Below are positions 1-55,670 of a DNA stretch of 55,670 bases, one piece after another. Source of the DNA: a virus; the IMG/VR virus record IMGVR_UViG_3300030118_005064, positions 1-55,670 of that record; one strand, given 5' to 3'. The position numbers were made by a program, and so were the translations under genes. The notes below the pieces were generated by a model that saw only the letters and a program-made list of their open reading frames with translations, was not told the DNA's origin and ran no database searches. Every line of letters starts with the position of its first letter. The stretch's first letter is position 1.

Positions 1-39
1 GAACTTTTGTTGTGATTGGTCGCCGATGAGGTGGCTTAC

Positions 40-213
40 ATGGCAAAAAGTGTCACCATCCTTGGGCCATTTCCGCCGAAGGACTTTCAGGACTCAACCG
101 CTCGTACAGCGATTGCTACTGAAATCAGCACAGCCATTGGCTCCAACACCTGTGTGTCGGCAGACCCGCACCTCATTCTTGGAAACATCTTTATTATCGT
201 GACTACCAGTTGA
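40..213 (+). CDS. Small hypothetical protein, 57 aa
   Basis: I do not recognise this protein. The chosen ATG follows a GAGGTGG Shine-Dalgarno-like stretch at 28-34; an in-frame TTG at 16 would add eight residues but has no better signal. The sequence is mixed alpha/beta with a hydrophobic end (GNIFIIVTTS) and no cysteine pairs. It lies at the start of the plus-strand virion module, followed closely by another small gene, so a role in head completion or head-tail joining is possible but unproven. An upstream gene must end within the first 30 bases (stop codons at 13-15 and 27-29 in different frames). Confidence 0.55.
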   Translation: MAKSVTILGPFPPKDFQDSTARTAIATEISTAIGSNTCVSADPHLILGNIFIIVTTS

Positions 214-223
214 GGTGGTTGTG

Positions 224-508
224 ATGAAAGAGTACGGCAGTCTTGGTCTTGACGACATCGCTCGGCTACAGAAGCGCGGCATCCGCCTTAACGAGTCCTA
301 CGGGGCTTCGGTGAGAACAAACGAGGACAATCCCCTCGCAGGCGTTACTCTCAAACAGCGCAACCGTAATAAAAGCGCAGGGGATGTCCTTAACATCGGC
401 TCCGGTACGAGGTGCAAGCATTGTGGAATGCTGTACTTCTGTTGGGTTGACAAGTGCAGGACATGTAGCAAACCGATGGACTTCAATTTGGGAGTGAAAG
501 AACAATGA
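224..508 (+). CDS. Small zinc-ribbon protein, 94 aa
   Basis: The C-terminal third carries two CxxC knuckles (CKHC and CRTC) about a dozen residues apart, the layout of a small zinc ribbon. The N-terminal part is basic and Asn/Gly-rich with no known domain. The ATG at 224 is preceded by GAGGTG; an in-frame GTG at 215 falls inside that Shine-Dalgarno-like sequence, so the ATG is preferred. The stop overlaps the next start as ATGA (505-508), indicating translational coupling. Function is unknown; it may bind nucleic acid or help assemble the virion. Confidence 0.7.
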   Translation: MKEYGSLGLDDIARLQKRGIRLNESYGASVRTNEDNPLAGVTLKQRNRNKSAGDVLNIGSGTRCKHCGMLYFCWVDKCRTCSKPMDFNLGVKEQ

Positions 509-720
509 CAACACCACTGGATGAGGCTTGGTTTGTTTTGAAAAAGCAGTTGCCATCATTGGAAGAATTACAGGATGACCCTTTGGCGTTTATGTCAGAG
601 GAGGAAAAGCGGGAGCGAGAACTTAGGGAAAGGATAGAAACTGTGCGTAGGATTACTGGTGAGCCAAAAGAGATACCAAACCCTTCCCGTCGTTTTCCAT
701 CAGCCGCCGGAAATGCTTGA
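505..720 (+). CDS. 71-aa protein with N-terminal AWxxLK motif
   Basis: The protein starts MTTPLDEAWFVLKKQLP and then becomes a highly charged, probably helical Glu/Arg-rich segment (residues 30-50) with a Pro-rich end. It has no known domain. Its first 13 residues match the starts of two unrelated plus-strand proteins in the window, the ADP-ribosyltransferase-like protein at 27257 and the kinase-like protein at 52962: an Ala-Trp at residues 7-9, two variable positions (the second hydrophobic), then Leu-Lys. Here the tag sits on a short body, so this could be a small virion-internal protein or scaffold-like factor; that is inference. Translation is coupled to the upstream gene by an ATGA overlap. 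Confidence 0.7.
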   Translation: MTTPLDEAWFVLKKQLPSLEELQDDPLAFMSEEEKRERELRERIETVRRITGEPKEIPNPSRRFPSAAGNA

Positions 721-733
721 GGGAGGAATATGA

Positions 734-2353
734 ATGCCAGTAGTGTTCAGTCCCGGTGAGCCTGAGACAAGGCCGCTTGACCCGGAGGCCATCGTCTACA
801 CAACTGGAGACAAGGTAGGGCAACTTCTCGGCATCGCCGCAGGTGAGCCTGTCCTTGGAGCGGCCGACGCCGTGTCCGACGGCTTCTTCATTTTGGGTGC
901 AGATTTCAGAGAACATGGATTTGAGAGTGGGGACACCATCCTCGTCCACAGCGACCTTGACCCGCTTGGTACTGAGTTCGTTATCACGGCTCCGACCGTC
1001 GTGGATGTCAGCGGAACAAAGTATGTGAAACTGCCAACGACCGGCGTCACTCATGCCAACTACACGACGACGGCAAACACCGAAATCCAAAACAAGACGA
1101 TTTTCACCAACGGCAAGCGAAGAGGCGTGACCAAGAACATCGTCAATGACCACATCAAGAGAATCCAAGACAGGATTGACAACTACACTCACAACGCATG
1201 GCGACCGTATTTGGTCTCGGCCGAGTACATCAACTTTGACACCTACAAGCCCTACCGACGGCGATACTTCACCGACTATGTGGGTACGACGCCTCTGTTG
1301 TTCCGTAATGTTCAGCAGATGCTGAGAATTGAAATGTGGCAAGGTGAAGACTACCGGGAGATTTGTGGTGCAGAGGCTCGCCTCAATTTCAGCGATGTGT
1401 CAAACCTCGCATCGGCAAAGGTGTTCTTGTCTCCCGGCAACGGCAGTGTCGCTGAACTCGCACAAGGCACTGCGAGCAATCAGTGGCGTGACGATTTTGA
1501 CGCTACGACCGTGGCTCAGAACATCGCCGACCTCATCAACAAAGAAGACAGGGTGAACAAGGCGGCTGTAGAGTTCAGCCCCACTTTTACCTTGGAAGGC
1601 GCATCATCCAATGTGGCAGTTCACAACGAGTTCTTGGCTTCGGCCAACGCAGACTACGGCACGGGCATTGTCAAAATAACTTCCATGCGACCCGTTAAGG
1701 CAGGCGAGGCGTGCAGTATCGTCACGACATCATCTGACATCGCTATAGACCACTCCTCTCGCAATACAGCCACCGTCACAAGCGTCGTTTCCACCACCGT
1801 CAATGTGGACTCAACGAACGACTTCGTTGACGCAGGCGTGTGCGTTAAGGGTGATACGGTCTTTCGCTACACCGGCAAAACCGCTACATCGTTCACGGGA
1901 TGCGTTGTGGTCACGGGTTCTGCCTTGAGCGACATCTCGGGAACAATCACTCAGCACAAGTTCTCTTTGTCTTTGCAGGCAGGCTCGCAAAGCACCGTCG
2001 TTGACGCCATCACTGGTGAGACCACAGTGGACAGAAGTAGCAGTGGAGACAGCGCTCGTTTGCGAGACTGGTGGCTTGACCACGAGATGGGCATCATTTA
2101 CTTCAACAACTCCTATCCGTTTTTTGAGTTCAACTCTGTCAAAGTGGCTTACATCTACGGTGAGCGATACCTTGAGAAAGCAATTGAAGAAGCCGCCACC
2201 AAACTTGTAGCGAGCGAACTGCTGATGTCCGACGACCGAAGTGTGCTTATTCCCGAAGGAAGCCAAAACATTGACCTCGGTTCCAAGGCACAACTGTTTC
2301 GCAGAGAGGCCATGGACATCCTCGCTCGCTACAAAGAAGTGGTGGTGTGTTAA
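734..2353 (+). CDS. Virion structural protein, possible head-tail adaptor
   Basis: A 539-aa protein rich in Thr, Ser and Asp with beta-type texture, preceded by GGGAGGAAT. The C-terminal ~80 residues are helical (YLEKAIEEAATKLVASELL), a pattern seen in head-tail connector or neck proteins. Around residues 345-405 there is a beta module ending in a 'GDTVFRYTG' turn that resembles modules in other structural proteins of this window. It is followed by tail-terminator-like and tail-tube-like genes, the usual order of head-tail joining genes in tailed viruses. No catalytic motif is visible. A structural role is well supported by context and composition; adaptor is a guess. Confidence 0.6.
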   Translation: MPVVFSPGEPETRPLDPEAIVYTTGDKVGQLLGIAAGEPVLGAADAVSDGFFILGADFREHGFESGDTILVHSDLDPLGTEFVITAPTVVDVSGTKYVKLPTTGVTHANYTTTANTEIQNKTIFTNGKRRGVTKNIVNDHIKRIQDRIDNYTHNAWRPYLVSAEYINFDTYKPYRRRYFTDYVGTTPLLFRNVQQMLRIEMWQGEDYREICGAEARLNFSDVSNLASAKVFLSPGNGSVAELAQGTASNQWRDDFDATTVAQNIADLINKEDRVNKAAVEFSPTFTLEGASSNVAVHNEFLASANADYGTGIVKITSMRPVKAGEACSIVTTSSDIAIDHSSRNTATVTSVVSTTVNVDSTNDFVDAGVCVKGDTVFRYTGKTATSFTGCVVVTGSALSDISGTITQHKFSLSLQAGSQSTVVDAITGETTVDRSSSGDSARLRDWWLDHEMGIIYFNNSYPFFEFNSVKVAYIYGERYLEKAIEEAATKLVASELLMSDDRSVLIPEGSQNIDLGSKAQLFRREAMDILARYKEVVVC

Positions 2354-2355
2354 GA

Positions 2356-2829
2356 ATGGTCGCCACTTTCAAAGAGCCGCTGGATGCAGTCATTGACATT
2401 CTCAAGGCTGACCATGATGCAGGGACAGCCTTGGGTTGGAACAGAGCCAACACGGACAACATCAAGCCTGTAATCATTGACATCGCATCGGAAGGACCGG
2501 AGCGAGGAAAGCGCCTTGACCTACAGCGCCACGATTACATTTTGTGCTACGAGACTGCACTCAACGAAGAAGTTCCCGACCTCCTGTACAACTTCGTCAC
2601 AACACGAGTCAACATCACCGTTGACATGCGTACTTCAAGAGGCCGTAGTCGCTTACGAAAAATGGAAAACGAAATGCGTCGCATCATCCATGTGAACCGC
2701 AAGGGCGACGGTGCCAACTTTGACCGCATGATTCTCAAAGTCAGGACTGACCTCAGTGACCGCACGAAGAAACTGTTCAGGCACACATTTCAAGTTGAGG
2801 TTGTCATTCTTGCGGAGACGATACCATGA
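2356..2829 (+). CDS. Tail terminator / tail completion-like protein
   Basis: A 157-aa protein with mixed alpha/beta character. It begins with a helix like those of tail terminators (KEPLDAVIDILKAD) and has a basic centre (RTSRGRSRLRKMENEMRRI) and a beta-rich end (TFQVEVVILAET). Size and position directly before the tail-tube-like gene fit the tail terminator or completion slot in siphovirus-type gene order. The ATG at 2356 is chosen; an in-frame GTG at 2347 overlaps the previous stop and would add three residues. The stop overlaps the next ATG (ATGA, 2826-2829). The assignment rests on synteny and general pattern. Confidence 0.45.
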   Translation: MVATFKEPLDAVIDILKADHDAGTALGWNRANTDNIKPVIIDIASEGPERGKRLDLQRHDYILCYETALNEEVPDLLYNFVTTRVNITVDMRTSRGRSRLRKMENEMRRIIHVNRKGDGANFDRMILKVRTDLSDRTKKLFRHTFQVEVVILAETIP

Positions 2830-4919
2830 GTGGATTTGGCGCACATTTCAAAGGTGATGTCTCCGAAGTCACCATGGGCCATGAAACGAGTCTTGTCATT
2901 GAACATGACCAGCCGAGAACATGGACAGCCAAGACAACTGACGCTACACGAGACTACACGACCATTGAGTTCAGAGGGACAACGACCATCACCAATAGCA
3001 GTATTTTTGAGCAAACCAAACCAATTCTCAAGGTTCCGCTTGGTATGTTGATTGGTCAGAAATTGACTTTTCACGCTATTTCCACAGGCAACAACAACTT
3101 CTCCAACTTCTACAACAGCACTCTCAAAAGCAGGGTGTACACGATTGTGGACCATACTCTGGAAAACAACACCGACGGGGCTTTGGCAACGCAATTGAAA
3201 ATCGTACCGGCGTTCCCTACAACGACATTGTTGAACAGCGGCACAGGCGACTCTATTTTGATTCACTCGCTTGGACTACCGACGGTTCAAGGCGACACAA
3301 ACTTCGCTATGGCAAGTGCCGCCAGTTCATCAAAGGAGGTCAGTTTGATTGACCAATTCGTCGGGCTGGCGAGTTTCATGACACTGCCCGACACGAAGGT
3401 GGACTTGCACAGTTACCATGTTGTCGGCCTTGGTCGTCAGGTCGCTGTCCAGCAGACGGGCAAGGTGCATCATGTAGGAGGTGCACTTGAAATGCCCATG
3501 CACAGCGCCAAATGGCTGTACTACAGTCTTGGCAGAGAAACGGTCAGTAAGGACAACTGTGGTTCAAAACCTTACATTGGCCTTTCCAGTGATGCTGTTA
3601 TCCGGTCTGACATTGAGCCCGGACAAGGCTACATTGATGTGACAAGTAGTCAGAGCGGTAGCGTTCGTTTTGGCTCAGGAACGGATGCCGCAGTAGGCGA
3701 CTACTTACTCATCAAAGACACAACTCTCATTCCTACAACAACCTACAAAACACCAAACAAAGACACCAACAAATACTTCCCACCTGAGTCGTCAGGGTCA
3801 GGACTTGCCAGCGACGCTGTGCATTTTGAGTGGGCTGAGTCAAGTGAGTGCCGTCGCATATCAGCGATTGAGTTTGTTTCGGACTTGGGCTCAGGCACTC
3901 ATCGTTATGTGTACAGACTCTATGTGGATGATGGTTGGCAGTTTCCGCACACAACGAGTGATAGCATTGAACTCCGTAAGTATGCAGACAACTCCAGCAA
4001 CAGTCCGCATGTGAACGCAACAAGGACCGTTAGCAACCATGTCAAGCGATTGTTGTTCTCTGCCGAAACCATCCCCAGTTTCTGTATGGAACACAGCATC
4101 AGGACAAGGGATGTAGGTTCATTCAACGCCACGGGTGAATCCACCGTATCACCGGGCTCTGCTAACGATAGCAAACAATTGACGAGGGTGTTCAAAGGAT
4201 GCAAAGTGGTTGAATGGGAAATGTCGTCCACGGTTGACGCCGAACTCAAGTACCGTTGCATTTTCAACGCGCTCGCTTGCTACACGGACACGGGTCGCCT
4301 TGAATCCAGCAACGCCGGTGACCGCTACACGGCTCATCGCATGTTCCAAAATACCGCCAACACAAAAATAGGCCGGAAGGCCAGCGGTATCGCAGAAGGC
4401 TCAGAGAAGCCGTTCATGTTCTACAACGGTGAAATTTCAGCCTTTGACCAAAACTTAGGCTTCGTCAGCGCTTTTGAACTCAGGGGTAAAACAGGTGTAG
4501 AACTGTTTCACACGATTCAAAGCAACCCTGTACCTGAATCAGTCAACGCTTCCAGCCTCAGTTTGAAGCAAGTTCCTTACGGTGGCACGAGAAACGCCAG
4601 CATCATCCGAGAGGGGCGTGAAGAGTTTGAAATGGAAATCGTCCTTGCTTTGGAGGATGCCAATCTTTTCCACGAACTCAGGTCGCATGTTGAACGAGGA
4701 GGGACGGTTGGCTCCACGGGTGGCACCATCATGCTCCATTTCACAAAGCCAATCGCCGCCAGCGGCACTGCACCGTCTCTCCGGGTCATCATTGACGATT
4801 ACTTCATCACGGAGTTACCCATCCCGATGCCCGACGACAAAGGCTTGCTGTTCACGACCATGAAAATCAAGCCTCAAAATGTGAAAGTTATAAGCGTGGA
4901 CACCGATTACCACTGTTGA
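2826..4919 (+). CDS. Large tail-tube-like structural protein
   Basis: A 697-aa beta-rich protein without catalytic motifs. The last ~110 residues (RVIIDDYFITELPIPMP, then FTTMKIKPQNVKVI) look like the closing strands of tail-tube proteins, and the N-terminus (GDVSEVTMGHETSLVIEHD) also suits a tube subunit. The long middle region would be inserted decoration domains; one of them (around residues 260-300, GSGTDAAVGDYLLIKD) resembles the small beta module found in several other virion proteins here. Synteny supports the call: tail-terminator-like gene before it, tail assembly chaperone pair and tape-measure-like gene after. A sheath or other tail protein is an alternative. Confidence 0.5.
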   Translation: MSGFGAHFKGDVSEVTMGHETSLVIEHDQPRTWTAKTTDATRDYTTIEFRGTTTITNSSIFEQTKPILKVPLGMLIGQKLTFHAISTGNNNFSNFYNSTLKSRVYTIVDHTLENNTDGALATQLKIVPAFPTTTLLNSGTGDSILIHSLGLPTVQGDTNFAMASAASSSKEVSLIDQFVGLASFMTLPDTKVDLHSYHVVGLGRQVAVQQTGKVHHVGGALEMPMHSAKWLYYSLGRETVSKDNCGSKPYIGLSSDAVIRSDIEPGQGYIDVTSSQSGSVRFGSGTDAAVGDYLLIKDTTLIPTTTYKTPNKDTNKYFPPESSGSGLASDAVHFEWAESSECRRISAIEFVSDLGSGTHRYVYRLYVDDGWQFPHTTSDSIELRKYADNSSNSPHVNATRTVSNHVKRLLFSAETIPSFCMEHSIRTRDVGSFNATGESTVSPGSANDSKQLTRVFKGCKVVEWEMSSTVDAELKYRCIFNALACYTDTGRLESSNAGDRYTAHRMFQNTANTKIGRKASGIAEGSEKPFMFYNGEISAFDQNLGFVSAFELRGKTGVELFHTIQSNPVPESVNASSLSLKQVPYGGTRNASIIREGREEFEMEIVLALEDANLFHELRSHVERGGTVGSTGGTIMLHFTKPIAASGTAPSLRVIIDDYFITELPIPMPDDKGLLFTTMKIKPQNVKVISVDTDYHC

Positions 4920-4929
4920 GGGGAGCGAG

Positions 4930-5145
4930 ATGCCACTGCGAGTTATCAAGTCCCTGAACCCATTCCAGCCATTTGATGGCACCGTTATTGTCAATGACGA
5001 AGAAGAAGAGGGCGGTCAGCACCTCTTCAATCCCGAAGCCGGAAGAGCCAGTGAAAACCCATTCGCTCATCTGCAAAAGGGCGAGTCCCCCGAACCGGCG
5101 GGCTCCACGACACGAGTGAGTAAGTATGGAGGAGAAGAGGAATAA
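4930..5145 (+). CDS. Small acidic protein, 71 aa
   Basis: Unrecognised 71-aa protein beginning MPLRVIKSLNPFQPFDG and containing an acidic run (NDEEEEGG). It is predicted to be mostly disordered, with no cysteines or membrane segments. GGGAGCGAG precedes the ATG. Its end overlaps the tail-assembly-chaperone start by 20 nt, so it belongs to the same transcription unit. A tail assembly accessory role is possible from position only. Confidence 0.6.
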   Translation: MPLRVIKSLNPFQPFDGTVIVNDEEEEGGQHLFNPEAGRASENPFAHLQKGESPEPAGSTTRVSKYGGEEE

Positions 5146-5485
5146 AATCTACATCAACGGAGCCCCTGTGCAAGTTTCAGCCAAACGGCTGACATTTTTT
5201 GATGTTCAAGCAGTAGCACCTTTGCTTGCCAACGGTGACATGGACTTTTCCAACTACTGGCGCTTTGCATTTCACAACTGGCTTTCCTGCACACCTTCTA
5301 TAGAGGTTGACACACTCACACCCGACGAAGGTAAAGCCTTGGCCAGCATGCTTCCTGAACCGTCTCAAGTGATGGAGTGGTTGGTTTTTCGGGAAGCGAA
5401 GTCGGAATCATCAAGCAATACCTCCACAACCGGGGTGTTAGCGACCGGCTTCGCTACCAACGAGAAGGGATGGAGTACCTTTTGA
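5126..5485 (+). CDS. Tail assembly chaperone, short form (gpG-like)
   Basis: A 119-aa protein between the tail-tube-like and tape-measure-like genes, the place of gpG/gpGT chaperones in lambda-like viruses. The N-terminal ~85 residues look folded (KIYINGAPVQVSAKRLTFFD, then AFHNWLSCTPSIEVDTLTPD). The last ~30 residues in this frame are low-complexity Ser/Thr/Asn and look non-native, which agrees with the coding signal moving to the -1 frame near 5386. gpG chaperones bind the tape measure during tail assembly and are absent from the finished virion. The ATG at 5126 overlaps the preceding gene. See the fused form and the frameshift signal. Confidence 0.65.
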   Translation: MEEKRNKIYINGAPVQVSAKRLTFFDVQAVAPLLANGDMDFSNYWRFAFHNWLSCTPSIEVDTLTPDEGKALASMLPEPSQVMEWLVFREAKSESSSNTSTTGVLATGFATNEKGWSTF

Positions 5486-5649
5486 TGACGCACTACAACA
5501 TGAACTTACAGGAGGTCAGAGATTTGTCAGTGAGCGACGCAAAGCAACTCTTGTACTGGGCACAAGCGGTTCAGAGCGAAGAAGAGGTGCCCAAGGACGC
5601 AGTTTATTTGGGCTATGACCGTGTGCCACCACTGGAGGACTCACGATGA
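5126..5649 (+). CDS. Tail assembly chaperone, -1 frameshifted form (gpGT-like)
   Basis: A second reading frame, open from 5359 to 5649, lies at -1 relative to the gpG-like frame. It encodes a well-structured helical segment (GIIKQYLHNRGVSDRLRYQ, later LSVSDAKQLLYWAQAVQ) without a good start codon or Shine-Dalgarno of its own; a GTG at 5377 is the only start near its beginning. A -1 slip at GGTTTTT (5383-5389) joins the frames into a protein of about 174 residues. This is the classic G/GT arrangement of long-tailed viruses. The stop overlaps the next gene start (ATGA, 5646-5649). A sequencing indel would give the same pattern but would not explain the well-placed stem downstream. Confidence 0.65.
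5383..5475 (+). promoter_or_regulatory. Programmed -1 frameshift signal: slippery site, stem, possible pseudoknot
   Basis: The heptamer GGTTTTT (5383-5389) is read GTT TTT in the upstream frame; after a -1 slip the A-site codon stays TTT while the P-site pairs imperfectly. Five bases later 5395-5405 can pair with 5445-5455 in an 11-bp stem with one G.U pair and a 39-nt loop. Loop bases 5422-5426 (CTCCA) complement 5471-5475 (TGGAG), so an H-type pseudoknot is possible. Heptamer, ~5-nt spacer and strong stem match standard -1 frameshift geometry. Confidence 0.6.
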
Positions 5650-6065
5650 TTGACGGCGACATTGACCCTCGCTCTGTTGAAGCGATGGAGAAGTTCAAGA
5701 AATATAGCAAAGAGGCAGGTGAAAACATGAAAGCCTTGCAGGCTCAAATGGACAAGTTCAGCAAGTCCATGGAGATGACCAAGGTCAACAGCACCGACCT
5801 GACGGCTTCTCTCAAGAACATGGAGAAGTCTCAGCCGTTCCAGCAAATGATGGAAGGGCCAGTACAGCAAGGGCAGATTGCAGGCGGAGGTGGAGGAGGT
5901 CAGTCCAACAACATCACCGTCAATCTCAAAATTGATGTCAGCGGTGTCACCGACAAGACCGACAAACAAAAACTTGCCAAAGAAATCGGCACCATGGTGA
6001 CCAAAGAGTTGCGAAGCAAAATGGGCGGCTCACTCGTACAGAGTGGATTTAACAGGAGTGGTTGA
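5646..6065 (+). CDS. Very short tape-measure-like protein
   Basis: A 139-aa protein with an N-terminal helical, coiled-coil-like half (residues 8-65: MEKFKKYSKEAGENMKALQA), a Gly run (GGGGGG, about residue 80-86) and a C-terminal segment (NNITVNLKIDVSGVTDKTDK, then TMVTKELRSKMGG) resembling the C-terminal ends of tape measure proteins. It sits directly after the tail assembly chaperone pair, the tape-measure slot. Ordinary tape measures are 600-2000 residues, so this is unusually short: either the tail is very short or tube length is set another way. The start overlaps the chaperone stop. Confidence 0.5.
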   Translation: MIDGDIDPRSVEAMEKFKKYSKEAGENMKALQAQMDKFSKSMEMTKVNSTDLTASLKNMEKSQPFQQMMEGPVQQGQIAGGGGGGQSNNITVNLKIDVSGVTDKTDKQKLAKEIGTMVTKELRSKMGGSLVQSGFNRSG

Positions 6066-8611
6066 GCGTGGATGAAGGGGAGAGGTTACCTATCCGTCTC
6101 GTGCAAGAGAACGGAGATACCATCTCCCTTGATGCGACCAGCGTAGACATCGTGGTAGAACGAGTTCAATCCAACTTTGCTCTGCCACTTTTGGATGCTA
6201 AGAAAATGGGACTTGACCTCAATCAATCGTCCGTACAGATTGAAATCCAAGGTGTGTTGGCTGACGATGAAGGGCAAGAGGCCACGGCTCAGGCTACGGC
6301 TATTCTTGATTTTTACCAGCCTCAACAAGTGGTCACTTGGGGTCAGCCGGTTGCTGGAGGCGGTGGTAATACGAGTAGTCCAGTGACTTCTGTTTTCAAC
6401 ACGCAGGGGTCATCGGGGTCTTTTGGTTCAACGACAGGAATTACAGGTACGACCGGTAACAGCGGTTCGTTTTCAGGCGGCATAGGCGGCTCGCTTGGCG
6501 GTACGCTGATAGACATCAACGACCTCGGCAATCGCATTTTGCAGTATTGGAACTTTAAGCACATTGACTTCCCTGTAGCCTACTGGGTGGAAGAGAGCGG
6601 CGCACTGCTCAATCCGGTCACCAGCGGCCTGCAACTGTGGCTCAAGGCAGACGCTTTGTCGCACGCTTTGGGAACAGCAATCACTTCGTGGGCGGACAGC
6701 AGTGGCAACGGTAGATTGGCTTCTCAAGCCGATAGTTCCAAGCAACCTGTTTATCGCACGGAAGGTGTGAACGGTCAGCCTTATGTTCGCTTTGATGGCT
6801 CCAACGATGTCATGGAAGTTCCGTTTGAAGCCTTCTTCAATTCCGAAGAGTTCACCGTGTTCACGGTCGCTAAGCACAGTGCTACAGGAGGGGATTTGCC
6901 CATTTTCAGTTCTATAGAAGGCACCACTGGTGGCGGAAATGCCGCTGGGTATGCGCTTCTTTACGATGCCAGTAACAATGATGCACAGGCAGTTTGGAGA
7001 GAAGGAAGCACAGATGACAATGTGACGAGTGCCAGTGGCACCATCAAGAACACTGATGCGTTTATCCTCACCTACACCATGGACGACACCAATGCTGACG
7101 CTCAGTCAGATGTCGCCAAATTGTTCATCAACGGCGATGAAAAAGTCAGTCAAACCAGCGGCGTGGATTATGTGCCGAGCACATCAGCCAATTTCAAAAT
7201 CGGTGAAATGAGTGGTGATTTTTTCAAAGGCGACATCTACGAGATTCTCATTTACAACACTGCTCTCACGAACGCTCAGCGTGAAAGCGTAGAGGGCTAC
7301 CTCTCCTACAAATACGGCATCAACCTGCCTGCCGGTCACGAATATGCAGGGACAGCAGAGTACAGTCACAACAGCAAGCATGTACGCTTGGCGTTTGACC
7401 GATTCATGGTTGCCAGCAAAAACGAACCGCACGGTTTCTTCAACAAGCAACGGAACACCAGCATGGTGATTGCGTCAGGAGGCATATCGGGCAACACGCT
7501 TACGGTCACTGGTGGTCAACCAAACCAGTGGTTTGAGCCTACAGAGAGTGAACGGTTGAATCGTGTGTTGTTTTTCCGAGGCTCAAGTTTTGTCACCGAC
7601 TCCAACGACGACATTTTCTTTGGCTCAGTCGTCAGCGTCACGGCTGACGCTTTGACCATCAACCCGCACAGCACAGGCGTAACACTGCAAGCAGGCGACC
7701 AAATCTACATCGCTCCCATCAATTATTCCGACCCCGGACTGATTGGACGCACAGGCTCACCTGTCATCATCTTACCCATCAAGAACGCTGATACTTTCAA
7801 TGAGTTTGCATCGCCGGAAAAGGCCGTAGGACCAGAGTTTCCGACGCACGAGGACGGCTCACCAAGGGACGGTGATACATTCACAAGAACCGATGAATAC
7901 ATCACTTCGCTGATTTCTAAAGCATTGACTGCCTCGTACATTGATTTGGGCAAAGCCGTTAATGCTTCGGGAGACACCACCATGGACAAAGTTTTCACAA
8001 CGGTGATTTCAAAGTCGGCGCACGACCATGATTGTCGTCTGACCATCACTCAGCAATACGCCTCTTCGTTGGGCGCTTTGTCGGACACCATCAACACGAC
8101 GCTTGGCGTGGGGCAAATGCCTGTCACGCAAGGCTTCTCAGGTGGTCGCAGTGGAAAGCGCGTGAAGAGTGGCGGAGATAAAGCGCAGGATTTGCTGGGT
8201 ATTCTCGCCAACAGCAACAACTACGCTGGCAACCCCGACCTCAACTTCGCTACAAAAATACTGAGTATGGGTGTTGACTTTTTGGAAAATCAAATCAAAC
8301 CCGTGGACCACACTGGTGATTACATCAGGGGCATTCAGATTCCGTACCTCACGCATGTCACGAAGGGAAAGAATGTGCTGGATTCGCATGTGGCACAGCG
8401 CAATTTTTTCTTGACAACTGAGGGCTCTACCGGTGGCAAACTTTCGGGCATCAATGAGATTCATGCTTCAAGGTTGTTTTCGCACAGCGCAGAGGGGCAC
8501 CGCAAGAACGGCATCAGCGGACTGGTGACGGATTTGAGCGTGAGTAGGGAAGCCGAGATGAAGGCATACGAGTTCAGTTTGAGGTTTGAGGCCGCTGACA
8601 TCATTTTGTGA
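6062..8611 (+). CDS. Tail-tip structural protein A with LamG-like domain
   Basis: An 849-aa protein probably starting at TTG 6062, which overlaps the previous stop as TTGA; a GTG two codons later is an alternative. Its N-terminal ~90 residues and C-terminal ~155 residues are paralogous to the next protein (shared PIRL start and an IRGIQIPY segment). Between them lie a Gly/Ser linker (residues ~100-145) and a concanavalin/laminin-G-like domain (about 180-420: LQLWLKADAL, then YVRFDGSNDVMEVPF, then AKLFINGDEK) that could bind glycans. A beta module follows at about 475-550. Likely at the tail tip or baseplate, by position after the tape-measure-like gene. Confidence 0.6.
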   Translation: MSVDEGERLPIRLVQENGDTISLDATSVDIVVERVQSNFALPLLDAKKMGLDLNQSSVQIEIQGVLADDEGQEATAQATAILDFYQPQQVVTWGQPVAGGGGNTSSPVTSVFNTQGSSGSFGSTTGITGTTGNSGSFSGGIGGSLGGTLIDINDLGNRILQYWNFKHIDFPVAYWVEESGALLNPVTSGLQLWLKADALSHALGTAITSWADSSGNGRLASQADSSKQPVYRTEGVNGQPYVRFDGSNDVMEVPFEAFFNSEEFTVFTVAKHSATGGDLPIFSSIEGTTGGGNAAGYALLYDASNNDAQAVWREGSTDDNVTSASGTIKNTDAFILTYTMDDTNADAQSDVAKLFINGDEKVSQTSGVDYVPSTSANFKIGEMSGDFFKGDIYEILIYNTALTNAQRESVEGYLSYKYGINLPAGHEYAGTAEYSHNSKHVRLAFDRFMVASKNEPHGFFNKQRNTSMVIASGGISGNTLTVTGGQPNQWFEPTESERLNRVLFFRGSSFVTDSNDDIFFGSVVSVTADALTINPHSTGVTLQAGDQIYIAPINYSDPGLIGRTGSPVIILPIKNADTFNEFASPEKAVGPEFPTHEDGSPRDGDTFTRTDEYITSLISKALTASYIDLGKAVNASGDTTMDKVFTTVISKSAHDHDCRLTITQQYASSLGALSDTINTTLGVGQMPVTQGFSGGRSGKRVKSGGDKAQDLLGILANSNNYAGNPDLNFATKILSMGVDFLENQIKPVDHTGDYIRGIQIPYLTHVTKGKNVLDSHVAQRNFFLTTEGSTGGKLSGINEIHASRLFSHSAEGHRKNGISGLVTDLSVSREAEMKAYEFSLRFEAADIIL

Positions 8612-8620
8612 GGTGCAAGC

Positions 8621-10657
8621 ATGGCGACTCCAATCAGACTACTGGGCGGTTTGCAAAATGAGTTGCAAATGGATTTGCTGGCACAAGCGATTGACATCAG
8701 CGTTGACAGAAACGCTTCTCACTTCCCGACGCCCAACAACATCCTGAAACGCTTTGCGATTGATACCAACACGCCGAGAGTCATGGTGGAAATAAACGGG
8801 GTCATTATCGGTGACGAAGGCACCGAGACGCACCAAGGAGGGAGCACAATCACGGACAGTTCCGTACCGCTCCGTACACTCATCAATTTTGGTAGCATGC
8901 TACCCACCGAACCGTTCAGCGCGTTCAAACCTACAGGCTTTGGCACGGTTCACTTGACGAGTTATTCGTACGCCACCAGCAACATCAACAAGGATTTCCC
9001 AACCTTTGTCACCGACCGTCAGTACACGGTTGGGGCCACGAACACCATCAGCGGTGCCACGGCTTTGGGCAACAGGCGTGTCAAAAGGTGGGCATCGTCT
9101 GCCAACCTCTCCGCTAAAATCCAAACCACCTTGAAGTTCACAGGGAGTTCCAGCATAGGTGCTACAGGGGCACTACCAGTGGAGACCATTCTTTCGGTCG
9201 GCGGTTCGGCCATGTCCATATCAAGCAATCCAAGCGAAATAGGAGCGTCTGCTCTGTTGAATGTCGGCGACCGGGTGGTAAAGGTTGACGGTACTTTCCT
9301 TGGAGAAGTGTCGGCCTTGACTGACACGGCCGTGACTTTCAAGGATGCCTTGACTTCTGCCATAGCGGCCAACGATGAAGTCTATGTTTCACCAAAATGC
9401 TTCAATGAAAGAAACGAGTTTGTAGGGTTTGTCGTGGGCATTTACGACGACTCCAGCGTCAGTCAAGGAAACGACGCACAGTGGTACATTGAGTTCAGCG
9501 GCAACATTGAGACGAATGTCAGGGACGGCGACACGCTCACCATCAATCAAAGTAACCCGTCAATTGAAGCCACTCTTCACAACGAGTGCGTCAAATTGGT
9601 TCCCTCGTATTGGCTTGAGTCGGTGTCTCGTAATCCCAAGGGCTCTCTGTGTCAAACAGATGTCACGATGGGTCAAGGTAGTGGAAACATTGGTGTTCGT
9701 TTCCGTTTCAACGCCAGCAAGACACCTTCTTTGCTTGGAGGAAGTGACGCCATATCCATCATCCATCAAGCGAAGGCGACATCTCGTGCCTTTTCGCACA
9801 CCAGTGTGTCCGTGCCACGAGGAGATGCCGCTTTCTTTGACGCCGTAGTTGAAATACCCATCAAAGGGCTGACCACCACGGCAGGCAAAAATCCCGCAGT
9901 TATCATGGCTGAATTGCTTGAAGACGCTTTGGCAGTCTCAGGAAACATCAGTTCAGTCAATGTCAGCCCGACGGGTAAGACGCTGGCGGATGCGTTCAAG
10001 GTGACGAGACATCAATCCATTGTTGTCGTAGAGCAGATTTATCGTCCCGATAGGGACATTATCCATCCCGAGGCTATGTCCATCGTCATTCGCAAAGCGT
10101 TCCAGCCTCAAGTGTTTCAGGGTGGCGGTGTCAAAAGTAGCAGTGCGAAGAAGTCGGCCGGGGACAAAGTGCAGGATTTGATAGGGCTGGTTTCCAATTC
10201 TCAAAAGGACATTGACATGTTCCGAGGTATTCAGATACCGTACGACAGTCTCATCACCAGTTCAGGCGTGACGGGCACGGCAAGGAACTTTTTCTTGACC
10301 TTCGGTGATGTTCCTGCATCTGAAAAGGGTTCGTTGAACAACACTCGCTCGGCTTCGGAGATGATGAATCAAGTGATTTTGTCAAGCGATGCTGGAGGGA
10401 ATGTAGATGAATCAGCCAAAGAGGGCTTCTTTGACCAAGTAATTGATGCGTTGGTTCCTGAAACCGTGCAATCCCTTGTTGGCTTTTTGACAGGTGCAGT
10501 GGAAGATTTGTTCGTCACTCTTACGACGCCAAGCCACGGCAACGATGGCGGAATACGAATTATGCCGGAGAAACTTCATGTGCGATATGATGCTGGGAAC
10601 AACTACTACGCATTCACGCTGTTGCTTGTTGCGACGGACTTTGTAATAGGTGTTTGA
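8621..10657 (+). CDS. Tail-tip structural protein B, paralogue of A
   Basis: A 678-aa protein related to the preceding one at both ends: the N-terminus starts MATPIRLLGG and reaches a VEINGVIIGDEG segment matching IQGVLADDEG in A, and the C-terminal region shares a KSAGDKVQDLIG motif, FRGIQIPY, ARNFFLTFG and a closing 'YAFTLLLVATDF' strand. It lacks the LamG-like insertion. Residues ~185-260 hold the small beta module (VGDRVVKVDGTFLGEVSAL, then NDEVYVSP) that recurs in other virion proteins. Probably arose by tandem duplication and forms part of the tail tip or baseplate. Confidence 0.6.
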   Translation: MATPIRLLGGLQNELQMDLLAQAIDISVDRNASHFPTPNNILKRFAIDTNTPRVMVEINGVIIGDEGTETHQGGSTITDSSVPLRTLINFGSMLPTEPFSAFKPTGFGTVHLTSYSYATSNINKDFPTFVTDRQYTVGATNTISGATALGNRRVKRWASSANLSAKIQTTLKFTGSSSIGATGALPVETILSVGGSAMSISSNPSEIGASALLNVGDRVVKVDGTFLGEVSALTDTAVTFKDALTSAIAANDEVYVSPKCFNERNEFVGFVVGIYDDSSVSQGNDAQWYIEFSGNIETNVRDGDTLTINQSNPSIEATLHNECVKLVPSYWLESVSRNPKGSLCQTDVTMGQGSGNIGVRFRFNASKTPSLLGGSDAISIIHQAKATSRAFSHTSVSVPRGDAAFFDAVVEIPIKGLTTTAGKNPAVIMAELLEDALAVSGNISSVNVSPTGKTLADAFKVTRHQSIVVVEQIYRPDRDIIHPEAMSIVIRKAFQPQVFQGGGVKSSSAKKSAGDKVQDLIGLVSNSQKDIDMFRGIQIPYDSLITSSGVTGTARNFFLTFGDVPASEKGSLNNTRSASEMMNQVILSSDAGGNVDESAKEGFFDQVIDALVPETVQSLVGFLTGAVEDLFVTLTTPSHGNDGGIRIMPEKLHVRYDAGNNYYAFTLLLVATDFVIGV

Positions 10658-10658
10658 A

Positions 10659-13600
10659 ATGAGTCTGCTGATTGAACCGGGCTTTGGTCTCAAGTTCAAC
10701 GGTATCAGCGATAGCGTTCTCGTTCCTGTCAACAGCAAGCAGATTCACGGAATCCAAGACGAGGGCAGAAAGGCCTTGCCGGTGTCTCTCAACGCGTTCA
10801 CTCTTGAGTCGTGGTTCATTCCCGATTGTGGCGGCGTCGTTTTTGAACAAGAGAATGTCATGCGGTTGACCGTCGGTAGTCCCAGCAGTCCGGCCCCGGC
10901 AACCTTTGAGGTGCGACTGAGAAACCCAGCAAGCGGAAGAGAAGCAATCTACACGCTGTCCACTGCCAAACCAGTGACCAAGGCTAACGGAAGGATTGCC
11001 TACTGGGACGGTGTTCTGTACCCCGCAGTGAACGAGATTCACGATGCGTACTTGGCAACTGACGCTGGCAGAAACGATGTCACTGCCTTCAACTCAGGAC
11101 ATCGTGAGTTGCTGAATGTCACCGTCATGTTTGACAGGCGAGTCATCAGCCTCTTTGTGAACGGTGACTTGGCAGTCTCTCAGACTTTGGAAGAGCCGCA
11201 TGAACTGGTTACTCAACAGAATCACATCTATTTAGGTGGGAGAGGTGGCGATTTCCGAGGGACGCTTGAGTCGGTGCATCTGTCAAAAGGCGCACTCCCC
11301 TCGGGCTATCAACAGTACGCTCCCGTCAAGAGTGACAACACGCTCGGCCTTTGGCGCTTTGAAGAGCCAATTGAGCCCATCAGTCTCATCACCACCACGC
11401 CGTCCATATCAGCGTCCACTGGTGCCAGTTCCACCGTCAATGTAGGTACAACTGCGGCACAGGCGCTTGTTGACGAGTTGACAGGGCAAAGCGGTCTGAC
11501 TTCCGTGGACTTCACTGACACCACCAAAGCGTACAACTCGGGCTCCTACTCCGTCACGGTTCACTCATCCACTTCCACCAGCACGGCGACGATTCCCAAA
11601 GTACCGTACAACATTCTCATCAATCCGCTGGGCTTCAATCAAACGACAGGTAAGCCGACAAACAAGGCACCTGAACGCATGAGACTGATGTCCGTTGACG
11701 CAAGTGCGGGCACTATCGTCGTTGAGTCCATTCACCTTGACTTTGAAGCCAACGCCTCTACTGGACGCCGAGGAGCGCTGATGGCTCACGATGCAGGACG
11801 CTTCGTTATCATCACGGGCGACTGCATCGTTGATACCGGCAAAGGCAACGAGTTTCAGCCGTACGGTAGCGGCACGCAGTTTTCACAACGGCAGGGACAG
11901 GTCTGCATTGATGAAAGCGATTACGAGAACCACGGCGTGGTTTTTTCACAAAGCATGGCCGTTGATAGTCACGAGTACAACAAGTTCTCTGCCAGCACAA
12001 CGAACATGGGCTCTGACTTACTCGCAGGTCATTGTGGACGACACACGCTGAATCATGTGGTCAGCCACCCGTTTATGGGTTTGCTCCCCCCTACGAGCCA
12101 CCACAGCGTTGACAAGAAATTGGACATGGGAAGCGATGTCATCACAGCGGCGTTCCCATCTCAGTTTTCTGATATACGCTCTACGGTTCCTGCCAACAGC
12201 ATCGTTTCCAGTTATGACATCCACTCACCCATCAAGGTCCAAAGCATCACATCGTCCACCGTCGTGTCTTCGTTGGTGGAAAACGGGATGTCCGACATCG
12301 CTGACTCACAGCGAGAAGTCTTGGCTTTTGGCGGTGAGGGTTTCAACCCTGTGCCGTTTTTGTTGAAGTCAGTGCCTTCACATCAAGAAACAGGAAACAC
12401 GCGCCACGCCATACCCTCCGTCAACTCACGCATCGCTACCTTGTCTCTCCCCAACTTGGCCACTTACGACTACGCCCCGTTCGTGCAAGTTCACTACAAC
12501 GCCCTTGACTACGAAGGCACCGAGTTCTCAGTCGGGGCTACAAGTCGCCTCACTGGTAACATCAGCGGTAGTAACAAAGTGCTTACACTTCAAAGCATCA
12601 AGTCGTTCGGCCACGACGGACAAACGATACTGGGCATGAACATACGCATCGGCGGCACTGCGGCAACGACGGACAGTCAAGTTTTCGCAACCATCAACTA
12701 CAGCGCCAAGACGCTCACATTTTCAGCCGCCGTTGCGTCAGGGTTTGCAACGGCCGCAACGACTGGAGCGATTGTGCAGAAATTGGACTTGACTCCTAAA
12801 CTCTTGGTTGAGAAGACACTGCCCAGTGTCAGTACAATCCTCACAGGCTCCTACTCCATTCTTGATTTGATTCACGATTCCATGGCAATCGGCCCGCTGA
12901 CCCTGTTTTCTCCCGGCGGTGTCATTGATTTTGAAACGCCCAGCATGCTTGCTTTGACCGATGGCCAGTTGGAAGGTGACAACTCTGAAGGCGTCGTTGC
13001 CGAAAAGGTGCTGAACCAAGACCTCTGTCCTGAAAATTATCTGCCGTTGACTTCAACTGACCCGCCCGCTACAACTCCACAAGCCATAGCGCTCGCTACT
13101 GCCGAATTGTCCAGCCGCAATTCGGTGTTCCATAGAGTCCTCGTGAGAAGCAACAAAAGTGAAATTGCTGATGTGGAGGAAGTGGCTGACGCTACGACGC
13201 AGTTGGCTTCCAACGGTAGTAGGCCACGAACCGGGGTGTTCATCAACAACGGGTCAGGTTACTCTTCCAGCACCAGCAGTGCGATGACTGTTGACGGAGC
13301 AGACGCCACCGCTTTCTTTGAGGTTGGTGACCGACTCTACAAAGCCGACGGCACAGACCTTGGAGCAATCACTGCGGTTTCAAGCACAAGCGTCACGGTT
13401 GGTGGCGGCACCACTGCCGCCGTTGTTGACGATGATGAGTTGTTCAGTCAACCGCAGATGTTTGGCTTGGGTACAACGAACCAAAGCACCTGTGTCAACG
13501 AATACTTTGACATCATTGAGCACACCTCGGTAGGGGGTCGCACGAGTCTTGTGGTACAGCCGAGCGACCGAGAGCGGCTGAACATGCTCAGCAAAATGTC

Positions 13601-16600
13601 CGACAGTTCGGATAGAGCCAACTTCATTTCCATTGAAAACCTGATTGCGAGAGGCAGAGTGGTTTCGTTTGCAGACGGTGAAGACGGCGAGTCTGTTTTG
13701 ACCGCTTACGGTACATCGGGCGACCTTGCTTCGTCCAGCGTTTATGTCAAAGGGTCCGCCGCACCTGACAGTCACATTGTCAAGGAAATCATGCCCGGTG
13801 CACCTGTCGTTACGATGATGCTCGGCGGGGTAGGGCAAGGGGCCATTAACACCAAGGAGACTTACGACCCAAGTCCACTTGCACGCCTTGCTTGGAACAC
13901 TCGGCACGATTGTCAAACGAGAGTGACCAGCACGACGAGCACGACAGCAGTCGTTGCTCCATTGAACAACAGAACGACTGACTTGCAGTCTTGGGGGACA
14001 TACTGCTTCCCCAAAGTCGGCACCGTCTACCTTGAAGTTGCCAGCAACGAAGGCGAGAGCATCAAGTTTGCAACGGCTCAGTACACCAGCAAAACAGGTG
14101 ACACATTCACCTTTGCTTCGGGTACTGGACATCAAGGCACTGGTAAGTTTGTACTTGCAGACGGAACAGAGTCCGATTCGTTTTCAGCGTGGGTCACGGC
14201 GACTGGCATGACGGCTGGAAGTGTTTTGCATGTTGACGATAAGTTCGGCGAAGAAAGCATGTGCAACGACGGAACCACCATCAACGACCGCTTGTTCCAA
14301 ACACTGGACACTGTACAACACGATTACCAACTGGGGACACAGTACGCAAGTACGAGAGCGCTTGTTGAGATTCCGTTGTTTGAGGAGTTCTTCTTTGACA
14401 GGCCCGACCAAGGTATATTTCCCGGTCCTGACAACACGATGAAAATCCACATTGACGCTACACACACGGCTCACTCTTGGGCACCGAGCCCGGTTGGTAG
14501 AAGAGTGCCATCTGTGTCACCGAGAGACCCGGAGATTTTCGGGCCGTTCTCTTACGCAATCCAAGCAGATACTCACCGTAGCGGTACCAAAGTCACGCAA
14601 CCTTACGATTCTTCTACGCACCGCATTTATGTTGAGGATGCAAGTTTGTTCCCAATACCTTCTGCACCACCTGTTTCCGTCGCAGGGCTTGGGGGTAGCG
14701 CAAGGTACCGACGCGCGTTCTTGGCAAGCGGAGAGTGGGTCATTTATTCAGCAAGAGACACCAGTAACAATTTCCTGACAGTTGTAGGTTCGGCCAGTGA
14801 TGATTTCATCGCAAGTGAGAACTTCTTCCGAGACTTGAAAGTAGGAGCGTTCATCCTCCCTGCTCCCGGCTATCAGGACATGAATTACACCGGGATTGCT
14901 GACAACCCCAGTCTCATCAGCGCAGGCTATGAGAATCGTCGCCCGTTTTACTTTGACCGCTCCAATGTGATGACGCAAGGTGGAAACACCGACTACGGAC
15001 TCAAGCAGTATGTGAGTGCAATTGAACTGCGAGCAGGTCCAAAAAGCAACCCTCACTTGCCGAAAATCAAATCCAAACGGCCACGAGCCAAGGTCATCGC
15101 AGTATCGGGTAGTCCTGCAACATCCATCACGCTGGACGACGCCAGCCTCTTCCCAAAAGACAGCCCTGACAGCGATTACAAGTTCAGGGTGGCGTGGCGA
15201 AATGCAAGTGGCACGGTGTTCAGAGGTTTTTACACCGGGAGAACAAGCAACACGCTCACCATATCCAGTTCAGATTCAGGCTTCACTCCGTCCGTAGGCG
15301 ATGAAGTCTACATTGAAGACTTGCACGCCACTGCTTCGGGTACCTTTCCAAAAGTCAAAGAGACATTCCTCAGCAGAGCATGGTCTCATCCTTTCTGTGT
15401 CGGCGGGTTGCGACAAGGTGACACGGTATGGATGAACATGCACTACACCAATCCTCATGCAATTGAAGGAATGTTCTGCAAGAGTCGGGGCACGCTCAAC
15501 GAAGCGGAGGTATGGAAAGGTTTCAACGGCGGCGTCGGCAGTCTCCATGCCAACCCAAGAGACAGCATCCCGATGGAAAACTTCCTGATTGGCGACAGTT
15601 GTGTTGAAACAGCACAGAATCTCGTTCAGCACATCAACAAGACGGTAGAGGTCAATTACGACGCACTCGGCTTAGACGAAACGCCGCCTGTTGTTGCTTT
15701 CATTGACCCTTATCAGTGCACAGAAGACTTTGCACGAGTGTTGTTGTACGATGTAGAGCATGACCGTGAGTTCATCGCTTTCCAAGACATTCACATGCAA
15801 GTCCAGTCCAGTCCTGCCGCCGCTACCATCGGTACGCAATCGGGCCTCAAAACAGGTGCCATTGTGAACAGCAACGATGCCAGCGGTTCTTTGTTAGATG
15901 TTGCCGCTGGCTTTCCCAGTCAAAACAAAAACCTCAACACCACTGCTAAATCAGACTTCATTGAGTCGGCTTACGCTCACGGTTCAAATGTCAACGAAAG
16001 CGTATCAGGAGGCTTAAGCACACACAGCGTCGGCGGTATTGAGAACACAGCAGACGACGGCTACTCCACAAGGACCAATCATGCCGTGGCGGATGTAGCG
16101 GATGCTCTTGCCAAACATCAGGAGATTGAAGCGTCTGTGCGAGAGCGGTCAACCTTTTTTGATACGCCCGACGGCACGCGTGTTATCCCTGCTTTCTTGG
16201 CGATGAAGGGCATACGCAACAGCACGCTGACGCTTGACGACACAAGATTGAATCAACTTGACCACTGGACAAAAATGGATTTCGTTCGCCGGTTGAGTGT
16301 TGATTTGGGTGAAGTAGCACTCCGAGATGGCGTTACAAACATTGAGTCTGCGGCAAGAGAAGTTGTGCGACTCATCAACCAAGCAGGTGCAAAAAATGGC
16401 AAGACGCATGCTCGTAGACCAAACGACCAGTTCCTTGGCGAAAACGACAAGTTTGACCCGGCTTCGGTCCATCAAAAGGCAGACTTTGCGGCAACGGCTT
16501 CTACGCACGACCCTGCTCCATTTTGGGATGTCAAGAAGGCGTTTGCAAATCACGACCGAGGGACACACATGGGCTATGTCCGGGCGCACTTGGGCCGTGT

Positions 16601-19600
16601 AGTCCTTGACTCTGATGGTAACCAAGGCTTTTCCGTCGTTATCCACTCAACCATCCCCGGTGCAAGCGGTCGCAATTTCTGCGCTTGGCTTGACGCCAGT
16701 CGGGCACAAACGCCGTACCGACCGCAATACCTCATCGGTCACGGCGGTCGGTTCCGCAACTACTGGTGCCAACCTGATGAAATCAGTGGAGAGAACATGC
16801 ACCCGGCACCGATGCCCATCAATCGTTTCGGTAGACCGTTTGCACCAATCACGACACTCAAGGAGTATCTACCACCCGAAAATGTTGACGATGAGACGAT
16901 GAACAATCTCAACTTCGGTGCTGACACAGTGGACAGCGGAACGAACTTGCAGTTCTCCAACACAGAGGTTGTTTCAGGAAGAACCAGCAATACGCTTCTG
17001 AATGAGTCGTTTGAAACTCAAAGCCCTGCATCGGCACTCGTTGATGGTCTGAGAGTGGGTACGAAGGCCAAATCAAGAATCAATTTTGGCGGAATGACCA
17101 TGGCTGGCATACCCGGCTGGTCGCCTGACTTGAGTAAGTGGGGCTACACTAACGACGGTACGGTCAACGCCACAAGGTACGGCAACGCGTCCAATGCCTC
17201 TGACGCCATGACCGTGACAACAGAAGGAAGCGACGACGGCTACATCCCCAAGACGGACATGTTGGCAGAAAACATCGGTAGTCGTCCACTTTACGGTCTG
17301 CGCTTTGAAGACCATCGTGGGGACAATCACACCATCCGTTTGTTGTACAAACAGTTCGGCAAGTCCTTTTCAGGCGAAAACACCTACCTGCCTCCGACAC
17401 TGGACGAAGAGGTCATCGTTCACTTTGACGACCGAGATGTAGGACAAGGTGGATTTACCATCGGTCGGCACATTGTCGGCACAGGTGAAGTTTGCGGCGA
17501 AAAGACTGGAGGCAGTGCCAAGAAGTTCAAAGGAAACCTTTGGAACACCTACCCGTCTCCAATCGTGGGAGTCAAAGTCGCTACATCGCTGTCCAGTGGT
17601 ACCATGACGGTGACGCTGGACGCACCGTATGACACCAGTGCACCTGCCGTGATGCAATCTCACCCCGACATCCTTGGCTACCTTGGTTTCCCAAAGAGCG
17701 GAATGTTCCAACTGTCAAAGCACGGCACGGGCGGTAGTGACCACCAAGGGTTGACATTTTACTACACGAGCAGAACACACAACAATTACAGCGGCAGTCA
17801 CAAGTTTTTCGGTGTACTCGGCGGTTCTGCCAGCCACAGCAACGGCGACTGGTACATGAGTCCAAGAATCAACTTCACGAGTCTCTTGACGGATGAAGTG
17901 ATTGCGGCGGCAGTGGCTCACGCTATCAACATGGAAAGCACCACACAAGACAACATTGAGGCAACTTCGTTTGACTGCACTGACATGTTCGCACCCGATG
18001 GACGCACCTTGGGTGAGTGGGGTGTGAGTCCGACAGCCATCCGAATCAAGGTGCGGTCGGATTCCAAGGTGCCACTCAACCGCCTGTTTGAAGCCAATGT
18101 AGCAAAGGACTTCGGATTGCTGGATGGTGTTTCCACAGAAACAGTGGACAGTGGGACGCATTTGCAAGGCTTAACGGACGCTGACAAGGATGCCGGAGTG
18201 AGGCTGGACATCGGGTACATACCGAAGACCGTCTTGCACATCAGCACAAAGTACAGAGGGACCAATGCAAACACCGCTACCCCAGTGTTGGTTGACAGTC
18301 AAAACAGTGTCGTTGACATCATTGACTGGCAGAGAAATCTGAGAGGAGAAAACTTCACTGACATCGCAGGTGACCACATCATCCCACGGGTGGACTCTCC
18401 TTGTGTAGAGGTGCATTCTTTTTCGGACCCTGACATCAGCGTAGCCACGAATGAATCGTGGGCTCTGCTTGGCAAACCAGCGTCTGACACAGCCAACAGT
18501 TGGGGTGAACCCTTCATCGTTTGGCACAGTAGCAACGCTTGGGCAAGAGTGCGAAGTAAGGCAGGCGTCAGTGACCCCGAAGAAGTGGTGACCATTGAAA
18601 GTAAAAGCACCAACCCAGTGGCATTCCCCAACCCTGCCGCAAACGACATTCTTTGGAAGCGAAGTTCAACCTATCGTGATTTTTCACAGATAGACGGTGT
18701 GAGGATAGCGGGTAGCAAAAACTCCAGTCCGTTTCTGCACTTCCGAGGTGGACGGGACAGCCCTGACCACTATGTTCCTCTCTACTTTGGTGGTGGTTTT
18801 AGCGGCGTCGTGACGGACATCAATGACGGTACGCAGAACGACTATGCTGATTTCTACACACATCCATACTCCAATGGACCCACCGGTTCGGCTGGTTTCC
18901 AAAATGTAGGAGAAATCGCTGGTTCGTTTGCACTCATTGACACCAACGCCATGATGGCCATGTTCCCCGGCACGGTCTACCTTGACCAGCACAAAGGACA
19001 GAATCATCCCCCTTTCTTCAATCAGGATGCCATACTACCCTTTGACATGACCAAGGGAGCAAACAGCAAAGCGACTGGATTGGACTACACGGACGGTACG
19101 AACTCTGTCCACGCTAACATCCCGAGCCCTGTCATTCTGCGCTTCGCTCATCCGCATGCCCGCTACAAGCACGATAGCAGTGCGAGTGACGCCACAACTT
19201 ACATGATTTTTGGACCGGGACAGGCTTTCCCGCATAACACAGCAACAACTGAACCACAGGGTGCAAACATTGTCACCGCTGGCAACGGCTACAGTGCAGT
19301 GCCAATTCACATCGGTGGCGATGCAAGTAAGGATTCGTTCTTGCCGAACCAATTGGCTAACGGAGACAGCGGAGAACACAGCGGTTTCAACAGAGGAAAC
19401 GCTTTGGCTCACTTGCCCATGACCACTTTCTTTCAGAAGAACAATGTTTCCGGTTTCAATTACACGATGAACTGGCAACCGACAAAGGGCTTTCCGAATG
19501 TGAATGCTTCCGGCTCTCGCACATACTCGCAAACTAACATCATGGGGTTCTTTTACGAAGGGTCAGACCAATCAGTCACAGGACTTCCCAAGCACTATCA

Positions 19601-22600
19601 CCCGTTCAATCACATCTTTGATGACATCAGCAGTAACGCTGTTGGCGGTTCAAGCCATCCGACTACGAGAAAGTCATCTGTCATTTGGCACATGGATGGA
19701 GGGTATCACCCCGGCGGTCATTTCCTTGACGACCATGTACGGAAGAATCCCAAAAATCATGCGGCAAGTGCATTTTTGTCAACGGGTAGCGGTGCTAAAC
19801 ACAACACAAGTGCCTTCCGACCTGCTGGACTTCTTGCCAAGGCTTACCTCAGTTACTATGGGGGTTCGCCTGACAATCAAGTGTTGGACGACAATGTTGT
19901 CGTGGTGGATGCCACACGCTGTCAAAACGCAGAAGAACTTGGTGCAGTGCTCAGCGGTGCCATTAACACCTTCCCCGGCAAAGACCCGTTGAAGGCGATT
20001 GGCGGCACTTTCATGCCCAGTATGCAGAACGCTCACAAGCAAGACCGCTACGGTTGGGTAGAATTGGCAGTGAACGAGTACAATGCCGAAAACGGCGGGA
20101 CACCTGCTTCTTTGCGAGTCACCAGCACGACGACAACACTTCCCGATTACGGTTGGCTAAGAGTCAGTAACGGCACCACTGCGGGCTTTGCGCCTTACAT
20201 TTCTCACAGCGTTTCAGCACCAAACATAACATTTACGCTTGCGAAGAACACCATCACTTCCAACACCAATGTGGTAGACCCCCAAGCACGCAGTGCAATT
20301 ACACCTGACTCAAACTACAAAGCGTATGTTTGGGCCAAGGCAGGCACTCATCGCTTCAACAACGCCGCCTCCGGCGCTTCAAGAGACCACATAACGCAGG
20401 TTCACTTCGGCGGGTTCCAAGACGCCGTTGACAGGACCAAGCCGGTCGGCGCTGTAGGATGGCACGGTGAGGCCTATTCGTACCTCAATTCGTATGAGGC
20501 TTCCAACAAAATAGGTGCCAATTTGCACCCTGCTGGCTTGGGGGCATGGCATCCGTTCTTGGGCTTCAATCCTTACGGGGCCGCAGAAACTTGCGTCAGT
20601 GGAGGAAGCCCGGTCAGCAAACTTGCGGAAGGCGGTGCAGTCGTGTCGTTTTACGAGGATTACTGCGTGAGTGGACTTGCCAGTCGTCATCTCGTAGCCA
20701 TCACTCACGAAAGCGAGTTGCCGTTGATTGCGAAAGCCGACAAAGACGGCGTGAGTGGAATGGGCGATTGGTTGCATGTTGGCCAAACAGGCAACATTGA
20801 GCATGCTGGTACGGTGGCATGGGACGCAAGCAAGGTGCACAACAAAGACCGTTATGTCGGCACCGCTACGGCCGGACCGCATGTAGAAGCGCAGGTTCAC
20901 TCGGGTTTCTCGTTGCCCACGGCGAGCAGTGATTACCCTGCCGTTGGTAGCGCACCTTCTGACTCACAACTGCACAGAACCATCCAAAGCGGTGACATGG
21001 TGCGAGCAAATGCTTGCAACTATCCAACTGGGGATTTGTTTTGGGACGAATCTGTTGTGAAAAACTCGGCTTTCCACGAGGACAGAGGGACATACGGTGT
21101 TGAGTGTATAGGAGTCAGCGACCGGAACGACTACCTGAACACTGCCGCAACGCCCTACAAAGGTCTGTACAACTACTACAACGAGCGTAGTGCGGCTCGC
21201 AATTTCTTGCCGGAGCATGTCGTGTGGAAGCGCATGGACGGCGGCAGTGTGACCATGCCCGCTGTCAACGCTCGTGGGCTCGGAATGATACCGTGGACGA
21301 AGCGAAAGGACGGTAGTGAGTACAAAACCGTCGGCGAAAAAATCCTTGGCAACAACCGATTTTCTTTTGAGACGACCAACGCCGCCATGTTCCCCATCAT
21401 CCAAGCACAGGAGTTGTCGCATCCACAGTTGGCGGAACAACATCCGCTTGAAATCAGAAACGCCCTGTTGATTCCCAACGAGCACATCCAGTTCCAAAGT
21501 GTCAGTGTCGTTGACGATACCGGGCAAGAACACCGGTTGGAGGGTGGTAGCCCACTTGGAACGGTCATCATGGACTTCCGGCACATCAGTGACCGTGAAA
21601 TTGAAGGCCTTGCTCCTGCCCTTGCTGGTGCAGGTGTAAGTCCAAATCTCAAAATTCGCTTGCCCAATCCTGACGAGATTCCCGGCAACATCGTGGTCAG
21701 GTCAGGATTTGACCGCTTACAGGGCTATCAAAACGAAACCATCGGTAGCGGTGGCCTGCAACACCCTGCACAGGCGAGTGCTCAACTCCAGTCAATGTTC
21801 GGCAACTCACAGCCGGGACCAAGGCTGTTTCCAACATGGGAGAACAACGGTTGGGAACATCTCAGTCAGGATGCAGAAGACATCTCCTCCGACACGAGTC
21901 ACAGTCGCTTGAAGTTCCCTGCTTCTACTTCCGAAGGTTGGAGTGACCACACTGATAACGCCCCTCTTGATTCTGCTTACGAGCCACACGACCGAAGTCT
22001 GTTCTTCCATGTCACTCGCATGGGCGTGTCCATGACGCATCGTTACGATGTTGACGAACTGACCTACTCCAGTTTCAGCGGTACAGAAATCACCGTCGGG
22101 TCTACACCCGAAGCGGCTACATGGACGGATTCAAACGAGCAAAGTAGCGGTCGGTATTTCCTGCGCGTTTATGACCCAACGACCGACAAAGGCGTCATCG
22201 CTTCGTACACGGGAGTGGGGACAAACAAGTTCACAGGCGTCGTCTACAGTCCCGACTTCTCGTCATTCGTGGCCGGGAAGACTGGACTCAAGGTTGTCCC
22301 ATCGTACTACATGCCTGCTGGCTCAACAAGGCTGTTTGCGGCAAGGCGATTACGAGACCACGCAGAGTACAGCGGTGCCAGTCCTGACATGAAGTCCATT
22401 GATTGGTTCACGCTTTACAGCAATCTACCTGCAAACACTGGTGCCATGGCGGCAACATCCACAGCCTACACCAACTTGACCAAACCGAAAATGACACCAA
22501 TGCCCATACCAAGAATGGGGCATCATCATGTCAATGCCACCATGGCACTGATGCCCGGACACTACGCTCACCCTGCTTACCAGCGACTGTACGACCTCAA

Positions 22601-25600
22601 CACTGCTTGTCAAAGTGCAAATTACAAGTCTGCCGACCACGACCTCATCGGGCCTTTGGAAGCCACAAGGACATCGGTCACCGCTACTTTGCAAAGCGAC
22701 GGTTATGTCAGAGACCCGCTCGCTTGGTTCTCTACACCAACTGCACCGTTCGGTCCCAGCGACATTCACGGAGGCAGTTTCACACTGCTCACTGAAACCA
22801 AAGTGAAGTACGAAGGCTACGGCATAGCCGCCAGTGCAGGTTCCAACGCAGGTACCATCAACTCACAAGGAGGTCATACGCTTGTTCTTGAAGCGGCCAA
22901 CACCTACACTCTGAACAATCATTTCCCTGACCCTCTTGAAGTAGGCGCATACCAAATCATCATTCAGCCAAATGTGTTCAAACAGCAACTGCAAGGTTTC
23001 CATCTCAACCACGGCACCGAAAACAAAGCACCCAGCGAAAGCGGAACCAAGGTCACTGAACTGACAGGTCAACAAGTCAACACCGTGATTGCAATTGAGA
23101 AGAACATGAGCACGAGGGGTGCTTATGCTCTCATTCTTGCAGAGGCCATGATGGCTGATGTACGAGGCTGTGAGGTCATTCTCAATGAAGTGATTTTGGA
23201 CATTGAGCCGGACGCTGGAAGTCAGTTCACCAACTTGGCTCCGCTCGCTCTGTACAACCCGTTAGGTGTGCAAGAGAGCACGAGTCCCTCATTCACACGA
23301 CGAAGCCTGCCATACCGTCCCGGTATGTTTGAGTCGTCCACTCCGGGTCGCACTTTGACCATCCCTTGGTGGGGCATCCTGCACAAAGACGGGGCGACTT
23401 CCTCCAGCGCTGACAAGTTTAAGCACCTTGAGTGGCACAAGCCTGACAACTACTACCAACTGTGCAGGGCCAACTACGGTTCAGTAGGGGCGCAGTTGAC
23501 GCTTGCTGGCTATCCTACAAGTTTCCTTGACATCTACGAGCCGCACAAGCGTCTGCGTAGCCTCAATCCAAACTGCATCGTTATCAGCGATAACGATTCT
23601 GACACCATCGTTGTTGACGACAATGCTTTGTTCCCTGTGCAACCCTATTACGGCGAGAACTTGGTGTACTTCAAAAACGGCATACGCTACACGGCCACTT
23701 ACACCAACCGGACAGGAACGCTCGCTCATGCTACCCTCGGAGAAAGCGACACCTTCTCAGGCGTGACTGGAACTACTGAGTTTTGGGCCAACTTGAGTGC
23801 GGGCACTGTTTTGCGACTTACCACGCCTTATGACAACGGAGATGCTGACTCACTGTATATAAACTCTCAAACCAGTTTGATGACAAGAAATCTGCCACAA
23901 GTGGCCAACGGGAGCAGAGACACCAACTCGTTACAACCGGCTGATGCGTTCCTTTGCATGTGGCATCCAAATCTCGGTCGCCCGTTCACTTGGTACAGCG
24001 ACGACAACAGTAGAAGTTTCTATGCGAATACAGGTGTGGCGGACGCCCCTGTCAACCAAAAGCCGTACAATCATGTACCTGAGCACTTTGAAACCATTCA
24101 CTATCACGATTTCAACTATGTTGCCAGCAAAGGACCGTTCGCTCTTGGAATGGAATGGATAAAGCCACCCGTCACTGAAACCGATTCATACTCCCTCCAA
24201 GCAGTGTCCGATTCAGTTGGTACCCTGTCCAACCGCAGGGGTATAAATTTCCAGCAGATTCTCGCCACTACCACATGGATGACAGGTATTCGTGTAGTTG
24301 GAAGTGACATCATTACTTCCAACCGTGGCAACAATAATGATTTTGACACAGACAATGTGTTCTTTTCCAAGATTGATATAGCGAATACTGATGGAATTTT
24401 TGACCAACAAAGTGCTGGACTTGGTGATTCGGACCTCAACAGTTGTGATGGGTTTGACATTGACCCCAGTGGTACGAAGATGATTGTCACAGATTTTCAT
24501 GGCGGCGGCATACGAAGTGCGACGCTTGCATCTGCCTTTGATGTGTCAAGTACCTTTACCTTCACCGGTAGTAGGAATGTGTCAAGTCAGACAGGTATTC
24601 GTGCTGTCTCATGGAACAACGATGGCACCAAGTATTTCATCGGTTACACATCTACTGTCCGTCAATTCACTGCCGGTACGGCTTATGTGGTGGCCTCCGG
24701 TGATACCGAAGGCACCTCTGCTACGCTGTCTTTTTCCAACATAAGCGACATCGTTTTCAGCCCGGACGGAAGCAAGGTGTGGTATGGAGACACGAATGGG
24801 TATGTACGAGAGTACAGCCTGTCCACACCGTATGACACTTCTACCGGCAGTGCGACTGTCACGCTTGACCTGCGTACTTACTTCCTCAACAGAACCGCGT
24901 CTGTGTCTTCAAACTCTGCTACTTCCACTCCTTGGCTTTCAGGCATTGACTGGAGTGACGACGGGACGAAACTCTATGTCTCTACGCTGTACGGCGTGAT
25001 TGACGACAGCAAAATGTCCAACAATCCAAGTCCAGCAACGGTCAACGGCATAGACGGAGCAAACACCACCAATCGCTTCCCGATTATGGAAATCAGCATT
25101 TCAACGACCACCGAAAGAGAAGGGACAGGTGCGGCGTTCACTGCCGCAGAGATTGACGCTGATGCAGTTTTGACACATCAGGGCGGCACGCTTGGTTCCA
25201 ACAAGTACAATTTCTTCGGCTTTTGGGGAGGGGGTAGTCATGGTGGCGGGGCCGTGAGTCGGTTGGAATCGTACGGACATTCCTTGATTGGGTGGGGCAG
25301 TGATACCTTTGGCATGGATTGCGAAACCTATCAAGACTCTACAGGAGTGGCTACTTTAACACTGCCGAATGACAGAAACCGATGTTTCGGTTATCGCATG
25401 GCCGTACGGCAGTTGTACAACCGACCTCGTTGGTCACCGTACATACGAGGTTGGTTGGAAGTAGCGAACAGCAACGCCATGCTCGGCTACTATCACGGCC
25501 CTCTCATCCAACACGACTCCAAGTCAAACGGTTGGGACTATGTGGGAAGCGATTCGGGCGAAAGCGATGCGGACATCACTGCCATGAACATCGGCATTTT

Positions 25601-27251
25601 GGAGCGTATCACGCAAGTTTCCAGCCTTCTTGGGCAAGACCAAATCGGCAGGCAGGTGCGCTACAGCGATGGTCGTCGTATGACGGGGCCGTTCGGTTGC
25701 CCCATACGGACATTGAGGAACGCATCCACGACCACGCGCATGTACCCCAACGATGAGGTCGGACAAGGTGTGGAGGAATTGGCAAGGGCTCACCGGCACT
25801 ACATAGTGGACTGGTGGGGCAACACTCGTGGTGAGGATGTCAGGCGTTTCCCTGTGCGTGGTTTCGGCCTTCGTCCGTCGTGGGATGCCGAGGACGCTTA
25901 CGCCGATACGAATGTGACACACCGTCCTGCCGCACATGATTTGTTTGGCGGCGACGGCACCGACCGCTACAGTGGGAATACCAACAGCGACAACAACTCA
26001 GCGAGCAACATGAGCAAGGTAGATTGGTTCAATCCAGCCAGTGCTCTCAGAGTTGGAGACCGTGGTGATGGCCGTGGTGTCCGTTGGCCCACGGTGTTCA
26101 ATGAAAGCCTGCTCATGGCTGTCAGTGAAAAGCACGATGCTACTGGCCTTGTTCTCAGTCATAGCACTGCCGAGCCAATCCTTGGACAAGGACTCGTCAG
26201 ACCCAGCAATCTTGCTCTGCAAGACGGTGAGGTTGAGCGCGGTATCAGTGACCGTGTTGACCTCAACGCAGACGACGGTTTGCTCAAACCGTCAGCGAGT
26301 ATCGGCGAGGCAACCGAAACGGTCAACGCTGACGACAGAGGAGCAGAACCTGTGTCTCGCAACGATGTTCGCATCGGACTGGATGTGGACACACTGGCTG
26401 AACTCAACGACGGTGTGTCTCGTGAGTATGTCGTCATGTCTACAGAGGCTCACAGTCTTCACACCGACAAGGAAGTGGGACAGCGCACCAACATCCGAGG
26501 TGCGTACGATGTTGGTAGTCGCACGCTCAAGGATTTGGACATGACCGCTCTCAACTGGTCGGACAAGCCTGTGACGGGCGTAGTCAAGCACTCCAACGCT
26601 CACGCTATGTGGGCACTCGGTGGCACTTACATCATGGAGTGGAGCAAGCACGCTGGTGTCCTTGATGTCAAAGGCTGGGGCAAAGCAGGAGCGTCTTCGT
26701 CGTCTAACCCCTACCAAGATGCCAATCACGATTCTGCGTTGGAAAACATCAACTACACGGACAGCACAATCCAATTCATCTACCGACCTGCTCACGGCCT
26801 TGACCACAAGCACAGTCAAATGTTCCGAGCGTTCCTCAACACGGGCGGTCCACAAACCGGCTCCAATTTCTACAGGGCTACTTCCGGTGGAAAGTACGGC
26901 ATGTTCACGAGCGATGTACCTTCGGCCCGTACGGGCACGCCCAGCAGTCCTCCGTACGCTCCAGTGTACACTGTGGTCCCAACGAGCAGTACGACCGTTC
27001 CTGACAGTCAAGGGCCGAAGATTCAGGGCGTTGAGGTCAGCGGCTACGACAAGGCCGATGTACGCTCACCAGTGGCCCGTATGGTCATGTCAGAGAACAC
27101 GCTGGAGCATTTCCGTTCCGATGCCAGCCGTCGCTCTACGGATGACGAGGAAGGCGACTACAGCGTTCAGCCACGATTCAGTCAGACCCTGCATCCAAAG
27201 GGGAGCAAGGGCGATGCAAGTTATAACACCGGAGACCATAGCGGGGAGTGA
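10659..27251 (+). CDS. Giant virion structural / tail fibre-type protein, 5,530 aa
   Basis: One uninterrupted reading frame covers 16.6 kb, 30% of the window. ATG 10659 lies one base after the previous stop; an in-frame GTG at 10650 is an alternative. The N-terminal ~235 residues are concanavalin/LamG-like (FTLESWFIPDCGG, then VISLFVNGDLAVSQTL, then LGLWRFEEP). Small beta modules occur at about nt 12535-12780 and 13237-13455. 'DASLFP'-type modules occur near 14630, 15130 and 23610. A beta-propeller-like region with repeated 'DGTK' turns spans about 24250-25020. The rest is Gly/Ser/Asn/His/Tyr-rich beta-type sequence with few Cys and no catalytic motif I recognise. The composition suggests an extracellular multi-domain fibre or particle-decorating protein for adsorption. 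Its place between tail-tip genes and an effector/baseplate-hub cluster supports this. Confidence 0.65.
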   Translation: MSLLIEPGFGLKFNGISDSVLVPVNSKQIHGIQDEGRKALPVSLNAFTLESWFIPDCGGVVFEQENVMRLTVGSPSSPAPATFEVRLRNPASGREAIYTLSTAKPVTKANGRIAYWDGVLYPAVNEIHDAYLATDAGRNDVTAFNSGHRELLNVTVMFDRRVISLFVNGDLAVSQTLEEPHELVTQQNHIYLGGRGGDFRGTLESVHLSKGALPSGYQQYAPVKSDNTLGLWRFEEPIEPISLITTTPSISASTGASSTVNVGTTAAQALVDELTGQSGLTSVDFTDTTKAYNSGSYSVTVHSSTSTSTATIPKVPYNILINPLGFNQTTGKPTNKAPERMRLMSVDASAGTIVVESIHLDFEANASTGRRGALMAHDAGRFVIITGDCIVDTGKGNEFQPYGSGTQFSQRQGQVCIDESDYENHGVVFSQSMAVDSHEYNKFSASTTNMGSDLLAGHCGRHTLNHVVSHPFMGLLPPTSHHSVDKKLDMGSDVITAAFPSQFSDIRSTVPANSIVSSYDIHSPIKVQSITSSTVVSSLVENGMSDIADSQREVLAFGGEGFNPVPFLLKSVPSHQETGNTRHAIPSVNSRIATLSLPNLATYDYAPFVQVHYNALDYEGTEFSVGATSRLTGNISGSNKVLTLQSIKSFGHDGQTILGMNIRIGGTAATTDSQVFATINYSAKTLTFSAAVASGFATAATTGAIVQKLDLTPKLLVEKTLPSVSTILTGSYSILDLIHDSMAIGPLTLFSPGGVIDFETPSMLALTDGQLEGDNSEGVVAEKVLNQDLCPENYLPLTSTDPPATTPQAIALATAELSSRNSVFHRVLVRSNKSEIADVEEVADATTQLASNGSRPRTGVFINNGSGYSSSTSSAMTVDGADATAFFEVGDRLYKADGTDLGAITAVSSTSVTVGGGTTAAVVDDDELFSQPQMFGLGTTNQSTCVNEYFDIIEHTSVGGRTSLVVQPSDRERLNMLSKMSDSSDRANFISIENLIARGRVVSFADGEDGESVLTAYGTSGDLASSSVYVKGSAAPDSHIVKEIMPGAPVVTMMLGGVGQGAINTKETYDPSPLARLAWNTRHDCQTRVTSTTSTTAVVAPLNNRTTDLQSWGTYCFPKVGTVYLEVASNEGESIKFATAQYTSKTGDTFTFASGTGHQGTGKFVLADGTESDSFSAWVTATGMTAGSVLHVDDKFGEESMCNDGTTINDRLFQTLDTVQHDYQLGTQYASTRALVEIPLFEEFFFDRPDQGIFPGPDNTMKIHIDATHTAHSWAPSPVGRRVPSVSPRDPEIFGPFSYAIQADTHRSGTKVTQPYDSSTHRIYVEDASLFPIPSAPPVSVAGLGGSARYRRAFLASGEWVIYSARDTSNNFLTVVGSASDDFIASENFFRDLKVGAFILPAPGYQDMNYTGIADNPSLISAGYENRRPFYFDRSNVMTQGGNTDYGLKQYVSAIELRAGPKSNPHLPKIKSKRPRAKVIAVSGSPATSITLDDASLFPKDSPDSDYKFRVAWRNASGTVFRGFYTGRTSNTLTISSSDSGFTPSVGDEVYIEDLHATASGTFPKVKETFLSRAWSHPFCVGGLRQGDTVWMNMHYTNPHAIEGMFCKSRGTLNEAEVWKGFNGGVGSLHANPRDSIPMENFLIGDSCVETAQNLVQHINKTVEVNYDALGLDETPPVVAFIDPYQCTEDFARVLLYDVEHDREFIAFQDIHMQVQSSPAAATIGTQSGLKTGAIVNSNDASGSLLDVAAGFPSQNKNLNTTAKSDFIESAYAHGSNVNESVSGGLSTHSVGGIENTADDGYSTRTNHAVADVADALAKHQEIEASVRERSTFFDTPDGTRVIPAFLAMKGIRNSTLTLDDTRLNQLDHWTKMDFVRRLSVDLGEVALRDGVTNIESAAREVVRLINQAGAKNGKTHARRPNDQFLGENDKFDPASVHQKADFAATASTHDPAPFWDVKKAFANHDRGTHMGYVRAHLGRVVLDSDGNQGFSVVIHSTIPGASGRNFCAWLDASRAQTPYRPQYLIGHGGRFRNYWCQPDEISGENMHPAPMPINRFGRPFAPITTLKEYLPPENVDDETMNNLNFGADTVDSGTNLQFSNTEVVSGRTSNTLLNESFETQSPASALVDGLRVGTKAKSRINFGGMTMAGIPGWSPDLSKWGYTNDGTVNATRYGNASNASDAMTVTTEGSDDGYIPKTDMLAENIGSRPLYGLRFEDHRGDNHTIRLLYKQFGKSFSGENTYLPPTLDEEVIVHFDDRDVGQGGFTIGRHIVGTGEVCGEKTGGSAKKFKGNLWNTYPSPIVGVKVATSLSSGTMTVTLDAPYDTSAPAVMQSHPDILGYLGFPKSGMFQLSKHGTGGSDHQGLTFYYTSRTHNNYSGSHKFFGVLGGSASHSNGDWYMSPRINFTSLLTDEVIAAAVAHAINMESTTQDNIEATSFDCTDMFAPDGRTLGEWGVSPTAIRIKVRSDSKVPLNRLFEANVAKDFGLLDGVSTETVDSGTHLQGLTDADKDAGVRLDIGYIPKTVLHISTKYRGTNANTATPVLVDSQNSVVDIIDWQRNLRGENFTDIAGDHIIPRVDSPCVEVHSFSDPDISVATNESWALLGKPASDTANSWGEPFIVWHSSNAWARVRSKAGVSDPEEVVTIESKSTNPVAFPNPAANDILWKRSSTYRDFSQIDGVRIAGSKNSSPFLHFRGGRDSPDHYVPLYFGGGFSGVVTDINDGTQNDYADFYTHPYSNGPTGSAGFQNVGEIAGSFALIDTNAMMAMFPGTVYLDQHKGQNHPPFFNQDAILPFDMTKGANSKATGLDYTDGTNSVHANIPSPVILRFAHPHARYKHDSSASDATTYMIFGPGQAFPHNTATTEPQGANIVTAGNGYSAVPIHIGGDASKDSFLPNQLANGDSGEHSGFNRGNALAHLPMTTFFQKNNVSGFNYTMNWQPTKGFPNVNASGSRTYSQTNIMGFFYEGSDQSVTGLPKHYHPFNHIFDDISSNAVGGSSHPTTRKSSVIWHMDGGYHPGGHFLDDHVRKNPKNHAASAFLSTGSGAKHNTSAFRPAGLLAKAYLSYYGGSPDNQVLDDNVVVVDATRCQNAEELGAVLSGAINTFPGKDPLKAIGGTFMPSMQNAHKQDRYGWVELAVNEYNAENGGTPASLRVTSTTTTLPDYGWLRVSNGTTAGFAPYISHSVSAPNITFTLAKNTITSNTNVVDPQARSAITPDSNYKAYVWAKAGTHRFNNAASGASRDHITQVHFGGFQDAVDRTKPVGAVGWHGEAYSYLNSYEASNKIGANLHPAGLGAWHPFLGFNPYGAAETCVSGGSPVSKLAEGGAVVSFYEDYCVSGLASRHLVAITHESELPLIAKADKDGVSGMGDWLHVGQTGNIEHAGTVAWDASKVHNKDRYVGTATAGPHVEAQVHSGFSLPTASSDYPAVGSAPSDSQLHRTIQSGDMVRANACNYPTGDLFWDESVVKNSAFHEDRGTYGVECIGVSDRNDYLNTAATPYKGLYNYYNERSAARNFLPEHVVWKRMDGGSVTMPAVNARGLGMIPWTKRKDGSEYKTVGEKILGNNRFSFETTNAAMFPIIQAQELSHPQLAEQHPLEIRNALLIPNEHIQFQSVSVVDDTGQEHRLEGGSPLGTVIMDFRHISDREIEGLAPALAGAGVSPNLKIRLPNPDEIPGNIVVRSGFDRLQGYQNETIGSGGLQHPAQASAQLQSMFGNSQPGPRLFPTWENNGWEHLSQDAEDISSDTSHSRLKFPASTSEGWSDHTDNAPLDSAYEPHDRSLFFHVTRMGVSMTHRYDVDELTYSSFSGTEITVGSTPEAATWTDSNEQSSGRYFLRVYDPTTDKGVIASYTGVGTNKFTGVVYSPDFSSFVAGKTGLKVVPSYYMPAGSTRLFAARRLRDHAEYSGASPDMKSIDWFTLYSNLPANTGAMAATSTAYTNLTKPKMTPMPIPRMGHHHVNATMALMPGHYAHPAYQRLYDLNTACQSANYKSADHDLIGPLEATRTSVTATLQSDGYVRDPLAWFSTPTAPFGPSDIHGGSFTLLTETKVKYEGYGIAASAGSNAGTINSQGGHTLVLEAANTYTLNNHFPDPLEVGAYQIIIQPNVFKQQLQGFHLNHGTENKAPSESGTKVTELTGQQVNTVIAIEKNMSTRGAYALILAEAMMADVRGCEVILNEVILDIEPDAGSQFTNLAPLALYNPLGVQESTSPSFTRRSLPYRPGMFESSTPGRTLTIPWWGILHKDGATSSSADKFKHLEWHKPDNYYQLCRANYGSVGAQLTLAGYPTSFLDIYEPHKRLRSLNPNCIVISDNDSDTIVVDDNALFPVQPYYGENLVYFKNGIRYTATYTNRTGTLAHATLGESDTFSGVTGTTEFWANLSAGTVLRLTTPYDNGDADSLYINSQTSLMTRNLPQVANGSRDTNSLQPADAFLCMWHPNLGRPFTWYSDDNSRSFYANTGVADAPVNQKPYNHVPEHFETIHYHDFNYVASKGPFALGMEWIKPPVTETDSYSLQAVSDSVGTLSNRRGINFQQILATTTWMTGIRVVGSDIITSNRGNNNDFDTDNVFFSKIDIANTDGIFDQQSAGLGDSDLNSCDGFDIDPSGTKMIVTDFHGGGIRSATLASAFDVSSTFTFTGSRNVSSQTGIRAVSWNNDGTKYFIGYTSTVRQFTAGTAYVVASGDTEGTSATLSFSNISDIVFSPDGSKVWYGDTNGYVREYSLSTPYDTSTGSATVTLDLRTYFLNRTASVSSNSATSTPWLSGIDWSDDGTKLYVSTLYGVIDDSKMSNNPSPATVNGIDGANTTNRFPIMEISISTTTEREGTGAAFTAAEIDADAVLTHQGGTLGSNKYNFFGFWGGGSHGGGAVSRLESYGHSLIGWGSDTFGMDCETYQDSTGVATLTLPNDRNRCFGYRMAVRQLYNRPRWSPYIRGWLEVANSNAMLGYYHGPLIQHDSKSNGWDYVGSDSGESDADITAMNIGILERITQVSSLLGQDQIGRQVRYSDGRRMTGPFGCPIRTLRNASTTTRMYPNDEVGQGVEELARAHRHYIVDWWGNTRGEDVRRFPVRGFGLRPSWDAEDAYADTNVTHRPAAHDLFGGDGTDRYSGNTNSDNNSASNMSKVDWFNPASALRVGDRGDGRGVRWPTVFNESLLMAVSEKHDATGLVLSHSTAEPILGQGLVRPSNLALQDGEVERGISDRVDLNADDGLLKPSASIGEATETVNADDRGAEPVSRNDVRIGLDVDTLAELNDGVSREYVVMSTEAHSLHTDKEVGQRTNIRGAYDVGSRTLKDLDMTALNWSDKPVTGVVKHSNAHAMWALGGTYIMEWSKHAGVLDVKGWGKAGASSSSNPYQDANHDSALENINYTDSTIQFIYRPAHGLDHKHSQMFRAFLNTGGPQTGSNFYRATSGGKYGMFTSDVPSARTGTPSSPPYAPVYTVVPTSSTTVPDSQGPKIQGVEVSGYDKADVRSPVARMVMSENTLEHFRSDASRRSTDDEEGDYSVQPRFSQTLHPKGSKGDASYNTGDHSGE

Positions 27252-27256
27252 GGCGC

Positions 27257-27661
27257 ATGACACCGATGGAGAAGGCTTGGGTCATCTTGAAAGAGATGCG
27301 TCAAACGGAATTAGGTGAACATCATGAAGAGTTTCCCAGTTCTTACGGTGAAGTGACTCATTACCACGGTACAGGAGAAGCGTATGCTCCGTCTATTCAA
27401 AGACAAGGACTTCAACCGGGTCTTGGACATCATGGGTATGGAGTGTATATGACGCCTGACCTTGCGGAAGCCGAGTATTACGCAAGAAAGCACCGATACG
27501 GCGGCATACGCTACAATTCCCAAAATTACCAACAAAGCGAACCCGTCGTTTTTGCGGTTAGGGGTAACCAACTACCAATTGAAACCATGACACCCGAAAT
27601 ATCGTTCCTTGATTCTGCTCCGGTGCCCCCACAGCGACTTGTGAGGATTCAAGGGAAGTGA
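27257..27661 (+). CDS. PARP-like ADP-ribosyltransferase, candidate virion-delivered effector
   Basis: A 134-aa protein. Residues 1-13 (MTPMEKAWVILKE) carry the AWxxLK tag shared with the proteins at 505 and 52962. Residues 33-132 fit a compact ADP-ribosyltransferase fold: 'HYHGT' with candidate catalytic His37, an 'I.RQGL' helix (47-52), 'GYGVYMT' with Tyr64 in the place of the PARP GxGxYF Tyr, a following 'A.YYA' helix, and Glu114 in 'TPEISF' as the third H-Y-E residue. Such enzymes transfer ADP-ribose from NAD+ to proteins or nucleic acids. The ATG at 27257 follows GGGGAG; GTG 27248 overlaps the giant gene stop but would displace the tag. The target is unknown. Confidence 0.6.
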   Translation: MTPMEKAWVILKEMRQTELGEHHEEFPSSYGEVTHYHGTGEAYAPSIQRQGLQPGLGHHGYGVYMTPDLAEAEYYARKHRYGGIRYNSQNYQQSEPVVFAVRGNQLPIETMTPEISFLDSAPVPPQRLVRIQGK

Positions 27662-27664
27662 AGA

Positions 27665-29317
27665 ATGATGGCACTGGGCAAGAATCTCTCAACCGGTCGG
27701 TCTGACGCCGCTCAGGACTCGGTAATGAAGGTGATTCGCAAGCCACGCTTTGTTGACAACGCCGTGCGACACGGTGAGTACACCAAGACTGCCGCTGGCT
27801 TTGTCGTCAACGCTCCTACACAGTCGGACTTCATGCCGACCACGGAGAAGCGTTACAGGCTGATTGAGGAGGAAGATACCATTCGTTTGCTTCACAATCC
27901 GTCGGACAGTGTTCGCTACGAAGGGGCGCTGTTCCTTGATGGTGACAAGGTGACGACTGCCAGCACGCTACCTGCGCTCGTGGTGGGCGCTGAGAACAAC
28001 GACCAAGCCCTCGTCGTGTCGCAAATCCAAGACGCCACCAAAGGCACACGGTACAGGCTGGAGAACCTCAAAGGTCGCAATCTCAAGTCCATCGGCTTCA
28101 CCGACAAAACCATCCATTTTTCTCAGAAAGTTGGCGTGGGCTTGCGAACTTCTGACTTGGCTCACCGTGTTGCCAAAGCAAACACCAGCGGTATCAATGG
28201 CGTACGGGCTCGTACCCCCAGCCTGACTTTTTTGGCCCAAGACTTCTTGGGCGTGGAAGCGTACACGGCACTCCGGTTTTTATCCAAGCATGACGGCTAC
28301 AGCCCCAAGGCTGACCGATTTGGAAATGTTTGCTACTTCCCACAGAACCACATTGAGCGTGAACACTTTGTAGGTGAGAACAGAGTTCTCGGCGGCTCTA
28401 TAGAAGAAGCCAGTGAAAGCACGCCAAACCGTGTTGTCGTGCGTGGCAAATCAAGAGCCAACAACCAAGACAACGCTGTTCAAGTCAACGACTTCGGCAG
28501 GCAACAAAACGGCATCACCGAGGTTCCGGGTGGCATTCATGCTCCTACTGCTGTGACCAAAGCCAGTGCTAAAGCCATCGGCCAGCGCATGTTGAAAATG
28601 GCAAAGAACTCTACGGGCAGTCGTAGGTTGGTGGATGTCACTGCCGCCAGTCACATGCACCCCGGTGACATGGTGTCGTATCAGACAAGGACCGACAATG
28701 AGCGCTACATTGTACTTGGTAGTCGCATCAACCTCAATGACAAAACCAGTGAACTACATGTGAACTCAGTGGATGTGACGCTGGAAGATGTTCTGCAACG
28801 CTTCCAAGAAATAGATGTCAGCGGTAGCACCGATGCCAACGATGAGCGTAACAGGCAATTCGCTGTAGAGGAGTTTTCTACTTCGTTTGGCTTCAAGGTC
28901 CGAGTAAGTTGGCAACTGTCCGAGCGTGCGGACATGAATCGGGGCGTCGGCTACACCATCGGACTACCTCGCCGAAACACCATCAACGGTGCACGACAGT
29001 TGCAAGGTACAGGCGTCCTTATCAACAATGGAGGCGGCTATGCAGTGGGCACGACTTCCTACACCGTGGACGGCACCTCGGCTTCCTCCGCCTTTGTCAC
29101 CGACAACCAAGCCGTCTACACTGCTAACGGAAACAAACTGGGCCACATCCATCTTGCTTCTGTCGGCTCTACTACCGTTGTTATCAAGTCAGCCAGCGTG
29201 CACAAAGTAGCCAACAACGACGAACTCTTTTTGTTGTCCGACTCAGCCGAAGCACTCAACAACCACCTGAAAATTGGTGCCGTACACAGTTATTTCTTGA
29301 AAAACAGGAGAGGATGA
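27665..29317 (+). CDS. Baseplate / tail-hub-like protein
   Basis: A 550-aa protein. The first 60% is mixed beta with a stretch (residues ~300-380: RRLVDVTAASHMHPGDMVSY, then GSRINLNDKTSELHVN) like the hub domain of phage baseplate proteins, where a rigid ring domain ends with a conserved strand and helix (VTLEDVLQRFQEID). Residues ~445-525 hold a beta module (GVLINNGGGYAVGTTSYTVDG, later NDELFLL) clearly homologous to one in the giant protein at 13237. ATG codons at 27665 and 27668 are both usable. Position among tail-tip genes fits a baseplate hub; no lysozyme or peptidase motif is seen. Confidence 0.45.
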   Translation: MMALGKNLSTGRSDAAQDSVMKVIRKPRFVDNAVRHGEYTKTAAGFVVNAPTQSDFMPTTEKRYRLIEEEDTIRLLHNPSDSVRYEGALFLDGDKVTTASTLPALVVGAENNDQALVVSQIQDATKGTRYRLENLKGRNLKSIGFTDKTIHFSQKVGVGLRTSDLAHRVAKANTSGINGVRARTPSLTFLAQDFLGVEAYTALRFLSKHDGYSPKADRFGNVCYFPQNHIEREHFVGENRVLGGSIEEASESTPNRVVVRGKSRANNQDNAVQVNDFGRQQNGITEVPGGIHAPTAVTKASAKAIGQRMLKMAKNSTGSRRLVDVTAASHMHPGDMVSYQTRTDNERYIVLGSRINLNDKTSELHVNSVDVTLEDVLQRFQEIDVSGSTDANDERNRQFAVEEFSTSFGFKVRVSWQLSERADMNRGVGYTIGLPRRNTINGARQLQGTGVLINNGGGYAVGTTSYTVDGTSASSAFVTDNQAVYTANGNKLGHIHLASVGSTTVVIKSASVHKVANNDELFLLSDSAEALNNHLKIGAVHSYFLKNRRG

Positions 29318-29318
29318 T

Positions 29319-29675
29319 TTGCCACTACTTAACGAAGGAACGAGATTTTTGATTGACACTTTGAAGAGTCGCATCAATGAAGTGGTCTTCGGATTTGACG
29401 GAACTGTTGCTACGCAGGAGGATGGCGGTATCGGCAGTCCTGCTGTCGTGGTCACGCCGACGGTCAGGGTGATTGACGACAATACGCTGATTGTTGAGGC
29501 CAAACTGGCTTTGGACACTTCGTTCACCCGTCCACTAAGAGAGGTTGTCATTCGTTTCAAGAATCCCAGTGATTCCACGGACACCACGGACATCATGCGC
29601 TACACCTATAACTCAGTCCAAAAGACAAGCAACAACGAACTCCAATTTTCAGCCATCATTGAGGTGACAGTATGA
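29319..29675 (+). CDS. Hypothetical baseplate-associated protein, 118 aa
   Basis: A small beta-rich protein starting at TTG 29319 (LPLLNEGTRFLIDTLKSR), with GGAGAGG about five bases upstream. There is an N-terminal helix, then antiparallel-type strands (NTLIVEAKLAL, LREVVIRFKNP, LQFSAIIEVTV). No known family. The stop overlaps the next start (ATGA, 29672-29675), so it is made together with the fibre-like protein downstream. A small baseplate or fibre-connector role is plausible. Confidence 0.6.
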   Translation: MPLLNEGTRFLIDTLKSRINEVVFGFDGTVATQEDGGIGSPAVVVTPTVRVIDDNTLIVEAKLALDTSFTRPLREVVIRFKNPSDSTDTTDIMRYTYNSVQKTSNNELQFSAIIEVTV

Positions 29676-30865
29676 CGAACCCAAAAGCAGGACACACGAG
29701 CGCAAGTGGAATGGGCACCGACGCCCAAGGATTGAGAGACGGCGACGGCCTTACGAGCCCCAGTCTAACGAATCTCTACGAAGGTCTCCATGGCAACGGT
29801 ATCATGAGGTTGGGCGATGGAGCAAGAGGCGATTCATTGAGAAACAGCATCGTTTCCAACACGCCGGGTTTTATTGAGATAGGCTCTTCACAAGGCGAAA
29901 TCAAAGTCTACGGAGGATTCTGTACGCTTGACGGCGTGCTGTACAAGTTTGCAGGCGGACCGGGTGCAAGTGAGTCGTTCATTGTGGGCACGACAGGGAG
30001 CGGAGCAAACCACAGCGGCGACTTGCCCAGCGTGCCCGGTAGCAACAGCGATGTCTTTGTCGTCGTCTACCTCGTCGGTAGGACAGGGCCGGAAGCCAAC
30101 CTGATGTACGAGATGGGGACGCCCGCCGCTCCCAGTAGCGGTACGCCTCTGATTCCCAACCGTTTTCTTTCAAGTCCAAGCATCAGTGGGAACACCGACG
30201 CCAATCATCAGCACACCGTTCTTGGTGTCCTACGCTACGCTATGACCGGTGGGGCAGGCAGTGTCACTGCATCCCTCAGTACAACGCCGACGATTCATGA
30301 CCGACGAACCTACATACGCTCTTCGCCGCTGTACCTCACTCCCATGACCAAAGGCTCCATCGGGAATGTTGACACCTCCAACGCACTCACCAGCGTTGAC
30401 GGCTTCTTTGCCAGCCCGGAGGACGGCGACCTCAGCGGGAGCACATTTGGCGCAATTTGGCAAACGCACAGGGCAGATGTAGCAGGTGCCAAGCATGGTG
30501 CCATCTACGCATCGGTGCCAAGAAATCTCAACACTACGCCTGTGACTAACACCTATGTGCTTGGCCCAAATCGTCTTGAAGTCGTTACGACGAGTGGAAA
30601 TGTCACCTTCACCTTTGACCAAGCCAATGTGTGGATTGTGACCACTGACAACAACCGCACCATCAACCCAACCGGTGCGTTTGGTGCTGGCCATGTTGTT
30701 GAAGTCTATCACAAGGCGGGCTCTCACACGCTTCATTTTGATTCAACGAGTGGTGGGCACAGCACCAGTACGAAAATCAATGTGGATGTCGCCGTCAACC
30801 AGTATGCCAAGTTCATCTACGACGGTGCGAACTGGCACAAGGTGGACCTGCACACGGTGAGTTGA
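29672..30865 (+). CDS. Tail fibre-like protein
   Basis: A 397-aa protein rich in Gly, Ser, Thr and Asn. Residues ~55-190 resemble an N-terminal virion-attachment part of fibres (GEIKVYGGFCTLDGVLYKF). The last ~85 residues match the beta-type C-terminal end often seen on phage fibres (VTFTFDQANVWIVTTDNN, HVVEVYHKAGSHTLHFD, YAKFIYDGANWHKVDL). No collagen-like repeats or enzymatic motif. Position at the 3' end of the virion module supports a receptor-binding or fibre role. Confidence 0.6.
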   Translation: MTNPKAGHTSASGMGTDAQGLRDGDGLTSPSLTNLYEGLHGNGIMRLGDGARGDSLRNSIVSNTPGFIEIGSSQGEIKVYGGFCTLDGVLYKFAGGPGASESFIVGTTGSGANHSGDLPSVPGSNSDVFVVVYLVGRTGPEANLMYEMGTPAAPSSGTPLIPNRFLSSPSISGNTDANHQHTVLGVLRYAMTGGAGSVTASLSTTPTIHDRRTYIRSSPLYLTPMTKGSIGNVDTSNALTSVDGFFASPEDGDLSGSTFGAIWQTHRADVAGAKHGAIYASVPRNLNTTPVTNTYVLGPNRLEVVTTSGNVTFTFDQANVWIVTTDNNRTINPTGAFGAGHVVEVYHKAGSHTLHFDSTSGGHSTSTKINVDVAVNQYAKFIYDGANWHKVDLHTVS

Positions 30866-31113
30866 TGAGTCAGTTCGTAGACCTGTTCAAGCAGAAGTGC
30901 GAGAACTGCAACCGCATCGCTCTGCCTCTTTGCATCGCTGGCAGTTATATCAGTGGCGAGAAGGCGGTCGTCCATCAGTGTCCGTTCTGCAACTACCTAC
31001 GCTTCCACGGGCAACTCGGCTTCAAGGGAGAGCGCAAACGCAGGGTCAAGCCTGTCGCCAAACAGACTGGCGGTCGGCTGTCCAAGTATCTCATCCGTCG
31101 GGCTGAGAGATAA
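30865..31113 (+). CDS. Small zinc-finger protein, 82 aa
   Basis: The N-terminal half has two CxxC pairs, CENC (residues ~12-15) and CPFC (~39-42), forming a likely zinc ribbon; the C-terminal half is strongly basic (GERKRRVKPVAKQTGG, then LSKYLIRRAER), suggesting nucleic-acid binding. The ATG shares its A with the previous TGA stop; an in-frame TTG at 30862 is less likely. It is the last plus-strand gene before the strand switch, and its stop (31111-31113) directly abuts the thermosome stop on the other strand. Could be a late regulator or a virion DNA-binding protein. Confidence 0.65.
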   Translation: MSQFVDLFKQKCENCNRIALPLCIAGSYISGEKAVVHQCPFCNYLRFHGQLGFKGERKRRVKPVAKQTGGRLSKYLIRRAER

Positions 31114-32616
31114 TCACTCAGTGCGCTTGCCGATGATGTCGTCAATGCGTAGGATGCTGACGGTCACTTCGCTGGCTGACAGGATGGCCTGTCGTACCAA
31201 ATCAAACGGTTCGTACACATGGCGTTCGGTCATGCTACAGGCACCGCCGTTGTCAATGTCAGGGCCGGAGTCCTTGTGCCCGGTCTTGTGTTCGTTCCTG
31301 AGCGTCAGGATGGTGTCCAGCGGGTCATGGCCAGCGTTCTCTGCGATGGTCGCAGGGATGGACTCCAGTGCGTCGGCAAAGGCTTCAATGGCCATTTGCT
31401 CACGACCGTCCACTGTGGCCGCTTTGGAGCGCAGGTACAGCGCCGCACCGATGTAGGCAGAGCCTCCACCAGCAACCATTCGCTTGGTGTTGTAGGCGAG
31501 GCACACAACGCCGAGAGCGTCTTCAAAACCACGCTCAGTTTCATCAAGCGTCTGCATGGTAGCACCTCGTAGAATGAGCGTGGTGACTTCGCCTTCGCCT
31601 TTGACGACGATGTACTTCATGTCGCCAATTTGCTTGCATTCAGCATCGCAGTCAACTGCTTCTACCAAATCGTCTGTGCTGTGCGAGATTGATGTGCCCA
31701 ACAGTTTGGACAGTGCCGTCATGTCGCTTTCAGGGATGCGATGCACCAGCGATATGCCCGACTTCGCCAGCGTAGCGGCCACAACTTCGTGCACCGTATC
31801 ACGGCAGAATACCACACCGCCGTCGGGTAAGAGGCTGATGATGGCGTTGGCACATTCCACCCACTGAGTGCGACCCGACTGTCGTTTGTATTGCTGGTAT
31901 TCGTTGGCCGACGATAAACTGAGTTGGATGTTCTCTTCACCCTTCATGTCACTGAGACCCGTGTTGATGAGCAGTGCTTTACCGTTGGGCTTGAGTGGCA
32001 TGGCAGGGAGCAGGAACTCTTTGTGCAGAACCACCCCGGAGAAGCAGGACGAATCGTCCAGTCCGCCACCGGGCTGACACAGCACACGGATGCGGTCGTA
32101 GTCACCGCCAGCAGTCTTGACAGCATCCACGCAAAGGTTGCTCACATGCGTGATGCTGGACTCCAACGATTTGCCCGTGATGGAAGTGCGAGCAATATCG
32201 CTGAGAAACTTCTCCTCGGCGTCCACTGCCAATTCGTTGTTGATGTAGTCAACTGCCCAGTTGGAAGCCTTTCGGTAGCCACGACAGATGATGTTGGCGT
32301 GCAATCCTTTGCTGAACAGCAGTTCGCTGTTGCCGAGCAATTCACCTGCAAGCACGACCGTGCTGGTCGTGCCGTCGTAGCACATGCTCTCTTGGGTGTT
32401 GGCCGCTTCAACCAGCATTCTTGCCGCAGGGTGACTGATGTCAAGTTCTTGCAGGATGGTGGCACCGTCGTTGGTGACGATGACATTTCCGCCGCTGTCA
32501 ACCATCATTTTGTCCATGCCCATTGGGCCAAGTGTCGTCTTGACTGTGCTGACTGCTCTCTTTGCCGCCCGGATGTTGTGGACGACTGCGCTTGTGTTGC
32601 TTTCGTTTTCGTTCAT
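31114..32616 (-). CDS. Group II chaperonin (thermosome subunit)
   Basis: A 500-aa ATP-dependent protein-folding chamber subunit of the thermosome/CCT type. Visible hallmarks: TTLGPMGMDKMM (residues 28-38), NDGATIL (49-55), DGTTS nucleotide loop (81-85; preceded by Tyr where Gly is usual), an apical-domain segment PGGGLDDSSCFSGVVLHKEF, hydrolysis-associated ERGFEDAL and the AGGGSAYIGAAL loop. It is ~40-50 residues shorter than typical archaeal subunits. The ATG at 32616 is preceded by GGAGAGAGAGAGAC; upstream in-frame codons lack such a signal. A single gene implies a homo-oligomer or mixing with host subunits. It may fold abundant virion proteins, such as the giant protein. Last gene of the minus-strand operon. 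Confidence 0.95.
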   Translation of the reverse strand: MNENESNTSAVVHNIRAAKRAVSTVKTTLGPMGMDKMMVDSGGNVIVTNDGATILQELDISHPAARMLVEAANTQESMCYDGTTSTVVLAGELLGNSELLFSKGLHANIICRGYRKASNWAVDYINNELAVDAEEKFLSDIARTSITGKSLESSITHVSNLCVDAVKTAGGDYDRIRVLCQPGGGLDDSSCFSGVVLHKEFLLPAMPLKPNGKALLINTGLSDMKGEENIQLSLSSANEYQQYKRQSGRTQWVECANAIISLLPDGGVVFCRDTVHEVVAATLAKSGISLVHRIPESDMTALSKLLGTSISHSTDDLVEAVDCDAECKQIGDMKYIVVKGEGEVTTLILRGATMQTLDETERGFEDALGVVCLAYNTKRMVAGGGSAYIGAALYLRSKAATVDGREQMAIEAFADALESIPATIAENAGHDPLDTILTLRNEHKTGHKDSGPDIDNGGACSMTERHVYEPFDLVRQAILSASEVTVSILRIDDIIGKRTE

Positions 32617-32630
32617 GTCTCTCTCTCTCC

Positions 32631-33239
32631 TCACCAGTCCACTTCGTACTCTTTCACATCGCCACTGTGTCGGCATCGTGCCTTGACGAAGCCCTCATTC
32701 ATGCCGTGTTCCCACAGTTCGTAGACCAGTTGAGCGTCCTTGAGGCAGTATTCTGCCACTTTGTCGTAGTTGCCTTTGCGCCATTCAATAGGCGCATCGT
32801 GGCTGTTCATCAGTTTCCCTTTGTTGAGGGTGTGATAACAAGCGTCGGACAGCGGCACAGCGTGCCCGACAATGGATTTCAGCAAAGCAGATGTGTCAAA
32901 CACCTGCTCTTCTGACTTGGCCATGATGTCACCGGCTGTCCAACAGTCCAGTGCATCACGGATGATTGGGAGGTCAAACTGTTTCAAGTTGTGACCGAGG
33001 ACCATGCCGCCCTCAGAGACATGCTTGGCCAAGTCTTCCCCGATTATTTTTGGGTGAAGGGGCTTGACATCCGTACCTTCGGGTAGATACTTGGACACCT
33101 TTTCATCAGCGTAGACCGTGCCTTTTTCGCCATCCCAAGTGGCGACAACCGTTGGCTCAAAGAGATGACTGGAACCCCATCCTCCAATCTCATGAGAGAA
33201 GTTTGCAGTTTCAATATCAAGGGCCAACATTTTCTTCAT
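32631..33239 (-). CDS. DnaQ-like 3'-5' exonuclease (DEDDy)
   Basis: A 202-aa RNase H-fold exonuclease. Exo I is LALDIETA (residues 5-12, Asp and Glu of DxE), Exo II is VLGHNLKQFDLPII (about 80-93, catalytic Asp after Phe), Exo III is AEYCLKDAQLVYEL (Tyr and Asp, DEDDy type). It would remove nucleotides from 3' ends for proofreading, repair or turnover of host DNA. The ATG at 33239 overlaps the upstream zinc-protein stop (ATGA), with GGAGGCG nine bases before; longer starts are not supported. It is separate from the exonuclease domain in the polymerase. Confidence 0.85.
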   Translation of the reverse strand: MKKMLALDIETANFSHEIGGWGSSHLFEPTVVATWDGEKGTVYADEKVSKYLPEGTDVKPLHPKIIGEDLAKHVSEGGMVLGHNLKQFDLPIIRDALDCWTAGDIMAKSEEQVFDTSALLKSIVGHAVPLSDACYHTLNKGKLMNSHDAPIEWRKGNYDKVAEYCLKDAQLVYELWEHGMNEGFVKARCRHSGDVKEYEVDW

Positions 33240-33385
33240 TTGATGAACGCCTCCATGGTATGCCTGCACCCATCGCACAGTCCCAGCATTTTGTTCAGGT
33301 GAGCGCCGATAATATGACCTCCGATGTTATCACCGAGTTTGGTATCACATAAAACACACTCGGCGTGCCAAGGTGTTTTCATCAT
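33236..33385 (-). CDS. 49-aa zinc-finger microprotein
   Basis: A small gene found by reading the gap: it begins MMKTPWHAECVLCD and ends TMEAFIK. Cys pairs CVLC and CDGCRH, separated by about 23 residues, form a likely single zinc site. The start overlaps the helicase stop (ATGA, 33385-33382) and the stop overlaps the exonuclease start (ATGA, 33239-33236), exactly the coupling seen throughout this operon, so I regard it as real despite its size. Function unknown. Confidence 0.75.
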   Translation of the reverse strand: MMKTPWHAECVLCDTKLGDNIGGHIIGAHLNKMLGLCDGCRHTMEAFIK

Positions 33386-34806
33386 TGTTTGCCCCCTTTC
33401 TTGAAATCGCTGTTGAGGCGAATAAACACCCGGACCCCCTCTCTCGTGTCGCTAAACATTTCAGTGCCGTAGGTGTTGAACTTCTCGTTGACTGTAGCGT
33501 GACTGCTGTAGTTGGCCAGTTTGCCGAAGTTTGACATGACCTCTTTCTTCTTAGCCCACCCATGCCCACGGTGGTCGTCAAAGTCAAACAGTTCTGCTTT
33601 GTTGTAAGCATCTCGCCAACAGGCTTGCATCTTGTTCTTCTCTGATGCGCCCGCTCCGATGTTAACTTCGGACTCAAGCCACTGGATGAGATTCTGATAC
33701 AGGTCAAAGAGAATTTCTTTGGCCATGTCCACATGGTCTCCTCTGACGACCCATGTCCCTTCAATCATGGCGAAGTGATGAGCGAGAATGTTGGTGTAAT
33801 TCTGCAAGCCCATGATGAATGAGGAACAGATGCCTTGTTTGTCAGGACTCATAACTTCAACAACGCTGTAATACTCATCAATGGCAGAAATCAAAGCAGG
33901 TTTGTACGCCTCATCAGGTCGGAACATCTGCCGCATGAGCCCCATAACGACCACTTCTTGGTCGTCACTACTCATCTCATCCCACTCAAGAGGAGCGATG
34001 TCGCTGAGTTCCAGCACTCTGCGCTTAAGTTTCTTTTGCAAGTCCTTGAAAAAGCCAGTGACTTCTTCAAACGGTACTTCAAATTTAGGCTCACTGTACA
34101 CATCTTCTGCAAGGGCGTGGTTAATTTGTCGCTTCATTTCAAGTGTCCAATGTCGCCAGTAGGTCAGCACACGCTGAAAAATGCCCTTGTCAAGCACATG
34201 CTCTTTGATACCTTTTGGTGGGTAGGTAGTAATCCACAATGACACTTCTGACTTGATAGTGAATGTGTCCCTCGCCATGTGCTTTGTCAGTATGTTACGC
34301 CCAGTTCCTGCTGAGTTCAGAGCAGATTGTAAGAACAGAGTCGTGCTTTCGTTGAATTGACCCGTCTTGAGAACAACACTGCCTTCGTCAAAATTCAATC
34401 CTTTGCGACCTGCAAGGAGTCCCGGTCTTGTCACTTGAGGGGCATCCCTCGGGTTGCCTTCAAAATCAGGGTCAGGGACCAATGTCCCTATGAGAGCGGC
34501 ATCGTTACCACTGTTGTAGTCAGCAGTGTTCAGGTTGGAGCCGCTAAGCACCTTTTCTATGATTTGATATGCCGCTGATTTGCCTGTCCGAGTGTCTTGA
34601 ATCCAAAACATGTTGACCCTTGGGTCAAGGTTGCTACCCCCCACAGGCACTCTTACATACGGTATCGCCGCTTGTCCCAAAATGTAGAAAAACGAAATCA
34701 GTCCGGGGATTTCGTTGTTCTTGCTGACTTCTTTGAAGTGCTCAAGGTAACCTCGCAGAATCCCATAACTCCTAACGCATTCATACTTACTTGCTTTGTG
34801 TTCCAT
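33382..34806 (-). CDS. AAA+ ATPase, probable replicative helicase (MCM-like)
   Basis: A 474-aa P-loop ATPase. The Walker A region is QDTRTGKSAAY (about 70-80), Walker B is LNFDEGSVV (~137-145), a sensor-1-like strand is VSLWITTYPPKG (~188-199), and an arginine-finger-like GIFQRVL follows (~208-214). This order and the 'DE' Walker B fit MCM-type or related viral AAA+ helicases, though there is no MCM N-terminal domain. It sits in the replication operon with primase, polymerase and clamp genes and no other replicative helicase is visible. A purine-rich GAGAGGAGAGAGAC precedes the ATG. A DUF3987-type or other P-loop protein is an alternative. Confidence 0.6.
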   Translation of the reverse strand: MEHKASKYECVRSYGILRGYLEHFKEVSKNNEIPGLISFFYILGQAAIPYVRVPVGGSNLDPRVNMFWIQDTRTGKSAAYQIIEKVLSGSNLNTADYNSGNDAALIGTLVPDPDFEGNPRDAPQVTRPGLLAGRKGLNFDEGSVVLKTGQFNESTTLFLQSALNSAGTGRNILTKHMARDTFTIKSEVSLWITTYPPKGIKEHVLDKGIFQRVLTYWRHWTLEMKRQINHALAEDVYSEPKFEVPFEEVTGFFKDLQKKLKRRVLELSDIAPLEWDEMSSDDQEVVVMGLMRQMFRPDEAYKPALISAIDEYYSVVEVMSPDKQGICSSFIMGLQNYTNILAHHFAMIEGTWVVRGDHVDMAKEILFDLYQNLIQWLESEVNIGAGASEKNKMQACWRDAYNKAELFDFDDHRGHGWAKKKEVMSNFGKLANYSSHATVNEKFNTYGTEMFSDTREGVRVFIRLNSDFKKGGKQ

Positions 34807-35518
34807 GTCTCTCTCCTCTCTTGAATGTCTTTTTGACTGTGACGGGCTCTTCGGATGTCAAGACATCCAATAGTCGCTGGCGCAACTTTGGACCCATTCC
34901 TCGTACTGCTTTTAACGACTCCGGGTACAGCATTTCTTCAATTGACCCGCAAACTTCCAACAGTTTCGTCACCATTTCAGGACCGATGCCCGGCACCGTA
35001 ACGAGCATGTCGGCTCGCACATCATTGGTACTTGTTCTTGTCACGGCTCTTGCGCCATGCCTGCTTGCCGACTTGTGCATTTTGCTATGCAGTTTGGCGA
35101 TAAACATACCTGCTTCAGCGCAGTCCTTTGCTCTATAGATGTGACAATCAAAGTCTGCTGTTAAACGAGCAAAAATCCCCAGCATCAAATCAAGCGTTTT
35201 TGCGTAACTGGTTGGCCGACCTTGGTTTCGGCACATGGCCACATACTTCGCTATGTCTCCATGTACGACCAGTACAACTCGCTCGCAGTTTGCGTCAAGA
35301 TTTTCAATTTGACGCTGTAGATGCCCTTTGAAGGTGGACTGAATGAGGTCCGATATGCTTTTGCACTCTATGCTGGCGTTTCCAGCCTTGTAGTCGCCCA
35401 TTCCCTGTAAGTGTTCTTTCTTGACAGGGAAGCCCTCTCTTTCAGCGGCTCTGACCACAGCGTCGTGAAGTGGTCCACGCTCGTTGCTGTCAATGAGTAA
35501 CGGCTGTGTCATTTTCAT
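34787..35518 (-). CDS. XPF/Mus81/Hef-family structure-specific nuclease
   Basis: A 243-aa nuclease. The N-terminal ERCC4-type domain has LLIDSNERG (residues 7-15), GDYKAG (~41-46) and IECKSISDLIQST (~50-62), corresponding to the metal-binding GDx(n)ERKx3D region with Lys retained. The C-terminal ~75 residues carry tandem helix-hairpin-helix motifs (TVPGIGPEMVTKLLEVCG and VRGMGPKLRQRLLDVL). Archaeal relatives cut branched DNA such as flaps and stalled forks; this one lacks the Hef helicase part. Likely resolves replication or recombination intermediates. Starts at an ATGA overlap; its end overlaps the helicase start by 20 nt. Confidence 0.88.
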   Translation of the reverse strand: MKMTQPLLIDSNERGPLHDAVVRAAEREGFPVKKEHLQGMGDYKAGNASIECKSISDLIQSTFKGHLQRQIENLDANCERVVLVVHGDIAKYVAMCRNQGRPTSYAKTLDLMLGIFARLTADFDCHIYRAKDCAEAGMFIAKLHSKMHKSASRHGARAVTRTSTNDVRADMLVTVPGIGPEMVTKLLEVCGSIEEMLYPESLKAVRGMGPKLRQRLLDVLTSEEPVTVKKTFKRGERHGTQSK

Positions 35519-35742
35519 TCAGACACCTCATAATTTTGATGATAGATGCAGTATTTGCTGTTCTCAATAGTCCACTGCTTGCATCTTTTTTTCTTCACTG
35601 TAATACCTTGGCAACGATGACTGTCAGGAGCCGTTTTAGCACGGCAACTAACGCAGTGAACTTCTCCTCTTTGGGTCGTCTTGGCTTTGTTACTTACAAC
35701 AGCGTCGCAAATGGCACAGTGTGTGTTCAGCCTGTGCTTCAT
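35515..35742 (-). CDS. Cys-rich zinc protein, 75 aa
   Basis: Two zinc modules: an N-terminal CAIC...CVSC ribbon (residues ~9-33) and a C-terminal HRCQGITVKKKRC followed by YCIYH, matching a short viral motif of the form CxGxTxKxxxC...YCxxH. The remainder is basic. It probably binds nucleic acid or proteins. ATGA overlaps occur at both ends (with the primase and the XPF-like nuclease), so it is co-translated with replication genes. Confidence 0.75.
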   Translation of the reverse strand: MKHRLNTHCAICDAVVSNKAKTTQRGEVHCVSCRAKTAPDSHRCQGITVKKKRCKQWTIENSKYCIYHQNYEVSE

Positions 35743-36851
35743 GCTTCTCCCTCACTAAAATCAATCGCTCCTGTTTTGTCCCAGTAACGGCACTTGCCGA
35801 GGCACATGCCTTTTTTGTAGAGCATTGAACAGGTTTGGGGATATTCTGTGCCGACGATGGTGCCCACTTGATAACGAGTGGTTCCCTCGTTGAAATCAGC
35901 CCAATCAAGAGACCGTATGAAACTGACAATCGTTTCTGTGTGTTCTTCCAACTTGGCTCGGTCAATCCGTTCCACGGGAATGAAGTTTCTCAGGCGTTTT
36001 GACAAATACTTGACAAGTTGAACTCGTTCGTCGTGGCTGGGGTTGCTACCCACACGGCACGCCGCTTGGTTGAGACACGGTAGGATAATCACGCCGTCCA
36101 TGGAAATAGTAGGCAAGTCAATGGGTTTCGTGTTCGGGTTGAACACCTTGCCCCGGCTTTTGCCTTTGACGACTTCCAACTTGAGCCCTTGTCCGCCGTA
36201 CGGAATCATACCTTGGCCGGGGTCAAGTGCCTTTTCCATGATGTGGTACAGACCAGCCTCAAGGTCGCCTGTGCTGAGCGGAATGGACCACAGGCCTCGC
36301 TTGGAGTTGTAGGAGTTTGGAATACGAATCATGCCGCTGGTATCAAACGGAACGGCAGGGTCAGAGCAGTACAGGTCCATGGTGTGAATCCATTCGCTGA
36401 CCAGTTTCATTCCTGCTTCTTTGATGTCGGACAGACTGTCGCCACTGCTGGGCATGTAGGCTTTGTCCAGCCCCACCCACACATGAAAGCCCCCGCCGCT
36501 GTACCACATGCTGTGCGTGATGTCCTGCTCCAGCAAGAACTCGTGAAGTCGCTTAGTCTGTTCAAGAGGGGCTTCCGGGTCAACATCACCGCCTTTGTTT
36601 TTCCGAAAATCCTTCGGGTCAAAGTCCATCACGAAGTGACGAATGATGGGAGTCTCCAAGTTCACTCGCTTGTTGAAAGGTGGGAGCGTAGCCCGGTAAC
36701 CGTACACGGTCATGTAGGCGTTTGACACTCCGTTTTTTCCTTCCCAATAACGCTCCAAGTCAGTGTTGCTTCGCACGATTTTACGATAACCTCTGCCCCT
36801 TTCGGGACTCAGTTCCATAACCTCTCGTGGAAAATCAAAGACAAGTTGCAT
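35739..36851 (-). CDS. Archaeo-eukaryotic primase with PriL-like Fe-S C-terminus
   Basis: A 370-aa primase. The catalytic half has HFVMDFDPKDF (~77-87) with the DxD metal-binding pair, then MWYSGGGFHVWVGL (~118-131) with the SxH-type motif, and a later FDTSGMIRIPNS strand contributing the third acidic position. The C-terminal ~110 residues carry four cysteines in the PriL order (LPC, later QTC, GMC, GKC), suggesting a 4Fe-4S cluster. Cellular archaea split these functions between PriS and PriL. It makes primers for the family B polymerase downstream. ATG 36851 is chosen; TTG 36878 would extend into the upstream gene. Confidence 0.85.
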   Translation of the reverse strand: MQLVFDFPREVMELSPERGRGYRKIVRSNTDLERYWEGKNGVSNAYMTVYGYRATLPPFNKRVNLETPIIRHFVMDFDPKDFRKNKGGDVDPEAPLEQTKRLHEFLLEQDITHSMWYSGGGFHVWVGLDKAYMPSSGDSLSDIKEAGMKLVSEWIHTMDLYCSDPAVPFDTSGMIRIPNSYNSKRGLWSIPLSTGDLEAGLYHIMEKALDPGQGMIPYGGQGLKLEVVKGKSRGKVFNPNTKPIDLPTISMDGVIILPCLNQAACRVGSNPSHDERVQLVKYLSKRLRNFIPVERIDRAKLEEHTETIVSFIRSLDWADFNEGTTRYQVGTIVGTEYPQTCSMLYKKGMCLGKCRYWDKTGAIDFSEGEA

Positions 36852-36852
36852 C

Positions 36853-37131
36853 TTACTCACTTCTGTACATGGATGCAATTCTCGTTACGACTCCTGACAA
36901 TTTCGCTTTGCTTTGCAAAAGCGTGGTGTTCAAACTAAGGTACATGATTCCTTTGGAACCGATACCTTCACCGTCAAACTCGTACAGTGTCTTTTGGATA
37001 GCGACACTGTACTCTTTGTTCTTACCCAAGTGCGAGAAAGAAACCTGAACAGGTCTGCCTGTTTGCAACTCCAACCGTTTCTGTATTCTGCGCTTCGTAT
37101 TTTCTATCCGCATAACTTGAAATTTGTTCAT
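36853..37131 (-). CDS. Hypothetical protein, 92 aa, between primase and Cas4-like genes
   Basis: Unrecognised basic protein with an N-terminal helix (MRIENTKRRIQKRLELQ), a central beta segment (PVQVSFSHLGKNKEYSVAI) and a C-terminal part (LSLNTTLLQSKAKLSG). No cysteines. It starts with an ATGA overlap with the Cas4-like gene stop and ends one base before the primase ATG, so it is firmly in the replication operon. It might be a small accessory factor for primase or nuclease. Confidence 0.65.
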   Translation of the reverse strand: MNKFQVMRIENTKRRIQKRLELQTGRPVQVSFSHLGKNKEYSVAIQKTLYEFDGEGIGSKGIMYLSLNTTLLQSKAKLSGVVTRIASMYRSE

Positions 37132-38123
37132 GCAACCGCCTCCTTGTAATTGTCAAGGTATTCTTGTGGATTGTCACTGCCTTCCCAACTCGGACAAACA
37201 GATTTGAAGTTGCAGTAGGCACACTTGCCTGCACTCGGCTTGGTGGGAAAGTCTTCGGCAAGGTAAGCCGTCAACAGTGCTGTCTTGAGGCGCTCTACAC
37301 GCTTCCCAAAAGTTGTCCACCTACGCCCGGTGGCCTCTTCGTACACGACCTTGTTCACGCCACGCTGTTCGTAGCCGTACTTGTTCAACGGGTCCAACTC
37401 AGCAGTGTTACCCGAAGGGTAGACCCATCCCCAGTGCGTGACATCTTGATACGGGTGGTTCGCCCATTGGAGAAGTTTCTTGTAAAACGCCATCTCTTGT
37501 CGCATGGACTCCATCTTGAACTTGGAATCCTGCCACTCATCTTGGCGGTTCTTGGTCTGCACCCACTTCCCGGTCTTCAACTCCATGAGGGCGTAAGTAC
37601 CCTCGTCTGTCGCATAACCTCGGTCAATACTCCCAGCAAAATGGATGGGAATCGTGTGAGTCTCGCCATTGAATTCAATCTCTTCCTCAACGAAAGCATG
37701 CACCTCCAACTCATTGATGACAGGTAGATAGTTCTCTTTGCCACCAGCGAGTAAGCGTTCCAAGTCCCACCGGATGCGTTGCTCAATGGATTGTCCTTCA
37801 CCGAGAACATACTCCTGTTCAGGTATCACGCTCAGTGCCAATTCCAGTGCCTCCTGTCGCTTGTCTCTCTGCATCAGCGTGTAGAGTTCATCAAGGACAG
37901 GGGGTACATTGTCGTAGAACTTTTCAATGGCGTCGTGGACATTGTTACCCTTCGTCATGGCGTCAGTGGATGGCTCAGGAAGACGATGAATGCGCTTGTA
38001 CTCGTACTGCTTGGGGCAGAAGTCAAAGTCGCTCGTCAGGCTTGTCTTGGTCATTCTCAGGTATGGCTTCTCGCCCATGATGTAGGACGATTTTCGGTAT
38101 GCTTCCCAGTCTCTTTCACTCAT
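37128..38123 (-). CDS. Cas4/RecB-like nuclease with Fe-S cysteines
   Basis: A 331-aa PD-(D/E)xK nuclease. Visible motifs: GNNVHDAIEKF (~59-69, the conserved His), FAGSIDRGY (~163-171, Asp), YALMELKTGKW (~176-186, the ExK core) and RQEMAFYKKLLQW (~208-220). One N-terminal Cys (DFCPKQYEY, ~36) and three C-terminal Cys (CAYC...VC, ~303-312) match the 4Fe-4S cluster of Cas4 and AddB-type nucleases. It probably processes DNA ends for recombination-dependent replication or degrades host DNA; no CRISPR locus is nearby. ATGA overlaps couple it to the genes on both sides. Confidence 0.9.
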   Translation of the reverse strand: MSERDWEAYRKSSYIMGEKPYLRMTKTSLTSDFDFCPKQYEYKRIHRLPEPSTDAMTKGNNVHDAIEKFYDNVPPVLDELYTLMQRDKRQEALELALSVIPEQEYVLGEGQSIEQRIRWDLERLLAGGKENYLPVINELEVHAFVEEEIEFNGETHTIPIHFAGSIDRGYATDEGTYALMELKTGKWVQTKNRQDEWQDSKFKMESMRQEMAFYKKLLQWANHPYQDVTHWGWVYPSGNTAELDPLNKYGYEQRGVNKVVYEEATGRRWTTFGKRVERLKTALLTAYLAEDFPTKPSAGKCAYCNFKSVCPSWEGSDNPQEYLDNYKEAVA

Positions 38124-38296
38124 TGATATGCCTCCAGTGTTCTCTGCTCCATCTCTGCGAACTCAAACAGTCTTGATTGGCGAGTGCAAACCTCGTCTGC
38201 TCTTCCACAAGTAGGGCAGGTGGATTTGAGTCGCCACCAAGTTCGTTTTTTTGTCGGAGCGTCTTTGACTTTTCTCCAAAACATCCACTTGCTCAT
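38120..38296 (-). CDS. 58-aa Cys-containing microprotein
   Basis: A small gene identified from the gap between two larger ones. It starts MSKWMFWRKVKDAPTKKR, is basic and Trp-rich in the first half, and has a CPTCGRADEVC motif (residues ~27-37) that may hold one metal with other ligands. Both ends show ATGA overlaps (38296-38293 with the NTP-pyrophosphatase-like gene, 38123-38120 with the Cas4-like gene), which supports it as genuine. Function unknown; nucleic-acid binding is possible. Confidence 0.75.
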   Translation of the reverse strand: MSKWMFWRKVKDAPTKKRTWWRLKSTCPTCGRADEVCTRQSRLFEFAEMEQRTLEAYQ

Positions 38297-38577
38297 TCTT
38301 CCTCACCCCTTTTCTTTGTACGATGGAACCAATCACTGGGGAATGCGGCGGCTCTCATGTCTTGCATGGCAAAAGCAGGAGGTGGTGCCTTCATACCTCC
38401 TTCCATTTCAATCAGCATTTGCAGGTAAATTGCCAAGTCCATGGCCTCTTCCTGTGCATGGATGAGCCATTCAAGACGAGATAAGCCAGCAGTCTCCACG
38501 GTCACTCCGTACTTATTCTTGCCAACCTCAGCCCGTTGCTGAATCTTCTTGCACACTTCGTCTTCAATTCTACTCAT
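38293..38577 (-). CDS. MazG-like NTP pyrophosphohydrolase
   Basis: A 94-aa all-alpha protein. An N-terminal helix (EDEVCKKIQQRAEVGKNKYG) and an EExxxD metal-binding helix (HAQEEAMDLAIYLQMLIE, about residues 40-57) match the minimal MazG/dUTPase-type NTP-PPase fold. These enzymes hydrolyse (d)NTPs to monophosphates and in viruses are thought to clean nucleotide pools or lower alarmones. The C-terminal ~35 residues are Pro/Ala-rich then basic/acidic and lie outside the fold. It lies one base upstream of the polymerase stop, consistent with a replication-linked job. Confidence 0.65.
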   Translation of the reverse strand: MSRIEDEVCKKIQQRAEVGKNKYGVTVETAGLSRLEWLIHAQEEAMDLAIYLQMLIEMEGGMKAPPPAFAMQDMRAAAFPSDWFHRTKKRGEEE

Positions 38578-38578
38578 G

Positions 38579-40930
38579 TTACCACCCGTATGTTTTGGGC
38601 ATCGCCGCCCCGCTTGCTCTCTCCAAGTCCCAGTCCAGTGCCTTGAAAATTGGCTTGAGTTTTGCTTTGATGAGTTTCTCCACCATCAAGTCGTAATTGA
38701 GTTTGAATCCGGCCAATTCGTCGGGCATTTCGTAAGCCACGACATCTATAGAAGGCATGCCGTCAGGCACACAACTGACATAAACCCAGTTCACACTGTC
38801 GCCCTCGCCGTAGTGCGCTTTTTCGGCCATCTGCTCGTTGTAGTAGCGTGCCGCTTTAACAGCACCCCCAGCGCCCTCAGCGTATTGTTCCAACCGCTTC
38901 TGCAACCTTGTCGTCGTAGCGATGTCCGAAGGTTCCACATCGCCTCGTCTGATGCGTTTGGCAAGCGGCCGGACCAGTTGGATGACTTCTTCTTCGGATG
39001 CACCTGTGCAGATGGCTGTCAGGACATCGTTCTCAAGGTTCTTTGAAATGGGAGCAAGCGTGCTGATTTTACCCCAGCGTGCGCTCTTGACTTTGCCCTC
39101 GTCCTCCGGTGGGAACGAACAGATGCCGTAGTAGAGATTCTTGCCACCTACAATCCAGTAGGGCATGTAGGCTTCAAACTCCACGAACAAGTGGTTGGCT
39201 TCGTGCTTGCGCTGAATGGTTTCGGTGAGGTGCTTGGCGAGCGCATGGGCTTCGTCAAACGGCACCTGCACGAACGCAGAGTCCGTGTGACCGTACAGTG
39301 CGTTGTAGCCAGCCGCTTCGGATTCTTCCATCAGCGCCTTGATGGCTTCACGCCCACAGGCAGTGATGGCTGATGCGATGTCAAAGTCGCACCAGCCCCA
39401 CCAGCCACTCGCGGTTGCCCCGTATAGACTGGCCATGACGCGCTTGACTGCCAGTTGAAGTGTATTCCAGCCGTTTCGCTCAGATTCGGTGGAAGCCTCT
39501 CGCATACGCTTTTTGTAGTCGTCTCTAACCTCAAACAGTTCGGTGACCATGCTCGGTAGCAAAGCAGAAACGCCTTGCCGCCAACAGGTGCCGTCAGGCA
39601 GTTGCCTGATGCCTTCTTCACCGGCCATGCTCTTTGGCACCTGCGTTTCCCACGACAGGTTATGGCTGAGAATAAGAGAAGGGTACAGCCCTTTGTAGTC
39701 CACACAGGCCACGCCCTCGTACCTGCCGGGGCGTGGTGGTGGGATGAACGCACCTTCGTACTCTTGCTTCTCTTGCATGGACTTGGACGGTGCTTTCCAC
39801 TCTGTTCTGCGTTGAAGCAGGCCTCGTGCAAACCGAGTGACATTGTGACATGAGCGGAAACTCACGCCACAGAACTCTTGTAGTGAGAGGAAGAAGTTCA
39901 GCACATGATTGTCCTCGTCAATGTGCTTCAAGAGGAAGGTGTCCACCATGCAGTAGTCCACATACTCGTCAAAGCGTTCAGTCCAACCTGTGTGAACATC
40001 CATGTCCAACTTGCCGCCGTAGCCGCAAACCCGTGCGATGGTGTCCAGTTTAAGGTTCTTCAACTGAGGCTTACCGCTGTCCTTCCACACACGCTCAAAT
40101 CCACTGCCGCTTCGCATCGGTGACGCCGTGTCAAAGCAGAGCCGACCGATGATGGGTTGGTCCACATAGTCGTACGAGCCCTTATTGGGTCGCAGAACTC
40201 TACCGAGCGGGCTGAGCCGCCGGAAGTTCTTGAGGCGCTTCGTAAGGTGAGGAAGGTCAGCCCACATGAGAGCGTGGGCTACGAAAATGTCAGGGTTGCA
40301 TTCATCCAAGTACGCAAGGAACGCATCGTGCATCTCTTGTTCTGAGCCGTACAGATGGCGTTCATAGGTTAGTGGGACTTGCTCCCCTTTGTGCTCGTAC
40401 TCCGTTGTCTTTTCTTCAACGAGGTGGTCGTGGTCGTACAGACCGTTAGGATTGTGCTTCTTCCAGCAAAACGAAACATGTCGGTTGTTGTAGTTGTCAA
40501 TGACAGCCATCACCGTGGTCTCGTGCGTCTTGGTGTCCCACTCAAGGTCAAAGTGCCACACCCGTGGTTTCCACTTGGGCATGACCTGCACTTCGTCAAT
40601 GAGGTAACGGTCTTGTAGGCTGAGGTCAGCCTCCCATGTCTTTGAGAAGCACTTCGCCAAGTCTCTCATGTCTCCCTGTCGGTAAGCGTAGACTTTGACC
40701 AACTTCTCTTCGGTCTTCAAAGCCTTGCCCGTATCATCAAGGTCAACGCAAGAACCGGGAAACTTGTCAAGAACACGGTCAATGTAACTGAGTGGGGTTC
40801 CGGCAGAAATCCAAAAGTAGGGTCGGAAGTCCGTGACGGTTTCTTCAATCAGGTTTCCTTCCGCATCACGCCACCTCTTGTAGATGTGGTCCGGCCCCTC
40901 GGGGTCAGGTCGGAAGGTATCAACAATCAC
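38579..40930 (-). CDS. Family B DNA polymerase
   Basis: A 783-aa replicative polymerase. Exonuclease motifs: HFDLEWD (126-132, DxE), a divergent Exo II AHALMWADLP (218-227, Asp kept) and Exo III DYCMVD (325-330). Polymerase motifs: A is CVDYKGLYPSL (409-419), B is KRVMASLYG (496-504, Ser-Leu-Tyr-Gly in place of NSxYG), C is YGHTDS (546-551). Motif C has His where nearly all relatives have the first Asp of DTD; the metal-binding second Asp remains. Both activities are therefore likely. It starts two bases after the clamp gene stop, so clamp and polymerase are co-expressed. Confidence 0.96.
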   Translation of the reverse strand: MIVDTFRPDPEGPDHIYKRWRDAEGNLIEETVTDFRPYFWISAGTPLSYIDRVLDKFPGSCVDLDDTGKALKTEEKLVKVYAYRQGDMRDLAKCFSKTWEADLSLQDRYLIDEVQVMPKWKPRVWHFDLEWDTKTHETTVMAVIDNYNNRHVSFCWKKHNPNGLYDHDHLVEEKTTEYEHKGEQVPLTYERHLYGSEQEMHDAFLAYLDECNPDIFVAHALMWADLPHLTKRLKNFRRLSPLGRVLRPNKGSYDYVDQPIIGRLCFDTASPMRSGSGFERVWKDSGKPQLKNLKLDTIARVCGYGGKLDMDVHTGWTERFDEYVDYCMVDTFLLKHIDEDNHVLNFFLSLQEFCGVSFRSCHNVTRFARGLLQRRTEWKAPSKSMQEKQEYEGAFIPPPRPGRYEGVACVDYKGLYPSLILSHNLSWETQVPKSMAGEEGIRQLPDGTCWRQGVSALLPSMVTELFEVRDDYKKRMREASTESERNGWNTLQLAVKRVMASLYGATASGWWGWCDFDIASAITACGREAIKALMEESEAAGYNALYGHTDSAFVQVPFDEAHALAKHLTETIQRKHEANHLFVEFEAYMPYWIVGGKNLYYGICSFPPEDEGKVKSARWGKISTLAPISKNLENDVLTAICTGASEEEVIQLVRPLAKRIRRGDVEPSDIATTTRLQKRLEQYAEGAGGAVKAARYYNEQMAEKAHYGEGDSVNWVYVSCVPDGMPSIDVVAYEMPDELAGFKLNYDLMVEKLIKAKLKPIFKALDWDLERASGAAMPKTYGW

Positions 40931-40932
40931 AG

Positions 40933-41694
40933 TCAGTCCTCCTCGTACTCTTGGTCAATGACGACCATCAGGAAGTTGCTTGTGGCTTGTTCAAGGATAA
41001 GCACGGTCTCGTCGCCAGTATGCAGTTCAAACTCACCGCTTGGTAGATTGGTGAGGAGTTCAGGGAGCCACTTGTCAAAGGCTGACCTAACCGACACGCC
41101 GTTTGATTCTACATGGCTGAGGTCAGCCTTGACGAACATTTTACCGGTAGCGGTAGAGCCGCCACGGATGATGAGTTCTTCACCATCCACATCAAACTCA
41201 GTCTTGCATGCAAACTTGTCGCCCAACACTTTCTTGAAACCGGTGGCGGGTTTCAGCGAGTCTGCTGAAACTCGTGCGTGGTGGGTCAACGGAATGTTGA
41301 ACCAAGTGCGCCACATGCTGTCCTGTGCATCGCTGATGGTCTTGGACATGAGTCCGACCTTTTTCTGCGACTCAATGTAAGAAGTCGTGGGGATTTGCAG
41401 ACTGGTGTTGCCGCATCGGATGTGGAGCGTGCCGGTCTTGCCTTCCTGTGTGAACGACAAGTCAGGGATTTTGCTGGTAGCCAAGAACGCCTTGACCTTC
41501 GGAATGTCGGAAATGTACAGGTTGCCGGGAACAGCATCACTGCATTCTACTTGTCGTGAGATGTAGTGCGTGCTTTTGGCCACAGCCGCATGCACTGAGT
41601 CTCGGTTGACCGTGATGGCGATGTCCATCAAGTCCTTACCAAACGAACTCAAGAACGAGTTCAACTTGTCTCGTGTAATGCTGAACGATGTCAT
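40933..41694 (-). CDS. PCNA-like sliding clamp
   Basis: A 253-aa protein with the length and layout of a PCNA subunit: two similar beta-rich halves, an N-terminal helix (TRDKLNSFLSSFGKDLMDI) and a C-terminal closing strand with an acidic tail (NFLMVVIDQEYEED). Identity to cellular PCNA is low and the interdomain loop is not obvious, so the assignment relies on fold pattern, position just before the polymerase, and presence of an RFC gene. It should trimerise around DNA and tether the polymerase. The ATG at 41694 follows GAGGTG; the gene has its own 136-bp upstream region. Confidence 0.75.
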   Translation of the reverse strand: MTSFSITRDKLNSFLSSFGKDLMDIAITVNRDSVHAAVAKSTHYISRQVECSDAVPGNLYISDIPKVKAFLATSKIPDLSFTQEGKTGTLHIRCGNTSLQIPTTSYIESQKKVGLMSKTISDAQDSMWRTWFNIPLTHHARVSADSLKPATGFKKVLGDKFACKTEFDVDGEELIIRGGSTATGKMFVKADLSHVESNGVSVRSAFDKWLPELLTNLPSGEFELHTGDETVLILEQATSNFLMVVIDQEYEED

Positions 41695-41830
41695 GGTTTC
41701 ACCTCACTCGGCGGGGAAAACGAGTCATAGTGCAAACGCCCATGAGATATAGTGTGACAGTTTGCGCTACTATGCCATTTTGACCTATATTCTCGTTTTT
41801 ACTGGCAAAACCCCTGTGAGTCGTTTTCGC
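41695..41830 (-). promoter_or_regulatory. Noncoding control region upstream of clamp; possible operator or origin
   Basis: This is the longest noncoding stretch of the minus-strand module. On the minus strand CACTATATCTC (41754-41744) is a TATA-like box ~50 bases before the clamp ATG. It lies in the loop of an imperfect inverted repeat: CATAGTGCAAAC (41726-41737) against GTTTGC-GCT-ACTATG (41760-41774). Near-copies of GAAAACGA(G/C)TCA occur at 41716-41727 and, inverted, at 41817-41828, with a partial copy at 41792-41800. A regulator could bind here, or replication could start here. Confidence 0.5.
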
Positions 41831-42901
41831 TCAGAGCACCCCTGCGTCTCGTAGTTCAGGCAATCCGTACCACTGTGCGTCCTCGCCCTTTTTGGTGACG
41901 AAGTAGAGGCGCTCTTGGTTGAGAAGGTTTGGGTTGGTCTTGCTCTTGTAGAACTCAGCCGTGTACCGGGTTTCGCCGGTCAGGGCACCGTCGTTGTTGC
42001 GAACCGGCTTGGCTCGCATCCACACAATTTGGAACAAGTCCTTGTTGGCAGATTTCTCCCACACGATTTTGAAACCGTCATGGCTCAACAGCCCGTCGTC
42101 GGGCTTGAGGTGGGTCTCCCAGTACACATCCACACCGAGGCGGTTGAGTTTCTGACAGATGGCTGTCAGTTGCTTGAACCGAGTGGAACGAATGCTCCAG
42201 TTCCAACCAATCTCTGAGTTGAGTTTGGCGTGGCTGGCTTCCACGGCGTCGGTGGCTTTCATGTCAAGGTCGTAGATTTTCATGCAGTTGACGCACATCT
42301 CGTCGTATTGGTCAACGCCAGTGACGATGAACGACTTGAGAAGTTGCCCTTCGTAGCCGGGTTGTGCCTGTCGCTCTGCGTATTCAACGGCAAACTTGCC
42401 AATCTCCATGGCACGGTTGTAAGACGCCAAGTAGTTGTACGCTGTCTTGTCTTCTTGTTGCATCACCCACGGCGAGAAAATACGGATGTTGGTGTTGCCA
42501 TCGTAGTGAGCCTGCTTGCAGGACAATCCGCCGTTGTCGTGGTCAAGAACAATGCACAAGCCATCAGGGTGCTTGTGAGCGTGAGCGTCCATGAGGACGC
42601 CGGTCTTTCCTGTTCCTTCATGTCCAACAGCGGCGAGGAAGGTAGAACTCGGTGCAATCTCAGGAGGATGCGCCTGTGCTTCCATCTCGGATGCGATGTC
42701 GGGGAAACTGCTGATGAACTCGGAGGAGGACACGACGATTCCTGTTTTCACAGTCGTCGGCTCTCCAGCGAGGCCCAGCAGTTGCTCCTGCGCCGCTTGG
42801 ACGGGCACCGTCTGTTGTTCTTGAATCTCAGCGAGCGTTTCCGTCTTCACTGGATTCTTGTTGCTTGCTTCGTTGTTTTCTGCCAATGCTTCCCAACTCA
42901 T
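41831..42901 (-). CDS. RecA-like ATPase (RadA/Sak4-type)
   Basis: A 356-aa P-loop ATPase. After a disordered Gln/Glu-rich N-terminus (residues 1-50), Walker A is VGHEGTGKTG (92-101), a VLDHDNGG strand follows, and Walker B is FIVTGVDQYDEM (~183-194). A 'YWETHLKP' strand later may act as sensor. The pattern matches RecA-fold recombinases and the Sak4-type annealing proteins common in viruses; no N-terminal RadA zinc or HhH domain is present. Likely roles are strand exchange or annealing in recombination-dependent replication. ATG 42901 has GAGGTG eight bases upstream; GTG 42910 lies inside that signal. Confidence 0.7.
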   Translation of the reverse strand: MSWEALAENNEASNKNPVKTETLAEIQEQQTVPVQAAQEQLLGLAGEPTTVKTGIVVSSSEFISSFPDIASEMEAQAHPPEIAPSSTFLAAVGHEGTGKTGVLMDAHAHKHPDGLCIVLDHDNGGLSCKQAHYDGNTNIRIFSPWVMQQEDKTAYNYLASYNRAMEIGKFAVEYAERQAQPGYEGQLLKSFIVTGVDQYDEMCVNCMKIYDLDMKATDAVEASHAKLNSEIGWNWSIRSTRFKQLTAICQKLNRLGVDVYWETHLKPDDGLLSHDGFKIVWEKSANKDLFQIVWMRAKPVRNNDGALTGETRYTAEFYKSKTNPNLLNQERLYFVTKKGEDAQWYGLPELRDAGVL

Positions 42902-42902
42902 T

Positions 42903-44147
42903 TTATTCACCTCGGAATTGATTCAAACTTGTGTCTCCCACGCCGCCCGCTGGACGAGCAGTTCGTGGAGGAATGTAGATGCCGAGAGCCGACATGGAAG
43001 GTTGCATCTCGTTTTGATACGGTCGCAACTTGAGGCGACCTACAACAATCACGCTGGTTTTCTCGTTGTAAGGGCGGACATTTCCGTTGACATCCGTGTA
43101 GTGAAACACATTGTCACGGTCGTGCATGGTGCCTGAAACCCACACGGTCACGGGCTCAACGCCCTGTCCGTAGATTTGTAGACGGTAAGAGCGGCCGGTC
43201 GGGTCGTACTCGCTGTCCATCGGGTCTCGGTTGAGGTAGGTCACAAGTCCTCTTGTGACCACGATGGGGTTGAGTGTCATGCCGTTGGCCGTGGTGATTT
43301 TGCGCTCGGGGTGAGCCTCAAGGAGTTCGCCAAGAGGCACATACTCGTTGTGCATTTTGCCGTTGACAAGCAGACGCTCAGCGCTGAACGCTTGACGCAA
43401 GTTCTCAGGGAGCCAACTGTCCGTGTACTCCACGGTCTCATGGAAGTTGTTGTTGGTGTAGAGTGTGTCAGCGCCAGCCTTGGTTGGCTCAATCACATGA
43501 ATGCGAGCCGCTGTCCACTGAGTGTAGTTGGCCTCCATGGCCTTGCCTTGGAGGTTGACACGCCACATCTGAATGTCGCTCCCACCTTCTCGTGAGCCTA
43601 AAAAGTAAGCGGCCTTGCTGAAACTGGTCGGCATGACCGGCTTCACCTTGCCGTCTCGGTTGGTGAGAAGGCAGAGAATCATGTCGTTGTACTCAAAGCC
43701 AAACCAAGGCAGGTCGCTTCCGTTGACCCGCTCATCAGTGGCGTTGCCGTTGATGCACCACTTACCTTCTTTGGCAGTGAGAACACCGATGAGTCCGTCG
43801 TTGATGGCTTTGTCTCGGTTGTTTCGGAACATGTTCATCGCCTTGTCGTACATGCTCTTTCGGTTGTCTCGTGGCTCGTCTTCCGTGCCAACGAACATGC
43901 CGACATAGGTCACGGTGTCACGCTGACGACCGGCGCTTGCGTTTCGGGTTTCAACAACGAATTGTTCACACCATTGGCTGAGGTAGAACGGGTCTTCGCT
44001 GAAAGGGTCTTCAACCATGAACTCTTCTTTCAACCACTCGTGAAACTTGTTTGCCGCCTCACCGACCTTGATTCCGAACTTCTCAGCGTAACCGTTGAGT
44101 TTTTCCAGTACATCTTCGGGGTAACTTTTTCCTTCTTCCATTTTCAT
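42903..44147 (-). CDS. Replication-module protein, possible RPA/SSB-like ssDNA-binding protein
   Basis: A 414-aa protein with no cysteine pairs or Walker motifs. The first ~45 residues form a helical domain (KLNGYAEKFGIKVGEAANKF). Downstream segments look like OB-fold strands (VTYVGMFVGTEDEPRDNR; YRLQIYGQGVEPVTVWVSG; SVIVVGRLKLRPYQNEMQP), and the C-terminal tail is Gly/Pro/Arg-rich. Its place between clamp loader and RecA-like ATPase, its abundance of aromatic residues and its length suggest an RPA-like ssDNA-binding protein. This is inference. It starts with an ATGA overlap with the clamp loader stop. Confidence 0.4.
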   Translation of the reverse strand: MKMEEGKSYPEDVLEKLNGYAEKFGIKVGEAANKFHEWLKEEFMVEDPFSEDPFYLSQWCEQFVVETRNASAGRQRDTVTYVGMFVGTEDEPRDNRKSMYDKAMNMFRNNRDKAINDGLIGVLTAKEGKWCINGNATDERVNGSDLPWFGFEYNDMILCLLTNRDGKVKPVMPTSFSKAAYFLGSREGGSDIQMWRVNLQGKAMEANYTQWTAARIHVIEPTKAGADTLYTNNNFHETVEYTDSWLPENLRQAFSAERLLVNGKMHNEYVPLGELLEAHPERKITTANGMTLNPIVVTRGLVTYLNRDPMDSEYDPTGRSYRLQIYGQGVEPVTVWVSGTMHDRDNVFHYTDVNGNVRPYNEKTSVIVVGRLKLRPYQNEMQPSMSALGIYIPPRTARPAGGVGDTSLNQFRGE

Positions 44148-45070
44148 TTCTCCTTGTTTTTCTTCAACTTTGCCACAAAGTATTCCACAAACGACAAGTC
44201 ATCGTCGGGCCACTGTGTGGACAAGACAGCAAACTCGCCGTATGTGAGCATGAAGTTGTGCCAGTCGTCTTCGCTTTCCATGAGCGGTTTGGCACGATAG
44301 CGGAGTCCTTGCAGGACGCCAAAGCGTGACTGTCCCGACTCCAGTGCTTGGGTCAGGTACGCAGTCACTTTGGGGAAATCGCTCCCCATGAGATTGAGAG
44401 CGGCCTTGTTGAGATATGAAGTGTCTCGTCGGATGCTTTCTGCGAGAGCGGCGGGCTCTTTTGGAATACTTTCCAAAGTATCAATCGCCTTTCTCAGCGA
44501 GCCGCCTGTAGATTTGATGAGGTGTGGTAGGTGCTCCTTCCACTCTTGCGGTAGGCTTTCCCGGTCAATAATGAACTCCAAGCGACCTGTGTTCTCATGG
44601 TCTATTGGCTTGAAGAAGAAAGTCAGGCATCGGTCACGGATGGCGCTGTGAATAGGACCGATGTCGTTGGCCGTGAGAATGAACACGGTGGTGCCATGAC
44701 TTTCCTCCATGATTTGGCGGAGCGCCTTTTGAGCAGGAGTGGTCGTGCTCTCAAACTCGTCCATGAACTCAATGCGACGAGCCACGCCGAGCCCCTTTCG
44801 CTTGCTAATTTGTTTCAGTTCACGCACAGCATCAATGCCTCTGTCGTCGCTGGCATTGGTGACACGGAAGTTCATTGGGTCAAAGAACTCGCCGAGCAAA
44901 TCCTTAGCCAGTGCGTAGGCCGCACTGGTCTTGCCGACACCGGGAGGTCCGACCAAGAGAATGTTGGCCGGGCACGAGTCAATGTCCCAAGTCTTGGCAG
45001 ACTTAAGGAACTCGTCGCACCCCGTCAAATCATCCAAAGTGGATGGTCGGTACTTCTCTCTCAGGTTCAT
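44144..45070 (-). CDS. Replication factor C small subunit (clamp loader)
   Basis: A 308-aa AAA+ clamp loader subunit. Hallmarks: LREKYRPSTLDDLTG at the N-terminus, Walker A GPPGVGKTSA (41-50), NASDDRGID (~73-81), Walker B with FMDEFEST (~102-109), sensor-1 FILTAND (~130-136) and the IRDRC (SRC-type) arginine finger (~143-147), then a helical collar. It would load the PCNA-like clamp on primed DNA. No RFC large subunit is seen in the window, so the complex may be a homopentamer or use host RFC-L. The 32-bp repeat promoter element lies immediately upstream. Confidence 0.95.
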   Translation of the reverse strand: MNLREKYRPSTLDDLTGCDEFLKSAKTWDIDSCPANILLVGPPGVGKTSAAYALAKDLLGEFFDPMNFRVTNASDDRGIDAVRELKQISKRKGLGVARRIEFMDEFESTTTPAQKALRQIMEESHGTTVFILTANDIGPIHSAIRDRCLTFFFKPIDHENTGRLEFIIDRESLPQEWKEHLPHLIKSTGGSLRKAIDTLESIPKEPAALAESIRRDTSYLNKAALNLMGSDFPKVTAYLTQALESGQSRFGVLQGLRYRAKPLMESEDDWHNFMLTYGEFAVLSTQWPDDDLSFVEYFVAKLKKNKEK

Positions 45071-45081
45071 TCAGAATCGCT

Positions 45082-45113
45082 CCATTTCCTTTATTGTCAG
45101 TTTAAAAGGACTT
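45082..45113 (-). repeat. 32-bp repeated promoter element, copy 1
   Basis: These 32 bases are identical to 52881-52912, in the same orientation. Read on the minus strand they contain CCTTTTAAACTG, an archaeal BRE/TATA-like core (TTTTAAA at 45107-45101), 31 bases before the clamp loader ATG. The match stops abruptly on both sides. The element sits in the 47-base gap between the ligase-like gene and the clamp loader gene, so it probably starts a transcript for clamp loader and downstream replication genes. Confidence 0.75.
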
Positions 45114-45117
45114 CATG

Positions 45118-46578
45118 TCAGGCACTCATTTCTATGAGGTCAGTCAACTGAGATACATCACTGTACCCCAGCCCATCGTCAAGGTAGCGGATGTCCGCTT
45201 TTCCTAAAGTCAGGTCGCTCAGTGAAAATTCACTGAGTTCAACGACAACAACCATGGCGTACTCATCAACAGGAATCCAATCCTGACCGGCAAGTACGCC
45301 TTGGTGGGCAAGTCGCTGACGCATGTGCTGAGCAACTTCCACACTTAATTGCAACTGTCCAATTTCATAGGTTTCATACCCGTCCATGGCGGACAGGCGA
45401 ACATGAGTTTCAAACGCTTCATCACGACGCACCGCAGTGACGAGCAGGCGAATGTGAAAGGCGTCTTTGAGAATGACCCAGCCGCCTACATTTCCGAGGC
45501 GGACAGGGCCGGTGGACAACAGTCGCAACCGTTCATCGTCCTCCAGCGTCTCAAGCAAATAGTTGAAATCGGTGTTGGTGGGTACAAACTTACCTACCTT
45601 GACCGGAGCCTTGAGACTGAGGTTTCCCAGCAAAGCGGCTCTGTCTTTGTAGTCCTGCTTGTAGATGTCCCAGTCGTTGCCGACTGCGTACACATCGGTC
45701 ATGTTCGTGACAACACTGCCGTCCATCTCCACCTCAAAGACAGCCTCTGTCTCTGCGTAGGGGAGCATGGACTCTGACATTTTGCCGAACACTTGCTTGT
45801 GCCGGTTGTAGAGAACGCCCTTGAATGTCCCTTTCGGGAACTCGGTGATGTGTAGATAGCGCCGGTCGCCTGATACAACCTCAGCGTACACATCCTCCGG
45901 CGTGGTCATTTTGTCCCACGCCTTGTAGATGGGGCCGAGGAAAGGCTGGCCCGGTTGCATGGTCCGCACTTCCATGTCCTGCGTGTCACCGTACAGACGC
46001 TGAATGATTTCAGCAGGCGACATGGTTTGGAGCATGACATTGATGGATTGCAGGCTCTGTGCGCCACGGTCGGTAGCGTACGAAACAGCCTGCAAAAAAC
46101 GGTTGACTGGCATGGGAGGGCGTTCATCTGTCGCCCTGCCCCAAAACAACAGTGCCTCTTTCTCATTCATTTTGCTGGCAATTTGAAAGAAGCCTTCGTC
46201 CTTGATTCTCGCCATGAGGTTGAGCGCTTGCTTAACGGTCAGCCCTTGACCGCCGTACTCTGCTGACTCCAGTGCCAGCATGGGGACGACGGGCTTGCCT
46301 GCCATTGATTCGTCCCACACCAGTGGAGAGATGGACAACTTCTTGCAGATGTCCTCCCGTAGTTCGTGGAACGAAATGAACTGCCGCTGGTACTTGGAAT
46401 ACTCGGGGTAGTACATGTCAATCAGTTGGGAACTATCGTCAATTGAGTTATTCACACCTTGGCGAATCAAGTCAACGATTCGCCTGAAATACTTGGAACG
46501 CTCTTCGGCGTCCGTCATGTAGAAGCGGTAGAAGTTTCGCAAGCCTTCTGCGATGTTTGCCGCCTCAGCCAGTAACAT
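45118..46578 (-). CDS. Divergent protein, possibly ATP-dependent DNA ligase-like
   Basis: A 486-aa protein. The N-terminal ~180 residues are helical (IVDLIRQGVNN, LIDMYYPEYSKYQ, LTVKQALNLMARI) as in the DNA-binding domain of archaeal ligases. The middle has HITEFPKGTFKGVLYNRHKQ (~245-264), a loose match to the nucleotidyl-transfer Lys region, then AVFEVEMDGSVV and YKDRAALLGNL, resembling ligase motifs III-IIIa, and GWVILKDAF, resembling EGVVLKD of motif IV. The C-terminal ~110 residues could be an OB-fold. The exact KxDG motif is not present, so activity is uncertain. The replication-operon context favours a ligase. Confidence 0.4.
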   Translation of the reverse strand: MLLAEAANIAEGLRNFYRFYMTDAEERSKYFRRIVDLIRQGVNNSIDDSSQLIDMYYPEYSKYQRQFISFHELREDICKKLSISPLVWDESMAGKPVVPMLALESAEYGGQGLTVKQALNLMARIKDEGFFQIASKMNEKEALLFWGRATDERPPMPVNRFLQAVSYATDRGAQSLQSINVMLQTMSPAEIIQRLYGDTQDMEVRTMQPGQPFLGPIYKAWDKMTTPEDVYAEVVSGDRRYLHITEFPKGTFKGVLYNRHKQVFGKMSESMLPYAETEAVFEVEMDGSVVTNMTDVYAVGNDWDIYKQDYKDRAALLGNLSLKAPVKVGKFVPTNTDFNYLLETLEDDERLRLLSTGPVRLGNVGGWVILKDAFHIRLLVTAVRRDEAFETHVRLSAMDGYETYEIGQLQLSVEVAQHMRQRLAHQGVLAGQDWIPVDEYAMVVVVELSEFSLSDLTLGKADIRYLDDGLGYSDVSQLTDLIEMSA

Positions 46579-46840
46579 CTGTTTCCCTCAGTTTTTGGAG
46601 GGTATGCTGGATTGCTTTCGCCAGTGAATCGGCGTCCTCAAGACTCAGCCTCAAACCCTCTCTCGTGAAGCCTTCGCCTTTGGGATGTTCAACGGTGCGT
46701 CGGATGCGAATGTCAATTTTGGGCTCGGCATCGCCTTTGGGGTCAGCCACGCTCATGACTGCTTCGGCCTTGCCACGCCACCGTATCGTAGTGGCTGGCA
46801 CACGCCAGCGAATCTCTTGGTCAAAGCCACGGTTACTCAC
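46565..46840 (-). CDS. Hypothetical protein, 91 aa
   Basis: An unrecognised basic protein beginning at GTG 46840 (VSNRGFDQEIRWRVPATTIR), inside the 3' end of the preceding zinc gene. Beta-type strands (AEAVMSVADPKGD, KIDIRIRRTVEH) are followed by a C-terminal helix (LEDADSLAKAIQHTLQKL). Starting further upstream in the same frame would read through the zinc-protein gene in the wrong frame, so the short form is preferred. Its end overlaps the ligase-like gene start by 14 nt. Confidence 0.6.
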   Translation of the reverse strand: MSNRGFDQEIRWRVPATTIRWRGKAEAVMSVADPKGDAEPKIDIRIRRTVEHPKGEGFTREGLRLSLEDADSLAKAIQHTLQKLRETDVTG

Positions 46841-47009
46841 CGGAATCACACCCCTCACACTCGCACAATTCAAGGGCTTCGTAGCACAAAAAGCACCAAC
46901 CTTCTTTCCAAGCAAGGAAGTGTGGGCAAGTCTTGTATGCGTCGTCATCCCTTCTTCCTTCGTCGCAGTGACCACAGGTATGCCCTTCGTATTTGTCTGT
47001 GTCAAACAT
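46833..47009 (-). CDS. 58-aa Cys-rich zinc protein
   Basis: Starts MFDTDKYEGHTCGHCDEG with GGAGGGAAAGAAG directly upstream. It contains CGHC, a lone Cys in KTCPHF, CFLC and CECEGC, enough ligands for two zinc ions in 58 residues. Acidic overall. It overlaps the upstream gene end by 8 nt and the downstream gene start by 8 nt. Function unknown; one of a series of similar microproteins in this operon. Confidence 0.7.
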   Translation of the reverse strand: MFDTDKYEGHTCGHCDEGRRDDDAYKTCPHFLAWKEGWCFLCYEALELCECEGCDSGE

Positions 47010-47193
47010 TCTTCTTTCCCTCCCACCATGCGGGTGGTTCTTTCTCGCCCACCCAGTCAAGGAGTCCGTCGTAGATAGCACGACGCAGGCGTAGGATGGA
47101 GCCGTAGTCCTCCCACACATCGCCGCTGTCTCGTCGCACGAGGAGCATGATGTGGCACTCGTCCTTCATCTCAGCGTCAAGCACTTCGGTCAC
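47002..47193 (-). CDS. Hypothetical protein, 63 aa
   Basis: Starts at GTG 47193, overlapping the previous stop as GTGA. The sequence (VTEVLDAEMKDECHIMLLVR, then YGSILRLRRAIYDGLL) is one strand-like and one helix-like segment ending in PPAWWEGKKNV. No family recognised. Tight coupling to its neighbours argues that it is expressed. Confidence 0.6.
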   Translation of the reverse strand: MTEVLDAEMKDECHIMLLVRRDSGDVWEDYGSILRLRRAIYDGLLDWVGEKEPPAWWEGKKNV

Positions 47194-47372
47194 TTCAATT
47201 GCCTCCGAATAACATTGTGAGCGTTTTCAAAACTCTCTCGGAAGATTTGATACTGGTCGGGTGTTATGATTCCCTCTTGCCACAGACCGGCAAAATAGTA
47301 CATGATGGATTCTAAATCCATCATCATTGAAAGCGTTTCATGATTTATTGCTTCTTCGTAATTCATCATCAT
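47190..47372 (-). CDS. Hypothetical helical protein, 60 aa
   Basis: Opens with three consecutive ATG codons (47372, 47369, 47366) and overlaps the preceding stop as ATGA. The protein is Met- and acid-rich and predicted all-helical (MMNYEEAINHETLSMMMDL; YQIFRESFENAHNVIRRQL). No cysteines. No family recognised. Confidence 0.6.
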   Translation of the reverse strand: MMMNYEEAINHETLSMMMDLESIMYYFAGLWQEGIITPDQYQIFRESFENAHNVIRRQLK

Positions 47373-47515
47373 TCATCACCTGCCCTTCGTCGTGCAAACG
47401 CCCAAGCAATCTCGCCCCGGCATTCTCTACAGCACAACTCCAAGTCGCTCTCGTCGTCAACATCCTGCCACAGTTCGCACAGTAGGCATTCGGTTCCATC
47501 AGTCATTTGTCCCAT
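47369..47515 (-). CDS. 48-aa Cys-rich zinc protein
   Basis: Begins MGQMTDGTECLLCELW; the CLLC pair and CCREC form a compact zinc site, followed by a basic end (AWAFARRRAGDE). ATG 47515 lies about seven bases after GGAGG; the ATG at 47521 overlaps the preceding stop but has no room for a Shine-Dalgarno. Part of the microprotein cluster upstream of the replisome genes. Confidence 0.65.
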   Translation of the reverse strand: MGQMTDGTECLLCELWQDVDDESDLELCCRECRGEIAWAFARRRAGDE

Positions 47516-47517
47516 GT

Positions 47518-47763
47518 TCATTCCTCCTTGTTGTTGTAGCAAATGAAGCATTCGTAATCTCCGTCTTTGTTTGGGTTTTGAAGTTGGCGACCACGATAAA
47601 ATTCGTAACATTCTCCATCATTCACCCTTTCACAGTCGGGACACCAACCTGCATGTTCTACGAGATACAGGAAGCGTTTGTAGGAGTAATCCTCATTCTC
47701 CATGTAGCGAAGGACTTCATGAATCCAGTCAATTTTAGCCTTGAGAAATTCTACTTCGTTCAT
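47518..47763 (-). CDS. 81-aa zinc-binding protein
   Basis: An N-terminal amphipathic helix (EVEFLKAKIDWIHEVLRYM) is followed by a four-Cys unit: CPDCERVNDGEC and CFIC near the end. The start at 47763 follows GAGGAGGAATGAAC, the same leader pattern as the next gene. ATG 47769 is an alternative but too close to the Shine-Dalgarno. Function unknown. Confidence 0.65.
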   Translation of the reverse strand: MNEVEFLKAKIDWIHEVLRYMENEDYSYKRFLYLVEHAGWCPDCERVNDGECYEFYRGRQLQNPNKDGDYECFICYNNKEE

Positions 47764-47765
47764 GT

Positions 47766-48323
47766 TCATTCCTCCTCGTCTGTTGGCCACATCTCAATCA
47801 GCGTGTTGCCATCGTAGCCTCGCTTGATGTGGATGGCGGCGGCAGGGAACCCGAAGGGGAACCCGCACTTGCTTGCTCCAATGATTCGCATTGACACAAT
47901 ACCTCCGTAGTCCATGACCATATTTATTCGCTTGAGACTTGACACCAATTTCGCAAGCGGTATCAGCAGGGCCACATTGTCAGCCACTTCAAAGCACTTC
48001 TCCAAGAACTGAGGGAAAATGCTGTACGGTGGGTTGGTGATAATCCAGTCCACCTTGTAGGGCCAATCAAAGAAGTCACGGCCCTCGGTGATTTCGCACC
48101 AGTCCTTGGCACTCCATTCGGGAAATTGGTCATAGAACGCACCATCGCCACGGCATGGGTCAAGTAGTATGGGTCGCTCTTGTGGAAGGTAATCGTAGAG
48201 AAGTTCATTGTAAAAAGCAATCATCTGCTTGGCGATGTGCCGTGGGGTCACCACCATGTCGTTGGGCTTGAGGTCGGGGTTGGCATCGGCGTTGCCACTG
48301 CCGAAGTTCTCGTGCAGGCTCAT
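47766..48323 (-). CDS. DNA adenine-N6 methyltransferase-like protein
   Basis: A compact 185-aa class I methyltransferase. SAM-binding motif I is LLDPCRGDGAFYDQFP (~53-68) and the catalytic motif IV is IITNPPYSIFPQF (~93-105), the NPPY form typical of N6-adenine or N4-cytosine DNA methyltransferases and some RNA methyltransferases. There is no evident target-recognition domain, so specificity may be relaxed or supplied by a partner. ATG 48323 has GGAGGTGACAGC upstream and overlaps the previous stop (ATGA). No restriction endonuclease gene is adjacent, so self-protection against host restriction is the natural guess. Confidence 0.8.
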   Translation of the reverse strand: MSLHENFGSGNADANPDLKPNDMVVTPRHIAKQMIAFYNELLYDYLPQERPILLDPCRGDGAFYDQFPEWSAKDWCEITEGRDFFDWPYKVDWIITNPPYSIFPQFLEKCFEVADNVALLIPLAKLVSSLKRINMVMDYGGIVSMRIIGASKCGFPFGFPAAAIHIKRGYDGNTLIEMWPTDEEE

Positions 48324-48457
48324 GCTGTCACCTCCACCCAACCTTCACCATTACAATGAAGGCAATCCTCTCGTGAAATCAATCTCTTCGGGTTGTAGCC
48401 ACTACCGTCACAGTGTGAACACTTATTCCAGTTGGGGTAAAGAAAGGGTTCACTCAC
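48320..48457 (-). CDS. 45-aa DnaJ-type zinc-finger microprotein
   Basis: Found by reading the gap upstream of the methyltransferase. It starts at GTG 48457 (VSEPFLYPNWNKCSHC) and has two CxxCxGxG repeats, CSHCDGSG and CLHCNGEG, which is the DnaJ cysteine-rich signature in minimal form. GGAGGTGACGGC precedes the start; GTGA and ATGA overlaps tie it to both neighbours. Likely a small protein- or nucleic-acid-binding zinc finger; it could partner the methyltransferase translated next. Confidence 0.75.
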   Translation of the reverse strand: MSEPFLYPNWNKCSHCDGSGYNPKRLISREDCLHCNGEGWVEVTA

Positions 48458-48654
48458 GCCGTCACCTCCTTCAAACGAGAGAGTGCGGCACGAGCATCAT
48501 CTTCGCTTGCGAAGTAAGTGACCTTCGGAATGTCAGTGGGTTGCTTGTAAGAGTTGAGCAACTGAAAGACCTCCTCTTGGTTCAAGTCAAGACGGCGAAT
48601 CCATCGTGACCTATCTGGGCCATAGTCCATGAGTACCCAAACAGTGAGATTCAC
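48454..48654 (-). CDS. Hypothetical protein, 66 aa
   Basis: Starts at GTG 48654 with GGGGGTGACGGC upstream; the upstream ATG at 48672 would overlap the previous gene by 22 nt. The protein (VNLTVWVLMDYGPDRSRWIR, later FASEDDARAALSRLKEV) looks like a small alpha/beta fold. It ends in EVTA because the stop is embedded in the next coupling signal. No family recognised. Confidence 0.6.
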   Translation of the reverse strand: MNLTVWVLMDYGPDRSRWIRRLDLNQEEVFQLLNSYKQPTDIPKVTYFASEDDARAALSRLKEVTA

Positions 48655-49160
48655 GCCGTCACCCCCCACCATGTGGGTACATCCGTTTTTCTGTAACGGA
48701 TGTTGTCTTTGCTTTGGTAGTAGCGACGGTAGGCCGTTACTGCGTTGTCGTGCTTGTACTCCACGGGCATCGCTTGAGCGAATGGGGTGTAGTCTCCTTC
48801 AGGGATGTACTGCTCCATGTACTCTATCATGTGCATGATGGGTTTCCGACAAGCATGCTCCTTGAGGTAGCGTTGCTCAAACTCCCGGCACAGTGCGAGA
48901 GCATGGGTCGCCAACCACATGAAGTTCATGCGTGACTCGCCAGCCCACAGTGTACAGGGGTGGTTTTTGTGAGTGATGCGCCACGGCGTCCCGCTCTTGG
49001 TGAGGATGCCGAACTGCCGACAGTCATCCTCGGTCATACCGTGACGACCGAGAGCCGCCCGCATCATTTGACCGGACTCAATAATCATCTTGCTCACTCG
49101 CTGGTCGTCAATGCACTGAGCCGCTTTCACGGGGTCGTTGTCAAGTACGAAGATGTTCAT
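48651..49160 (-). CDS. Pyr_excise-like protein (possible pyrimidine dimer glycosylase)
   Basis: A 169-aa protein of a widespread phage family that starts MNIFVLDNDPVKAAQCIDDQ and has a following VSKMIIESGQM helix, 'WAGESRMNFMWLATHAL' and a C-terminal 'YRRYYQSK'. Members are often annotated as related to pyrimidine dimer DNA glycosylases, but biochemical proof for this branch is lacking. The usual 'CDKHVxKM' box appears as 'IDDQRVSKM', so residues have changed. A purine-rich GGAGAGAGAGAGAG leader lies 8-20 bases upstream. A role in repair of UV damage would suit a surface-ocean virus. Confidence 0.5.
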   Translation of the reverse strand: MNIFVLDNDPVKAAQCIDDQRVSKMIIESGQMMRAALGRHGMTEDDCRQFGILTKSGTPWRITHKNHPCTLWAGESRMNFMWLATHALALCREFEQRYLKEHACRKPIMHMIEYMEQYIPEGDYTPFAQAMPVEYKHDNAVTAYRRYYQSKDNIRYRKTDVPTWWGVTA

Positions 49161-49192
49161 TCAATCACTCTCTCTCTCTCCATTTACCGTAC

Positions 49193-49687
49193 TCAAACGA
49201 GTTTGTTGACTGCTTCGTACAAGTGGGGGTGCTTCTGCTTGAGTTCCACCAACGGCGTGTCGTACAGCCAGTCCTCAATGACGGACATGATGTCATCACG
49301 GGACTTGCCTGTGAATGCCAACAGTTCGCCGTAGGGCACATCGTTCACGGATGCACGCTTTGGGCGTTGCGGTTTCTGAACTGCGGCTTCTATGGCATCA
49401 GCGGCCATGAGTTCCTTGAGTTCTGCTTGCTTTGGTGCAATCGGTCCGTACGCCACGGGCGTTTGTCCCTTCATGTCGGGGGTTCTTGGGACACGGCGCT
49501 TGTCCAACTTGTTCTGTCGCCATGCGATGGACAACTGTGCGCCGATTTTCGCTTTGGTCAGGCCCTTGTAGGAACGGCGGTCAACCAATTCAAACGCTTC
49601 TGCCGGGGTGATAAAACCACCGTGAGTGTTGACCACTCGCACTGCAAACGCAATTTTTCCTTCTTCTTCTTCTCGTCGTAGTTTCAT
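49193..49687 (-). CDS. Hypothetical basic protein, possible DNA-binding
   Basis: A 164-aa protein starting MKLRREEEEGKIAFAVRVVN with an ATGA overlap. Residues ~20-60 (GGFITPAEAFELVDRRSYKG, then AKIGAQLSIAWRQNKL) could form a winged-helix or other HTH DNA-binding unit. The C-terminal part (LLAFTGKSRDDIMSVIEDWL) is helical. No family recognised; transcriptional regulator is a reasonable but weak guess. Confidence 0.55.
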   Translation of the reverse strand: MKLRREEEEGKIAFAVRVVNTHGGFITPAEAFELVDRRSYKGLTKAKIGAQLSIAWRQNKLDKRRVPRTPDMKGQTPVAYGPIAPKQAELKELMAADAIEAAVQKPQRPKRASVNDVPYGELLAFTGKSRDDIMSVIEDWLYDTPLVELKQKHPHLYEAVNKLV

Positions 49688-50007
49688 ACTTCGTCTTCCT
49701 CCTTTTTTTGTCTTGCGACTTTCACATCTGTCTCTACCCAACCATGCTTGGCTTCTCGTGAGCCAATCATGGTGATTTTCCCGCTGATGGTCTGATTGAT
49801 GGTCCATTCAAAATACTGCTCGGGCGACCAGTTGGCCCGGTATTCCATATCGTTGCAGTTCATGCACCAATCAGCATCCTCTTTGGCGAGGTCGGGGTGA
49901 TTGTAATTGGGCTTGCCACAATTCTCGCAAGCCGTGTAAGGCGTGAGTTCGTCAACCATGAGAACTCGTGTGATAATGCCGCCCACCTTGATGATTTCAA
50001 CATTCAT
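49684..50007 (-). CDS. Zinc-ribbon protein, 107 aa
   Basis: CENCGKPNYNHPDLAKE followed by CMNCNDMEY (residues ~27-55) forms a four-Cys zinc ribbon. N-terminal strands (MNVEIIKVGGIITRVLMVD) and a charged C-terminus (KVARQKKEEDEV) surround it. ATGA overlaps both ends. Function unknown; may be a small transcription-associated or protein-interaction factor. Confidence 0.65.
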   Translation of the reverse strand: MNVEIIKVGGIITRVLMVDELTPYTACENCGKPNYNHPDLAKEDADWCMNCNDMEYRANWSPEQYFEWTINQTISGKITMIGSREAKHGWVETDVKVARQKKEEDEV

Positions 50008-50771
50008 TCTTCTTCACCTGTTGCAATTTGCCATTCAGTTACTGACACAACTGCCCCTCGGACATGAGGGGGAAGCATGTGTCCGTTGTAGAAAGTGCCA
50101 GTCACGAACATGTCAGGCGCATCACCGTCAGCGTCACCGTTGTTCATGTCCATGAATGCGATGATTTCAGGACGGCTCAGTGCCGTCAGCGTGTACTCCT
50201 TCTCTATATGACCAATGGAAGGCTGACGAGATTCGGGAATGCTGGTCCTGAACGAATAGGTCGTCATGGCGTCATCGCCAGCCAGCAAGCCGTAGTCGTA
50301 CGGTTCAAGGGGCACTATCGTCTCACAAACAGGGCACTGCGTGATGACTGACCACTGCTCAACGAGTTCCTTCTCGCCGGTAGGAAGAATCATTTCTTCC
50401 TGCCCGTCAAAGTTCCAGCGGGCTTTCTCCAACGGGAAAGCCGAGAGTGGTGTGCCGCAGTTGCACTTCCAATTCTGTGCCATTTCTTGTCGCATCATCA
50501 TCTCCTGCATGTGTTGCTGTTGTGGTGAGAGGTGCTGTACATCCGTGAGTTGCGCTTCGCTTTCGTCCACCTGCCAACCAACACCTTCAATCAAAAGGCG
50601 CATGCGAATCCTCGCTTGTGCCGAGGTAGGGTTATTTTCCTGAGTAATCAGGCTGATGGATTTCTCACCGGTACGGATGTAGGACAAGCCAAGGCCAGCG
50701 GGTTGCCACAGGCCTCCTTCTCGCAGTCGCTCAAGAATTGTCAATGCGTTGTCTTCGGGTGTCTCATTCAT
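50004..50771 (-). CDS. Hypothetical protein with central zinc ribbon, 255 aa
   Basis: Begins MNETPEDNALTILERLREGG. A Met/Gln-rich helical stretch (QQQHMQEMMMRQEMAQNW) precedes a zinc ribbon split over ~48 residues (KCNCGTPL and QCPVCETIV, about 101-152). The C-terminal third is beta-type (DMFVTGTFYNGHMLPPHV). The start shares one base with the upstream stop (TGATG). No family recognised. Confidence 0.6.
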   Translation of the reverse strand: MNETPEDNALTILERLREGGLWQPAGLGLSYIRTGEKSISLITQENNPTSAQARIRMRLLIEGVGWQVDESEAQLTDVQHLSPQQQHMQEMMMRQEMAQNWKCNCGTPLSAFPLEKARWNFDGQEEMILPTGEKELVEQWSVITQCPVCETIVPLEPYDYGLLAGDDAMTTYSFRTSIPESRQPSIGHIEKEYTLTALSRPEIIAFMDMNNGDADGDAPDMFVTGTFYNGHMLPPHVRGAVVSVTEWQIATGEEE

Positions 50772-50953
50772 CACCACTCCTCCTCTTCGTCGTCCCAACT
50801 TTTCCAAAGCACCTTTGCTTCATCACGCATGGCCGCAAGTTCGCTGATGATGGTTTGGACATCAGCACCTTGGATGTGCATTTGAATCAATTCTGCTACA
50901 GTGTTGCGGACACCTTCGTAGTAGCCTTCGTCGTAATCTCTGCTTTCAGTCAT
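50771..50953 (-). CDS. Hypothetical acidic helical protein, 60 aa
   Basis: MTESRDYDEGYYEGVRNTVA, then a continuous amphipathic helix (LIQMHIQGADVQTIISELAA) and a DEEEEW end. No cysteines. Coupled to both neighbours by short overlaps. No family recognised. Confidence 0.6.
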   Translation of the reverse strand: MTESRDYDEGYYEGVRNTVAELIQMHIQGADVQTIISELAAMRDEAKVLWKSWDDEEEEW

Positions 50954-51207
50954 TCGTCCTCATCCTCTTCGCCAATTTCCATGACTACGACATCGCCAAC
51001 AACAATGTCGTCAAAAGCAATCATGCTGGTCGCCGCTTTGTTCACAGGTAGTCCCAGCAGTTTCCCTTCTTCGTTGCCGTACATGTAGCCAAGGTTGCCA
51101 GTTGGAATGAGTTCAATGTAGCCGCCCACCGCTTTTTGAATTTCTTCAAGCGAAGGGTTCCAGCCCATTTGTTCAATCGTGCCGTCCACTTTCAACAGGT
51201 ACGCCAT
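50950..51207 (-). CDS. DUF3846-like protein, 85 aa
   Basis: The start MAYLLKVDGTIEQMGWNPSL, the VGGYIELIP strand and the NEEGKLLGLPVNKAAT box match the DUF3846 pattern (a small phage and plasmid protein family of unknown function), ending with IVVGDVVVMEIGEED. ATG 51207 overlaps the preceding stop by one base; GTG 51210 would add one residue. Confidence 0.7.
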   Translation of the reverse strand: MAYLLKVDGTIEQMGWNPSLEEIQKAVGGYIELIPTGNLGYMYGNEEGKLLGLPVNKAATSMIAFDDIVVGDVVVMEIGEEDEDE

Positions 51208-51308
51208 CACTCATCACCTCGCAAGGCTTCCTTTCGTTGGGCTTCTCGTGCTTTGAACTTCGCTCGGTATCGGCTCAGTCCTGCGCTTCGTTGGTTCTTC
51301 GTTGGCAT
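51207..51308 (-). CDS. 33-aa highly basic micropeptide
   Basis: The gap between DUF3846 and DUF932 genes holds an ORF starting MPTKNQRSAGLSRYRAKFKA. Over a quarter of its residues are Lys or Arg and it is predicted helical. GAGGTGA lies six bases before the ATG, and its TGA shares a base with the next ATG (TGATG), matching the coupling used elsewhere in this operon. It could bind nucleic acid. Small size keeps confidence moderate. Confidence 0.6.
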   Translation of the reverse strand: MPTKNQRSAGLSRYRAKFKAREAQRKEALRGDE

Positions 51309-51319
51309 GTCTTCTCACC

Positions 51320-52828
51320 TCAATGTAGGATTGCGCTGAACATGGGAACATCGGCGAGTTGGTCGTCAATGGACTTGCCGTTGACTGCCTTCTTGGTGAT
51401 GTCGCCAAGTACAGTGTGGACCTTGCCGAGTCGCTCGGTCAAGGTGCTGAAATTGAGGGTGCTACCCTTGAGGGTCGTCTCGCCGTCCGTCCAAGTCGGC
51501 TTGTGAGTGAGAGCGCCGGTCAGGATGTTGTACACATGGTACAGGGAGCCGGTGTCTTCTTTGTCCACGGCGACCCATGGCTCTTGGTGGTTCGTCCATC
51601 CTTGTCCGAGGAGTCGCCACATGTGCCCACGGGTGATGGCAGAGACATTCCCGGTGTCGTCCCGCTTGATGACGGGCTTGGTGATGAGTCCCTTCCGCTC
51701 ACAAATCGTCATGAGTTTTTCAAAGATGTTTCTGTCAACCTTGACATCACGCATGGTTTCGGCCACGATGATTTCTTGTGCGGCCGCATCAATGACATCC
51801 ATGATTTTGCTGGCCATTTTGTCAAAGTCAAAGTTGCCCAGCGTGCCAACGGTGTGCTTGAGTTTGATGAGGTTCGCTGACTGGCCCATGACCATGCCGT
51901 TGGCACAGACGAGGCGCTCAGCAACGGCTTGCACCTTGAAGGATGAGGAGCCGTCCAAACTGTTGTAGATAGCGATGCCGACACGATAGTCGCCTTCACC
52001 CGTGAAGCCACGGGTTTGCCATCGCTGGCCCAACTTTGAGGAGGCTTTCCCCCAGTCAACATTGGAAGTGACATCCACGAAGCAGGCGGCTCGCTTGCCT
52101 TCGTCCCAAGCAATCACCTGAGCAGGCCAGCCTTTCTCCGCCGCCATGTCAAGGACAGGGCCGAAGCCCTTTCGGTAGGGCATGGGGTAGTATGAGGCAC
52201 TGAATGTGCCGAGGTAGGCACCGGCAGGCCGAGCGTTGTTGGCGTAGGTCGGGTTGAAAATGTGGTAGGCCACAGGCTTACCTGCGTTGTCGTTGACACG
52301 AGCCACGGTAGAACCGGCCTCGCCTTCTTCGTGCATGACGAAGGCTGGCTTGCGAACTGGGTCAAAGTCCCAGTTCATGCTTTCCAATTTCTTGCGACCG
52401 CCTGAGAACAGCATGTTGTCAAAGGCTTCTTCTGCCATGTGGAACTCCTCCGTTCCGTCTTGATTCACAACGGTGACCAGTGGCTGAGCCGAAGGCTGAG
52501 TCCACATCGGTGCGTTGTCGGTTGTTTCTTCTGCCGTGCCAGCAGGGATTGGCTCGCCGTATTCAAGGGCAGAGACAATCTGCATGTGTTCGTCAGTGAT
52601 GTGCAGTGGCTTGTAGTCCACGCCGATGTTTCGGTACACGGCTTGGCCCCGGTCGCTGTCGTCGGTTCGCACCAGTACGGCAACACGGTCGCCGGAGATG
52701 CGTTCAAACCTCGCAATCATGGTGCGAGGCAGGCGAACAGAGTTCACCCCCATGACCGATGGGTATTCCACTTCCACCATGTTCGGTGTGCTTTGCGTCA
52801 CTTTGGCAATCAATACGATGTCTTCCAT
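51320..52828 (-). CDS. DUF932-family protein
   Basis: A 502-aa protein and the first gene of the minus-strand operon. The segment YRVGIAIYNSLDGSSSFKVQ with RLVCANGMVMG and a KHT box (~residues 285-335) is the recognisable DUF932 core, a phage/plasmid family of unknown biochemical function. The N-terminal ~110 residues form an additional beta-rich domain (VLIAKVTQSTPNMVEVEYPS; ARFERISGDRVAVLV). ATG 52828 has GGAGG seven bases upstream; ATG 52843 lacks a Shine-Dalgarno. The exact 32-bp promoter repeat lies ~53 bases upstream, suggesting early high expression. Confidence 0.75.
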   Translation of the reverse strand: MEDIVLIAKVTQSTPNMVEVEYPSVMGVNSVRLPRTMIARFERISGDRVAVLVRTDDSDRGQAVYRNIGVDYKPLHITDEHMQIVSALEYGEPIPAGTAEETTDNAPMWTQPSAQPLVTVVNQDGTEEFHMAEEAFDNMLFSGGRKKLESMNWDFDPVRKPAFVMHEEGEAGSTVARVNDNAGKPVAYHIFNPTYANNARPAGAYLGTFSASYYPMPYRKGFGPVLDMAAEKGWPAQVIAWDEGKRAACFVDVTSNVDWGKASSKLGQRWQTRGFTGEGDYRVGIAIYNSLDGSSSFKVQAVAERLVCANGMVMGQSANLIKLKHTVGTLGNFDFDKMASKIMDVIDAAAQEIIVAETMRDVKVDRNIFEKLMTICERKGLITKPVIKRDDTGNVSAITRGHMWRLLGQGWTNHQEPWVAVDKEDTGSLYHVYNILTGALTHKPTWTDGETTLKGSTLNFSTLTERLGKVHTVLGDITKKAVNGKSIDDQLADVPMFSAILH

Positions 52829-52961
52829 GTTTTGTTCCTCCATTTGTTTTCTATTTGTTTTTGTGGTTTCAGAGAACCAGCCATTTCCTTTATTGTCAGT
52901 TTAAAAGGACTTGACTCCAGTCCTCGGAAAATGATATACCACGCTACTGCGTGCGGTGAAT
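52829..52961. promoter_or_regulatory. Divergent promoter region
   Basis: A 133-base gap separates the DUF932 operon (minus) and the kinase-like gene (plus). For the minus strand it holds the 32-bp TATA-type element (52881-52912). For the plus strand, GGAAAATGATATACC (52926-52940) is a BRE/TATA-like sequence ~25 bases before the kinase ATG, so that mRNA may be nearly leaderless. No stem-loop terminator is evident. Confidence 0.5.
52881..52912 (-). repeat. 32-bp repeated promoter element, copy 2
   Basis: Identical base for base to 45082-45113. On the minus strand the core reads CCTTTTAAACTGACAATAAA. The TATA-like TTTTAAA is at 52906-52900, about 73 bases upstream of ATG 52828, leaving a leader of roughly 50 bases if transcription begins ~25 bases downstream. 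Confidence 0.75.
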
Positions 52962-53786
52962 ATGAGCAGGGCGCTTGAGATGGCTTGGATGCTGTTGAAG
53001 GCGTCCATGCCGCCGTTCGTCCCTCGTCGCTTGGATGACCAGTTGGGCATCGGAAGTTATCGTGCCGCTTACGAACCGCCGGAGGACTCCGACATTGGCT
53101 ATACAACCAAGTACGGCACGGGTGAAAAGTTGGCTGATACCATGGTGCTGGGTCAACTTGCAGAGATGTTCCCCGAAGCCTTCGTGGGAGAACAACTGCA
53201 TGCTTTACCAGTTCCCGAATCACAATTACCACTCTTCACCATGCAGGCTCGTAGGGACAAAGACGACCCACTGTCGTACAGCGAGCCTTACATGGCCGAC
53301 GAGTTCTTTGACTACGGTGCGGATGGTGGGCACAATGTTATGCCGGTGACCTACACCCAAGAATTGGGTGCACCCATTGAGTCCGATGTCAACTGGCGAG
53401 AGTTGGCCCCGCACATTGAAGTGCGTGACCGGTTGAGAGAACTGTACCCGCTTGCAGGTGCGCTTGGCGTCGGCGACACCAAGCCCGAAAACTTCGCACT
53501 GATGCCGGATGGCCTTGACATTCCTCAACTCAGCACCGCCGGTACCGTGAAAGTGATTGACCCCATGTTTGACTACCCCCGAAGGAGACCGTTCTACACG
53601 CCGGAGTTCAGACGGGAGGCCAGTCGCTTTCAGCAAGACCTCCCTGAATTGAGAGAGTTTGCTCAGCCCCTGTACGCTGGCCTTGACCAGTACAACGACC
53701 CCGCACTTGCTGAGCAAATGCTTGACGCCATTGTCCAAGGCGAGCAACAGAACCTGCAAAACATCCTCACTCCTCTGAATCCTTAA
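52962..53786 (+). CDS. Protein-kinase-like protein with AWxxLK tag, candidate virion-delivered effector
   Basis: A 274-aa protein. Residues 1-13 (MSRALEMAWMLLK) carry the AWxxLK motif. A kinase-like fold follows: Gly-rich loop QLGIGSYRAAY (27-37), candidate ATP-binding Lys50 in YTTKYG, a helix with Glu68 (LGQLAEMF), a hinge-like VTYTQELGAP (129-138), a catalytic-loop-like GVGDTKPENFAL (169-180; Asp172, Lys174, Asn177) and KVIDP (197-201; Asp200 replacing DFG). It would phosphorylate host proteins if active. It is the only plus-strand gene in this part and has its own promoter-like sequence. ATG 52962 is chosen; GTG 52956 would add two residues. It overlaps the next minus-strand gene end by 20 nt. 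Confidence 0.6.
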   Translation: MSRALEMAWMLLKASMPPFVPRRLDDQLGIGSYRAAYEPPEDSDIGYTTKYGTGEKLADTMVLGQLAEMFPEAFVGEQLHALPVPESQLPLFTMQARRDKDDPLSYSEPYMADEFFDYGADGGHNVMPVTYTQELGAPIESDVNWRELAPHIEVRDRLRELYPLAGALGVGDTKPENFALMPDGLDIPQLSTAGTVKVIDPMFDYPRRRPFYTPEFRREASRFQQDLPELREFAQPLYAGLDQYNDPALAEQMLDAIVQGEQQNLQNILTPLNP

Positions 53787-54102
53787 CGAAGGGTTCTGTC
53801 GGTAGACCGTAGAGAAGGTGTCCGAATCCGGGGTGACCTTTGCCTTTGGGAAAGGCACCACTCGGACGAGAGCCGTCTCTCGTACTGACATCAAGGTTAG
53901 TGTACACCGCACGCAGAACGAGGCGACCGACATCCCTTGAGAAAGCCTCCTCTCGTTTGATGAGTGAATCCCACGAAGGAGGTCGTCCATCTGCCGCACT
54001 GTAGGCACGGACCAACTCATCTATTTTCATCAGGATTGCGTAAGCGGTCTGATACGATTCGTTCAGCACAAAGGTTTCCATCCAGTCAATTTTGTCAGTC
54101 AT
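53767..54102 (-). CDS. Hypothetical protein, 111 aa
   Basis: Starts MTDKIDWMETFVLNESYQTA at an ATGA overlap with the preceding gene. The N-terminal ~70 residues are helical (YAILMKIDELVRAYSAADG; EEAFSRDVGRLVLRAVYTN); the end is Gly/Pro-rich. It converges on and overlaps the kinase-like gene by 20 nt. No family recognised. Confidence 0.6.
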   Translation of the reverse strand: MTDKIDWMETFVLNESYQTAYAILMKIDELVRAYSAADGRPPSWDSLIKREEAFSRDVGRLVLRAVYTNLDVSTRDGSRPSGAFPKGKGHPGFGHLLYGLPTEPFVKDSEE

Positions 54103-54377
54103 GCGATTCGCCTCCAGATGTTTTTCCCGTTGGAATTTTTTTCCGCAACATAGCGTGGACTCATCCCCAAGAACACACCGAGTTGATAGGTGCTTTGAGG
54201 CATACCTCGTTTGCGGGATGGACCATATTGTGAAATTACAGCGTCCATGATTGAGCGAGAAGATTTGCAGTCTCCGACTGCCATGACGGCATCTACTCTT
54301 GCCAGTATGGCCCTTTGTCGTTGTTGTCTTTTACTCCGATGAAGGGGTTTGAATTTCTTCTCATCTGTTTCAATCAT
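54099..54377 (-). CDS. Basic protein, possible HTH, 92 aa
   Basis: MIETDEKKFKPLHRSKRQQR opens a strongly basic protein. The C-terminal half (STYQLGVFLGMSPRYVAEKN) resembles a short helix-turn-helix, preceded by SRSIMDAVISQYGPSRKRG. A small DNA-binding regulator is plausible. Overlaps neighbours by a few bases on each side. Confidence 0.55.
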   Translation of the reverse strand: MIETDEKKFKPLHRSKRQQRQRAILARVDAVMAVGDCKSSRSIMDAVISQYGPSRKRGMPQSTYQLGVFLGMSPRYVAEKNSNGKNIWRRIA

Positions 54378-54792
54378 CCAGTCCCAACTCCTCTGTCAGT
54401 TTGCGAATGCGGTTGTTCATTTTGAGCAGTTGCATCTGCCACTTCTCGGTCTGCTCTTTCACATGAGCCTCAATGATTTGCTTGGCTTCTTCTAAGGTGG
54501 AGGCTTTGATTTCTTCCAAGGCTTTGGTAACAGCGTCAGTTACGATGTCCCTCGCCGCTACTTCAATGACGAGTTCAATGTTGCCAAATTTATCCTCCAC
54601 TGCTTTGGTACGAGCCTCCAGTGACATCATGTTGTTTTGCACTTGGCGGTTCAATTTCTGAACGCTGTCTTTGGTTTTTCTTTCACTGTGACAAGCATCG
54701 CACCGAGTTTCCCACACCGCTGATGTGTTCGTCTTGGTCTTGAATGAAGTCCCACATATCGTGCATTCTCTGACTATGCCTCTTGCGCTCAT
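54370..54792 (-). CDS. Zinc-ribbon and coiled-coil protein, 140 aa
   Basis: The N-terminus has a CTICGTSF...CDACHSE zinc ribbon (residues ~10-36). Residues ~40-135 form a long heptad-type helix (VQKLNRQVQNNMMSLEARTK; LEEAKQIIEAHVKEQTEKWQ; MNNRIRKLTEEL), so it is likely an oligomer. Function unknown. It starts four bases after the upstream gene stop. Confidence 0.65.
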   Translation of the reverse strand: MSARGIVRECTICGTSFKTKTNTSAVWETRCDACHSERKTKDSVQKLNRQVQNNMMSLEARTKAVEDKFGNIELVIEVAARDIVTDAVTKALEEIKASTLEEAKQIIEAHVKEQTEKWQMQLLKMNNRIRKLTEELGLDD

Positions 54793-54796
54793 TCCA

Positions 54797-54973
54797 TCAA
54801 ACTCCGCACATGTTGTAAATCATAGCGATGACTCGCTGAACCTCTTCAAGTGTGTAGGGGTCATGATACTCATAGCCCCCTTCAAAGTTCAACTGCTCAA
54901 CGAACTTCTTGGGGAAGTAAAGTCCGTCGTTCAGCATGTATTCCATAGCCGCTCTCTCTTTCGGTGTCATCAT
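54797..54973 (-). CDS. Hypothetical protein, 58 aa
   Basis: ATG 54973 overlaps the helicase stop (ATGA); a second ATG follows immediately. Sequence MMTPKERAAMEYMLNDGLYF, then YEYHDPYTLEEVQRVIAMIY; helical with one short loop. No family recognised. Confidence 0.6.
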   Translation of the reverse strand: MMTPKERAAMEYMLNDGLYFPKKFVEQLNFEGGYEYHDPYTLEEVQRVIAMIYNMCGV

Positions 54974-55670
54974 ATTTTCCAACCTCTCTCTTGTTTCAAT
55001 CGCTTGACCAGTTCACTGACCAAGCCTTTGCGCTGTTCTACATTCCCGCCATCCAGTACCGCTTTGACAACGGACCGCTTGTCCTCAACCACACGGTCAA
55101 AGTGTTCGTCAATCGTACCGGCACAGGAGAGGTACACAGCATGTACATGCTGGCTCTCCTGACCGATGCGATACACACGGTCCTCTGCCTGTTCCTCGTC
55201 AGTGGGTGTCCACTCACGCTCAATGAAAAGAACGGTGTCGGCCTTGGTCAGCGTGATGCCTTCCTTCGCCGCCACGGTGTTGCAGATGAGCACAGGGATG
55301 TGCCCTGCTTGAAAGTCGTCAACGATTTGCTGACGAGTCTTGGATGGCGTGTCGCCGTTGATGGTCCGTGCATCCTTGAACTTCTCAGCGAGCCGCTTGA
55401 GAACATCCCGGTGATGTGTGAAGACCACGATGGGCTTCCCGGTCTGCTCACGATACTGCGTAATCCAGTCGGCGGCGTAGTCCACTTTGATTTGCCCACA
55501 GATGTGGCGCAGGTCGGAAATCATGTTGAGCATGGTGCCCGGTGGCATCGGCTCGCCGTTCTGATAGTAGTCGTCAATCTTCCTGTCCCACTCCTCCTGT
55601 GCGTAGTCGTAGGGACTGCGGGCTTTCTTGCTGAGTTGGATAGGGAAGAAAGTGCGAGTCTTCGGTGGCA
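54970..55670 (-). CDS. SNF2-type superfamily 2 helicase, C-terminal part (cut by window end)
   Basis: The frame is open to the last base, so the N-terminal half with Walker A and B is outside. The visible ~233 residues hold the RecA-2 domain of SNF2-type helicases: motif IV-like KPIVVFTHHRDVL, INGDTPSKTRQQIVDDFQ, motif V-region VLICNTVAAKEGITLT and ADTVLFIEREWTP, and motif VI EDRVYRIGQ. The RIGQ form with 'W.P..E.QA' is diagnostic of the SNF2 group. It would translocate on DNA for remodelling, repair or fork restart. It could team with the separate XPF-like nuclease, as Hef does in one protein. Confidence 0.9.
   Translation of the reverse strand, partial: PPKTRTFFPIQLSKKARSPYDYAQEEWDRKIDDYYQNGEPMPPGTMLNMISDLRHICGQIKVDYAADWITQYREQTGKPIVVFTHHRDVLKRLAEKFKDARTINGDTPSKTRQQIVDDFQAGHIPVLICNTVAAKEGITLTKADTVLFIEREWTPTDEEQAEDRVYRIGQESQHVHAVYLSCAGTIDEHFDRVVEDKRSVVKAVLDGGNVEQRKGLVSELVKRLKQERGWKI

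Follow-up and report, generated by a model that had tools for sequence, protein, structure and literature searches.

Besides its internal head proteins, bacteriophage T4 packages the ADP-ribosyltransferase Alt, and the injected proteins of a virus are normally learned only from purified particles. The otherwise different internal head proteins of T4 have in common a capsid-targeting sequence (CTS) of about 10 N-terminal residues, which is a portable tag for foreign proteins and is reported to be conserved in IPII and IPIII only (PMC9958956). In phage P1, a signal within the first 30 residues (perhaps 6–10) of DarB directs this antirestriction protein to the head, and a reporter needs nothing more to be loaded (PMC9024508). 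In bacterial microcompartments, encapsulation peptides direct unrelated enzymes into a protein shell; these are terminal amphipathic helices of ~18 residues with a disordered linker (PMC12339742).

Magroviruses are tailed viruses that infect archaea of Marine Group II/Poseidoniales and have been described among the most abundant viruses of the ocean (PMC10160649). The whole stretch of DNA analysed here, a virus record of 55,670 b that is called the window throughout, is judged by its gene content to be a fragment of a magrovirus genome, because its gene set matches that described for the group (PMC10160649). Its minus strand encodes a thermosome, a family-B DNA polymerase (PolB) and clamp-loader-type proteins, while its plus strand encodes tail-type proteins. 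To our knowledge, magroviruses have no cultured member and are known from metagenomes. The PolB of the window has 79 related loci, nearly all of them 60–91% identical and three at 41%. The closest long relative, G001 (100,986 b), has head genes that are absent from the window.

The main contig set comprises 15 related contigs that were fetched whole, together with the window (16 contigs). Throughout, ‘late’ and ‘early’ are labels by strand only, and refer to the plus (virion-gene) and minus (replication) strands, respectively.

A common start on three late-strand proteins

The proteins encoded from positions 505, 27257 and 52962 of the window begin with MTTPLDEAWFVLKK, MTPMEKAWVILKE and MSRALEMAWMLLKA, respectively. 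The original prediction that three plus-strand proteins share a start is borne out, with Ala-Trp at residues 7–9 and Leu-Lys at residues 11–13. Also as predicted, the bodies diverge after this tag, having no common sequence and falling into three separate BLAST families, and none of the early-strand replication proteins of the window carries it. In the window, the motif occurs at a protein start on the plus strand only.

The first gene (505..720, plus strand) encodes a tagged protein of 71 aa and lies in a tail-gene operon, where its start and the stop of the gene before it (215-508) overlap. Its putative docking helix is encoded at 514..543 (plus strand; core PLDEAWFVLK). Searches of both Pfam and PHROG yielded no name for it. 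It is directly followed by the gene for a conserved virion-module protein (734..2353, plus strand), which has PHROG matches that include a virion structural family and homologues in 15 of the 16 contigs. In G001, the counterpart of gene 505 consists of two tandem tagged genes, MSAFNESWIFLKE... and MSAFSESWIFLKG...RFPSAAGNA, which have the C-terminal RFPSAAGNA in common.

The second gene (27257..27661, plus strand) encodes a tagged protein of 134 aa with a predicted ADP-ribosyltransferase (ART) fold, and its putative docking helix is encoded at 27263..27292 (plus strand; core PMEKAWVILK). It is a cassette, located between the gene for a giant late-strand protein of 5533 aa immediately upstream (10650..27251, plus strand) and that for a conserved virion (tail) protein downstream (27665..29317, plus strand; weak PF13550 match and 30 related loci). 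At this junction, where the giant gene meets the homologue of 27665, there are no tagged open reading frames (ORFs) in G001, one in the window, two in L088 and L090, and four in L094.

The third gene (52962..53786, plus strand) encodes a tagged, protein-kinase-like protein of 274 aa, with a putative docking helix at 52971..53000 (plus strand; core ALEMAWMLLK). It is a solitary late-strand gene inside the early (replication) block, in the window and in G001 alike.

Anatomy of the tag

The consensus of 260 unique tags is [TSN]-[PA]-[FMLI]-[DE]-x-A-W-x-[LVI]-L-K. Numbered from the Trp at position 0, this comprises [TSN] at −6, [PA] at −5, [FMLI] at −4, [DE] at −3, any residue at −2, and Ala at −1, followed after the Trp by any residue at +1, [LVI] at +2, Leu at +3, and Lys at +4. 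The core from −5 to +4 carries 2.1–6.1 bits per position among these 260 tags, except at the variable positions −2 and +1, in a logo that is biased at −5, −4, −3, +2, +3 and +4, since the underlying set of 330 ORFs was gathered partly with the tag pattern. Among tags picked from the 16 contigs by W..[LIVM]K alone, the positions left free by that pattern have the same preferences. The border of the tag is sharp, with all positions from +5 onward below 1 bit. An alignment with a single representative per family, for 150 body families, was conserved only as MxAFDxAWxxLK. The tag occupies residues 4–13 of the protein.

In the logo, a helix N-cap residue is followed by Pro or Ala and, three positions after the cap, by an acidic residue; the hydrophobic residues are spaced as i, i+3, i+4, and i+7. 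Based on this pattern of capping and periodicity, together with low-confidence models, the tag probably forms a short (~10-residue), self-capped amphipathic α-helix. The AlphaFold model of the kinase-like protein places a helix at residues 3–12 with a pLDDT under 50, and that of the ART protein places one at residues 3–18.

Enrichment and distribution

Across the 16 contigs, which were chosen without use of the tag, W..[LIVM]K occurs within the first 13 residues 59 times in late-strand proteins (9,737 positions) and twice in early-strand proteins (8,970 positions), and there are 87 occurrences at internal positions (about 402,500 positions). The late-strand N-terminal enrichment has an odds ratio of 28 (p about 4e-56, uncorrected for relatedness). 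Enrichment at the N-termini of relatives, which had been put forward as a check on the shared start, is thus clearly present. When A-W-x-[ILMV]-[LF]-K was searched as a simple DNA pattern, it produced 62 matches in 37 related records, with up to 9 per genome, versus 4 for the reversed control. Genomes of roughly 100 kb encode up to about 9–12 tagged proteins, in which the Trp mostly lies at residues 5–11. Related viruses yielded 330 N-terminally tagged ORFs, which group into 156 body families, 109 of them singletons.

A pattern for the tag read from the ATG was found in at least 119 IMG/VR stretches, and in none for the codon-reversed control. In 257 Gb of GTDB genomes, both bacterial and archaeal, the same pattern had only 6 matches, and these were chance-like (early stops or isolated bacteria). 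As they form no family, a cellular source of the tag was rejected, as far as the tag-from-ATG pattern is concerned. Among the tag-bearing contigs that were checked, 42 of 50 encode the magrovirus MCP (longer matches 66–96% identical), and the remaining eight encode a magrovirus TerL or a Cpn60. Within the sequences covered by these searches, the tag is restricted to magrovirus-like viruses. When haloviruses with a related MCP were considered, one internal match to the tag profile, of 16 bits, was detected in vir519.

Position within proteins and genomes

The expectation that the motif would be N-terminal only did not hold, as the same helix is found internally and at the C-termini of other late-strand proteins. 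The 16 contigs contain 102 motif copies, comprising 61 N-terminal, 34 internal, and 7 C-terminal copies under crude gene calls (longest ORFs, first ATG), so that a wrongly called start accounts for some of the ‘internal’ copies found directly behind a Met. All 102 lie on the late strand, in a count that sets aside a W-less match in PolB. This is a conserved early-strand segment, PFDEAxALAKHL, which has no Trp and scores about 14 bits with the tag profile. At a threshold of ≥10 bits, the profile of N-terminal tags has 542 matches, about 40 of which are the PolB segment, and about 12 in shuffled proteomes. The internal and terminal copies that it recovers typically read [TS][GS]EPMDxA[WFM]xLLK.

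Several late proteins carry more than one copy. G001 gene 109 has an N-terminal tag and the C-terminal end GEPMNMAWRLLKKP, and contains HEVGHAL, which by its sequence is an HExxH metalloprotease-like motif. G001 gene 93, located beside TerL, encodes a conserved, disordered-looking late protein whose homologues have 1–3 tag helices (e.g. G024:88685-90292), and which is a candidate assembly hub or cargo organiser. Two or three tags are also observed between domains in L315:10951-12882, L221:6036-7631, L253:2822-4480, and L307:10404-11816. These multi-tag proteins resemble fusions of tagged cargo modules, and [TS][GS]E stands before many of their internal tags.

In G001, a cluster of tagged genes occupies the 5' end of the late strand and is followed by head genes, namely TerL (PF03237/PF17289), portal (PF04860), S78 protease (PF04586), and an SU10-like MCP (PF17236). 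Tagged clusters in this location, at the late-strand 5' end and adjoining these head genes, comprise up to 8 genes. Further tagged genes enter the tail operon as cassettes.

Bodies carried by the tag

In the alignment of the ART family of the window, Y36, H37 and G38 (YHG) are invariant. The model of the 27257 protein matches KptA/Tpt1 and PARP structures with a Foldseek probability of up to 1.00, a best E of 6.8e-3 and a TM of about 0.45; no Foldseek match has an E below 0.001, and there is a weak match to PF00644. The body as modelled has an ART/KptA fold with a conserved His near the first strand, and its activity is predicted. For the 52962 protein, the best PDB matches of the model are almost all kinases (best E 2.1e-3, TM about 0.3, no E below 0.001). 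Its family keeps the Gly-rich loop (G29, G31), the β3 Lys (K50), the catalytic Asp and Asn (D172, N177), and the metal-binding Asp (D200). On the basis of these invariant residues the body can be regarded as protein-kinase-like, with the fold itself being suggested by the model.

Pfam matches at E ≤ 0.01 among the 150 body representatives amount to 24 families in all, and most bodies match none. Recognisable bodies include D12-type and other DNA methyltransferases, NUDIX, GNAT, HD phosphohydrolase, TFIIS-type and other zinc ribbons, HTH, a ParB C-terminal domain, and DUF6321. Among all tagged bodies, the ART, the kinase-like protein, the DNA methyltransferases, NUDIX, GNAT, HD, and the TFIIS-like zinc ribbon look like proteins of a host-takeover or counter-defence type. 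The proposal that the tag is carried by enzymes resembling host modifiers is borne out in direction, with the effector type seen in a minority of tagged proteins.

Untagged phage homologues of two tagged bodies were found as well. These are P-SCSP2 gp19, which adjoins a scaffold gene, HTVC027P gp49, which is encoded within a cluster of capsid genes, and WJZ48512 of DSL-LC01, beside capsid maturation proteases. The existence of such homologues indicates that the tag is an addition to the body, and that the company of these bodies elsewhere is the head module.

Two further shared segments accompany the tag. A second motif, HPA[IV]xGM or LGTxHPAxxGM, is located downstream of the tag in several otherwise different proteins (G001, G019, G020, L256, L260, and L323). 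A longer common leader, RQTTLGEFHPDFPSPYGPV, follows the tag in ART-type cassettes (the 27257-27661 family) and also precedes other bodies.

Selection on the tag

The Ala, Leu and Lys of the tag are near-invariant as amino acids, while their synonymous codons vary. All six codons are used for Leu at +3 (entropy 2.27 bits), mostly three for Ala at −1, and both for Lys. A comparison of tags within one genome gives identities of 0.68/0.89/0.40 (G020) and 0.65/0.88/0.49 (G019) for codon positions 1/2/3. In an alignment of 11 homologues of the kinase-like protein, most of which are only 20–36% identical to the window protein, A8, W9, L12 and K13 of the tag are invariant, as are G29, G31, K50, D172, N177 and D200. 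Since codons vary while residues are fixed, and since the tag is as invariant as the catalytic residues of this diverged family, these alignments show the tag to be kept by selection at the protein level, and not as copied DNA.

Codon choice in the tag is also affected by word usage. Ala-Trp is encoded by GCC-TGG in only 3 of 315 tags, because CCWGG-type restriction words have been lost from these genomes. The restriction-type words ACGT, AGCT, CTAG, GATC, TCGA, CCWGG, and GCWGC each have a count of 0 in the window (both strands counted), where roughly 80–490 of each would be expected. Across eight genomes tested, including the window, G001, G020, G024, G003, G027, and G021, AGCT and CCWGG are missing from all eight and GATC from seven, and the remaining words vary between viruses. 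Word loss from the window and its relatives suggests extreme pressure by several host restriction systems.

A putative cargo-loading signal

On balance, the tag is probably a docking helix that loads late-made, unrelated proteins into the magrovirus particle, from which they would be delivered with the DNA. We infer this from a fixed docking helix borne by unrelated, late-strand, exchangeable, and partly effector-type proteins that are clustered at head genes. The hydrophobic face of the tag (F−4, A−1, W0, and L+3) would dock on one magrovirus head or assembly component, and the docked late-infection proteins would be loaded into the particle and delivered together with the viral DNA. The helix would be usable at either end of a protein, most often the N-terminus, or between domains, and would act like a capsid-targeting sequence or an encapsulation peptide. 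There is about an even chance that it constitutes a position-independent cargo code, whereby any protein could be docked on the head component and each virus would deliver its own set of exchangeable, unrelated enzymes, numbering up to about a dozen. Two of the tag copies in the window sit in the tail half of the module, away from head genes, which counts against this reading, as do the lack of a known family for most tagged bodies and the absence of the tag from HVTV-1, a halovirus whose capsid protein is related.

The main rival to packaging is that the tag docks to an intracellular late-infection complex, such as an assembly factory, a viral chaperonin, or a modified RNA polymerase, and that the proteins never enter the virion. 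The anatomy of a docking helix and the restriction to the late strand fit this equally well, and the virus-encoded thermosome is a possible hub. However, an ART, a kinase-like protein and a DNA methyltransferase are encoded late, although their use would lie in the early phase of the following infection. The adjacency of tagged clusters to terminase, portal, protease and MCP, and the presence of untagged homologues in the head clusters of phages, also make this explanation unlikely.

The tag had originally been proposed to be removable or docking. For removal, evidence of cleavage was looked for and none was found, and a simple leader is at odds with the copies inside proteins and at their ends. 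If it were a cleavable propeptide like those of T4, or a polyprotein linker, the tag would be cut by the prohead protease near the [TS][GS]E before PMDxA, thereby freeing the bodies inside the prohead. The virus encodes an S78 prohead protease, several tandem fusions have 2–3 tags, and [TS]-[GS]-E often precedes internal copies; however, [GS]E is missing from N-terminal copies, and the logo of 260 unique tags contains no conserved cut site behind the N-terminal tag. Moreover, some copies form the very C-terminus, as in G001 gene 109, where cutting would merely remove the tag. Such processing is therefore rather improbable.

It is very improbable that the helix is a host-membrane targeting, degron or stability signal instead of one that docks on a viral partner. 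Although the pattern is that of a short amphipathic helix, the conserved acidic residue at −3 and the paucity of basic residues are ill-suited to membrane binding, internal copies are frequent, and the fixation of A, W, L and K goes beyond general amphipathicity and implies a specific partner.

That the tag has no protein role, and is simply a common 5' end acting as a recombination hand-hold for swapping gene bodies, is scarcely credible. The bodies are wholly different and cassettes are gained or lost between near relatives, as this would predict, but synonymous codons are free while amino acids are fixed, the helix also occurs at C-termini and inside proteins, and old families whose bodies have diverged still keep the tag. 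The codon diversity and the C-terminal and internal copies thus disfavour it. Finally, the probability of a chance resemblance between three starts in one window is negligible, given at least 119 IMG/VR stretches versus 0 for the codon-reversed control, 62 versus 4 matches for the reversed control in 37 records, and the odds ratio of 28.

If the tag does load cargo into the particle, it alone would allow the injected proteins of uncultured archaeal viruses to be read from metagenomes. The tagged proteins would then be listed as candidates for host takeover and counter-defence in Poseidoniales, and the tag itself would be a portable cargo-loading peptide.

Comparison with known systems

No description of the tag motif was found in the literature searched. 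HVTV-1 (NC_020158) is a halovirus with a related capsid protein (MCP; 32.5% identity), and encodes a large protein between portal and protease. It differs in that the AW tag is absent by profile scan, and in having a repeated module of its own, VYVDSPDEAPEGVxVxxG...GGxxY. This module is found in otherwise unlike head-cluster proteins encoded by genes 115 and 116 (L337:18623-22564 and 22557-23018), and might have a docking or packaging role that parallels that of the tag.

The magrovirus tag resembles bacterial encapsulation peptides in its putative way of working only, and no homology is claimed; those peptides serve a cellular organelle and form a longer helix, whereas the tag is viral. The signal of P1 DarB is similarly N-terminal (residues 4–13 in the magrovirus tag). 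However, no consensus is common to the Dar proteins, while that of the magrovirus tag is explicit and common to its carriers. The T4 CTS is likewise a short N-terminal peptide on unrelated proteins, a form represented here by 330 N-tagged ORFs. In contrast to the CTS, the magrovirus tag has a different sequence, is carried by about 156 body families, occurs at internal and C-terminal positions as well, and has yielded no evidence of cleavage here. In its way of working the tag would resemble the known capsid-targeting signals, with no recognised sequence in common, on far more protein families and not only from the N-terminus.
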